DNA from: a virus
IMG/VR virus record: IMGVR_UViG_3300042868_012832
Span: 1-41,118 of that record
DNA length: 41,118 nt
Direction: 5' to 3' (one strand)
The translations under genes were made by a program, and so were the position numbers. The notes under the pieces are model-generated. The model did not search any database and was not told where the DNA came from. It saw only the letters and a program-made list of their open reading frames with translations. Shown in pieces: positions 1 through 41,118 of the stretch. How positions within the stretch are numbered: the first letter of the stretch is position 1; the number at the start of each line of letters is the position of its first letter.

Positions 1-2
1 TA

Positions 3-170
3 GTAGTTAGAAAAACTATCTTACAACCTACCGAGTACAAAAAAACCAAAAGCCGAGAGTTAACGATAGTTAAAAACAAAATTAAAAACTTATGCGAGTT
101 CAAGCAAGACAAATATAGAACTTTTATCTTTAACAAGGGCGATGTTAAAATGCAAGGTATTGAAATTTAA
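3..170 (+). CDS. C-terminal end of an unidentified protein (cut by window edge)
   Basis: An open frame runs from the window edge to a TAA at 168-170 and gives 55 residues of a lysine-rich C-terminus ending in KMQGIEI. The 5' end lies outside the window. A strong hairpin with a T tract begins 5 nt after the stop, which supports a real gene end. I do not recognise the family. The neighbouring gene on the other side of the intergenic gap is convergent. Confidence 0.6.
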   Translation, partial: VVRKTILQPTEYKKTKSRELTIVKNKIKNLCEFKQDKYRTFIFNKGDVKMQGIEI

Positions 171-174
171 AAAC

Positions 175-197
175 AAAAGCCCGAAAGGGCTTTTTTT
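175..197 (+). terminator. Rho-independent terminator
   Basis: AAAAGCCC, loop GAAA, GGGCTTTT, then continuing T residues. It lies directly after the stop at 170. Confidence 0.85.
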
Positions 198-560
198 ATG
201 CACTATAATTAAATGTTAAATTTATGTTAAAACTTATTATATTATTTGTTTATTTAAAATCTTTTTTAACGCATTTTAAAGCGATTTAAACAACTTTGTT
301 ACTATATGGATACGTTATACATATTTCAAAAGATAATGCCCCCTGCACCCTCCTACACCCCTCCCTGCCTGTTACCGCCCTCCCCCCGTTCCCCGTATGC
401 CGAGCAGAACGTGGGGCATGATGATGTTCGCAAAATTTTTTTGGTAATTTTTTTAAGTAAAATATTAGACCCCTTTTTCAAAAATTTTTTTCCAGAATTT
501 TTGGGATTAAAATATTAGGGGGTTGTTTTTTAAAAAAAATTTTTTGGAAAATTTTTGGGG
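198..560. other. Non-coding convergent intergenic region with a C-rich island
   Basis: No convincing gene. The region lies between two convergent genes, so no promoter is needed. It holds a strongly C-rich, G-poor stretch at 338-395, then A/T homopolymer-rich sequence in which AAAATATTAG occurs twice (459-468 and 509-518). A 70-codon open frame at 306-518 runs through the C-rich stretch and looks accidental (proline-rich, no homologous pattern). Confidence 0.6.
338..395 (-). other. G-quadruplex-capable G-rich strand (C-rich on +)
   Basis: The complement of this stretch has seven runs of three or more G separated by mostly short spacers, which fits the G4 pattern. Composition is completely unlike the rest of the AT-rich window. 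Function unknown. Confidence 0.5.
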
Positions 561-1049
561 TTATTTTTTAAGACCTACTCTTTGGTCATCGAACACAAGT
601 GGTTTGTAACCCATATTAACAAGTTTTAGATATAAGCCTTGGGTGGTTTGTGTTATTTCTGAATCTGATTTTATTATGTATCCTTTATTTAGGAAGTATT
701 CGTATATATCTGTTGCTATACCCCAACCTCTGTTGTCTTCGTTTAGGTATACTAGGTTAAAAGAAATTGTTGTTGGGTTTTTGATACCCCTTAGGAAGCC
801 TATTACGTCATCATTTACATTTAGGATAAATAATTCAAACGGTCCGCTTGATGGCAACTCATCTTTTTTTCTTATATGTACATAATGTTTATAGATTTGA
901 AAAATGTATGTATCGGTATCTTCGTTGAATTCTGGGATTCTTACTTGGTCATCTTCTAGGTCTAGAGTTGTTAAATTTTCTAATGCTTCTTCAAAATCGG
1001 CAATATTGTTTAAATTTTCTCTAAGTAAAAATTTTATTATGTGTTTCAT
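561..1049 (-). CDS. GNAT-like acetyltransferase with head-targeting-type leader
   Basis: 162 residues. The N-terminus MKHIIKFLLRE is the leader shared by many proteins in this window, and L-R-E fits the T4 gp21 (hydrophobic-x-Glu) processing rule. The C-terminal half looks like the core of a GNAT N-acetyltransferase: a beta strand FNLVYLNED, then an acetyl-CoA-type loop RGWGIA at residues 107-112, a helix, then SD-x-EITQTTQGLYLKLVNMGYKPL, which resembles the usual last strands and helix. Substrate unknown. It is the third gene of a minus-strand operon (2031 to 561) with gaps of 3 and 1 nt. I infer that it is packaged and injected. The GNAT call rests on motif reading only. Confidence 0.7.
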   Translation of the reverse strand: MKHIIKFLLRENLNNIADFEEALENLTTLDLEDDQVRIPEFNEDTDTYIFQIYKHYVHIRKKDELPSSGPFELFILNVNDDVIGFLRGIKNPTTISFNLVYLNEDNRGWGIATDIYEYFLNKGYIIKSDSEITQTTQGLYLKLVNMGYKPLVFDDQRVGLKK

Positions 1050-1050
1050 G

Positions 1051-1692
1051 TTATTTTATTATCTTTTTTTGGTTTTCATCTTCTAGATTATAGTAGTATG
1101 TATTTTCGTCACCTTTTTTAAGTACCCATCTATCTGACACTGATTCGCAGCACCATTCTTTATCATCCACCATCCAATCTGGTTTTTCTGGAAAAGGTTT
1201 TGTTACGAACGACATATCTCTCCACATTAATCTATTGTTTGGTTGTAGTGCAAAGTTTCCGTTGTCTAGTTTGATTAGGTGGGCTGCTTTGTATTGTGTT
1301 GGTTCGTTGGAGTATGGGTTGTCATACCAATCGAACGTCATTACATAGTTGCCCCATTCTTGGGTTCCATCTTTAAACACTACTTTTACTCTAGATTGTA
1401 GTAGGTAATCATATACTGTACATGTTACTTCGTATCCAAAGCAGTCCCATAGTTGAAGGTGGTCTAGTGGCATTTTGGTTGCGTCTTCTTTCCATGCTAG
1501 CATATGTATAGGGACTCTTGACCTAACAGCACCTTCTTCTGTCATTACGTGAAAGGTTAGTGCTTTGCCGCCTACGGATTGGGCTCCAAAAATAATTACA
1601 TCTTGTGTACCTTCTCTTCCATCATGTTGATACATGTGTTCGATTCTCATCTTGGCATAGAAGTGTGGTATTGTAACATTTAATGTGGCCAT
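1051..1692 (-). CDS. Conserved phage protein of unknown function
   Basis: 213 residues starting MATLNVTIPHFY, without the leader found on its neighbours. It contains motifs I associate with uncharacterised proteins of T4-like aquatic phages: FGAQSVGGKALTFHVM, PLDHLQLWDCFGYEV and LDNGNFALQPNNRLMWRD. Tryptophan and aromatic residues are frequent, suggesting a compact beta-rich fold. It is the middle gene of a three-gene minus-strand operon, 3 nt after the upstream gene and 1 nt before the acetyltransferase-like gene. No catalytic motif seen. Confidence 0.75.
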   Translation of the reverse strand: MATLNVTIPHFYAKMRIEHMYQHDGREGTQDVIIFGAQSVGGKALTFHVMTEEGAVRSRVPIHMLAWKEDATKMPLDHLQLWDCFGYEVTCTVYDYLLQSRVKVVFKDGTQEWGNYVMTFDWYDNPYSNEPTQYKAAHLIKLDNGNFALQPNNRLMWRDMSFVTKPFPEKPDWMVDDKEWCCESVSDRWVLKKGDENTYYYNLEDENQKKIIK

Positions 1693-1695
1693 GTA

Positions 1696-2031
1696 TTATT
1701 TGTTTTGATTTTGGTTTTTAATGATTAGCTCTCCAAGCACTTCAAGTCTACCCACTTCTCTTTGGAATTGTGTTTGTGTCATCTCTAGAGATATTTTCTT
1801 GAATGTTTCGTTGTATTCTTTTGTTGCTTGTTCGATATCAAATTTTCCGTTGATGGCTTTTTTGTAGTAAGCTGGTTTAACGTTAAAGTGGTTATATGTA
1901 AGCATTGCGTCGCCACCTTTTTCTTTTGCGTTTGCGATTATCTTTTCGGCGCCAGCAAGTCTATTCTTTGCGAAGTCTTTATCGTCAAAGACAAAATTTT
2001 CTCTTAGAAGTTGTTTTATAATATGTTTCAT
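1696..2031 (-). CDS. Small protein with head-targeting-type leader, unknown function
   Basis: 111 residues beginning MKHIIKQLLRE then NFVFDD, the clearest copy of the shared leader. The remainder is charged and predicted helical, with no recognisable domain; it ends KNQNQNK. First gene of a minus-strand operon. The promoter-like motif ATATTTATAA at 2063-2054 (minus) lies 22 nt before the start and overlaps the motif of the divergent gene at 2077. If the leader is cleaved after E11, the mature product is about 100 residues and could be an internal head protein. Confidence 0.7.
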   Translation of the reverse strand: MKHIIKQLLRENFVFDDKDFAKNRLAGAEKIIANAKEKGGDAMLTYNHFNVKPAYYKKAINGKFDIEQATKEYNETFKKISLEMTQTQFQREVGRLEVLGELIIKNQNQNK

Positions 2032-2049
2032 TTTTTATGGTTTTAAATT

Positions 2050-2059
2050 ATATTTATAA
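2050..2059 (+). promoter_or_regulatory. Proposed phage late promoter ATATTTATAA (plus)
   Basis: Lies 17 nt upstream of the ATG at 2077. Same motif and spacing as in front of several other leader-bearing and virion genes. Confidence 0.5.
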
Positions 2060-2063
2060 ATAT
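2054..2063 (-). promoter_or_regulatory. Proposed phage late promoter ATATTTATAA (minus)
   Basis: Reads ATATTTATAA on the minus strand, 22 nt upstream of the start at 2031. It overlaps the plus-strand copy at 2050-2059, making a near-palindrome that could serve both directions. Confidence 0.5.
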
Positions 2064-2076
2064 ATAAAAAATTAAA

Positions 2077-4200
2077 ATGAATACAAGCATACGCAATATA
2101 CTTAGAGAGGGTCTTATTCTTGAGGTATCAAAGAAAGACATTCTTATTAACAAGATTGGATTTGATGAGGAGTCGGCTAGCATACTTGATAGACTTTGTG
2201 GTCCGTTGAGTGTTTGGATGGGGAACAAGATTATTGAGCAAGGGGTTAATGAGCATGGCACATTTCCTGATGGTGTTACACAAGCACAAAAATACAAGAT
2301 GGTTTTGGATGACTTAAAGTATGATAGATACGTTAGTTCAAACCGTCAATTTATTACTTCTATTATGGACTGGATTCGTGTTGGTCTTAACGGAAACTTA
2401 GGAGAGAACAAGGCTATGTCTTTTAGAGAATTATACGATGCTTCAAACAAATGGCATGATGAATTGGAAGTTGGTTCTGGTGACATCAACTATGTTGAAG
2501 AGAATCCTATTATACTTGACTTTAGGGATGGCAACGGCAATGGGTTTTATTGGGCTGATTTGGAAACTGGTAGTTCAAAAGAGGAATGTGACCGTATGGG
2601 ACATTGTGGTACCAGTGGTGCTGGTAGGATTTATTCTCTTAGACAAGTCATTCAGTTAAATGAAAAGTATAAGCTTAACAAGTCTGTATTGACTGCTGCT
2701 ATTGGCACCGATGGTATTGTGTATCAAATGAAGGGTGGCAAAAATTCTAAACCTGAAGCTGTGTATCACCAATACATATATCCATTGTTATTTTTGAAGA
2801 GAGGTGATGGATATTTTATAAACGGGTTTGGTAGTGAATATGAGAGTTCTAGTGATTTTAAGTTAACTGATTTTAGTGATGATGTTATTAGGGAGATATT
2901 TGCCAAGCGTCCTGAGTTGTTTAACAAGAGAAGCCTAAAGAAGAAGCTTGTTGCCATGGGTCTTATTGACAAGTTGCCAGAAGAGTATGTTAATATTGAA
3001 ATTGACACTGATAGGGTTGATAGATATATTGATGGTGATTATTCGGTTCGTACAGTAAAAGATAGTTTTGGTAATAAAAAAGAGATAGGTTTGTTTGAAA
3101 CAATATTGGGTGGTGACACGTGGGATTTGTGGGACAACTATGATGCGGATTGGAAGAGTGCTTTGCAGTATCATGCTGACAGTGATAGTGAAGCTAGGAT
3201 TCTTGAGATGGTAAAAGCCATGGCTGTCAAGAATGGTATTGAGATTGATGAAGATTTATCGTTGGAAGATATGATAGAAGAATATGATGAGGACCAAGAG
3301 ATTATTCATGCTTTACAAAGAGCTGTTAACGATGCTGAGTCTGATGCTTATGTTGATGATATATACAAGAAGTTAAAAGAGGCTCTAGAGGAATTGGGTA
3401 CTGTTGAAAAAATGGATGACGAGGGTGTTGTGTTGCGTGTCAACGTTGGTAAGTATATAGATTATTTGGAAGAGGATGTTTATGAGGAGATTTCTGATAG
3501 ATGCGATGATAAATTGGAATGCATGTTTGATGAGATGATGGGTGAATGGATTGACAAGCCTGACTTCAGGTTTGATGACAGGTATTATTCACCTGATATC
3601 AACGATAGATATTTCAATGAGTTATTGCAAGAAAATCTGGATGAGATTAGGGTTGAAGAAATCAACGAGAGCAAGATTGTGATAAAAAATATTCTTAGAG
3701 AGAATTTTGCACCTAAGGTTGTCAACGAGGTTTCAAAAGAAACTTATTTAAGAATAAAACGTCTTTATCCTAAATCTAGGCTTATCATGTCGCATGAACC
3801 TGAGATTAACTTTAGAGAGAAACCTAATCAAGAATTAGAGTTTAAACCTAACGGTTTGTGGTATGGTATTGGCACCGCTTGGATTGACTATACTAGAGAT
3901 ACGTTTCCACATAGGGAGCAAGAGCATATGTTTAAGATAGATGTCGATGAATCTCAGATGAAGATAATCAGAACTCTTGAAGACATGGAAGAGTTTGAAA
4001 AAGAGTATGGTGTTAAGCAACCAAATTCTTATTACACATATATTGATTATGTAAGGGTTGCTCAAGATTATGGTGGTATAGAGATTGCTCCGTATCTTGG
4101 TGCTGCTTATGGGAAGCATTTATGGTATAATTCATGGGATTTGGCTTCTGGTTGTATTTGGAGGAAAGGTGTTATAAAAAGCATAACAAAAATTAGTTAA
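2077..4200 (+). CDS. Large protein with two head-targeting-type leaders, probable fusion of two cargo domains
   Basis: 707 residues. The N-terminus MNTSIRNILRE matches the shared leader, and a second copy, KIVIKNILRE followed by NFAPK, occurs inside the protein at residues 533-542. The first domain contains CDRMGHCGTS (C171, H176, C177), comparable to W/H-C motifs in three other proteins here, and a very acidic stretch from about 375 to 530. The second domain (about 543-707) has GLWYGIGTAWIDY, IDVDESQMKIIRTLED and an ending with WDLASGCIW, patterns I know from uncharacterised phage proteins. It looks like two former genes joined when a stop and a start were lost. Cleavage at both sites would release two mature proteins. 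Function unknown; packaging is inferred. Confidence 0.8.
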   Translation: MNTSIRNILREGLILEVSKKDILINKIGFDEESASILDRLCGPLSVWMGNKIIEQGVNEHGTFPDGVTQAQKYKMVLDDLKYDRYVSSNRQFITSIMDWIRVGLNGNLGENKAMSFRELYDASNKWHDELEVGSGDINYVEENPIILDFRDGNGNGFYWADLETGSSKEECDRMGHCGTSGAGRIYSLRQVIQLNEKYKLNKSVLTAAIGTDGIVYQMKGGKNSKPEAVYHQYIYPLLFLKRGDGYFINGFGSEYESSSDFKLTDFSDDVIREIFAKRPELFNKRSLKKKLVAMGLIDKLPEEYVNIEIDTDRVDRYIDGDYSVRTVKDSFGNKKEIGLFETILGGDTWDLWDNYDADWKSALQYHADSDSEARILEMVKAMAVKNGIEIDEDLSLEDMIEEYDEDQEIIHALQRAVNDAESDAYVDDIYKKLKEALEELGTVEKMDDEGVVLRVNVGKYIDYLEEDVYEEISDRCDDKLECMFDEMMGEWIDKPDFRFDDRYYSPDINDRYFNELLQENLDEIRVEEINESKIVIKNILRENFAPKVVNEVSKETYLRIKRLYPKSRLIMSHEPEINFREKPNQELEFKPNGLWYGIGTAWIDYTRDTFPHREQEHMFKIDVDESQMKIIRTLEDMEEFEKEYGVKQPNSYYTYIDYVRVAQDYGGIEIAPYLGAAYGKHLWYNSWDLASGCIWRKGVIKSITKIS
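3673..3702 (+). other. Internal copy of the head-targeting-type leader
   Basis: Encodes KIVIKNILRE (residues 533-542 of the 707-residue protein), nearly the same as the N-terminal leaders of the neighbouring genes but with an ATT codon where a start would be. Confidence 0.65.
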
Positions 4201-4207
4201 AGATAAA

Positions 4208-4240
4208 AAAGGGACCTGATTGGGTCCCTTTATTTTTTTT
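4208..4240. terminator. Bidirectional terminator between convergent genes
   Basis: AAAGGGACC, 6-nt loop, GGTCCCTTT with A/T tracts on both sides. It serves the gene ending at 4200 and the convergent gene ending at 4239. Confidence 0.85.
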
Positions 4241-5723
4241 ATGGTATGAATCTTTTTCTAATTGATTCTTTTATGTCTTCTTTTTGTTTTACCATTTTGA
4301 ATTCTTTTTCTATTCCAAGTCTTTTGGCGATTTCTTCTGGAGTTATATGTGAACCGTGTGTTGGTGAGCCCATGCTTTCATCAATGTCTTGGTTATACTT
4401 TGAGATTCTTGAGTTAACGTAATCTATAAGGTGGTTAACCATTTTGGATACTGTTTCGAATACGGTTACCATATTTTCTGGATTTCCGCCCCACATGATT
4501 GTATAGTTAAGACTTGTTGTTTTTAGGTCAAATCCGAACGCGTACATAAACATCCATGCTGATATTTCTGCTTGTTGTTCTATGGTTTGGTTTCCGTCAT
4601 TTTGTCTTCCAACGTGAAAATCAATTTTTCCTTGCATCTTAACATATGTTTGGTGAAGGAGTTCGTGAGATATTTCGTGAGCGAATGTTTTGGTTGTTCC
4701 AACATCGTTACCTTCGTTGGCAAGGAGTGTTATATTTCCATTTCTTGAAACACCTCTTGCGCCGCCTAGGTCATCGGAGAAGTCAACTTTGATTCCGTGT
4801 TCTTGGCAGAATTCTAGAAGTCCTTTGTATATTGGTTTTACTGAATCGTCTATCATTCCTTCTTCGAACCATTTTACATCTTTAATTGCGTCTTGTGCTC
4901 CAGTAATAAAATCTTCTTTGCCTTCTATTTGTATGGTTTGTGATACGTCGTATACTGGCGCCAAGAAGAACGAGCTAGCTATCATTGTTCCTCTTAGTTT
5001 TGTTTTTAGTTTTATTTTTTCGTTAGGGCTAAGAGCGTCAACTGATGGTTTTTTGGTTGTGTTAAGAAACGCTTGTGTTATGGCTTCTTTTTTTTCTTTT
5101 GACAAATTTTGTTTTTGTCCAGATGGTTTCCATACAAACAGTGGTGTAACGTTGGGTTTAATTTCTCTATTGTAAACATCTTTCCAAATTTGTTTATTGT
5201 TTACGATTGTTGCGGTTGGCATTTGAATCCATATAAGTAGGGAGTTTGACAATGTAAAGCTGTAGCCTTGGGCTGATTTGAACTTGATAAGTTTTCCGAT
5301 TGTTTCTTTGAATTGTTCGTCATCTTGAATGTTGGTCAATTGTTTTTTGAACAATATTAATTTGGCTTCAATTTGTTCTTTTTGTTGTGGTGTTATCTTA
5401 ACTTCTGGGTCAATTTTTTCAACGTCAGGGTTGTTAAGAAAATTAAGTATTTCATCGATTTCAAATTCCAATTTGTTTGGTTCTTTTATTGTCTTAAGGA
5501 ATTCAAACGCTGGTTTTATATTTTTTTCTATTGTTTTTTCAGGGTTTTCTTTATCCAAGAACCAAAAGAAGAATTTTTCTTTTGATTGGTATTTCATATT
5601 GTAGGTATCCATGATTTGTTTTGCAACGTTCCAATCAATAAAACCCTTAACTTTTGCAATTGGGTAAGCGCCCATCATTGCTTTTGCAAGTTTAATTTCA
5701 ACTTCATTTAAGGTTTTTTTCAT
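4239..5723 (-). CDS. ArdC-like antirestriction protein: ssDNA-binding-type domain plus zinc metallopeptidase
   Basis: 494 residues from the ATG at 5723; in-frame codons continue to 5846, but only the 5723 start leaves the divergent promoter region free. Residues about 130-200 resemble the ArdC N-terminal domain (YSFTLSNSLLIWIQMPTATI, a tryptophan, then a proline-ending strand). The C-terminal part has AHEISHELLHQ with overlapping HExxH motifs at H349-H353 and H353-H357, and acidic residues near E382-E386 that could be the third zinc ligand. ArdC-type proteins protect incoming DNA from restriction. The N-terminus MKKTLNE is a weak fit to the leader rule (L-N-E). I infer an injected anti-restriction role; an ImmA/IrrE-like peptidase is the alternative. 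Confidence 0.75.
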   Translation of the reverse strand: MKKTLNEVEIKLAKAMMGAYPIAKVKGFIDWNVAKQIMDTYNMKYQSKEKFFFWFLDKENPEKTIEKNIKPAFEFLKTIKEPNKLEFEIDEILNFLNNPDVEKIDPEVKITPQQKEQIEAKLILFKKQLTNIQDDEQFKETIGKLIKFKSAQGYSFTLSNSLLIWIQMPTATIVNNKQIWKDVYNREIKPNVTPLFVWKPSGQKQNLSKEKKEAITQAFLNTTKKPSVDALSPNEKIKLKTKLRGTMIASSFFLAPVYDVSQTIQIEGKEDFITGAQDAIKDVKWFEEGMIDDSVKPIYKGLLEFCQEHGIKVDFSDDLGGARGVSRNGNITLLANEGNDVGTTKTFAHEISHELLHQTYVKMQGKIDFHVGRQNDGNQTIEQQAEISAWMFMYAFGFDLKTTSLNYTIMWGGNPENMVTVFETVSKMVNHLIDYVNSRISKYNQDIDESMGSPTHGSHITPEEIAKRLGIEKEFKMVKQKEDIKESIRKRFIP

Positions 5724-5740
5724 AATGTTTACTATTTTAA

Positions 5741-5750
5741 CCATAAATAT
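5741..5750 (-). promoter_or_regulatory. Proposed phage late promoter ATATTTATGG (minus)
   Basis: On the minus strand, 17 nt before the start at 5723. It is the mirror partner of the plus-strand copy at 5752-5761, also 17 nt from its gene. Confidence 0.55.
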
Positions 5751-5751
5751 A

Positions 5752-5761
5752 ATATTTATGA
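5752..5761 (+). promoter_or_regulatory. Proposed phage late promoter ATATTTATGA (plus)
   Basis: 17 nt upstream of the ATG at 5779. With the minus copy it forms the near-perfect palindrome CATAAATATAATATTTATG at 5742-5760. Confidence 0.55.
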
Positions 5762-5778
5762 TTAAAAGGTTTAATTTT

Positions 5779-6381
5779 ATGAAAAATATAATAAAACAGT
5801 TGCTTAGAGAACAGTTTGTAAACGAGGCAACATATACCAACGACATCTATAAATTCTTGGACCAAGACCCTAAGCGAATGACAACTGGTACCGCGTATTA
5901 TATTTCATCTATGGATAACTATATGAACAAAACACTTGTCGATAAATTTGGCAACAAGGTTCCAAATCCAATGTATGGTAAAATTTTTAAACACACTAGA
6001 TTTATATTTGGATGGAGAGATACTTTTGAGAGAGCCATGAAAAGAATAAACCCTAGATATGTTGTTGGTGATAAGACTGGCAACTATAAACCTGTTGATG
6101 GTTATGATATGCTTGAGACTGGCAAGAGTGGGTTGTATTTTCCTATTGTTCCTACTGGGACTGAGTATGTTTATGTTATTTGTAACGGTCCATGTAGAGT
6201 TGCTGACAAAAGCGAAGTTAAGCAATTTTTAAAACCTTCTGATGGTTCTTATTGGTCGGCTGAGGGCAAAGCACCTTTTAGACAATTAATTGTTGATAGA
6301 GCTGTTAAAATCACTGGTGGTGGACATGAGTGGGTAAATGATAAAATAAAAGGTAAATGGCTTGGAATAGGAAATGTATAA
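5779..6381 (+). CDS. Leader-bearing protein of unknown function
   Basis: 200 residues from the ATG at 5779. An upstream in-frame ATG at 5725 would put the promoter-like palindrome inside the gene. The N-terminus is MKNIIKQLLRE then QFVNEATY. The body is basic and aromatic-rich (GWRDTFERAMKRINPRYVVG, SGLYFPIVPTGTEYVYVICNG), with no family I recognise. The next gene starts 1 nt after its stop, so the two are co-transcribed. I infer a packaged protein from the leader alone. Confidence 0.75.
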   Translation: MKNIIKQLLREQFVNEATYTNDIYKFLDQDPKRMTTGTAYYISSMDNYMNKTLVDKFGNKVPNPMYGKIFKHTRFIFGWRDTFERAMKRINPRYVVGDKTGNYKPVDGYDMLETGKSGLYFPIVPTGTEYVYVICNGPCRVADKSEVKQFLKPSDGSYWSAEGKAPFRQLIVDRAVKITGGGHEWVNDKIKGKWLGIGNV

Positions 6382-6382
6382 G

Positions 6383-8563
6383 ATGAAAAATATAGTAAAA
6401 CAATTGCTTAAAGAAACGTTGGTAAACGAATTCTATGGTAAAAATGTTATTGAACCCGTAACCAAAAGATTCAACGATTCTTCAGATGATATGATAAACA
6501 AACTGGCGATTGCTTATTTGTTTAGACAATTTTTTGGTGACATCATGCAATATAAAACCAAACAGCAATTTGATAACACGTTTAACAAATGGTATGATGG
6601 GATGTTGGGTCAGTTGATTAAAACCACTTCATTTCCTGAAAACCGTGAGTTGGCCAAAAAATACTTAGACGCTTATATTAACAACATTGTTTTGTTGGGT
6701 GACAAGGCGCAGCCATTTTCTATGAAAAAGATTGAGCAAGGACTTGTAGATTTGGTTAACAACAATAGATGGATAAAAGATGAAGAAATAGGTATTGGTC
6801 CTACAATAGAAAAACCCAACCAAGAAGATGTTGTTTATGAGGATGAGAATGTTATTGTTTTGGACACCAACACCAAAGCCAAGTGTGTTATGTATGGCAA
6901 AGGGGAATCTTGGTGTATAACCAAGCCTGAATTGAATTATTACAACACATATAGACTTAGCTATGGTGCCACGCCTTATTTTGTTTTGCAAAAGAATGTC
7001 AAAGGTGACGAACAAAAATTGGTTATTATGAACTATGGTGGTTATAATGGATACGCTATTGCTGATAGGAGCAACACTGGTGAAAGAAGTGGTAATTCAA
7101 GCAATGCAATGCCATGGTATGAAATAGAGGAACAATTACCTAATTTACAAGGTCTTGAAAAGTATTTCCCATATAGAGAAATTACCGATGATGAGCGTAA
7201 ATATTCTGAGTTGTTGGATAAGATTAAGGTTAATTTTATTGCGAATGATTTACAAAACTTGGTTGATAGAAGCATAAAAGGGCTTGTGGTTAACGGTTCT
7301 CAAGTAACACCAGCTGATTTTATTAGGGATTTAGCAGCCAATCAAATGTTTTTTAATTTAGACCAGTTAAAAAGCCTTAGAAAAGAAACGATGGATAGTC
7401 TTATTGAAGTTGGTTACTTTGTTAACAAGTATTACGATACGGCGTTATATGAAGAATTGTTATCACCAACTCAAATAAATCGTATCATAAAATTAAAAAT
7501 AGATAGCAACAAGATAATCGATGAAGCTTTTTATAAGCACATGTCAGAAGACATGCTTAAAAAATACTTTATGTTGAGGATAGATGGTAATAACAACGGT
7601 ACTGATAATAGTTATCAAGCTGGTATTAATCAATCTAAACTAAACTTAGACGAAGTGCGTTTAATTAAACAATTATTACCTGATGTTAAAATAGAGACAA
7701 ATAGATATGATTTTACCAACGAGTTTGATTTATCTACAGCTATTTATGCTGACCCTAGTATAATAACCAATCCAGAAGTTAAAGAAAATTTAGATAAATT
7801 TTCTAAATATCAAATAACCATACTAATTGATTCGAATCCTGATTTAGCAAAATACCTAGTTAAATTAGAAAATTTTAAAGAAATACCAACATGGCAATTA
7901 TCTAATTTATTGGAAAGAAGACCAAAGATTTATAAAGTAATTCTAGACAATTTATCAGGTGAAAGAAAAGAAGAACTTTTAGACAGATTAAAATTTACTA
8001 CTTTGCTTCCTTTCTTAATCAGAGATAAATACCTTAAAATAGATTCTGAAGAAGAGTATAAAAGTGTTAGGTATACAATTTTATATGATACCAAAAGCAA
8101 AGCTTTTGTTTATGACCCACAGTTGTTAAGATTTGTTAACAGTCCTTATGACCTTGAAAAAATTTTAGTTCAACAACCAACGTTGAGTAAATATTTGGGT
8201 GATAAAATAAACAGCATGACTGATTATGATTTAAAGGATATCATACAAAAAAATCCAAAAATGTTAAAGTATATTTCTGATGAACGTATTGATAAGATGG
8301 GTGAGTATAGAATATACAATATGATATATGGTAAACCAATCCTAGCGCGCCAATTGTATAATAAGATTGGTATGAATTATATAATTGATTTGATGAGAAA
8401 CGTACCGAAAGTAATTCAATACTTACCTGATTCTGTACTTAGACAGTTGGAAAAGTATGATATGATAAGTCTTTTATATAAAAAAGAGTTATACCCATAT
8501 TTGGAACCAATAATTGACAAGTATATGCCAGATGATAAAGATTTTATCTTGGATAGAATATAA
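6383..8563 (+). CDS. Large leader-bearing protein with a WCIT cysteine motif and helical repeats
   Basis: 726 residues from the ATG at 6383 (MKNIVKQLLKE, then TLVNEFYG); an ATG 9 nt earlier overlaps the previous stop, and the leader decides the start. Residues about 150-230 contain NTKAKCVMYGKGESWCIT (C168, C178), then NYYNTYR and strands ending in VIMNYGG. This resembles a module in uncharacterised phage proteins and the WCTA and HCV motifs of two other genes here. The C-terminal 400 residues look like divergent helical repeats with recurring phrases of the type NPDLAKYL, RPKIYKVIL and NPKMLKYI. Codon use becomes more AT-rich after about 7600. Function unknown; possibly a packaged effector. 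Confidence 0.75.
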   Translation: MKNIVKQLLKETLVNEFYGKNVIEPVTKRFNDSSDDMINKLAIAYLFRQFFGDIMQYKTKQQFDNTFNKWYDGMLGQLIKTTSFPENRELAKKYLDAYINNIVLLGDKAQPFSMKKIEQGLVDLVNNNRWIKDEEIGIGPTIEKPNQEDVVYEDENVIVLDTNTKAKCVMYGKGESWCITKPELNYYNTYRLSYGATPYFVLQKNVKGDEQKLVIMNYGGYNGYAIADRSNTGERSGNSSNAMPWYEIEEQLPNLQGLEKYFPYREITDDERKYSELLDKIKVNFIANDLQNLVDRSIKGLVVNGSQVTPADFIRDLAANQMFFNLDQLKSLRKETMDSLIEVGYFVNKYYDTALYEELLSPTQINRIIKLKIDSNKIIDEAFYKHMSEDMLKKYFMLRIDGNNNGTDNSYQAGINQSKLNLDEVRLIKQLLPDVKIETNRYDFTNEFDLSTAIYADPSIITNPEVKENLDKFSKYQITILIDSNPDLAKYLVKLENFKEIPTWQLSNLLERRPKIYKVILDNLSGERKEELLDRLKFTTLLPFLIRDKYLKIDSEEEYKSVRYTILYDTKSKAFVYDPQLLRFVNSPYDLEKILVQQPTLSKYLGDKINSMTDYDLKDIIQKNPKMLKYISDERIDKMGEYRIYNMIYGKPILARQLYNKIGMNYIIDLMRNVPKVIQYLPDSVLRQLEKYDMISLLYKKELYPYLEPIIDKYMPDDKDFILDRI

Positions 8564-8567
8564 ATAC

Positions 8568-8595
8568 ATGCTCACTTTTGTGAGCATTTTTATTT
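8568..8595 (+). terminator. Rho-independent terminator
   Basis: ATGCTCAC, loop TTTT, GTGAGCAT, then a T-rich tract, 4 nt after the stop at 8563. Confidence 0.85.
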
Positions 8596-8625
8596 GCAAC
8601 AATAAAAATTAAATAGTATATTTGC
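8593..8625 (+). promoter_or_regulatory. Bacteroidota-type host promoter
   Basis: TTTG at 8593-8596, 20 bp spacer, TATATTTG at 8617-8624. This matches the -33/-7 consensus of the Bacteroidota primary sigma factor. It directs the gene at 8652. Confidence 0.8.
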
Positions 8626-8651
8626 ATGTATAACTAAAAAACACATATTAT

Positions 8652-9875
8652 ATGGGAAGACAAATAAACAAGGAAAAAGTTCTTGAAGAAAAAGGTGAGT
8701 TAAAACAATATACTTTGTTCAAAGAAACTAAATCGGATAAATTGGAATGGTTGTTAGACGCTTACAAACAAGACCCGTACAAGGCTCGTGTGTTGTTTTT
8801 TAATAGCCGTCCAGATTGTTCTATTGAACGCGATGTTTGTTTTGAAAGAACAGATGGTAGTTTTGAAATTTGCTGTTTTAGAAGAACATTTAGTATGACT
8901 AAAACCAATCGAATTTATTCTAGGGAAAAAAAGGTTAAGTCTTTGATTTACAAGAATAAAAAATTATATTTTAAAAACGGCACTAGTCTTAAGCATGCAA
9001 TGTATAGTGACATTAGTTGTCATTTTAGTTTTGCTAACGATTTTTTGCAAGAGAGGTTTGCGTGGCTTAGAAACATAAAAGAGAATAAATATTGTCACAA
9101 TATTTCTTTATCATCTGTTATAACTTATAAATTATTCAACGCTGATAAAGTGTTGAAACACTTGTATAAAGTTCCCACAGCTGTTATAAAGGTGTTGACT
9201 GAAGACTACAACCAAATTAATCAAGGTTATGGGTCTAATGGTTATATTTCAAAATTCGATTGGAAACGAATTAGCCCATTTTTGACAAACGTTGAAAATT
9301 TGAAAGTTACCCATTTTAAAAACCATTTATTTAGAGATGCTATTGAAATGGCTATTAAATTGGATAGAAAGATAAACTGTTCATGGTCTGATAAAAGACT
9401 TAAACTTGAACATGATACTTGGGCCAAAGAGCTAAGAAAAATAATGCTTGAGTTTGAACCAATTATTCAATTAAACCCTCACAAAATATTTGAAGATTTC
9501 GAACAGTTTACTGGGTACAACATGCTTAGAACCAATCACGAACTTATTGAAGAAGGTCATAAACAAGACCATTGTGTTGCTGGTTATGGTAGTTCAATTG
9601 CCAGTGGTTATTCTGGTATTTACCAAGTTAGCGGATACACACTAGAAGTTAGTTATAGAGTAGATTATTATGACAAAAGCAATCCAAATAAGAAAAAATT
9701 AAATTACGCTCAACTTAGAGGTTTAAGAAATTGCTCAGCACCAAAAGAGTTAGATGACACTGTTAAAAGTTATATCACAGCATTTAACAACAAATATAAT
9801 TTTGATGAATATGAAAATTACTTAAAAACGAATAAAATCGTTAGAAGTGAATATGTAAATGAATTACCGTTTTAA
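8652..9875 (+). CDS. PcfJ-like protein
   Basis: 407 residues. The C-terminal part has the pattern of PcfJ-like proteins: MLRTNHELIEEGHKQDHCVA (H307, C308), GYGSSIASGYSGIYQV, a strand LEVSY and AQLRGLRNCSAP. PcfJ was named from a conjugative plasmid and its biochemical role is not known. The N-terminal half has a cluster of cysteines (CSIERDVCF, FEICCF) but no clear zinc site. It lacks the head-targeting leader and has a host-type promoter, so it is probably an early protein acting in the cytoplasm. A terminator follows 6 nt after the stop. Confidence 0.7.
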   Translation: MGRQINKEKVLEEKGELKQYTLFKETKSDKLEWLLDAYKQDPYKARVLFFNSRPDCSIERDVCFERTDGSFEICCFRRTFSMTKTNRIYSREKKVKSLIYKNKKLYFKNGTSLKHAMYSDISCHFSFANDFLQERFAWLRNIKENKYCHNISLSSVITYKLFNADKVLKHLYKVPTAVIKVLTEDYNQINQGYGSNGYISKFDWKRISPFLTNVENLKVTHFKNHLFRDAIEMAIKLDRKINCSWSDKRLKLEHDTWAKELRKIMLEFEPIIQLNPHKIFEDFEQFTGYNMLRTNHELIEEGHKQDHCVAGYGSSIASGYSGIYQVSGYTLEVSYRVDYYDKSNPNKKKLNYAQLRGLRNCSAPKELDDTVKSYITAFNNKYNFDEYENYLKTNKIVRSEYVNELPF

Positions 9876-9881
9876 AATAAC

Positions 9882-9907
9882 AAAGGGACCGTGTGGTCCC
9901 TTTTTTT
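9882..9907. terminator. Bidirectional terminator between convergent genes
   Basis: AAAGGGACC, loop GTGT, GGTCCCTTT plus T tract. The stem is the same sequence as the terminator at 4208-4231. Confidence 0.85.
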
Positions 9908-10760
9908 ATGCGTTTTCTTGTATTGACATTATCTGGTCGTATGACTTAGAATTTATATCATTTAGGACTTCCATATACGGTGTTCTTCTAAGCACTTTAA
10001 ATACTAAATTTTCTAGTGAAAACTCACCACCACTTTCAAGGCCGCTCTTTCTATATTTTTTTATTTTATCTTTAAGTTCTTGTGATTTGTCAAGCGCTTT
10101 TTGATAGTCACCTTCGGCGTATGCTTTTTTAACATCTTTTAGTTTGTCGAAAAAAGATAGCGCTTTCTTTTTTATGATGTTTCTATTTATTTTAAATTTT
10201 TCTTTTTCTGGTTTAAGGAGCCATTTATTTTTTTTGATAGAATATACCGCGTTAGCTGAAAGAGTCTCTTTAATGTCCTGTAAATACAATTCTACGTCAT
10301 ATCCTTTGATGGTTATGTTATGGTTTTTATTCCAAAGGTTTTTATAGGAGTCAAATAGTTGTTTAACAAATTCTTCTTTTGCGTCTATGGTTTCAAAATC
10401 AACTATAACATGCATGTCAACATCTGAAAATTTAGACCAATTATAGTTGGCTAGGCTACCAGTGAATATCACATCTTTTATTACAAGATTTTCTGGGCTG
10501 TTTAGACCATCAAAAAATTCTTCAGCTATAAGCATTAGTTGGTCACGTATATCGCTTTTAAGCACCTCTCTATCCCAGAATTCTGGGTTTAGTGATGGTT
10601 TAAGTTGAAAGCTATCCAACACTTCTTTGGGGATTCTTAAGTCTTGCGAAATTGTCGAATCCAATGCATTGGCTGCCTCATCCAATTCATCAATTTTTTC
10701 TGATGCTGGGGTAAGGTTATAGTTTTCTATGATGATATTTTTTTTGAAAAATAATTTCAT
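9906..10760 (-). CDS. Predicted nucleotidyltransferase with possible head-targeting leader
   Basis: 284 residues. The nucleotidyltransferase signature is clear: GSLANYNWSKFSDVDMHVIV, with G101-S102 and metal-binding D113 and D115; a third acidic residue is probably in GYDVELYLQD. The C-terminal 100 residues are lysine-rich helix (KKAYAEGDYQKALDKSQEL). The N-terminus MKLFFKKNIIIE then NYNL is hydrophobic-basic and ends I-I-E, a plausible variant of the shared leader. The substrate (RNA, protein or small molecule) cannot be told from sequence. Upstream promoter-like motif at 10785-10776, 15 nt before the start. Confidence 0.75.
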   Translation of the reverse strand: MKLFFKKNIIIENYNLTPASEKIDELDEAANALDSTISQDLRIPKEVLDSFQLKPSLNPEFWDREVLKSDIRDQLMLIAEEFFDGLNSPENLVIKDVIFTGSLANYNWSKFSDVDMHVIVDFETIDAKEEFVKQLFDSYKNLWNKNHNITIKGYDVELYLQDIKETLSANAVYSIKKNKWLLKPEKEKFKINRNIIKKKALSFFDKLKDVKKAYAEGDYQKALDKSQELKDKIKKYRKSGLESGGEFSLENLVFKVLRRTPYMEVLNDINSKSYDQIMSIQENA

Positions 10761-10775
10761 TTAATGTGGATTTAA

Positions 10776-10785
10776 TCATAAATAT
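10776..10785 (-). promoter_or_regulatory. Proposed phage late promoter ATATTTATGA (minus)
   Basis: 15 nt upstream of the start at 10760. An imperfect plus-strand partner (ATATTTAG) overlaps it and faces the gene at 10812. Confidence 0.45.
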
Positions 10786-10811
10786 TTAGTATTATGGTAA
10801 AAATGTAAAAT

Positions 10812-11153
10812 ATGACTGAAAATTATATCATTGACGAAAAAAATTATTGTGGCAATTGTCCTGAATGCAACGCATCGTGGGATAAAGGTGAAGCAATAAA
10901 ACTTGTACCTGAAGAGACAGCAACAAAAATTTATGGTTGGACACCAGAGAACCATAAACACATTAGCAAATTAATCAAAATTGAACCTACAGATTCTCAA
11001 GCATGGAATGGGATGAACACCCATTTTCAATGCCATGAGTGTCTTATTTCGTGGGATTCAGTTACTGGTAACAGAACTGAAAAATACAAGTTATTGACGG
11101 TTGATAATGATGTGATGAAAAAATTCATGGAAAGATTAAAAAAAGGGGTTTAA
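10812..11153 (+). CDS. Small zinc-ribbon-like protein
   Basis: 113 residues. Cysteines are arranged as C-x2-C-x2-C near the N-terminus (CGNCPECNASW) and C-x2-C later (CHECLISW), each followed by a serine-tryptophan pair, which fits a zinc ribbon. The last residues KKGV are encoded by a perfect 28-bp palindrome that is also the terminator. Unknown role; nucleic-acid binding is a reasonable guess. Confidence 0.65.
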   Translation: MTENYIIDEKNYCGNCPECNASWDKGEAIKLVPEETATKIYGWTPENHKHISKLIKIEPTDSQAWNGMNTHFQCHECLISWDSVTGNRTEKYKLLTVDNDVMKKFMERLKKGV

Positions 11154-11165
11154 ACCCCTTTTTTT
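11138..11165. terminator. Perfect 28-bp palindromic terminator shared by two convergent genes
   Basis: Seven A, GGGG, TTTAAA, CCCC, seven T. Its centre supplies both stop codons: TAA at 11151-11153 for the plus gene and the TTA complement at 11150-11152 for the minus gene. Both proteins therefore end in KKGV. Confidence 0.85.
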
Positions 11166-11782
11166 GGTGGTCTTTTATTGGTTGATTTTTTGGGTTTAAG
11201 CACTGCGGCTATTTTAGCTTTTGGGTGAATTTTCTTTGGAGCGTTCGGGTCTTTTTTCTTTTTAACTTTTTTGTATTTTTTAACTTCGAAGATTCTTTCC
11301 GTATTTTCTTTTAATTCGATGTTATAAGGGTCTTTTGAAAGCAAGCTAAGGTCTAAACCCCATTTATGTTTTGAACGCGTCTTATGCAGTTTAAATGATT
11401 CTACGATGTGTTCTTGTATTTGTTCTCGGGTCCATTTATTAACCTTGGCCATTTGATTAAAACAATCGTTTTCTTTTCCCATAGCTATGGCTCGACCGAT
11501 GTGTTTTACTTGATGACAGATTGGACACAAGCTGATAAGACCACCAAGTGTTTGTATATGGTTTTTATTATCATATTCCCATATTTCATGACATTCTACG
11601 TTGTGTTTGTAGCCTTGGTTTTTTCCAGACTCACCACATATCTCACATACGTTACCAGCGGCTTCATAAGATAGTTTTCTTATTTTATCCCATTGTTGTG
11701 TTGTCAAAGTGCTTCTTACAGATGACCACTGACACGTTTTAGGTATAAGTTCAATACTTAATTTTATTTTATTCTCACCCAT
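11150..11782 (-). CDS. HNH-type nuclease-like protein with basic tail
   Basis: 210 residues. CEICGESG, then NVECHEIWEYD and LCPICHQVKHIGRA form an HNH-like core with two CxxC pairs for a structural zinc. The last 50 residues are strongly basic (KKYKKVKKKKDPNAPKK, KPKKSTNKRPPKKGV), suitable for DNA binding. It could be a free-standing homing endonuclease or a phage HNH protein; it has no intron or intein context. It overlaps the small upstream frame by 19 nt and the convergent gene by its stop. Confidence 0.7.
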   Translation of the reverse strand: MGENKIKLSIELIPKTCQWSSVRSTLTTQQWDKIRKLSYEAAGNVCEICGESGKNQGYKHNVECHEIWEYDNKNHIQTLGGLISLCPICHQVKHIGRAIAMGKENDCFNQMAKVNKWTREQIQEHIVESFKLHKTRSKHKWGLDLSLLSKDPYNIELKENTERIFEVKKYKKVKKKKDPNAPKKIHPKAKIAAVLKPKKSTNKRPPKKGV

Positions 11783-11952
11783 TTTCTATTACTAACTTTT
11801 AATTTTTTTTCTTGAATGAATTGTTTCAATTCTAGTATTATTTTTTTGTTATATATTCGTAAATTAACGATATCGTTTTCTAATTTTAAAGATTTAACAC
11901 TTAAATTACACCCATAAATTACCTCAATTCGTTCTTTCCAATTATTTAACAC
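11764..11952 (-). CDS. Possible small gene with GTG start, or a degraded remnant
   Basis: 62 residues from a GTG; no ATG is available. The open frame continues upstream about 25 codons with protein-like sequence (SITIRVHKNWFDV), but I see no usual start codon there. That suggests either a non-standard start or a gene that has lost its beginning. The product is lysine and isoleucine rich, with no recognised family. Confidence 0.35.
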   Translation of the reverse strand: MLNNWKERIEVIYGCNLSVKSLKLENDIVNLRIYNKKIILELKQFIQEKKLKVSNRKWVRIK

Positions 11953-12036
11953 ATCGAACCAATTTTTATGTACCCTTATAGTTATGGAATTACCATTATT
12001 AACTGTTTTAGATATATGTCCATTAGTAGTTTTGGT

Positions 12037-12489
12037 TTAGATTTTACGGACATGAAAGTATTTTTTAAAATCTTTTCTTTTTATTAGATAACCGTGGGTG
12101 TTGCTACCTATATCACCAGCGTTATAGAATTTTGGAAAATCATTGTTTTCTATAAGTTGTTTTAAATCCTTTGATTTAATAAACCATAATTCATTTAAGT
12201 ATAAAAAATAAGTTACAAACCAATCTGCTTGTGTTACGGTAATCCCAGATGCTTTTCCTCTAGATTCAAATTCTATAAAAATGTTGCCAGTATCAAAAAT
12301 TGGTGCACATTTTACATCTGTTTTAACTTCGTAAGTTATCTCTTTATCTTTATTTAACATTTTAATATCGTAACGATTATCTTTGTTTGAATCAATAAAT
12401 GTTGAACCATTTTTAATTAAATATTCAGCGAGTGATTCTTCACCTTCGTTACCTAATTTTAAGTCTTCAATAAAGTTTAAATTTGCCAT
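12037..12489 (-). CDS. PD-(D/E)XK-like nuclease-fold protein
   Basis: 150 residues. An N-terminal helix (LKLGNEGEESLAEYLIKNG) is followed by RYDIKML (D41) and TYEVKTD (E54-V-K56), the usual spacing of a PD-(D/E)XK active site, then GNIFIEFESRGKASGI and a tryptophan-rich strand (ADWFVTYFL). This is the layout of small Holliday-junction-resolvase-like or restriction-endonuclease-like phage proteins. Biological substrate unknown. No motif-type promoter is seen in the 43 nt to the next gene, so it may be transcribed with the upstream gene. Confidence 0.6.
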   Translation of the reverse strand: MANLNFIEDLKLGNEGEESLAEYLIKNGSTFIDSNKDNRYDIKMLNKDKEITYEVKTDVKCAPIFDTGNIFIEFESRGKASGITVTQADWFVTYFLYLNELWFIKSKDLKQLIENNDFPKFYNAGDIGSNTHGYLIKRKDFKKYFHVRKI

Positions 12490-12532
12490 ATGTTTTATTA
12501 CAATAATAACTAAAAAATTTTATTAAATCAAG

Positions 12533-12778
12533 TTAAAATTTAAGGTATTGTGAAACCAATAAATTAGTTTCTTCTGAATTAAAACCAAATATAGTTTCAA
12601 TTGCTGTAACCATTTCTTTTTTCAAGTAAGGTTTATCATTCTTGTTTGATAACAGGTAAGTTTTTCCATTGTCAAATAATATAGCTCTTTTAAATTTACC
12701 ATCATATTTTAGTCTTTGAACTGGATAGTTTCTATTCAAATATTTTTGAATCAGCTCTAAGTCTTTTTTTGTCATCAT
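12533..12778 (-). CDS. Small protein of unknown function
   Basis: 81 residues (or 80 from the next ATG at 12775). Its end, EMVTAIETIFGFNSEETN, then LLVSQYLKF, resembles EIVNEVTLIYGLKNEDAVKY and FFKF in the divergent gene at 12840, suggesting the pair are distant paralogues. Promoter-like motif ATATTTATAA at 12797-12788. Confidence 0.6.
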   Translation of the reverse strand: MMTKKDLELIQKYLNRNYPVQRLKYDGKFKRAILFDNGKTYLLSNKNDKPYLKKEMVTAIETIFGFNSEETNLLVSQYLKF

Positions 12779-12787
12779 GCTTTTTTA

Positions 12788-12797
12788 TTATAAATAT
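12788..12797 (-). promoter_or_regulatory. Proposed phage late promoter ATATTTATAA (minus)
   Basis: 9 nt upstream of the ATG at 12778, or 12 nt from the one at 12775. It partly overlaps the -33 region of the plus-strand host-type promoter. Confidence 0.4.
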
Positions 12798-12828
12798 TGT
12801 TTAATATGATAATAAATCGTATCTTTGC
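12797..12828 (+). promoter_or_regulatory. Bacteroidota-type host promoter
   Basis: TTG at 12797-12799, 20 bp spacer, TATCTTTG at 12820-12827, only 12 nt before the ATG at 12840. Confidence 0.75.
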
Positions 12829-12839
12829 AAAAAATAAGG

Positions 12840-13160
12840 ATGTCAAAACTTAACAATTATATCTTATTAACTATTGCCGAAAAATCATTTGAATTGTTTA
12901 AAAAAACTAAATATTCAATGTATACAAGCTTTTGTAAAAAGATAGGTTTATCATTTGAATACAATATGTTGGATAATGGTGAAAAATTGTTATTGGTTGA
13001 GATTGTTAATGAAGTAACATTGATATACGGTCTTAAAAATGAAGACGCTGTAAAATACGTTAAAGCTTTTTTTAAGTTTGATGTTGAAGAAATTGGTGAG
13101 TACGAAAGGTATATTAGAGTTATGATTAATTCTAACCCATTTTTGTTTATTGGTAAATAG
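12840..13160 (+). CDS. Small protein of unknown function
   Basis: 106 residues (MSKLNNYILL). The ATG at 12840 is preferred over an in-frame TTG at 12825 because that TTG lies inside the -7 promoter element. The C-terminal part resembles the end of the divergent gene at 12533-12778. The 3' end overlaps the convergent gene by 14 nt. No known domain. Confidence 0.65.
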   Translation: MSKLNNYILLTIAEKSFELFKKTKYSMYTSFCKKIGLSFEYNMLDNGEKLLLVEIVNEVTLIYGLKNEDAVKYVKAFFKFDVEEIGEYERYIRVMINSNPFLFIGK

Positions 13161-13401
13161 GTGTGATGTTAATGTTGCCTTTTTTGTATTCTAACTTTTT
13201 ATATTCCAAAAAGTTAACTATTGTGGTTTTTATAAACTCAATTGTATAAGGTGGGCAAAATAAAAAACCAACTATTTTTACAGCATTATCAATCGCAGTT
13301 TTTTGACTTCTTTTTTGGCCGACGCAATACAAGTAAACAGCTGGGTGTTCGTCGGTTAATTCATATTTTAAAAATTTATATAAAATTCTTTCGTCTGACA
13401 T
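13147..13401 (-). CDS. Small protein of unknown function
   Basis: 84 residues (MSDERILYKFLKYEL). It contains KRSQKTAIDNAVKIVGF and a hydrophobic-basic C-terminus, with no recognised family. It is convergent with the preceding gene (14-nt overlap) and divergent from thioredoxin, with which it shares a 59-nt upstream region. Confidence 0.55.
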   Translation of the reverse strand: MSDERILYKFLKYELTDEHPAVYLYCVGQKRSQKTAIDNAVKIVGFLFCPPYTIEFIKTTIVNFLEYKKLEYKKGNINITPIYQ

Positions 13402-13423
13402 TTATTTTTGGGTGTTTGAAATT

Positions 13424-13433
13424 ATATTTATAA
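13424..13433 (+). promoter_or_regulatory. Proposed phage late promoter ATATTTATAA (plus)
   Basis: 27 nt upstream of the thioredoxin start. Confidence 0.4.
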
Positions 13434-13460
13434 TTATAACAATTTTTTAAAAATAAGTAA

Positions 13461-13778
13461 ATGGCTTTAGAATTAAACCAAAGTAACGTAGATGAAACGT
13501 TAAAACAAAAAAAAGTAACAGTTTTACAATTTTCAGCTGAATGGTGTGGCCCGTGTAGAATGTTAGGACCAATTATCGATGAATTGAATGAAGATAACGT
13601 TGGTAAAGACGTAACCATCGCAAAAGTTAATGTTGAGGAAAACCAAGAATTAGCAGTAAAATATGGAGTTAGAGGTATCCCTACCGTTATCATTTTCAAA
13701 GATGGTGAAGAACAAACTAGAAAAGTTGGGGTTGCGTCAAAATCAGAATTTCAAACAATCATTGACGGGTTGTTGTAA
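13461..13778 (+). CDS. trxA: Thioredoxin
   Basis: 105 residues, the usual thioredoxin length. The active site is canonical (AEWCGPCR), the buried aspartate region (IIDELNED) is present, as is the cis-proline loop RGIPTVIIFKDG. It would reduce disulfides, for example supplying electrons to ribonucleotide reductase, or act as a processivity or folding factor. Single-gene unit with its own terminator. Confidence 0.95.
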   Translation: MALELNQSNVDETLKQKKVTVLQFSAEWCGPCRMLGPIIDELNEDNVGKDVTIAKVNVEENQELAVKYGVRGIPTVIIFKDGEEQTRKVGVASKSEFQTIIDGLL

Positions 13779-13798
13779 TATTAGTTTATTTGTTACGT

Positions 13799-13828
13799 AA
13801 AAAGGTTCGGTTTTCTGAACCTTTTTTT
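13799..13828 (+). terminator. Rho-independent terminator
   Basis: AAAAAGGTTC, 8-nt loop, GAACC then a T tract, 20 nt after the thioredoxin stop. Confidence 0.8.
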
Positions 13829-13837
13829 GTTTTACAA

Positions 13838-13847
13838 ATATTTATAG
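13838..13847 (+). promoter_or_regulatory. Proposed phage late promoter ATATTTATAG (plus)
   Basis: Ends only 2 nt before the ATG at 13850. If it is a promoter, the transcript would be leaderless or would start inside the gene. Confidence 0.35.
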
Positions 13848-13849
13848 AT

Positions 13850-14191
13850 ATGAAGACTAAATTAATAATTACGGAAACTCAATTTAATAAGGTAAAAGCA
13901 ATTTTATCTGAGAATACTATGCACGCCAGAATGGTAAAAGAAATGAAAAATTTCTTAGAAGCCAACTATACACCAACGGAAAATTATGTCCGTGAAGGTG
14001 GTGAATATTTTGGAAAAACAATGTTTAAGGTTAACGCTGATGAAGAACTAGTTTCGGCTAAACAAGTATATGAGTATATGCTTTATAAATTTGGTTTAAG
14101 TGAAGTGTTTACTAAACAAGTAATCAAAGATTGGGTTTCTGGTAACATTGGTGAAGATTATATGTTATCTAAAAACGTGTCTATGCGATAA
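13850..14191 (+). CDS. Leader-bearing protein of unknown function
   Basis: 113 residues. MKTKLIITETQFNKVKAILSE holds two sites that fit hydrophobic-x-Glu: I-T-E at residues 7-9 and L-S-E at 19-21. A start of the IITE-x-Q type is common among unannotated phage proteins. The rest is helical and charged with no recognised domain. The next gene starts 2 nt after its stop. An upstream in-frame ATG at 13790 would read through the thioredoxin terminator and is rejected. Confidence 0.65.
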   Translation: MKTKLIITETQFNKVKAILSENTMHARMVKEMKNFLEANYTPTENYVREGGEYFGKTMFKVNADEELVSAKQVYEYMLYKFGLSEVFTKQVIKDWVSGNIGEDYMLSKNVSMR

Positions 14192-14193
14192 TC

Positions 14194-14517
14194 ATGGACC
14201 TAAAACCTAAAATACGAAAAGTTTTAAGAGAACACTATGGTGAATTTGAAACGTATTTAGAACATAGATACGAAGAAGTTTTAACCGAGAACTTAATTAG
14301 TGGTTCAACAAGAATAAAAGAAGCGTGGGCGACTTACAACCAAGTAGTTTTAGAATTAAAAAATAGCATACAAAACACACTTAAATTAAAAGAACTTCAA
14401 TACAAATTAACCGACAATTCAAACCCAAACGATATGTGTATCGAGGTTATATTTGAGATAAAAGATACCTCACCAGAACTAAAAAGGTTGTACGAAAAAA
14501 TAAAAAATTTGTACTGA
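14194..14517 (+). CDS. Leader-bearing protein of unknown function
   Basis: 107 residues starting MDLKPKIRKVLRE then HYGEFE, a variant of the shared leader with the V-L-R-E cleavage-type end. Helical, with AWATYNQVVLELKNSIQNTL in the middle. Co-transcribed with the preceding gene (2-nt gap). Not recognised. Confidence 0.65.
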   Translation: MDLKPKIRKVLREHYGEFETYLEHRYEEVLTENLISGSTRIKEAWATYNQVVLELKNSIQNTLKLKELQYKLTDNSNPNDMCIEVIFEIKDTSPELKRLYEKIKNLY

Positions 14518-14598
14518 ATTGGTATTCAATTATTTATATAACTATTTGATTTTTAATAGTTTAACCAAACATTAATTTATTATAAAATATGTTGATAG

Positions 14599-14640
14599 AT
14601 GGACCTAAATGAAATCTTTAAGATATTTATTAGTAAATAA
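14599..14640 (+). other. Short frame repeating the start of the previous gene (possible remnant)
   Basis: ATGGACCTAAA here repeats the first 11 nt of the gene at 14194. It opens a 13-codon frame (MDLNEIFKIFISK) ending in TAA. It may be a truncated copy or an upstream leader peptide. Confidence 0.3.
14623..14632 (+). promoter_or_regulatory. Proposed phage late promoter ATATTTATTA (plus)
   Basis: 30 nt upstream of the preferred start at 14663 of the next gene. Confidence 0.35.
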
Positions 14641-14662
14641 CATTTTTATAAATTGTAGATTG

Positions 14663-15001
14663 ATGGAAGTTAATAATTTTTTAGTAACCACATGTCAAAC
14701 TAATAAGACTAGGTTAGACAAACTATATTATGAACATATAAATTATTTATTAAATGATTTAGATGAAGAAGAAGAAATAAAATGGGAGACATATGGTTTA
14801 ATAGTTGAAAGCTTACTAAAGCAAGGTCATAAAAATGTTTTAACGGAATTAAAATACAGAATGACTGATGGTGAAAACACCAACCAAATAATTTTGGATA
14901 TGGTAAATAGATATTCTGATAGTGTTGATGGTATGGTATGGTTTTTAAAAAGAAGGGTTGAAGAATATTTAGAAGAAGATTTTTATAAAAAATTATTTTA
15001 A
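14663..15001 (+). CDS. Small acidic protein of unknown function
   Basis: 112 residues from the ATG at 14663 (MEVNNFLV); an earlier in-frame ATG at 14609 would add 18 residues but lies before the promoter-like motif at 14623. It contains NDLDEEEEIKWETYGLIVES and ends EEYLEEDFYKKLF. No recognised family. Confidence 0.6.
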   Translation: MEVNNFLVTTCQTNKTRLDKLYYEHINYLLNDLDEEEEIKWETYGLIVESLLKQGHKNVLTELKYRMTDGENTNQIILDMVNRYSDSVDGMVWFLKRRVEEYLEEDFYKKLF

Positions 15002-15005
15002 TTTA

Positions 15006-15036
15006 TTGCCTTATTAAAATAATTTTAGTATGTTTG
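15006..15036 (+). promoter_or_regulatory. Bacteroidota-type host promoter
   Basis: TTG at 15006-15008, 20 bp spacer, TATGTTTG at 15029-15036. The next gene starts at 15054. Confidence 0.75.
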
Positions 15037-15053
15037 TATGATAAATTAAAGTT

Positions 15054-16448
15054 ATGAAAAAAGGTTTAACAGATAGGTTGGTATTTTTGGCTGAAACATT
15101 CGATGTTTTTGATTGTTCCTCTAATGAAATTGAGAAAAAAATTTCAGGGTTGGTGCAAGACAAGTATGAAGTTCAAACTATTTACTATGAAGAAAACGTA
15201 ATTGCGTTAGTATCTTCTAGGGTTAACGAAAAAGAACGTATTATAAAAAAAGTTAGTATTTGTATGGATGTTTTTGCCGAGATGATTTCGGCTGACCCTA
15301 CCAATAATAAAATATATGTTCAATGGATGCTTAATATGTTTTCTCGTTTTATGAAAGATGTTAAATCACAAGCTTACGGAATTCGTTTAGTTGGGGAAGA
15401 TTTGCCTCAAGCTGAAACATATTTACAGATTTTTGAAGATAATAAGAGAAAGAAAAAATTTAAAGAATTGTGTGTTGGTAGTTACTCATTAAAAGGTGTA
15501 AACGACCCAACAGATATCAACCAATACAAGTCTTTGTCACAATTATTTGATGCGGTTGACCCGTTCATTGAAAAAGACCCTAGTGTAATTGAAAGAACTA
15601 TTATGAAATTTGCAGATTTAGGAAAAGCATACATACCTGTTAAGGATAGAAAATTCACCGTTTACGTTCCGTTGACGACTGAAGCTTCTGTGGTATTTTC
15701 TAAATACGCTAACTGGTGTACTGCCAGAGAGGGTAATGGTATGTTTAAAAGTTACACTGAGAATAATAAACGACCAAATGGTGAGATTTCTAAAATATAT
15801 ATTATAATAAACAATAAGTTTTTTTCTGGTGAGTCTGATGAAATATTTCAAATTCATTTTGAAAGTAATCAATTAAAAGATAGAAAAAACGGTCAAAACG
15901 TTAGCATTTTTGAAAATGTTATCGCTGAGAGTGAAGGTGTTGCCAATTTTTTTAAAGAAGAATTGACAATCTTAGCTAAACAGAAAAAGACAGTAAAATC
16001 AAATCCTTATTTGGATTATTTGTTAAAATTTGGTTTTGCTGAAACGTTATTTGAATTGTTGGAAGACAATACACCGATTATTAAATTTATGGACCGTGAT
16101 GTACCAATGCTACCTAACGTTTCTAAATTTAAACACTTGGACCAGATTATTATTACTGGGGCGAAATTAAAAGAAATACACCCATCAATTGGTGATTTGA
16201 GTAATTTATGTATGCTGGTATTGGCCAATAATAAACTTACGTCTTTGCCGATTGAGATTGGCAAATTAAAAAATTTAGAATTTTTAAATATCAAAGGTAA
16301 TAGTATTAAAACAATACCGAATGAAATTTCTAATTTAGATAAAACTAACGGGGGGTCGTTATATCGTATAGTTGTCGATAAAGATGCTATAGGGGAGAAA
16401 AATTACAACAAACTAAAAGAGTTGCTACCAACAACAAATTTTAGTTAA
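15054..16448 (+). CDS. Protein with WCTA cysteine module and C-terminal leucine-rich repeats
   Basis: 464 residues. The central part has VVFSKYANWCTAREGNGMF (W221, C222), then KSYTENN and the strand ISKIYIIIN, the same arrangement as WCIT in the protein at 6383. Residues about 360-440 are leucine-rich repeats of the bacterial type (LSNLCMLVLANNKLTSLP, LKNLEFLNIKGNSIKTIP), usually a protein-binding surface. There is no signal peptide or membrane segment, so it is probably cytoplasmic. The host-type promoter suggests early expression. Partner unknown; the repeats suggest it binds a specific host or phage protein. Confidence 0.75.
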   Translation: MKKGLTDRLVFLAETFDVFDCSSNEIEKKISGLVQDKYEVQTIYYEENVIALVSSRVNEKERIIKKVSICMDVFAEMISADPTNNKIYVQWMLNMFSRFMKDVKSQAYGIRLVGEDLPQAETYLQIFEDNKRKKKFKELCVGSYSLKGVNDPTDINQYKSLSQLFDAVDPFIEKDPSVIERTIMKFADLGKAYIPVKDRKFTVYVPLTTEASVVFSKYANWCTAREGNGMFKSYTENNKRPNGEISKIYIIINNKFFSGESDEIFQIHFESNQLKDRKNGQNVSIFENVIAESEGVANFFKEELTILAKQKKTVKSNPYLDYLLKFGFAETLFELLEDNTPIIKFMDRDVPMLPNVSKFKHLDQIIITGAKLKEIHPSIGDLSNLCMLVLANNKLTSLPIEIGKLKNLEFLNIKGNSIKTIPNEISNLDKTNGGSLYRIVVDKDAIGEKNYNKLKELLPTTNFS

Positions 16449-16451
16449 AGT

Positions 16452-16479
16452 AAAAGGCTCCAGAAATGGGGTCTTTTTT
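16452..16479 (+). terminator. Rho-independent terminator
   Basis: AAAAGGCTCC, loop AGAAAT, GGGGTCTTTTTT; ten pairs including two wobbles, 3 nt after the stop. Confidence 0.75.
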
Positions 16480-16498
16480 ATTATATAAAAAAAAAGTT

Positions 16499-17029
16499 AT
16501 GAAATGGAAAAGAAACGGTAAGTTAATCGAAGAACCAATAGTAGATTACTTAGAAAAATTGTTTGATGAACAATTAGCAAACAACAGGATACTAAACGTA
16601 AGTATCGGTACAGACTCACAAAAAATAACTGGTACACTTTATAAGTTTGCTACGGTAATTGTTATTACTACTACTGAAGATTTGGGTGGTGGTGTTATTG
16701 TAGGACGTGGTGGTATGATTATTTATACAACATACAACCATGACTTTTTGAAAAAAGGAATTGAAGGTAGATTAAGAGATAAAGAACTAGTAAACGAAAG
16801 AATGGTATTTGAAGTTGGTAAATCAATTGAAGTGGCATCAGAAGTTGCTGAGTTGTTGGATTTGTATGAAATCCCATTGGCGATTCACGCTGATATTAAC
16901 CCAAACCCAAAACACGAATCTAACAAAGCGTTGCAATCTGCTGTTGGTTACATCTTGGGTATGGGATATGATTTCAAAGTCAAACCAGAATCATACGCTA
17001 GTTCAAATATAGCTGACAAACTTTGTTAA
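16499..17029 (+). CDS. YkuK/DUF458-family RNase H-like protein
   Basis: 176 residues from the ATG at 16499 (MKWKRNGKLIEE); an in-frame ATG at 16466 lies in the preceding terminator. The pattern matches DUF458 (YkuK-like): LNVSIGTDSQK, then ATVIVITT, GRGGMIIYTT, NERMVFEVGKSIEVASEVAE, IPLAIHADINPNPKHESNKA, GYILGMGYDFKVKPESYASS and an AD near the end. Acidic residues in GTDSQ, ADIN and the C-terminal AD are placed as in an RNase H fold. Exact substrate unknown; RNA or DNA:RNA processing is the family-based expectation. Confidence 0.75.
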   Translation: MKWKRNGKLIEEPIVDYLEKLFDEQLANNRILNVSIGTDSQKITGTLYKFATVIVITTTEDLGGGVIVGRGGMIIYTTYNHDFLKKGIEGRLRDKELVNERMVFEVGKSIEVASEVAELLDLYEIPLAIHADINPNPKHESNKALQSAVGYILGMGYDFKVKPESYASSNIADKLC

Positions 17030-17092
17030 TAATTTTGGTAAATATTTTATCCTCAGCACAGGTTGCAACATATTTACATAAAAAGATATACT

Positions 17093-17248
17093 ATGAAACG
17101 TTATGCATTAAAAACAAAAACAGGTGAAGTTATTAACAAAATTAGTGCGGTTGATAAAAACCACGCCGTCGAATTGTTTGCTAATATTAAAAAAATATCC
17201 GAAGAAGATTTAAAAAAAATTTTTTTAATAGATATTTTTATTAAATAA
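17093..17248 (+). CDS. Small conserved-looking phage protein
   Basis: 51 residues from the ATG at 17093 (MKRYALKTKTGEVINKISAV); an earlier in-frame ATG at 17063 is less likely because it adds residues from an A/T spacer. Of a type seen in T4-like genomes (YALK..TGE.INKI, HAVELFANIKKISEEDL). Function unknown. Confidence 0.6.
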   Translation: MKRYALKTKTGEVINKISAVDKNHAVELFANIKKISEEDLKKIFLIDIFIK

Positions 17249-17271
17249 ATTAGGTTTTTTGATTTATTAGC

Positions 17272-17281
17272 ATATTTATTA
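17272..17281 (+). promoter_or_regulatory. Proposed phage late promoter ATATTTATTA (plus)
   Basis: 33 nt upstream of the ATG at 17315, in an otherwise featureless A/T spacer. Confidence 0.4.
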
Positions 17282-17314
17282 GAAAATAAGATTTTATTTT
17301 AAAACTCAATAGAC

Positions 17315-17518
17315 ATGTCAAACGTTAAAAAAACTGTTAAAATCAAAGAAACTCACCTTGTTGATTTAATCGACAATATTGTTAATGAAGCTGTTGCTGT
17401 TAAAAAGCAAGAATGGATTAACGAACAAGCTAAAAAACAAAGTGCGTCAAACAAATTGATGGAAGCTAAAATTGCTAAATTAGAGAAAGCTGTAAGTAGA
17501 CTTACTGAAGGTAAATAA
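17315..17518 (+). CDS. Small coiled-coil protein
   Basis: 67 residues, highly charged, with an amphipathic helix in the last half (LMEAKIAKLEKAVSRLTEGK) typical of a short coiled coil. The N-terminus MSNVKKTVKIKETHLVDLI loosely resembles the leader family (I-K-E). Its own promoter-like motif and terminator make it a single-gene unit. Not recognised. Confidence 0.6.
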   Translation: MSNVKKTVKIKETHLVDLIDNIVNEAVAVKKQEWINEQAKKQSASNKLMEAKIAKLEKAVSRLTEGK

Positions 17519-17541
17519 TTTAAGCCAAACAAATTAATATT

Positions 17542-17580
17542 AAGACTGGGGTAGATTTTTTCTGCCCTAGTCTTTTATTT
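17542..17580 (+). terminator. Rho-independent terminator
   Basis: A 14-bp stem (AAGACTGGGGTAGA with TCTGCCCTAGTCTT, two wobble pairs) around a short T loop, followed by T residues. Confidence 0.85.
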
Positions 17581-17595
17581 TTTATACTTTTTGAT

Positions 17596-17605
17596 ATATT
17601 TATTA
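17596..17605 (+). promoter_or_regulatory. Proposed phage late promoter ATATTTATTA (plus)
   Basis: 11 nt upstream of the ATG at 17617. Confidence 0.45.
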
Positions 17606-17616
17606 TAAATAGTTTT

Positions 17617-18306
17617 ATGCAAAAAGTTATCGAGAAATTAACCAAGAATAAATTACCACTTACTTCTAGTGTGCTTCGTGACGAATATATTATAGCTAGT
17701 GAAATAGCTTTTGATTGTTTGTTTGACGGTACTTCAAAATTTTACCCATGGTTAATCCCAGAATCGTTACCAAAAAATTTTAAGATAGGTGTAATAGTTG
17801 GTTCAAGTGGGTCAGGAAAATCTAGCATGTTAAAAGAATTTGGTGTTGAGGGAAACCCTATATGGGATTCAAATAAATCAATAATATCTCATTTTGAAAC
17901 ACCTGAGGATGGAATAGACAAACTAAGTTCGGTTGGTCTTAATTCAGTACCTTCATGGTATAAACCATATAACGTATTATCAAACGGTGAAAAATTTAGA
18001 GCTGATTTAGCTAGGAAGATTAAATCAAATGCTGTTATTGATGAATACACCAGTGTTGTTGATAGAAACGTAGCCAAAGCAGCTAGCGTATCTTTATCAA
18101 GGTATATAAAAAACAACGACATTCAAAATGTAGTATTGTCTACGTGTCATAGAGATATATTAGATTGGTTAGAACCTGATTGGGTTATAGATACAGATAG
18201 TGGTGAGCTTATCGACGGTTTTTTTTTGTCCGACCAGAAATCAAACTTGACGTATATCGCACAAACCATGATAGTTGGAGAATGTTTGGGAACCATCATT
18301 ATTTAG
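17617..18306 (+). CDS. ABC-type ATPase, N-terminal part of an ABC-GNAT protein (frameshifted)
   Basis: 229 residues in this frame. Walker A is GVIVGSSGSGKSS, the ABC signature is VLSNGEKFRADLAR, Walker B is AVIDEYTSVVD, and the H-loop is VLSTCHRD. In related phage proteins this ATPase continues directly into a GNAT acetyltransferase. Here the frame after DGFF reads out of register to a stop at 18306, while the -1 frame gives the expected continuation (RPEIKLDVYRTNHDSW). The switch must occur at or near the 9-T run at 18219-18227. True product is probably 17617-18707. Known members are uncharacterised; transport is unlikely because there is no membrane part. Confidence 0.8.
   Translation: MQKVIEKLTKNKLPLTSSVLRDEYIIASEIAFDCLFDGTSKFYPWLIPESLPKNFKIGVIVGSSGSGKSSMLKEFGVEGNPIWDSNKSIISHFETPEDGIDKLSSVGLNSVPSWYKPYNVLSNGEKFRADLARKIKSNAVIDEYTSVVDRNVAKAASVSLSRYIKNNDIQNVVLSTCHRDILDWLEPDWVIDTDSGELIDGFFLSDQKSNLTYIAQTMIVGECLGTIII
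18219..18227 (+). other. Apparent -1 frameshift site at a run of nine T
   Basis: Reading continues in frame if one more T is present or if the ribosome or polymerase slips by -1. Downstream frame: VRPEIKLDVYRTNHDSW into the GNAT part. Confidence 0.7.
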
Positions 18307-18707
18307 ATACTAACGTAAATAAAGCTGCTAGATTTTATTTGGGTTTATGGGATGGTGTTGTTGTTGCTTTTGGAGCGGCTATTACTATGCCAAATGGTGC
18401 AGTTAAACATGCATGGAGAGGCCATAGGACAGTTGTATTGCCAGATTTTCAAGGAATGGGTATAGGTGTTAGGTTTTCAAATATAATAGCTGAAATACAC
18501 TTAAAACAAGGTCACCGATATTTTTCAAGAACTTCACACCCGCGCATGGGTGAATATAGGGAAAAATCAGTTTTATGGAAACCAACCAGCAAGAACAAAA
18601 AGTTAAGAACTGACATTAAACACGAAAAAACATATAACAATCATTTTGCGGATAATAAAAGAATATGTTATAGTCACGAATATATAGGTATAAAAAAAGG
18701 GGTTTAA
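18282..18707 (+). CDS. GNAT acetyltransferase domain, C-terminal part of the ABC-GNAT protein
   Basis: 141 residues from the first ATG, but the coding frame clearly extends upstream to the T run. The start region MFGNHHYLD and the acetyl-CoA loop VVLPDFQGMGIGVRF are typical of the GNAT half of phage ABC-GNAT proteins, followed by RTSHPRMGEYRE. The end IKKGV is encoded by the start of the terminator. It is not a separate gene in my view, although internal initiation at 18282 cannot be excluded. Confidence 0.75.
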   Translation: MFGNHHYLDTNVNKAARFYLGLWDGVVVAFGAAITMPNGAVKHAWRGHRTVVLPDFQGMGIGVRFSNIIAEIHLKQGHRYFSRTSHPRMGEYREKSVLWKPTSKNKKLRTDIKHEKTYNNHFADNKRICYSHEYIGIKKGV

Positions 18708-18720
18708 CACCCCTTTTATT
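18695..18720. terminator. Bidirectional terminator overlapping a stop codon
   Basis: AAAAGGGG, 7-nt loop containing the TAA stop of the plus gene, CCCCTTTT. The convergent gene ends at 18719. Confidence 0.8.
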
Positions 18721-19351
18721 ATTTTACTATCTTAGCAATTATTTGCACAACACAAATAATATTATTTCTACCTTTTTCATATTTAACATCAACAACATCA
18801 AATTCAAATTCTGGCGCTTCAAGATTTAAAGCTGAAGCTATTTGAACCTTAGCTTTACCGATTGCTAAGTCTTTAGCTATTTCTTTGGTTGGACCATCTG
18901 TTTTAGCTATCGACGTATATGTACCGTTAGCGTTTCTGGTAACACCAACTTTATCTGATTTTTCAGTTTTAAATGGGTCTTTTGTCATTGCTTGTGCGTT
19001 TGGTGAACCAAGTGACGCTGCTGCCATACCTAACGTACCTAGAGTTTTAGCAAAGCTACCTTCTTCAATTTCTTCTCTAAGAAGTTTTTTAATTAATTTT
19101 CTTTGAGATTCTTTCAAATCTTTTTCTGCGTCTTTTTCCATTTTCTCAAGTCTGTCATAATAATCTGGGAACTCAGTGATGTGGTCCATAGCAATTTCTT
19201 TTGCTTTTTCTTTATCGTCGGTATGTTCAGATTCAATACCAACACCTTTTTTTATTTGTGCTTGTATTTTATCGACTGATACGTTGAATTTGTCAGCAAT
19301 GTCTTGTAATGACATGTTATCGGATTTACCACCTTTTATTGTGTTTTTCAT
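18719..19351 (-). CDS. DUF5661-type protein with internal head-targeting-like motif
   Basis: 210 residues. Residues about 37-71 match the DUF5661 pattern (GIESEHTDDKEKAKEIAMDH, then ITEFPDYYDRLEKME). At residues 84-93 there is RKLIKKLLRE, identical in style to the leaders of other genes, then EIEEGSFAKTLGTLGMAAAS and SPNAQA, which looks like a hydrophobic core with an A-x-A end. The C-terminal domain (about 125-210) is a small alpha/beta domain without a match. If processed at LLRE, the first 93 residues would be removed. It starts 3 nt after the metallopeptidase gene, so the two are one operon. Confidence 0.7.
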   Translation of the reverse strand: MKNTIKGGKSDNMSLQDIADKFNVSVDKIQAQIKKGVGIESEHTDDKEKAKEIAMDHITEFPDYYDRLEKMEKDAEKDLKESQRKLIKKLLREEIEEGSFAKTLGTLGMAAASLGSPNAQAMTKDPFKTEKSDKVGVTRNANGTYTSIAKTDGPTKEIAKDLAIGKAKVQIASALNLEAPEFEFDVVDVKYEKGRNNIICVVQIIAKIVK

Positions 19352-19354
19352 AGT

Positions 19355-19762
19355 TTAGATATAATCTTCAGGGTGAATCCTACCCCATTTTCTCATTATT
19401 ATTCCAGCCAACGAATTGGCTTCATTTTCTATTGGGCTACCATCGGCACCGTCTATTTCAGTATCTGTAAGTCTTCCATCTATATTTTGTTTATGGTGTA
19501 CTAATTCATGTGCAATTGAACGCATTATATCAATCTTAGCTCTATCTTTAACGTAGACTTTAACTCTATGGTCACTATTGTGATAATATGCGGTTGTTCT
19601 AAGGTCTGCTGTTTTTTCAAACGCTAGTTCAACTTTTACATCATCATCGATACCTAACAACTTTTTAGCGAAATTAACAAAATCAGACACATCCAAGACG
19701 TCTTGTTTGTCTTTGGTCATGATTGCTTCTCTAAGTAATTGTTTTATAAATCCTTTTGACAT
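19355..19762 (-). CDS. Leader-bearing zinc metallopeptidase
   Basis: 135 residues. The N-terminus MSKGFIKQLLRE then AIMTKD is a clear copy of the shared leader. The catalytic motif is AHELVHHKQ (H85, E86, H89), and a downstream ENEAN (about E112-E114) supplies a likely third ligand, as in small gluzincin-type peptidases. Target unknown. With the leader it may be carried in the capsid; alternatively it acts on virion or host proteins late in infection. Promoter-like motif 14 nt upstream. Confidence 0.75.
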   Translation of the reverse strand: MSKGFIKQLLREAIMTKDKQDVLDVSDFVNFAKKLLGIDDDVKVELAFEKTADLRTTAYYHNSDHRVKVYVKDRAKIDIMRSIAHELVHHKQNIDGRLTDTEIDGADGSPIENEANSLAGIIMRKWGRIHPEDYI

Positions 19763-19776
19763 TGTCCTTGGTTTAA

Positions 19777-19786
19777 CTATAAATAT
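19777..19786 (-). promoter_or_regulatory. Proposed phage late promoter ATATTTATAG (minus)
   Basis: 14 nt upstream of the start at 19762. Confidence 0.5.
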
Positions 19787-19796
19787 TATTTAAATT

Positions 19797-19822
19797 AAAA
19801 AAACCCACAAAAGTGGGTTTTT
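19797..19822. terminator. Terminator downstream of the clpC region
   Basis: AAAAACCCAC, loop AAAA, GTGGGTTTTT, 3 nt after the end of the C-terminal clpC gene on the minus strand; flanking A and T tracts make it usable in either direction. Confidence 0.8.
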
Positions 19823-19825
19823 ATA

Positions 19826-21097
19826 TTATTGTTTTTTAATTTCTTTAGGTTTATTTATAATTAATGTTTCACTGTCTTTAGAATAAACAATTTTAATCGT
19901 GTCACCTTCTTCGAAGACTTCTGTAAGGATTTCATCAGCTACTAAATCTTCAACATAATGTTGAATGGCTCTATTCAAAGGTCTAGCACCGTATTCTTCA
20001 TCATAACCTTGTTTAGCAATAAAGTCTAACGCTTCTTCTGAAATATTCAAATTAAACTTTAATTCAGCTAAACGTTTTTCTAAGTGTTTAATTTCAATGT
20101 TTATAATTTCTCTAATATTTTCTTTAGATAAAGAGTTAAAGATGATAGCTTCGTCAATACGGTTAAGAAATTCTGGTTTAAATTTCTTTTTCAAGGCTTT
20201 ATCGATAATGGCTCTAGATTTAGATTCTTCATTAAAACTTGATGTACCAGTTTCAAAACCCATTGATTTCCCAAATGAATTAGCTTCTCTAACACCAATA
20301 TTTGATGTCATAATTATAAGAGCATTTTTAAAATTAACTTTACGACCCAACCCATCAGTTAAATGACCTTCATCAAGTAATTGTAACAATAAGTTGAATA
20401 CATCATCGTGAGCTTTTTCAATCTCATCAAATAAGATAACACAATGTGGTTTACGTCTAACTTTTTCAGTCAACTGACCCCCTTGGTCGTATCCAACGTA
20501 GCCTGGTGGTGGACCAACCAACCTCGACACAGAATGTTTCTCCATGTATTCAGACATGTCTACCCTAACAAGAGCTTCAGAGTCACCATATACATGTTCA
20601 GCAAGTAATTTAGCAAGAAGTGTATTGTGTGATAAAATACCATTGGTGTAATATCGTCTGTTAGAACCCTCCACTAATTCAAGGTCATACATAACTTCTT
20701 CATAACCTAAATTGGTTACTTCAATAACTTCAGATTCTGTTAGATTACCCTTGTCATCAGAAACCATAACAAAAGACCCAATTTTTAAGTCTTTAACAAA
20801 CACTTCAGTTAAACCAATTGGTTCAAATGTGGTTTCATCATATTCGGTAACGAATACAATGTGATTATCAGCACATTTAAGTTCTTTACCATCACTTAAT
20901 TTAAGATGATATACTTCATATGGTATTGTTTCGTGTAACGCCTCTATGTCAACAAAACCATCATCAGTTAAAACTTCATAATCACTAATTTTGGTTGTTT
21001 TGGTAATTTTCTTTAACGAATCTAATTCGTGTTTATCAAATAATAAAACATTATCTGATTTATCAACTCTTTTTTTAATTTCTTCTATTCTATTCAT
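19826..21097 (-). CDS. clpC: Split-intein C-half fused to the C-terminal part of ClpC-type ATPase
   Basis: 423 residues. Residues 1-158 are the C-terminal part of a split intein: block B-like LSDGKELKCADNHIVF, block F-like MYDLELVEGSNRRYYTNG and the terminal ILSHN. The extein starts with T at residue 159 and restores the second AAA+ Walker A when joined to GPTGVGK from the gene at 23004. It then has GPPPGYVGYDQGG, VILFDEIEKAHDDV, TSNIGVRE and KPEFLNRIDE, the usual ClpC/ClpB sequence. A tripeptide MGF (in SFGKSMGFETG) sits where ClpC has its ClpP-docking loop. Protein splicing in trans would rebuild a ClpC of about 834 residues. Confidence 0.9.
   Translation of the reverse strand: MNRIEEIKKRVDKSDNVLLFDKHELDSLKKITKTTKISDYEVLTDDGFVDIEALHETIPYEVYHLKLSDGKELKCADNHIVFVTEYDETTFEPIGLTEVFVKDLKIGSFVMVSDDKGNLTESEVIEVTNLGYEEVMYDLELVEGSNRRYYTNGILSHNTLLAKLLAEHVYGDSEALVRVDMSEYMEKHSVSRLVGPPPGYVGYDQGGQLTEKVRRKPHCVILFDEIEKAHDDVFNLLLQLLDEGHLTDGLGRKVNFKNALIIMTSNIGVREANSFGKSMGFETGTSSFNEESKSRAIIDKALKKKFKPEFLNRIDEAIIFNSLSKENIREIINIEIKHLEKRLAELKFNLNISEEALDFIAKQGYDEEYGARPLNRAIQHYVEDLVADEILTEVFEEGDTIKIVYSKDSETLIINKPKEIKKQ
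20624..21097 (-). other. C-terminal fragment of a split intein in clpC
   Basis: 158 residues from MNRIEEIKKR to SHN, with T as the +1 residue. It contains everything after the first block, including SDYEVLTDDGF and block B. Confidence 0.85.
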
Positions 21098-21500
21098 AAC
21101 TTTCTATTTTTATTTTATTTCTACTAAAATTAAACGTATAATTTATTAATGGATGGTTAAAATCAATTTCACTAAATACATTCCTATCAATATCAATTCT
21201 AATACAAGTTTTCATAATATCTACATTACTTAATACTCGTTCTTCCATTTCATCATGTTTAGGGATAAACCTTTTATTATTTAACAAACTCCACCCACGA
21301 TAACAGAATGGTTTTACTTTGTAATTATATCTTAGTTTATCATAGTCAAAAACCATTCTAACACCTCTGTTTGTTAAATAATAAAAATCCCTTGTCATAT
21401 ATACACAAGGTTCTACTATTCGTTCATCTTTCAATATAAAACCACTTTCCAAAATTGATTTTAATCTTTTTAAATTTGATACATTGTGATATAATTCCAT
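21090..21500 (-). CDS. Unknown protein inside the split clpC locus
   Basis: 136 residues beginning MELYHNVSNLKRLKSILESG. The start resembles small proteins of the type LYHgt...L..IL..GF seen in ADP-ribosyl-transferase-like and related folds, but no catalytic triad can be assigned, so this is only a hint. It overlaps the start of the intein C-half gene by 8 nt, so the two are translated together. It is probably cargo carried with the homing element or an insertion tolerated there. Confidence 0.55.
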   Translation of the reverse strand: MELYHNVSNLKRLKSILESGFILKDERIVEPCVYMTRDFYYLTNRGVRMVFDYDKLRYNYKVKPFCYRGWSLLNNKRFIPKHDEMEERVLSNVDIMKTCIRIDIDRNVFSEIDFNHPLINYTFNFSRNKIKIESYE

Positions 21501-21501
21501 A

Positions 21502-21720
21502 TTATAATTTCATCCTATTAATTAATTGAATATATGAGTTCATATCTAATTTTTCAGATAGGTATTTTATTATTATTTCTTTATTATTATATTCTTTTGG
21601 TTTATTTAAAAATTCAAAAACTATTTCTAGAAATAAATCCTTTTCAATGTCGCTTTCTTTACAATAAACCATAAAATCACCAAATGATGGGATAAAAGTA
21701 TTAATATCAGTCATATTCAT
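21502..21720 (-). CDS. Small unknown protein inside the split clpC locus
   Basis: 72 residues (MNMTDINTFIPSFGDFMVYC), acidic and helical with no recognised family. It is preceded by a good host-type promoter located in the end of the endonuclease gene, which would also transcribe the next gene and the C-half of clpC. Confidence 0.6.
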   Translation of the reverse strand: MNMTDINTFIPSFGDFMVYCKESDIEKDLFLEIVFEFLNKPKEYNNKEIIIKYLSEKLDMNSYIQLINRMKL

Positions 21721-21728
21721 ATTTTTTA

Positions 21729-21759
21729 CAAAGGTACTACTTTTTATTTAGAAAATCAA
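21729..21759 (-). promoter_or_regulatory. Bacteroidota-type host promoter (minus)
   Basis: On the minus strand TTG at 21759-21757, 20 bp spacer, TACCTTTG at 21736-21729; ATG at 21720. It gives the downstream half of the split clpC its own promoter. Confidence 0.75.
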
Positions 21760-22957
21760 TACATCTATCTATTATTTCTTCTTTATTACCCCACCTATAT
21801 TCTGAATCCCATATTACCAACACTTCAAAGCCTTCTTCAATTGCAACATCTAGTTTTCTTTTATCTTTATCCCACATTTCTTGTGCTGTTATATTTTTCC
21901 TAAATGGGTGTGGGTTATCCAAACTATTATATTTCTTTGGGTTCCCATGATACATATCACCATGAAACTCAATTATTTTTTTATTTTTGACATCAGTAAA
22001 ATCATATAACCAAACACCACCTTCTTTTTTCTCTAATTTGAACTCACTATTGTGTGTTGCGAAATAAACTTTATCTTTATCACTAATATCATATATTTCT
22101 AAAATTTTATAGAACAAATCTTGAGATATTTTAGAATATCCAATAACCATATTACCATTAGTTAATAACGAATTTAACCATTTATTTTGTCTTTCAGTAA
22201 AACGTTTTTTACCATCTTCTTCACCATATTTTTCAACACACTTTTCAAGACTAAAAGTAGTTTGATGTTCTGATACATTTTGTTTTGCCTCTTCTTTTGA
22301 ATAACCTTTATTAATCCAATATTCTATATTGGATGGTATTAATCTTTTTTCAAAATCAACTTGTTTTGCAGCTTCAGTTTGGTTTTTTCTAATTATATCT
22401 TTTGACTCATTTTCACTATAACCTTTATTAACCCAAAAATCAATATTTGTTGGTGTTAAACAAATACGTTTTATTTCTTCTTCGCTGTAACCTTTTTCAA
22501 TTAACATTTTTTTAGATTTACCATGATAAGTTTTAACACATTTAGAAGATTTTTTTTGTTGGTTAGATATTTCTAATTCAGCTTCTTCAACTGAAAAACC
22601 TTTGTTTAACCAATACTCAACACATAAACGATTTCTTTGTTTTAATTCTTTATTACGTTTACACAATTCAACTAAAGCGTCTACTTCATCCCAACCACGT
22701 TCAATCCAATATTCTAATTCACCATACTTTTTAGTTTTAAAATTATAATTTTTAACCAACCAACCGCGCATTAACGATAACGAAACAACACCCTCTTGTT
22801 CTTGTAATTTAATCATTAATGATTCCATTTCTCTTTTTATTGTTTCATTATCGTAGCGTATGTTTTTATCTAGTTTTAAAACATGGTCTTTAAAGGTTTC
22901 TAAATTTGGAAACACTTCATTTACTTCTTTAATTCCTTTACTTGTTTTTATCTTCAT
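21737..22957 (-). CDS. Vsr-like homing endonuclease within the split clpC
   Basis: 406 residues. The C-terminal 130 residues have the Vsr/PD-(D/E)XK look: DFTDVKNKKIIEFHGDMYHG, then AQEMWDKDKRKLDVAIEEGF and EVLVIWDSEYR. Vsr-like endonucleases of this kind are known to sit between halves of split-intein genes in phages. The centre carries about five copies of a repeat of the form YWxNKGYSxEEA (for example EYWLNKGFSVEEAE, DFWVNKGYSENES, EYWINKGYSKEEAK), probably DNA-recognition modules, and CVEKYGEEDGKKRF. It presumably cuts clpC alleles lacking the element. Promoter-like motif ATATTTATTA at 22980-22971. Confidence 0.8.
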   Translation of the reverse strand: MKIKTSKGIKEVNEVFPNLETFKDHVLKLDKNIRYDNETIKREMESLMIKLQEQEGVVSLSLMRGWLVKNYNFKTKKYGELEYWIERGWDEVDALVELCKRNKELKQRNRLCVEYWLNKGFSVEEAELEISNQQKKSSKCVKTYHGKSKKMLIEKGYSEEEIKRICLTPTNIDFWVNKGYSENESKDIIRKNQTEAAKQVDFEKRLIPSNIEYWINKGYSKEEAKQNVSEHQTTFSLEKCVEKYGEEDGKKRFTERQNKWLNSLLTNGNMVIGYSKISQDLFYKILEIYDISDKDKVYFATHNSEFKLEKKEGGVWLYDFTDVKNKKIIEFHGDMYHGNPKKYNSLDNPHPFRKNITAQEMWDKDKRKLDVAIEEGFEVLVIWDSEYRWGNKEEIIDRCIDFLNKK

Positions 22958-22970
22958 GATATCTATTTTA

Positions 22971-22980
22971 TAATAAATAT
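22971..22980 (-). promoter_or_regulatory. Proposed phage late promoter ATATTTATTA (minus)
   Basis: 13 nt upstream of the start at 22957, so the endonuclease may be expressed late, unlike the clpC halves. Confidence 0.45.
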
Positions 22981-23003
22981 CATGAAGTTTTAAAAAGTTA
23001 GGA

Positions 23004-24806
23004 CTAATTGGTGTCGGGTACGATATTTTTTATATTTATAGTTTTAATATCACCAGTTACTTTATTTCTAACAATTATTTCTGTATCACCACAAATACAT
23101 TTACCAACACCAGTAGGTCCTAGGAAAATAAACGAACCAACTGGTTTGTTTTTATCTTTGATTCCAATTCTATTTCTTTTTATCGCCTTAACAACTTTAA
23201 TTACAGCGTCATCTTGACCAATTACTTTTCCGCTCAACTCCTTGTCCATGTTCATAAGACGTTTACTTTCTTGGGTTGAGATTTTGTTAAGTGGGATACC
23301 AGTCATCATAGAAACAACTTCTGAAATTAGTTCAACACCAACTTCTGTAATGTTTGTATCTAAACTTTCTTGCCAATCATGTGTTGCTTTTTCAAGCTTA
23401 TCGGTCACTTCTTTTTCCCTATCTCTCAACTTAGCTGCCTCTTCATATAATTGTTTTTTAACAACATCTACTTTTTGCTCGTTAATCAATCTTTTTTGTT
23501 CCTCTAAGTCTTTGATTGCTTCTGGTTTTTCAACTGAAATATTTGTAGTAGCACCAGCTTCATCTAACACATCAATAGCTTTATCTGGCATGGCTCTATC
23601 CATAATATATCTTGCAGATAATTTGACACATTCTTCGATGGCTTCTTCGGTATATTTTACTTTGTGGTGAGCTTCATACTTTTCTTTGATGTTCATCAAA
23701 ATAACTTTTGTTTGTTCAAGTGTTGGTTCTTCAACAAGGACTTGTTGAAAACGTCTGGTCAATGCACCGTCTTTTTCAATATTCTCGCGATATTCATCAA
23801 GGGTTGTTGCACCAATGATTTGAATTTCTCCTCTGGCTAGAGCTGGTTTGAAGATATTTGAAGCATCCAACGAACCACTTGAATTACCAGCACCAACAAT
23901 TGTATGTAATTCATCAATGAACAACACAATATCTGTATTGGTTTTACATTCTTCTAAAATAGCTTTCATTCTTTCTTCAAATTGGCCACGGTATTTAGTT
24001 CCAGCGACGATTGAAGCTAGGTCTAACATATATATTTTTTTACCAGTAAGCGTTCTAGGTGCGTTGCCGTCAGATATCAATTGTGCAAGACCTTCGACGA
24101 TGGCTGTTTTACCAACTCCTGGTTCTCCAATAAGCACTGGGTTGTTTTTCTTTCTTCTAGATAAAATCTGAGATATTCTTTTAATCTCATTTTCTCTACC
24201 AACTACTGGGTCAATTTGACCATTTTCAACTGCTTTAGAAATGTCTCTACAGAAATTATCCAATACTGGTGTTTTTGTTTTTGAATCTTTGTTTTTTGGT
24301 TTTCTAAAAGATTCGTTTTCATCATTTTCATCATTATTGAAAACGCTGTTTTTGTGTTCGAATTTATCCATGTTTTTTACTGTTTTTAAAAATTTGAGGT
24401 ATGTAATACCTAATTCAGTTAATAGATTAACTATCGGTAATTTTGAATCTAGAATACTTAACATCACGTGTGACGCATCTATTTTTTTATCATCTAACTT
24501 TTCACAATGTTTATCCAAGTTTTTTATAATAACTTTCATCTCATCCGAAAAAGGTAAATTTTTTCTATTGTTGTAACCAGTTCTAGGTGTTAGGTCACTT
24601 TTTCTAGTAAAATCAGATACTTTATCATATAGCTCAAAAGTATCAATGCCCATCAACACCAACGCTTGAACACATTCGTTATCGTTATCTATCATCATAG
24701 ACATAATAACGTGTTCTGGTTTTATTCTATTATCGTCATGTTCTTTAGCTTCTCTTATAGCTTGATTCATAATCATTTTAACTTTTGGGTCTATAGGTTT
24801 GTCCAT
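23004..24806 (-). CDS. clpC: N-terminal part of ClpC-type ATPase fused to a short split-intein N-half
   Basis: 600 residues. The Clp N-domain (about 1-145) is followed by an acidic linker, the first AAA+ domain (GEPGVGKT at 227-234, VLFIDELHTIVGAG, arginine finger region GALTRRFQ), a short UVR-type middle region (YEEAAKLRDREKE) that points to ClpC rather than ClpB, and the start of the second AAA+ up to GPTGVGK. From residue 570 comes a 31-residue intein N-part (CICGDTEIIV to PDTN) and the stop. It is unusually short for an intein N-half. A host-type promoter implies early expression. The unfoldase could remodel or degrade host proteins with ClpP. Confidence 0.9.
   Translation of the reverse strand: MDKPIDPKVKMIMNQAIREAKEHDDNRIKPEHVIMSMMIDNDNECVQALVLMGIDTFELYDKVSDFTRKSDLTPRTGYNNRKNLPFSDEMKVIIKNLDKHCEKLDDKKIDASHVMLSILDSKLPIVNLLTELGITYLKFLKTVKNMDKFEHKNSVFNNDENDENESFRKPKNKDSKTKTPVLDNFCRDISKAVENGQIDPVVGRENEIKRISQILSRRKKNNPVLIGEPGVGKTAIVEGLAQLISDGNAPRTLTGKKIYMLDLASIVAGTKYRGQFEERMKAILEECKTNTDIVLFIDELHTIVGAGNSSGSLDASNIFKPALARGEIQIIGATTLDEYRENIEKDGALTRRFQQVLVEEPTLEQTKVILMNIKEKYEAHHKVKYTEEAIEECVKLSARYIMDRAMPDKAIDVLDEAGATTNISVEKPEAIKDLEEQKRLINEQKVDVVKKQLYEEAAKLRDREKEVTDKLEKATHDWQESLDTNITEVGVELISEVVSMMTGIPLNKISTQESKRLMNMDKELSGKVIGQDDAVIKVVKAIKRNRIGIKDKNKPVGSFIFLGPTGVGKCICGDTEIIVRNKVTGDIKTINIKNIVPDTN
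23007..23099 (-). other. N-terminal fragment of a split intein in clpC (31 residues)
   Basis: Starts at the catalytic Cys immediately after GPTGVGK and ends PDTN. It holds only block A (CICGDTEIIV). Such short N-halves are known from atypically split inteins. Confidence 0.85.
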
Positions 24807-24824
24807 GTATTTAAAATCTTTTTT

Positions 24825-24855
24825 GCAAATATACTAATTTATTTTTAAAAAGCAA
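24825..24855 (-). promoter_or_regulatory. Bacteroidota-type host promoter for clpC (minus)
   Basis: TTG at 24855-24853, 19 bp spacer, TATATTTGC at 24833-24825 on the minus strand; ATG at 24806. Confidence 0.8.
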
Positions 24856-24857
24856 TA

Positions 24858-24888
24858 TTGATTTTTATTATTATTATTAGTATATTTG
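24858..24888 (+). promoter_or_regulatory. Bacteroidota-type host promoter for the thyA operon
   Basis: TTG at 24858-24860, 20 bp spacer, TATATTTG at 24881-24888. The -33 elements of this and the clpC promoter are 2 bp apart, back to back. Confidence 0.8.
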
Positions 24889-24901
24889 TATAAAATAAAA
24901 T

Positions 24902-25123
24902 ATGATACCCACAGCACCTAAATTTGGTAAAGTTGAATTATTGATGAAGACTGGTGGTAATTCTAGGACCTTAGAAACATTTGATGATTGTGGTCTTATG
25001 ATTACTGGTGATTATATAATCGTTATTCTAGATGAAAAGGATGATATAAATAACACTCTAACTAGTACTGGTAATATTTTCAACCTAAAAGACATTGTGT
25101 CTTACAAAACTCACGCAAAATAA
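24902..25123 (+). CDS. Small protein of unknown function
   Basis: 73 residues (MIPTAPKFGKVELLMKTGGN). Beta-rich with GDYIIVILDEKDD; no recognised family. First gene of an operon that ends with thymidylate synthase. Confidence 0.65.
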   Translation: MIPTAPKFGKVELLMKTGGNSRTLETFDDCGLMITGDYIIVILDEKDDINNTLTSTGNIFNLKDIVSYKTHAK

Positions 25124-25145
25124 CAATTATTTAATAAAAACGACT

Positions 25146-25613
25146 ATGCTTTTAAAAAAACAAGAAAAAGACAACGTAACCAAGGCTATCTACGCCTCTT
25201 CTAACATTTGCGCATCAGCTTATGACAGAACATCAAAAAACCTAACAATCATCTTTAACCATGGTGGTCAATACAGATATTTAAACGTTTCTGAAACAGA
25301 TTACACTCGTTTTGAGTTATCAGATAGCCAAGGGGCTGTACTTAATTCTCATATTAAAAAACACGACTTTGAGAAATTAGACAAAGTTGACCCTAGTTTA
25401 ATTTTACTTGAAGTAACGGAACTTAAAGAAGCGGATAAAAAAATTAAAATTGATTATCACGCTAAAGATATGGTTGTAAAAATGCAAGCAGTAATAAACT
25501 ATTACGAAACAACCGATAGTATTGACCCAGCTTTGTATACTAAAATGAAGTCAGCTATGGATGAGTATGATAAAATAACGGCTTCCGCTGGTGCCAGTGT
25601 GGTAACTGATTAA
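25146..25613 (+). CDS. KTSC-domain protein
   Basis: 155 residues from the ATG at 25146 (MLLKKQEKDN); an in-frame ATG at 25095 lies inside the preceding gene. Residues about 15-75 fit the KTSC domain: SSNICASAYDRTSKNLTIIF, GGQYRYLNV, a tyrosine and SDSQGAVLNSHIK. KTSC is a small domain of unclear function often found in phage proteins and next to RNA or nucleotide enzymes. The C-terminus is helical and charged. Confidence 0.7.
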   Translation: MLLKKQEKDNVTKAIYASSNICASAYDRTSKNLTIIFNHGGQYRYLNVSETDYTRFELSDSQGAVLNSHIKKHDFEKLDKVDPSLILLEVTELKEADKKIKIDYHAKDMVVKMQAVINYYETTDSIDPALYTKMKSAMDEYDKITASAGASVVTD

Positions 25614-25615
25614 TT

Positions 25616-26041
25616 ATGTTAATTACAAACAAAACAACAATAAAGGACGTCGAAGGATGTCCTTTTATTGGTGTTGTTGACATGCCGATGTTTATGCATT
25701 GTGAAATGGATGAAGTTAGTATTTATGACCCTTTTTCATTTGAAAAACATTGTAAGGTAGTTATGAAAACTAGAACTATAGATATCAGAGTGTTTAGAGG
25801 AAACTATAGAGATTTGGTTGAAAACACTAGATGTAAAGGTGGTATGGTTTATTTTTACCCAACAATTGATGGTTATCTGGTACATAAAGGTCCAGAAGGT
25901 GAATATGTGCGTATGGCACAAGTTAAACTAACCAACTATCATTTTAACCAAAAGGTTTATGAGTCAGTTAGAAAAGTTTCTGAACCAGATGTTATTGAAA
26001 TACCGCAAAAAAATTACAAATATATTTTAATTAGAAAATAA
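25616..26041 (+). CDS. Protein of unknown function
   Basis: 141 residues. Basic, beta-rich, with KGGMVYFYPTIDGYLVHKG and PQKNYKYILIRK. Starts 2 nt after the KTSC gene; its stop overlaps the next start (TAATG). Not recognised. Confidence 0.7.
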   Translation: MLITNKTTIKDVEGCPFIGVVDMPMFMHCEMDEVSIYDPFSFEKHCKVVMKTRTIDIRVFRGNYRDLVENTRCKGGMVYFYPTIDGYLVHKGPEGEYVRMAQVKLTNYHFNQKVYESVRKVSEPDVIEIPQKNYKYILIRK

Positions 26042-26322
26042 TGAAAAACGAAGACTACAAAAAATTAGGTTTGCTAAACTTTGAAGGTGATGTACTTAAA
26101 GCATATCACGTTCCCATAACTAAGACTTTCTTAATTGTTGATGACCATGGTCATATTGTGGAATCATGTACCAAAAAAGAGTTGATTGAGTTTTTAGATG
26201 GAAAGAAAGAAATCACAACTAGCTACGGTAGAACCTACAATTTCAGCAAAGAGCATGAAAACGCTAAACCAAGTCAAGAAAAAATTGACGAGTATTTAAA
26301 ATTACAACCAGATGCCGAATAA
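26041..26322 (+). CDS. Small protein of unknown function
   Basis: 93 residues ([20 protein letters not shown]). [20 protein letters not shown] suggests a small beta domain. The end overlaps thyA by 11 nt, so translation is coupled. Confidence 0.7.
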
Positions 26323-28261
26323 TTTAGATAAACAATACATAGACTTATTAAAAGACATTTTAGAAAACGGTACTAAAAAAGGTGACCGTACTGGAACAGG
26401 AACAATTTCAGTATTCGGAAGACAAATACGTCACAATATGAAAGATGGTTTTCCACTTCTTACAACTAAGAAGATGCCATTCAAAACAATCGTAACAGAA
26501 TTGTTATATTTTCTTAGAGGAGAAACCAGTATTGAGTTTTTAGTTAACAATAACTGTAATATTTGGAACGGTGATTTAAGTAAACACCATAATGTCAATG
26601 TTAACAAGTATAAAGAGTTATGTGATTTAGATTCAAATTTATATGAAGGCGGTGCTTTATACCCACATCAATGGAGAAATTTTGGTTCGAAAAAATACAA
26701 TAGAAAAAGAATAACAACACCATTTAAAACATATTTTTTAAAAGAATCACCTAATACAAATTCAAAGGATAATAATGTAGGTAAAATATTTGATACTGAA
26801 GAGTATGGTTCATATATAGTATTAGATTCAATCAAAAAAGGTGTTAGAAATGAAACATATTATAAAATTCAGTTTGTAGAAACAAATACTGTAAAATTAA
26901 TTAGAAAAGATAAATTAGGTACTAATGTTACTGACCCATATAAAGCTAGTAAAAATGGTGTTGCTTGTATGGGTGAATACAAGAAATACAATACTTTAGA
27001 TATTGAAAAATTAAAAAATATTTGGAACGGTATGGTAAGTAGGTGTTATAACCCATCAAACGATAATTACCAATATTATGGTGGTAAAGGTGTTTATGTT
27101 GAAAACAGATGGTTATGTTTTGAATATTTTTTATCTGATATTAATAAAATTAAAAATTGGGATAATAAATTAAACAATTGGGATGAATATGAATTAGATA
27201 AAGATATTTATGGTGATGGGTTTAAATATGGTTTAGAATCGTGTTGTTGGGTTAGTAAATCAGATAATTTAAAAAAATCTAAAGAGAAGTTTATGTATTT
27301 AGTTAGTAATGGTACTGATAGTTATGAATTTATTAACCATGTTGATTTTATGACTAAATTTAAAGTAAATAATCAAGGTAATTTTGCTTCAATGTTAAGG
27401 GGTGATAGACCAAATTGTGAAGGTTGGTTTTTAATTAAAAAAGAAAAGATAAGTGACGGTATTGACCAAATTAAAGAATTGATTGAAACTTTAAAAACAA
27501 ATCCAGATTCTAGAAGAATGTTAGTGACAGCTTGGAACCCATCACAATTACATGACTTATGTTTACCAGCTTGTCATTACGGTTTTCAAGTTTATACGAG
27601 AGAGTTAAGTTTGAATGAAAGATATGACTATGGTCTTAACGTACTTGGTTATGAAGGTTTATTAGATTATGGTCATTCACAAAATGATGATGATAAAATT
27701 TTAGAATTTTTAGATTACTGGGAAGTTCCTAAACGAGCAATCTCTTTAATGTGGAATCAACGCAGCTGCGATTTATTTTTAGGAATTCCATTCAACATTG
27801 CTTCTTATGGATTGTTATTAGAAATCATAGCTAAAGAAGTTAATATGGTTCCAGATGAATTGATTGGTAATTTAGGTGATGTTCATTTGTATTCAAATCA
27901 TATTGAACAAGCAAAAGAACAGATTGGGAGAGAGATGAGTGATGAAGAGATAATTGAATACTACTATAAAAACATAGATACTAAAACTAAATGGAAAAAA
28001 TTAGATAATAAGTATTTCTACTACTCAGAAGAAAATGATATGTGGTTTGAACATTCAACAAGTGATATTTACTTTGGTATGAGACCACATTGTCCTAAAC
28101 GAACAAGAGAACCTTTTCCGTTACCTAAATTAGCATTTAACCCTATATTCTTAGCCAACCTAGAACATAAAGGATTTGACGAGGCGATAAACGGTCAAGT
28201 TAATTTTGAGTTAGAAAATTATCAATCACACCCAACAATTAAAGCACCGTTGTCCAACTAG
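26312..28261 (+). CDS. thyA: Thymidylate synthase with an in-frame HNH endonuclease insertion
   Basis: 649 residues against the usual 264-290. ThyA parts are complete: [49 protein letters not shown], then after the insertion [20 protein letters not shown], the catalytic cysteine in LPACHYGFQ (C421), [35 protein letters not shown] and SHPTIKAP near the end. About 255 residues (26687-27451) sit between RNFG and SDGIDQI. Two smaller phage-type insertions (around [13 protein letters not shown] and [12 protein letters not shown]) add the rest. It makes dTMP from dUMP with methylene-tetrahydrofolate. Last gene of the early-type operon. Confidence 0.92.
26687..27451 (+). mobile_element. HNH-type homing endonuclease domain inserted in thyA
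   Basis: Contains [28 protein letters not shown]-like sequence ([20 protein letters not shown]), [18 protein letters not shown] and [13 protein letters not shown], the usual order of HNH-like phage homing endonucleases. No intein splice motifs (no terminal HN) and no stop codon. Edges are approximate. Confidence 0.7.
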
Positions 28262-28265
28262 CGTG

Positions 28266-28275
28266 ATATTTATTA
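28266..28275 (+). promoter_or_regulatory. Proposed phage late promoter ATATTTATTA (plus)
   Basis: 13 nt upstream of the ATG at 28289; first gene of the virion region. Confidence 0.5.
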
Positions 28276-28288
28276 ATAAAATATTATT

Positions 28289-28795
28289 ATGTTTGACGCG
28301 ATTAAAAATCTTAAACCAGCACATAGATTCCAAGCTTTTTTGTTTGTTGTAATCTTATCTACGTTAACTTCTATCACAACAGCTTATATGTCTACAGATG
28401 ATTGTAGTGGTATGGCTAATCAGTATAACACACTTATTAAAAACTATACTGAAACGTTATCATTGAACAATCAATTGGTTGTTGATAATAACCAAAAACA
28501 AAAAGATTTTATTTTGATTAAAAAAATGCTTGATAGTTTGGCCAATATCGGTCCCGAAATCTCAAAAAAGACCACCGTAAAAAATAATAAGGTAAATCAA
28601 ATTGTTTATAATGACCAAGGAAGTGGTAGTAACGGTGTAACTTTAGATACCATGGTGGTATCATCACCATTGGAAGTTAGACAAATAGATGACAATAAAA
28701 TAATAACAACTGAAACCACTGTAACCAAAATAAGCGATAAACAAAAAGATATTCTCGGTAAAGTATATGAAGTCGTAAAAAAACACGAAAAATAA
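28289..28795 (+). CDS. Membrane-anchored protein with charged outer domain
   Basis: 168 residues. One hydrophobic segment at about 14-34 (FQAFLFVVILSTLTSITTAY) preceded by basic residues suggests an N-terminal inner-membrane anchor with the rest in the periplasm. The following region (NQYNTLIKNYTETLSLNNQL) is helical and likely coiled coil. This plan fits an inner-membrane spanin of a lysis system, but no partner outer-membrane lipoprotein gene is evident beside it, so the role is open. Followed by a terminator. Confidence 0.65.
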   Translation: MFDAIKNLKPAHRFQAFLFVVILSTLTSITTAYMSTDDCSGMANQYNTLIKNYTETLSLNNQLVVDNNQKQKDFILIKKMLDSLANIGPEISKKTTVKNNKVNQIVYNDQGSGSNGVTLDTMVVSSPLEVRQIDDNKIITTETTVTKISDKQKDILGKVYEVVKKHEK

Positions 28796-28801
28796 TAAAT
28801 T

Positions 28802-28828
28802 AAAAGCGTCCTCGGATGCTTTTTTTTG
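28802..28828 (+). terminator. Rho-independent terminator
   Basis: AAAAGCGTCC paired with GGATGCTTTT (one wobble) followed by T residues, 6 nt after the stop. Confidence 0.8.
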
Positions 28829-28837
28829 TTTTTGGTA

Positions 28838-28847
28838 ATATTTATAA
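28838..28847 (+). promoter_or_regulatory. Proposed phage late promoter ATATTTATAA (plus)
   Basis: 15 nt upstream of the ATG at 28863. The overlapping TATAAATA also matches the T4 late-promoter core. Confidence 0.5.
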
Positions 28848-28862
28848 ATAAAAAGAAAAACT

Positions 28863-29105
28863 ATGCCAAGAAATAATGATGTAAATAGCATAATAGTATT
28901 AGCTCAATCACCAAATTTGACAGCACATACTTACACTAGTATTTATGGTGGCACATCTGGATGTACTGCAACAATTAATGGTGTTGTTGTTAACATTGGC
29001 GCCGCTTCTTCAATAGATATAACGATTAGAACTATTAGTAACGGAACTGGTTGTTATTTACTAGGTGAAAATAAAGATGTATATTTAGGCTCACCTAATT
29101 TATAA
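28863..29105 (+). CDS. Small probable virion protein
   Basis: 80 residues of beta-type sequence: SIIVLAQSPNLTAHTYTSIY, GGTSGCTATINGVVVNIGAA, SSIDITIRTIS and GCYLLGENKD. Proteins of this size and pattern occur next to virion genes in T4-like aquatic phages. Two cysteines. Role unknown; possibly a head or tail decoration. Confidence 0.65.
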   Translation: MPRNNDVNSIIVLAQSPNLTAHTYTSIYGGTSGCTATINGVVVNIGAASSIDITIRTISNGTGCYLLGENKDVYLGSPNL

Positions 29106-29141
29106 TAATCACAAAAATAAAATAAAGAAATAAATAAAACT

Positions 29142-30335
29142 ATGGAAAAAAATTTTAGAATCAATCCAATTGGTCTTAAAGGAAATGAAATAAATGAACG
29201 TATGAAACAACTTATGGGTGTTACACCTATTGTTGAAAATTTATCACGTTCAGCTGTTGAATTAACAAAAATTGGTCCAGATGGTAAATCATATGGTATC
29301 ATAAGAGAAAACCACGAATACTATATCAAAGTATCTGACAAAACTTCAAACGTTACAGCTGAAGATTTTAAATACATTGGTGGCTTGCAGAATAAAAAAC
29401 TAGAAGCTTATCCAACATATGCTAAAGCAACAAAACAATTAAATTTAAAATTTAATTCAATTTGCGAATCTTTTGGTGTTACTAATACATTCAACGTATA
29501 CGTTGATGATAACTTATTGACTGAAGGTGCTGCTAAAGAAGCTACTAAACACATTACTGATACCAAAGGTACTGATTTGGGTGGTAAAGTTAAAGAAGAA
29601 GGTGGTGATAACTTAGCTAGTAAAAAAGCTATGGATGAAATGGAAGAAGTTACTCTTACTGAAGATGAATTGGCTATTGACGCGATGTTAAATGAAGAAG
29701 AGTTAGATGAAGAAGACCAAGGAGAAATTGCTATTAAAACCTACAATAAACTAAACAAAAAAGACGAAGAAGAATTAGATGAGTCTGAGTCTAAAGATAA
29801 CCCATGGGCTATTTGTACTGCTAGTGTTGGTCGTGAAGACAAGAAAAAATACGAAGCATGTGTTAGAGATGTTAAAAAAGAAAAAGGTGTTAAAGAAGAA
29901 CTAGTAGGTAAACAAAAAAATATTGACGCTAACAAAAATGGCAAGATTGATGGTGATGATTTTAAACTTTTAAAAAAGAAAAAAACCAACGAAAATTTTG
30001 GTGAAGAAGACACGTCAACAGATGAATTAATGGACAGATTAGACAACATGTCAGCTAAAGAATTGTTACAATTGTTAGGTGATGCTGGTAGAGATTTGAA
30101 ATCTGTAATCGCTAGAAAATTATCTAGTGGTATGGGTAAAGCTAGAACAGCTTTAAATAAAATGTACCCAGAAGGTGAGGAACCAATGTCACCTAAACAA
30201 AAAAAATTCGCTGCTTTGGCTGAACCTAAAGATAAAATCACATATGCTGATAAAATTGCTGGTGCAACTAAAGACGAAGATATGACTCTTGAAGAAATCC
30301 AAGAAGCTATCTTAGATTTAAAAAAAAAACTTTAA
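29142..30335 (+). CDS. Virion structural protein, N-terminal part (frameshifted at poly-A)
   Basis: 397 residues in this frame. The start (NFRINPIGLKGNEINERMKQ, IIRENHEYYIKVSDK, DFKYIGGLQNKKLEAYPTYA) is a pattern I know from structural proteins near the terminase of T4-like aquatic phages. A later module NPWAICTASVGREDKKKYEA ending CVRDVKK is a common cysteine-containing phage module. An EF-hand-like NKNGKIDGDDF is also seen. The frame stops just after a 10-A run, but the -1 frame continues at once (TLNEAKKYKLKLDN) into the next gene, so both probably form one protein of about 920 residues. Confidence 0.8.
   Translation: MEKNFRINPIGLKGNEINERMKQLMGVTPIVENLSRSAVELTKIGPDGKSYGIIRENHEYYIKVSDKTSNVTAEDFKYIGGLQNKKLEAYPTYAKATKQLNLKFNSICESFGVTNTFNVYVDDNLLTEGAAKEATKHITDTKGTDLGGKVKEEGGDNLASKKAMDEMEEVTLTEDELAIDAMLNEEELDEEDQGEIAIKTYNKLNKKDEEELDESESKDNPWAICTASVGREDKKKYEACVRDVKKEKGVKEELVGKQKNIDANKNGKIDGDDFKLLKKKKTNENFGEEDTSTDELMDRLDNMSAKELLQLLGDAGRDLKSVIARKLSSGMGKARTALNKMYPEGEEPMSPKQKKFAALAEPKDKITYADKIAGATKDEDMTLEEIQEAILDLKKKL
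30320..30329 (+). other. Apparent -1 frameshift site at a run of ten A
   Basis: In frame 0 the run ends AAA AAA AAA CTT TAA. Shifting -1 gives ACT TTA AAC GAA and an open frame to 31903. A_AAA_AAA before C is also a recognised type of slippery sequence. Confidence 0.7.
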
Positions 30336-30469
30336 ACGAAGCTAAAAAATATAAATTAAAACTGGACAACCCCGCACCAGCAGCACCTGTTGCTCCTGCG
30401 CCTGCTCCAGCTGAACCTACAACCGAACCAGCTGATGAAGCTGGTTTTGGCGATTTTGGGGGTGAGGAA

Positions 30470-31903
30470 ATGCCAGCTGAAGAACCTATGGGTGATATGC
30501 CAGCTGAAGAACCAGCAAATGATATGTCATTTGAAAAAGAACCTTTTGATGCTGGCGTTGAAGCTGATGAAGAAACCGACCCTAAAAAATTTATTGAACA
30601 ATTGAGTGGTAAGTTAGGTCAGTCGCTTAGACAATACACCAAAGAACAAGGTCAACCAGATTTTGAGTTAGAAAAATTTGCAATCAACTCAGTAATTTCG
30701 GCAACAAATACTGCTGATATGGATGAAGAGGACAAAAACGACATTATAAAAAAAATAAATAAATCTGGAAAAGATGACACAGAAGATTTTGGTGGTGATA
30801 GCCAAAATAACCCCGACGGTGGAGATAGTTCTTTCGACGGACCCGATAACGGGAATGACGGTTCTGGTGATTTTGAGTTTTCACCTAATGAAGAACCAAT
30901 CAAAGAAGGTGATTTTATGCTTGAAAAACCAAAAAAATTAAGCATTTTTGCACCTGAAGGTAGCGAAGAATTTATGGAAGAAAATAAATTAAATGAAGCT
31001 TGTTGGAAAGGTTATAAAAAAGATGGTATGAAAACCATGTTTGGTAAAAAATACCCTAATTGTGTTAAAATTAACGAGAATTTGGAAGAATCAAACAACT
31101 ACATGTTTTGGCAAAATTTAAAAACAATGGTGCATGCTGCGTCTGAGCTATTAAACATGGATTATAACCAAGTTGATGCTTTGTTATCAGATGGTCATGG
31201 TTGGGCGTTGGACCACATTGCTACATCTGCTGATGACGTTGAAGAAGTTTACCATTTTGTTGAAGGTCGATTAAATGACACACACGAAGATTCTGGTGAA
31301 GAAATGGATTATTCTAAGTGGTCACAAGCAATGAAATTAAAAGAACCAGTTACTGTGTCAAAAGATTTAGCTTATCATTTAAATAACAATATGGCGTTAG
31401 GTGAATCAGTATTTAGATACGGTTCGGAAAAATTTCAAACATTGTTAAAAGAAGTTAAACAGTTACAACAAAAAGGTTTAATTGAGCTTAATGAAAATGA
31501 CCAATTTATTGTTGAAGATTATGATAATGGTTTTATTATGATTGACGAAAATAAAGTCAAACTAAACACTATATTTGAAGAGTTTGAAGCGGAAACAATT
31601 AACGAAGCTGAGTATCAAGGTAAAAAAGTAGAAATAGGTAAACCTAAACGTGGTGGTTCTAAAAAATTCTATGTTTATGTTAGAAACCCTAAAACTGGTA
31701 AAGTTAAAAAAGTTTCTTTTGGTGCTCAAGGTGGTGGTGGTAACCTAGCGGTTAAATTAAGAGACCCTAAGGCAAGAAAAGCATTTTCTGATAGACATAA
31801 TTGTAAAACTAAAAATGACAAAACCAAAGCTGGTTATTGGTCGTGTAGATTACCTAGATATGCTAAATTATTAGGATTGTCTGGTGGTGGTACTTGGTGG
31901 TAA
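30470..31903 (+). CDS. Virion structural protein, C-terminal part with cysteine-rich modules
   Basis: 477 residues from the first ATG; the open frame reaches back to the poly-A run at 30320 through a Pro/Ala-rich linker. Modules in order: an acidic linker, ELEKFAINSVISATNTADMD with EEDKNDIIKKI (seen in T4-like virion proteins), CWKGYKKDGMKTMFGKKYPN, a helical region with SDGHGWALDHIATSADDVEE, and a final basic module with FYVYVRNPKTGKVKKVSFG, SDRHNCKTKND and AGYWSCRLPRY. The cysteine modules recur in many phage and giant-virus proteins with no known role. Likely part of the prohead core or a packaged basic protein. Confidence 0.8.
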   Translation: MPAEEPMGDMPAEEPANDMSFEKEPFDAGVEADEETDPKKFIEQLSGKLGQSLRQYTKEQGQPDFELEKFAINSVISATNTADMDEEDKNDIIKKINKSGKDDTEDFGGDSQNNPDGGDSSFDGPDNGNDGSGDFEFSPNEEPIKEGDFMLEKPKKLSIFAPEGSEEFMEENKLNEACWKGYKKDGMKTMFGKKYPNCVKINENLEESNNYMFWQNLKTMVHAASELLNMDYNQVDALLSDGHGWALDHIATSADDVEEVYHFVEGRLNDTHEDSGEEMDYSKWSQAMKLKEPVTVSKDLAYHLNNNMALGESVFRYGSEKFQTLLKEVKQLQQKGLIELNENDQFIVEDYDNGFIMIDENKVKLNTIFEEFEAETINEAEYQGKKVEIGKPKRGGSKKFYVYVRNPKTGKVKKVSFGAQGGGGNLAVKLRDPKARKAFSDRHNCKTKNDKTKAGYWSCRLPRYAKLLGLSGGGTWW

Positions 31904-31909
31904 AATTTA

Positions 31910-33406
31910 ATGTATATGAAACCATATAAAGAAACAGAAAACGGAAACATTATAAGACGTACATTTTCAGACAACGTACCTGAAAGTGAGCTTGTATGGC
32001 ATAGAGACCATGAGGATAGAGTTGTTTTACCGCTAAACGAAAACGATTGGATGGTTCAATTTGACAACAAATTACCAACAAAATTAAACGTTGGTGAGGA
32101 ATACTTTATACCTAAAGATACTTTTCATAGGGTTATCAAGGGGTCTGGTGAATTACAAGTTGAAATTATAAAAACTGATTTTGATGAAATTATTGAGGAA
32201 GCTGAGAAGAAAGCTAAAAGAGACGCTTGTTATCACAAGGTAAGAGCTAGATATGATGTATGGCCATCAGCTTATGCATCTGGCGCTCTTGTTAAATGTC
32301 GTAAAGTTGGGGCATCTAATTGGGGTAATAGTTCAAATGAAGGTGAAGAATTTAGTTCTAAATCAATAAATGAAGACGTTTTTTTAGCTAACGCTATGCA
32401 AATTAACAATATTGTAACTAGAACACATTCAAAACAAATCTATAGTTTATTATTGGGTATGTTTCCTAACGCAAAAGAAATTATTGATTATCATTTTAAT
32501 GATGAACTTGGTCAACCTTTTGCTGAATGGAGAAGGTTGATATTTGAGATTGATAACTATGTTTTGACTGGTCCAACATTTGTTAACCCACAAAAAATTG
32601 AGTTAGATGATGAGACAATGACCGACAGACAAACCAAATATGACCAATATATAAAAGACAAAGATGCTGGTAAACAAGCTATGTATTTTAGAGATAATAA
32701 CGCTGACCCTAGAAATATAGATTTTAGTAAATTACCACCAGTTACTTTGATGGATACTGGTGGTGGTAATTATGAATTAGTGGATGGTGCTCATAGAATA
32801 TTTTTAGCAAAAAAAGCAAATAAACAATTAAAAGCGTATATTTGGAAAAAACAAAAAAATACACACCCAAACGTTGCTAAAATTAAAGCTTTGTTTGATG
32901 GTATAGGTAATAACGTTACTGAAGAATTAACTGTGTATGAAGCTAAAAAAACAGATTTCTCAAAAGAAAAATCACAAGGTCTTCACGGATGGTTTTCCAG
33001 AAAAGGTGGTGAAGGTTCTAGCGGTTGGGTTGATTGCAACACATGTAGAAAAGACCCAGATACTGGTAGAAAGAAATGTAAACCATGTGGTAGACAAGAT
33101 GGTGAGAAAAGAAAATACCCAGCATGTAGACCAACACCGTCATCTTGTGGTACAAGAGGTAAAGGTAAAAAGTGGGGTAAAAAAAGTACATCGGAAGGGT
33201 TGAATATCTCAGAAAATTTTAGTATATTTGATAAAAACTATTTAAAAATGAGATTACAAGAAACATTTAATTATGAGGAACCTTTGGTTTTACCGATGGA
33301 ACCTAAAACAAAACCGAAAGAATCACCATCGATTCAACCATCAAGAAGAAATAAGCCTTTCTTACCTGAAAGAGAAACGCAACCAGACCCAAAAGCTAAT
33401 GTATAA
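31910..33406 (+). CDS. Multidomain virion-associated protein: cupin-like, cysteine modules, ParB-like segment
   Basis: 498 residues (or 496 from the ATG at 31916). N-terminal cupin-like domain: ELVWHRDHEDRVVLPLNEND, QFDNKLPTKL and FIPKDTFHRVIKGSG. Then ACYHKVRARYDVWPSAYASG followed by ALVKCRKVGASNWGN, a widespread short cysteine module. The middle has TLMDTGGGNYELVDGAHRIF, reminiscent of ParB/Srx-like domains. Near the C-terminus GLHGWFSRKGGEGSSGWVDC, CGRQDGEKRKYPACRPT and a lysine-rich stretch form another cysteine module, possibly zinc-binding. It follows the previous gene by 6 nt and ends in an ATG overlap with the next. Confidence 0.75.
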   Translation: MYMKPYKETENGNIIRRTFSDNVPESELVWHRDHEDRVVLPLNENDWMVQFDNKLPTKLNVGEEYFIPKDTFHRVIKGSGELQVEIIKTDFDEIIEEAEKKAKRDACYHKVRARYDVWPSAYASGALVKCRKVGASNWGNSSNEGEEFSSKSINEDVFLANAMQINNIVTRTHSKQIYSLLLGMFPNAKEIIDYHFNDELGQPFAEWRRLIFEIDNYVLTGPTFVNPQKIELDDETMTDRQTKYDQYIKDKDAGKQAMYFRDNNADPRNIDFSKLPPVTLMDTGGGNYELVDGAHRIFLAKKANKQLKAYIWKKQKNTHPNVAKIKALFDGIGNNVTEELTVYEAKKTDFSKEKSQGLHGWFSRKGGEGSSGWVDCNTCRKDPDTGRKKCKPCGRQDGEKRKYPACRPTPSSCGTRGKGKKWGKKSTSEGLNISENFSIFDKNYLKMRLQETFNYEEPLVLPMEPKTKPKESPSIQPSRRNKPFLPERETQPDPKANV

Positions 33407-33819
33407 TGGGGAAATTATTTTTGGTTTATGTAAACTACGTTGGTAAAGATTATAAGGGTGATTACCTTTATGAGTTTATCTTTTCTGATACAATACAAGA
33501 CATAGACGGTGACGAATGGGATACTTATCCAGCATCTGGTAGACCACAACCACCACATGAATCTTTCATAAAAAAGGTTGGTCGACTTGAATCTGAATTA
33601 ATGTTGGATGTAATACAAAATAGCGATACATTTGCTGTTTGGGATGCAATTGATGGTGTTGTAGCGTTGGCTTGGGAGAACATAAATGATTATGAAACAT
33701 ATCCTGAAAAAAGAATTTGTTTTAAATTTGGTGAAGCTTTACTAGACATTGAGGAAAAGCTATACGAAAAAGACCTAATATTGAATTATAATTTAAACAA
33801 ACATGAACACAAAAAATAA
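33406..33819 (+). CDS. Conserved phage protein of unknown function
   Basis: 137 residues: LFLVYVNYVGKDYKGDYLYE, FIFSDTIQDIDGDEWDTYPA, DTFAVWDAIDGVVALAWENI and RICFKFGEALLDIEEKLY. I recognise the pattern from T4-like aquatic phage genomes next to structural genes. Acidic, no catalytic motif. Overlaps both neighbours by short coding stretches, implying coupled translation. Confidence 0.75.
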   Translation: MGKLFLVYVNYVGKDYKGDYLYEFIFSDTIQDIDGDEWDTYPASGRPQPPHESFIKKVGRLESELMLDVIQNSDTFAVWDAIDGVVALAWENINDYETYPEKRICFKFGEALLDIEEKLYEKDLILNYNLNKHEHKK

Positions 33820-34726
33820 AATAGTTGAAGATATGATGGGTAATCAGAAAAAAACTACAGTTACATTAAAAAAACAAGATTTAGCTAATCCTAGTATTCA
33901 AAAAAGTATTCAAGGGTTAGGCCAAAATGTTAATGTTACTGTTGTTGATGAAATGATAGAACCTCAAGATGCTGCAACAATAAAATATCTTTCAAATGTA
34001 AAAGACCCAGAGTCTGGTCAAATAGCACAACCGTTTAACATTTCTGATAAAAAGTATCAGATGGTTAGAGGGGTTACACCAAATAAAAATATTGTTTTGG
34101 GTGTTTATTGTTTTGATGAGTTAAACGAAGATGGTAGCAACATGATTTATCCCGTTGATGAATTTGAAAACAAAATAGCTAAACCAATGCTAGAAATGGA
34201 AAAATTAACAACTGAAAGTGAAAACAAATCTTCAGAACCAGAAAGTCTAAATTTAGGTGAATATAAACATTTTGTTGTAAACGAAAAAAACGGTAAGTTT
34301 AAAAAATTTAAAACAATACCAGAATTAGCAGCTACAACTATGTTAGAAGATGAAAGATACATGGGTTTACATGAATTTAAAAAATTTTTTGAGAATAGAG
34401 TGTTTGGTGCACCTAGAAGAAAAGAATTAACTGAAGTTGGTTTGACTGGTCAAGAAACTGAAGAAGAAATGACAATTAAAGCTCAAAAACTTATGGGTCT
34501 TATACAAAAAAGAATTCCATCTAACATTATTGATTCATTAAAGACAAACAAAATAGCACAAAGAGAAGTTATTGCGGCGTTTGCTGAATTAATTGGTGTT
34601 CCTAGAAATGGTTTAACTGGTCTTGTTCAAGGTATCAAAGATTTAGCTAAGACTAACACTCAACCACAACAAGCTGTGGCTGAAAATAGAATAGTAAAAA
34701 CAATTAAGAAAAAAGACATTAAATAA
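33803..34726 (+). CDS. Conserved virion-region protein
   Basis: 307 residues, starting 17 nt before the end of the previous gene. N-terminal region KKTTVTLKKQDLANPSIQKS, middle YLSNVKDPESGQIAQPFNIS and GEYKHFVVNEKNGKFKKFKT, C-terminal helices with LMGLIQKRIPSNIIDSL and AFAELIGVPRNGLTGL. No enzyme motif. Position just before terminase suggests a head or neck component. Confidence 0.7.
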   Translation: MNTKNKIVEDMMGNQKKTTVTLKKQDLANPSIQKSIQGLGQNVNVTVVDEMIEPQDAATIKYLSNVKDPESGQIAQPFNISDKKYQMVRGVTPNKNIVLGVYCFDELNEDGSNMIYPVDEFENKIAKPMLEMEKLTTESENKSSEPESLNLGEYKHFVVNEKNGKFKKFKTIPELAATTMLEDERYMGLHEFKKFFENRVFGAPRRKELTEVGLTGQETEEEMTIKAQKLMGLIQKRIPSNIIDSLKTNKIAQREVIAAFAELIGVPRNGLTGLVQGIKDLAKTNTQPQQAVAENRIVKTIKKKDIK

Positions 34727-34727
34727 T

Positions 34728-35993
34728 ATGAGCGATTACAGAAAAATAGCTGAACAAGCATTGTTAAAATCACAAAACAGAAACAAACCTAGATTAAATG
34801 AAGGTGTTGTTTATGGTGACAATATATCGGAAAGAATGCATCCACAGTTAGAACAAGAATTAGCTGAAAGAAAACATTCGTTAGGTAAACACCCTGCAAT
34901 ACCTGAGGGTGATGAAAATAATTTTGAACAAAAAATAATGGGTAAACGCTTCAGTGAAGTTGTTAACCGTTATAAACGAGCATTTGATACTGAAAACATT
35001 GATAACTCACAACTGATGATGCAAATGATGCCAATGGTTCATGAAACTATGGCGTTAGAAGCCAAGCACAAAAAAGATTTAGAAAAATTGGCTGAAAAGA
35101 TGATTCGTGAAGAATATGATATGCCAGAAGATATTGTTGAAATTAAAACCAAATTATCACCTAACATTATGTTAGAGGGTACGAAAAAACACCCAAAACC
35201 TAAATCAAATGATTATCAATTTGAAAGTCATGAGGATATGGTCAACGCAAAGGGAGAGGTTTACAAAAGACGTTTTTTAAACGCAATGATTCAAGGTGCC
35301 GCAAAAAAAACAAATCACATGTTTCATATGGTTGATGATGAATTAACGAACATGGACCCTCGTTTATTGAATCGTTATTCCAAAGTTATGTCAGCTGCTG
35401 ATTATATGTATTATGTTATTCCTAAAATGGATAACGGAACAAACGGTGGTGTTGTAAAAGTAACTTTCCCAACTGCTGAAAACCCTAAAGCTGTTATTGA
35501 AGCTGAAGCGATGATATTTCCAGTTCTTATCCATGAATTGGTTAAAGGTGTTATGGAGTTGCTATCCGCGCATGGTTTACCTAAAGATAAAAAATTGGGT
35601 GATTATGTGGTTGATAAGGCAGACTTTTTAGCGGCAGAGCCATGGGATATGAGAATAGGTCCAGCGCTTTGGGACCGATTTACTGATTGTGTTGACTCTG
35701 ACGACTTTCATTTAAAACACCAGTTATATATGGAATTAGCGTCAATGCCAGTAAAAGAATTTAACGAAAACATGAGGGAAATACTAGCTGGTACAAACAA
35801 GGGTAAAAAAGTAGTTAAAGAAATTATGGATAGTGTTAAACAAGAACTTAAAGAAGAAGAGTTTGACAATGCTATGAATGAATTAAATACGCGAGAAGAA
35901 AAAGATTTTTATTCATTAGACGAAATTATGTTTGGTGATGATATTGAACTTGATGAGGACGATGATGTCTTTGATAGTGATGATTTATTTTAA
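34728..35993 (+). CDS. Conserved virion-region protein
   Basis: 421 residues. Features: PRLNEGVVYGDNISERMHPQ, a helical MVHETMALEAKHKKDLEKLA, VNRYKRAFDTENIDNSQLMM, and AMIFPVLIHELVKGVMELLS, where the HELVK is not an HExxH zinc motif. It ends in a very acidic tail (DDIELDEDDDVFDSDDLF). Immediately before the terminase in the operon order but separated by a terminator-like hairpin. Likely structural; function unknown. Confidence 0.75.
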   Translation: MSDYRKIAEQALLKSQNRNKPRLNEGVVYGDNISERMHPQLEQELAERKHSLGKHPAIPEGDENNFEQKIMGKRFSEVVNRYKRAFDTENIDNSQLMMQMMPMVHETMALEAKHKKDLEKLAEKMIREEYDMPEDIVEIKTKLSPNIMLEGTKKHPKPKSNDYQFESHEDMVNAKGEVYKRRFLNAMIQGAAKKTNHMFHMVDDELTNMDPRLLNRYSKVMSAADYMYYVIPKMDNGTNGGVVKVTFPTAENPKAVIEAEAMIFPVLIHELVKGVMELLSAHGLPKDKKLGDYVVDKADFLAAEPWDMRIGPALWDRFTDCVDSDDFHLKHQLYMELASMPVKEFNENMREILAGTNKGKKVVKEIMDSVKQELKEEEFDNAMNELNTREEKDFYSLDEIMFGDDIELDEDDDVFDSDDLF

Positions 35994-35996
35994 TAT

Positions 35997-36020
35997 AGGG
36001 GCTGTTTAGCCCCTTATTTA
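35997..36020 (+). terminator. Probable Rho-independent terminator
   Basis: AGGGGCT, loop GTTT, AGCCCCT, then TATTTATTT; 4 nt after the stop at 35993. Confidence 0.75.
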
Positions 36021-36051
36021 TTTCAAAACCTTTATTTTACTTGATTTCAGC

Positions 36052-36061
36052 ATATTTATTA
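36052..36061 (+). promoter_or_regulatory. Proposed phage late promoter ATATTTATTA (plus)
   Basis: 16 nt upstream of the terminase start; follows the preceding terminator. Confidence 0.55.
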
Positions 36062-36077
36062 TATAAAAGAAATAGAT

Positions 36078-39071
36078 ATGCTAACAGCACAAGAAATATT
36101 TAAAGAATATTCTAAATGTCTTATGAATCCAGTTTATGCGATTGAGACTTATTTAGAAACATTCGACAAAACGCAAGAAGGGTTTGTTCCCTTTAAATTG
36201 TTTCCTAGACAAAAGGAGATAATAAACGCATATGAAAGACACAGGTTTAATTTGGTGACAAAACCTAGACAAGCTGGTGTGTCTACTACTACAGCCGCAT
36301 ATATGGCAATAAAAGTTGGATGGGCCGATTCGGATAACCCAGAGAACGTATTGATTATTGCCAACAAACAAGAATTGGCTTTTGAGTTCTTGGCTAAGAT
36401 TAAAGATTTTTTATCACAATTACCTAGATGGGTTTGGGGTCATGAATATTATGGTAACCCTAAAAATGAAAGTAGAACAATTTTTACCACAGATTCTAAA
36501 AAAGAAATTAAACTCCCTAACGGTAGTCGTGTTAAAGCGGTTGCAACATCTAAAGATGCATTGCGTGGATTTACACCTACATTCCTTATTATGGATGAGG
36601 CTGCGTATATTGATAACGGAGCTGAAGTATTTGGTGCCGCTCTAACGGCGTTAGGTACTGGGGGTAGAGCTACTCTTATTTCAACACCTAATGGTATGGA
36701 CCCATTATATTTTAAAACATATGACCAAGCTAAAACCAAAAAAAATAATTTCAATATTATTGAAATGAAATGGTATGAGGATTTGCGTTATAACAAAGAC
36801 TTAAGGTGGACCAAAGGTGATGATGTTGAAAAAGAACTTTATTTTTCATTCGAATCATACACAGCTAGAATTGATGATGGATGGAAACCAACGTCAACAT
36901 GGTATGAACAAATGTGTATGGGTATGAACAATGATTCACGTATGATTGCGCAAGAGCTTGATGTGTCATTTATTGGTTCTGGGGGTAATGTAATTAGTGA
37001 AGAATATATTGATTTTCATGAAAAAAATAATGTGTTGGAACCTAAAATAACCATGGGTTTTGAAAATGAAATTTGGATATGGGAAGAACCTCAAGAAAAC
37101 CATCAATACATTATGGGTTGTTTACCACCAGATGAAAAAGTGTTGACTAATAGAGGTTTGGTTAATATTCAAGATGTTTTAAGTAATGATAACTTAATAT
37201 CTGAAAATGGTGATTACGTTAAAATAATCAACAAACAAATTTACCCTGTTGTTAATGAAGATATTTATGAAATTAGTGTTGATAATACTTTTAGAAAGAC
37301 CAAGTTTACTAAAGAACACCCTATTTTAGTTAGTGACTCTAAATTAAATAGAAACTATAATAAAAAACATAAAAAATATAAATTTAATGAAAGATATTGG
37401 GATTTAGATTTTAAATACAAAAAAGTTAGTGACGTTAAAATTGATGATTGGATTAAAGTTCCTAACATATATAAAAAAGAAATAGAAATTAAAGACGTAT
37501 GGGGTGATAATGTTAAAGGAAGAGAAGATTTTTGGTTAAAAAACCCTTTAAACGATAAAGATTTTTGGTGGTTTATTGGTATGTGGTTAGGTGATGGTTG
37601 GGTTGGTCATTATAACAACTATGATTATTCTATATCAGTATGTTTTAATAAAAATGAAATATATTATGTTGATAAATTATATGAAATTGTTGGGCGATTA
37701 TTTGAAAGAAAACCAACCATTATAGAAAAAGATACAACATATGAAATTGTTTTTAACTCAAAAGAATTATATGGTTTTTTAATTAAAAATTTTGGTCAGT
37801 ATTCTAATGGTAAAAAAATATCTGAATGGGTTAAATATATTTCTAAAGAAAATAAAATAGAATTAATAAAAGGTTATTTTGACAGTGATGGGTGTTGGCT
37901 TAAAATTATAAAAAAAGAAAAAGTTAATTCTAAAATTTCTTTTGTTAGCGTTAATTTAGAATTATTAGAATCAATTCAAGATATTATTTTTTCACTTGGT
38001 GTTATATCATGTTTAAATAAATTAAGAAACGCTAAAGAAACAATTATTTGTAATAAACTAACTCATCAAAAAAAAGCGTATAATTTAACACTAGGTAACC
38101 ATGATAGTTTAGATTTGCTAAAATTATTAAATAATGATGATTTAGACCCTAAACTTAATAAATTTAATCTTAATCATTTTAGTGTAATTAATAATAGAAC
38201 AATAAAATCATGTCATTTTGATGAAAATAAAGATTTTATTTATTTTAGAATTAAAAATATAGATAAATCAAAATATACTGGTAATGTTTACAATTTTGAA
38301 TGTGATACTCATACATTTATGTGTCATCACATTACAACACATAATTGTGACGTTTCTAGAGGTGATGGTGAGGATAGTTCTACAATTGTTATAATCGATT
38401 TTACAACTATGGAACAAGTTATGGAATATCAAGGTAAGATTCAACCAGATTTATTGGCTCAAATAGTAGAAGAATACGGTAATTTGTATGAAGCTTATAC
38501 TGTTGTCGATGTAACTGGTGGTATGGGTGTTTCAACTGTTCTTAAATTATTGGAATTTAATTATAAACGTTTGCATTATGATGATGCTAGTGGTAAGATA
38601 TTATCTGCTAGACAAAGAGAATTAAACACTTATACGAAAAAAGATAAAATTCCAGGTTTTCATGCCACAAATGTTCGTGTCCCTATGATATCAAACTTGG
38701 AATATAAGATTAGAACCAACGCAATTAAAATTCGTTCTAGTCGTCTAACTTCTGAAATGAAAACATTCATATACAAAAATGGTAGACCAGACCACATGGA
38801 AGGTTACCACGATGACTTACTTATGTCGTTGGCTATGGGTTTATGGGTGATGGAACATTCATTTAAGAAACTTGAAAGACTTGAAAAACAAAACAAAGCA
38901 ATATTGAATAGTTGGCTTAGTGGTGCTAACGCATCTAGTACACCAACTGTAAGAGAAAAAGACCCAGAGACTGGGGTTGTTTCACAAAAAATAAACACTA
39001 CGCATACTGCATATAAAAATGTTCAAGACCCTAGGGGTCAGTATTCGTGGTTATTCGCTAAACCTAAATAA
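36078..39071 (+). CDS. terL: Terminase large subunit (gp17-type) interrupted by an intein
   Basis: 997 residues, 588 after removal of a 409-residue intein. ATPase part: variant Walker A TKPRQAGVSTTT (62-72), Walker B FLIMDEAAYI (172-175 MDEA) and coupling motif ISTPNG. The nuclease part is split by the intein: IMG before it and CDVSRGDGEDSS after it, so the first catalytic aspartate lies directly after the splice point. Further acidic sites are in YTVVDVTGGMG and HDDLLMSLAMG. It packages DNA into proheads as the motor ATPase and cuts concatemers. First of three tightly linked genes ending with the portal. Splicing is needed for a working nuclease. Confidence 0.95.
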   Translation: MLTAQEIFKEYSKCLMNPVYAIETYLETFDKTQEGFVPFKLFPRQKEIINAYERHRFNLVTKPRQAGVSTTTAAYMAIKVGWADSDNPENVLIIANKQELAFEFLAKIKDFLSQLPRWVWGHEYYGNPKNESRTIFTTDSKKEIKLPNGSRVKAVATSKDALRGFTPTFLIMDEAAYIDNGAEVFGAALTALGTGGRATLISTPNGMDPLYFKTYDQAKTKKNNFNIIEMKWYEDLRYNKDLRWTKGDDVEKELYFSFESYTARIDDGWKPTSTWYEQMCMGMNNDSRMIAQELDVSFIGSGGNVISEEYIDFHEKNNVLEPKITMGFENEIWIWEEPQENHQYIMGCLPPDEKVLTNRGLVNIQDVLSNDNLISENGDYVKIINKQIYPVVNEDIYEISVDNTFRKTKFTKEHPILVSDSKLNRNYNKKHKKYKFNERYWDLDFKYKKVSDVKIDDWIKVPNIYKKEIEIKDVWGDNVKGREDFWLKNPLNDKDFWWFIGMWLGDGWVGHYNNYDYSISVCFNKNEIYYVDKLYEIVGRLFERKPTIIEKDTTYEIVFNSKELYGFLIKNFGQYSNGKKISEWVKYISKENKIELIKGYFDSDGCWLKIIKKEKVNSKISFVSVNLELLESIQDIIFSLGVISCLNKLRNAKETIICNKLTHQKKAYNLTLGNHDSLDLLKLLNNDDLDPKLNKFNLNHFSVINNRTIKSCHFDENKDFIYFRIKNIDKSKYTGNVYNFECDTHTFMCHHITTHNCDVSRGDGEDSSTIVIIDFTTMEQVMEYQGKIQPDLLAQIVEEYGNLYEAYTVVDVTGGMGVSTVLKLLEFNYKRLHYDDASGKILSARQRELNTYTKKDKIPGFHATNVRVPMISNLEYKIRTNAIKIRSSRLTSEMKTFIYKNGRPDHMEGYHDDLLMSLAMGLWVMEHSFKKLERLEKQNKAILNSWLSGANASSTPTVREKDPETGVVSQKINTTHTAYKNVQDPRGQYSWLFAKPK
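37119..38345 (+). mobile_element. Intein with LAGLIDADG endonuclease in terL
   Basis: 409 residues, C1 (CLPPDEKVLTNRG) to HHITTHN with Cys +1. Block B is TKFTKEHPILV. Two LAGLIDADG-type motifs, FIGMWLGDGW and LIKGYFDSDG, indicate an active-looking endonuclease. Both splice junction residues are intact. Composition is more AT-rich than the exteins. Confidence 0.93.
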
Positions 39072-39072
39072 A

Positions 39073-39333
39073 ATGGCTAACATATGTAAAAAAGTATTTT
39101 TTAGAAAAACTGGAGGATTTGATGTCTATAAATGGTGTCCAAGTATTCCTAATTACGACAAACAATTAAATAGTGGTAGAAAAAATAAATTAAAAAAAAC
39201 CACACCTTATTTTTGCACAGCAACACCTAGCTCGCAAGGTATTGATTTTATTAATACCTACGTTTATAATACCATCTTAATCAATGGGGAACCTAGTAGA
39301 TTAGCATACGTAGAATGTGATTATGTATCGTAA
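39073..39333 (+). CDS. Small protein between terminase and portal
   Basis: 86 residues from the ATG at 39073, 1 nt after the terminase stop (MANICKKVFFRKTGGFDVYK). Basic, with four cysteines and aromatic residues. An earlier in-frame ATG at 39019 lies inside terL. No recognised family; translationally coupled to terL. Confidence 0.65.
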   Translation: MANICKKVFFRKTGGFDVYKWCPSIPNYDKQLNSGRKNKLKKTTPYFCTATPSSQGIDFINTYVYNTILINGEPSRLAYVECDYVS

Positions 39334-39385
39334 CTATTTAATTTTTAAGATTTTTTAATATATTAAAATAAAAAGAAAACAAATT

Positions 39386-41118
39386 ATGGCAAAAGAAAAT
39401 TTAACTATATTTCAAAGGTTAAACAGAGTTGTTAACCCAAATTATAATCCACCACAAAAACAAACAACACAACGTTTTAATTTGGGTGGTGGTGAGTTGT
39501 TAAAAACAACTGACAAACAAGAATACGAAACAGCTAAATTACAAGCACAACAAAACAAATATTTACAAGGTACTTGGAAAAGAATTGAGAACGGTTTGTT
39601 TCAACAATCAATAAACTATGAAACAACTCGTGTTGGGTCTTACGCTGACTTTGAAGCAATGGAATTTTACCCAACAATTGCAGCCGCATTGGATGTTATG
39701 ATGGAAGAATCTACCACGGTTAATGATAGAGGTAGAGTTCTTAATATATACTCAGACAGTAAACGAGTTAAAGGTATCCTAGAAGATTTATTTTTTAACA
39801 GATTAGACTTACACACTACATTACCAATGTGGACTAGAAATACATGTAAATACGGTGATAACTTTGTTTACTTGAATATCAACGATAGACAAGGTATTAC
39901 TTCAGCAAAACAAATGCCTAACTACGAAATGGAACGTAGAGAAGCTGGGTTGTATGATTTGGTTAGTGGTAGAGAAGTAGAGTCTAGCGATGAAAGCAAC
40001 AAAGATAGAGTTAAATTCTATTGGAGGGGTCGTGATATTGAATTTAATTCATGGCAAATTGCACATTTTCGTTTATTGGGTGATGATAGACGTTTACCTT
40101 ACGGTACCAGTGTATTAGAAAAAGCTAGACGTATCTGGAAACAACTTATCCTATCTGAGGATTCAATGCTTGTTTATCGTGTAACTAGAGCGCCAGAAAG
40201 ACGTGTATATAAAATATACGTTGGTAATATTGATGATGCTGATGTTGAACAATATGTTAACGCAATTGCTGATAGATTTAAGCGTATGCCAATCATTGAC
40301 CCACAAACAGGTCAAATTGATTTGAGATACAATCAACTTTCGAATGACCAAGATTTCTTTATACCAGTTAGAGATGAAAGCGCACCAAACCCAATTGATA
40401 CTTTACCAGGTGCGGCTAATTTAGACCAGATTGCTGATATTGAATACTTACAGAGTAATTTGTTTACTGCGTTGCGTGTACCAAAACCATTTTTAGGTTT
40501 TGATGAAGCATCTGGTGATGGTAAAAACCTTGCATTGCAAGATATACGTTTTTCTAGAACCATCAACCGTATTCAACAATCAATGTTACAAGAATTAAAT
40601 AAAATAGCAATTGTTCATTTATTTATTCTTGGATTTGAAGATGATTTAGATAATTTCACACTTACTCTTCAAAACCCATCAACTCAAGCTGAAATGCTTA
40701 AGATTGAACATATGCAAACAAAAGTTTCTCTTGTTAAAGATTCAACTTCTGATATTGGTAGTGGTTTCAGTGTTATGTCTTGGACCAGAGCACATAGAGA
40801 CATATTAGGTTGGTCTGATGATGAAATTAAACAAGACTTGTTAGAACAACGTATGGAAAAAGCAGCGGCCGCTGAATTACAAAACACTTCGGCTGTTATT
40901 AAACATACTGGTATGTTTGACGCTGTTGATAAAATATACGGTGATTACCAAGCCGCTCTTAAAGGAGCTCAAGGTGGCGAAGAAGCTGGTGGAGAAGCTG
41001 GTGGAGGCGGTGGAGGCGGTGGCTTCGGCGGTGGAGGTTTAGGTGGTGAAGACTTAGACTTTGGTGGTGAAGCTGGTGGTGAAGCTAGTGGTGAAGCTGA
41101 TGCTGGTGCCGATGCTTT
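39386..41118 (+). CDS. Portal protein (gp20-type), cut by window edge
   Basis: 577 residues to the end of the window without a stop. Recognisable gp20-type motifs: YETTRVGSYADFEAMEFYPT, SIAHFRL-like segment WQIAHFRLLGDDRRLPYGTS, MLVYRVTRAPERRVYKIYVG, NDQDFFIPVRD and IEYLQSNLFTALRVPKPFLG. It forms the dodecameric ring at the head vertex that docks the terminase and later the neck. The visible C-terminus becomes a glycine- and acid-rich tail (GGGGGGGGF, GGEDLDFGGEAGG), which is unusual for T4 gp20. Start chosen at the ATG after an A-rich leader. Confidence 0.92.
   Translation, partial: MAKENLTIFQRLNRVVNPNYNPPQKQTTQRFNLGGGELLKTTDKQEYETAKLQAQQNKYLQGTWKRIENGLFQQSINYETTRVGSYADFEAMEFYPTIAAALDVMMEESTTVNDRGRVLNIYSDSKRVKGILEDLFFNRLDLHTTLPMWTRNTCKYGDNFVYLNINDRQGITSAKQMPNYEMERREAGLYDLVSGREVESSDESNKDRVKFYWRGRDIEFNSWQIAHFRLLGDDRRLPYGTSVLEKARRIWKQLILSEDSMLVYRVTRAPERRVYKIYVGNIDDADVEQYVNAIADRFKRMPIIDPQTGQIDLRYNQLSNDQDFFIPVRDESAPNPIDTLPGAANLDQIADIEYLQSNLFTALRVPKPFLGFDEASGDGKNLALQDIRFSRTINRIQQSMLQELNKIAIVHLFILGFEDDLDNFTLTLQNPSTQAEMLKIEHMQTKVSLVKDSTSDIGSGFSVMSWTRAHRDILGWSDDEIKQDLLEQRMEKAAAAELQNTSAVIKHTGMFDAVDKIYGDYQAALKGAQGGEEAGGEAGGGGGGGGFGGGGLGGEDLDFGGEAGGEASGEADAGADA

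Follow-up and report, generated by a model that had tools for sequence, protein, structure and literature searches.

In phage T4, the prohead protease cuts after L/I-x-E motifs; for the internal protein IPIII, the first ten residues are enough for packaging, and processing of Alt takes place at both ends, at ITE-6 and LTE-619 (PMC9026906, PMC5694885). At its C-terminus, Alt loses 63 residues (PMC5694885). Phage polyvalent proteins have a metallopeptidase domain of their own, to which their release has been attributed (PMC5512222).

The stretch analysed here (the window) is 41,118 nucleotides of viral DNA. Its 707-residue double-leader ORF has a leader at the start and a second, internal one (KIVIKNILRE, residues 533–542, nt 3673–3702, followed by NFAPK). 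We consider it likely that this is a natural fusion, at a leader, of two capsid-targeted cargoes, which would be packaged whole and cut into two in the prohead. The relevant features are listed below; a slash within a motif marks a predicted cut.

561..1049, minus: leader gene (MKHIIKFLLRE) with a GNAT-like body (weak match)
1696..2031, minus: leader gene (MKHIIKQLLRE)
2077..4200, plus: double-leader ORF, 707 aa, open without internal stop
2077..2124, plus: N-terminal leader, MNTSIRNILRE/GLILE/VSKK; the second LxE aligns with the family LxE/ASKK
2125..3648, plus: first module (N-part, residues 17–524), with a conserved EECxRMGHCG; AlphaFold2 mean pLDDT 86
3661..3729, plus: internal leader cassette, INE/SKIVIKNILRE/NFAPKVVNE/, flanked on both sides by L/I/V-x-E motifs
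3730..4197, plus: second module (residues 552–707), ART-like domain, phrog_8582; AlphaFold2 mean pLDDT 94.6
4205..4235, plus: terminator-like hairpin and T run downstream of the double-leader ORF (read by eye)
4239..5723, minus: M78/IrrE-like metallopeptidase gene (weak profile matches), between the fused ORF and cargo2
5779..6381, plus: cargo2, a separate leader gene (MKNIIKQLLREQFVNE/ATYTND), fused behind the internal leader in the relative L002
6383..8563, plus: leader gene (MKNIVKQLLKE)
14194..14517, plus: leader gene
18719..19351, minus: a second protein with an internal leader, in the order DUF5661 domain, leader, domain X
19073..19102, minus: its internal leader, RKLIKKLLRE, preceded by LKE/SQ
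19355..19762, minus: leader gene (MSKGFIKQLLRE); resembles a peptidase by eye, without a Pfam match

A leader matrix of 10 positions was built from 20 N-terminal leaders, including that of this ORF and leaving out the internal one. The internal leader scored 15.8 bits, a value that 11 of 20,000 shuffled versions of this protein reached, which bears out the preliminary description in placing one leader at the ORF start and a second copy at residues 533–542. In the window plus three relatives (662 ORFs), 40 sites scored at least 15 bits, against 0.3 expected from shuffles. Most were gene starts, and those lacking a methionine were the internal and tail leaders described in this text, with one further site that is probably due to chance. 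The same description had read an ATT in the internal leader as a former ATG start codon. This was wrong: the initiator methionine aligns with Ser532 (AGC), and the ATT at 3691–3693, where four close relatives have ATG, is leader residue 8.

Elsewhere in the window, a minus-strand ClpB-like gene (19826–24806) was found in two pieces. Two intein-like halves (GKCICGDTEII... / ...NGILSHNTLLAK) sit where it is interrupted, and other ORFs, including 21737–22957, lie in between. The arrangement resembles that of a fractured gene bearing a split intein; G001–G003 have a single ClpB-like ORF across the break site. On the plus strand, a thymidylate-synthase-like ORF (26312–28261, 649 aa, recognized by eye) had an in-frame insertion of ~290 aa, and a T4-type large terminase ORF (36078–39071) had an intein with a LAGLIDADG domain.

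A profile search placed the first module in a family with at least 58 viral loci. Nearly all members stop at window residue ~524–527 (DRLxEI before the stop) and have few or no residues beyond it. At the N-terminus their leaders vary, most of them ending in L/I-x-E followed by ASK, VSK or GSK, where GLILE/VSKK of the window aligns. In the AlphaFold2 model of the first-module piece, residues 1–17 and 528–532 were predicted to be disordered. A fold search among solved structures gave no credible relative of this module, Pfam and NCBIfam had no name for either module, and a pattern search of the genome collection returned no relative of the double-leader ORF. The helical part also had weak profile matches to MCR_D, DUF445 and a phrog_168 clamp loader, which were taken to be noise.

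Tandem fusions of the first module were found in L039, L040 and L058, and fusions behind another domain in L012 and L059. Leader-like segments sit at these joins, those in L040 and L058 scoring low against the leader matrix. Several of these fusions keep a methionine, so separate starts are possible there. The L058 homologue also had an in-frame TAG (8682–8684) within the conserved ILYQLKG motif, possibly a sign of TAG-to-Gln recoding in that phage or of a broken copy. L002 encodes a further 610-aa protein (6152–7984), whose first 23 residues are nearly those of the first module, followed by a different body and ending in DESRKNIRKILRS. It may represent another leader swap, with a C-terminal leader-like tail.

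The only naming match of the second module from PHROGs was phrog_8582, of unknown function. A profile search, built with actinophage homologues, gave 161 relatives, of which 80 were kept. In L075, L076, L077/L079 and L081 the module is a stand-alone gene, or a gene start, with its own LLRE-type leader, for example MKNLIKQLLRENLLSE/VSDDIYEIIRTQYPNARI, with the predicted cut before VS. Behind quite different leaders, E/VS is kept in L070, L073, L074, L080 and L082; several dissimilar second-module leaders thus retain E/VS or E/IS, and the internal copy of the window reads VVNE/VSKETY. L077 and L079 share contigs with the close relatives L004 and L005, so these phages have each of the two genes in unfused form. 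On the 306-kb L005 contig the first-module and ART-like genes are ~43–44 kb apart, the latter being the third gene past the capsid gene. The contigs of L027, L043 and L056 carry both genes roughly 8 kb apart, judging by contig ranges.

When the second-module model was compared with the PDB, the top 18 matches were all ADP-ribosyltransferases (ARTs); they were weak (best E 0.16, TM about 0.35), so "ART-like" is a lead and not a finding. The module is possibly a compact ADP-ribosyltransferase-like domain. The glutamate of its GIEI motif is nearly invariant in the family; at one other nearly invariant position the window deviates. Searching PDB sequences with the profile of this module gave no match. 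Similar folds were predicted in Klosneuvirus, Faunusvirus, Fadolivirus and Tupanvirus, and a polyvalent-like phage protein of 2784 aa (L087, ORF 2–8365) contains the module as well.

The internal leader is common to the window and four close relatives, L002–L005. In L003, L004 and L005 (70–75% identical) it forms a C-terminal tail, the protein ending in SLNESKAFIKNMLRENFK or LDEGKVMIKNMLRERFR. In L002 (81% identical), EINESKVRVKNMLRENFVTEERYSND runs on into cargo2, the homologue of the window gene at 5779–6381. In L003–L005, cargo2 stands as a gene of its own, headed by a leader, beyond the minus-strand metallopeptidase-like gene. On the L002 contig the latter gene was not found, and cargo2 occurs only in the fusion, with no second copy. 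Left of the junction, the L002 DNA equals the L004 tail over 24 nt (AAGAATATGCTTAGAGAGAATTTT); to the right it matches cargo2 (67/81 vs 25/81), the junction lying within the leader. This is the footprint expected from a deletion between two leaders. As the metallopeptidase-like gene and cargo2 are still present in the window, the ART-like cargo must have joined by another event. The first-module tree places the tail-only members, L004/L005 and then L003, outside window plus L002 (supports 84 and 67, which are modest), suggesting that the tail arose first and both cargoes later. The tail comparison comprises four distinct, very short sequences, in which counts of synonymous and amino-acid changes say nothing on selection.

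The sequences on either side of the internal leader thus behave as separate proteins in relatives, as the preliminary description had supposed, and the unfused versions that it had called for exist for both modules. Homologues are neither always fused nor devoid of the internal motif, ILRE or MLRE being kept in all five clade members. The proposed fusion of two adjacent leader genes needs revision: the joining of two leader-bearing modules at a leader is well supported by these comparisons, adjacency does not agree with the spacing of the unfused genes, and the leader had probably been a C-terminal tail already when the ART-like cargo joined. Relatives end the first protein at the tag or carry another cargo behind it, making the tag a join and a likely cutting point.

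Similar states were found in DUF5661 proteins. The leader is a C-terminal tail in L191 (ending in LKESQKKLIKKLIRENLGF), L192 (ending in EINESQKKLIKNLLRENLK) and L193; behind it stands domain X in the window and in G003, and other cargoes in L194–L196. The G002 protein has an extra domain ahead of leader and X. In L005, a GNAT-like ORF reads in frame through a leader into the homologue of window 19355–19762. The automatic fusion survey was dominated by one false leader in L020, and its results were read by hand. The fusion, the unfused relatives, the differing cargoes at the same leader and the glutamates at the predicted cuts can all be read directly from these genomes. With roughly even confidence, we propose more generally that the capsid-targeting leader is a position-independent excisable cassette (approximately E/S-K-x-x-I-K-x-L-L-R-E/N), occurring at N-terminal, internal or C-terminal positions. 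It would act as a recombination point and as a proteolytic divider, giving effector polyproteins of fixed ratio.

The tail-only states of L003–L005 and of the DUF5661 proteins L191, L192 and L193 also fit an alternative compatible with the fusion-and-cleavage explanation, namely that the leader at the C-terminus serves in its own right as a capsid-targeting or tethering tag and that the cargo fusions are secondary. The tail-first tree and the 63-residue C-terminal propeptide lost by T4 Alt (PMC5694885) point the same way; against it, the first module is already supplied with a leader at its N-terminus. We give this alternative a substantial chance, somewhat short of even.

Genes for a T4 gp21-type protease (PF03420) and a gp23-type capsid protein (PF07068) were above cut-off in all nine related contigs and in none of 14 control genomes; the search covered the contigs of the nine relatives, the window itself being a 41-kb fragment. 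The N-terminus of the relatives' capsid protein has LLTE or LINE followed by A or S. T4 gp23 is cut at Glu65, in FLTE/A, to which the predicted LLTE/A is similar, as it is to the leader sites. In the Met-less leaders that were read, a glutamate stands right before the position of the lost methionine, or one residue further off in L193. The residues there are INE, INE, LDE and LNE in the first-module clade, and LKE, VKE, INE, PTE, TNE and KNE in the DUF5661 proteins. P3 is mostly L, I or V, the DUF5661 exceptions to L/I being V, P, T or K. The bracketing of the internal leader by glutamate motifs is a post hoc observation.

From these features we infer packaging, cleavage, ejection and effector function as follows. 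Like the T4 capsid-targeting sequence, the leader would bring the protein into the prohead core, where a gp21-type protease would cut after L/I-x-E. The first protein of this clade would have gained a C-terminal leader copy, at which recombination later added the ART-like domain in the window and cargo2 in L002. The chain would enter the prohead as a single molecule, and cuts would be made there at its N-terminal leader and around the internal leader (INE/SKIVIKNILRE/NFAPKVVNE/VSK). Two mature proteins would result in a 1:1 ratio and then be ejected. That the prohead protease divides the chain into two proteins is plausible in light of these motifs.

Accidental leader-to-leader recombination could instead have left the internal leader as a mere linker within an uncut two-domain effector. 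Recombination at shared leader DNA would by itself account for the L002 junction, and the tails of L003–L005, with no product behind them, could be relics: they end three residues past LRE, so that a cut there would remove almost nothing. However, the five members have kept not only the leader core but also the surrounding glutamates, both are found again among DUF5661 proteins with several cargoes, disorder is predicted where the linker begins and each of the nine relatives tested has the protease, all of which makes an uncut effector unlikely. Still less probable is that two products arise by internal translation initiation and not by proteolysis. An in-frame GTG at 3679, within the internal leader, could begin a second protein, and the fusions in L165, L012, L059 and L039/L040 retain a methionine near the internal leader, but the codon at 3679 is AGA in L002 and the internal leader of the window has no ATG. 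A chance match or an assembly artefact, conceivable for a metagenomic contig, is hardly credible for an internal leader common to five contigs and given the excess of leader sites over shuffles.

If the fusion-and-cleavage explanation is true, there are head-packaged polyproteins divided by the phage's own capsid-maturation protease, and a single packaging event supplies two effectors in equal amounts. The T4 capsid-targeting sequence would be extended from a start-only to an internal and C-terminal signal, suggesting how ejected cargo shuffles between genes and bearing on the role of the second, C-terminal propeptide of Alt. The leader also offers a simple sequence rule for finding further ejected effectors. 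What is most novel is not the single double-leader gene; it is the occurrence of the leader as an internal or C-terminal cassette with exchangeable cargo, of which we found no description in the open-access literature.

With respect to known systems, the likeness to T4 IPI–III lies in the short N-terminal leader ending in L/I-x-E, in the unrelated bodies behind similar leaders, and in the T4-type protease and capsid protein encoded by the window's relatives. T4 IP proteins have one N-terminal leader, whereas here a second is found at residues 533–542, or at the C-terminus in L003–L005, and in the window it joins two cargoes in one chain. Actinophage phrog_8582 proteins are homologous to the second module (about 28–31% identity); they are stand-alone, without an LLRE-type leader in the four that were read. 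Phage polyvalent proteins (Iyer et al. 2017, PMC5512222) likewise have several conflict-type domains per chain, and the polyvalent-like L087 includes a second-module relative. Unlike the metallopeptidase-mediated release of polyvalent proteins, release here is ascribed to prohead-protease sites in the leader cassettes, and Pfam, PHROGs and NCBIfam detected no peptidase domain (MPTase or autopeptidase) in the double-leader ORF. T4 Alt, an ADP-ribosyltransferase processed by gp21 at both ends, has a parallel in the predicted processing motifs at both ends of the first module; the possible ART-like cargo of the window is a resemblance to Alt and not an established homology. The C-terminal propeptide of Alt is 63 aa long with no second cargo behind it, whereas the window has one.
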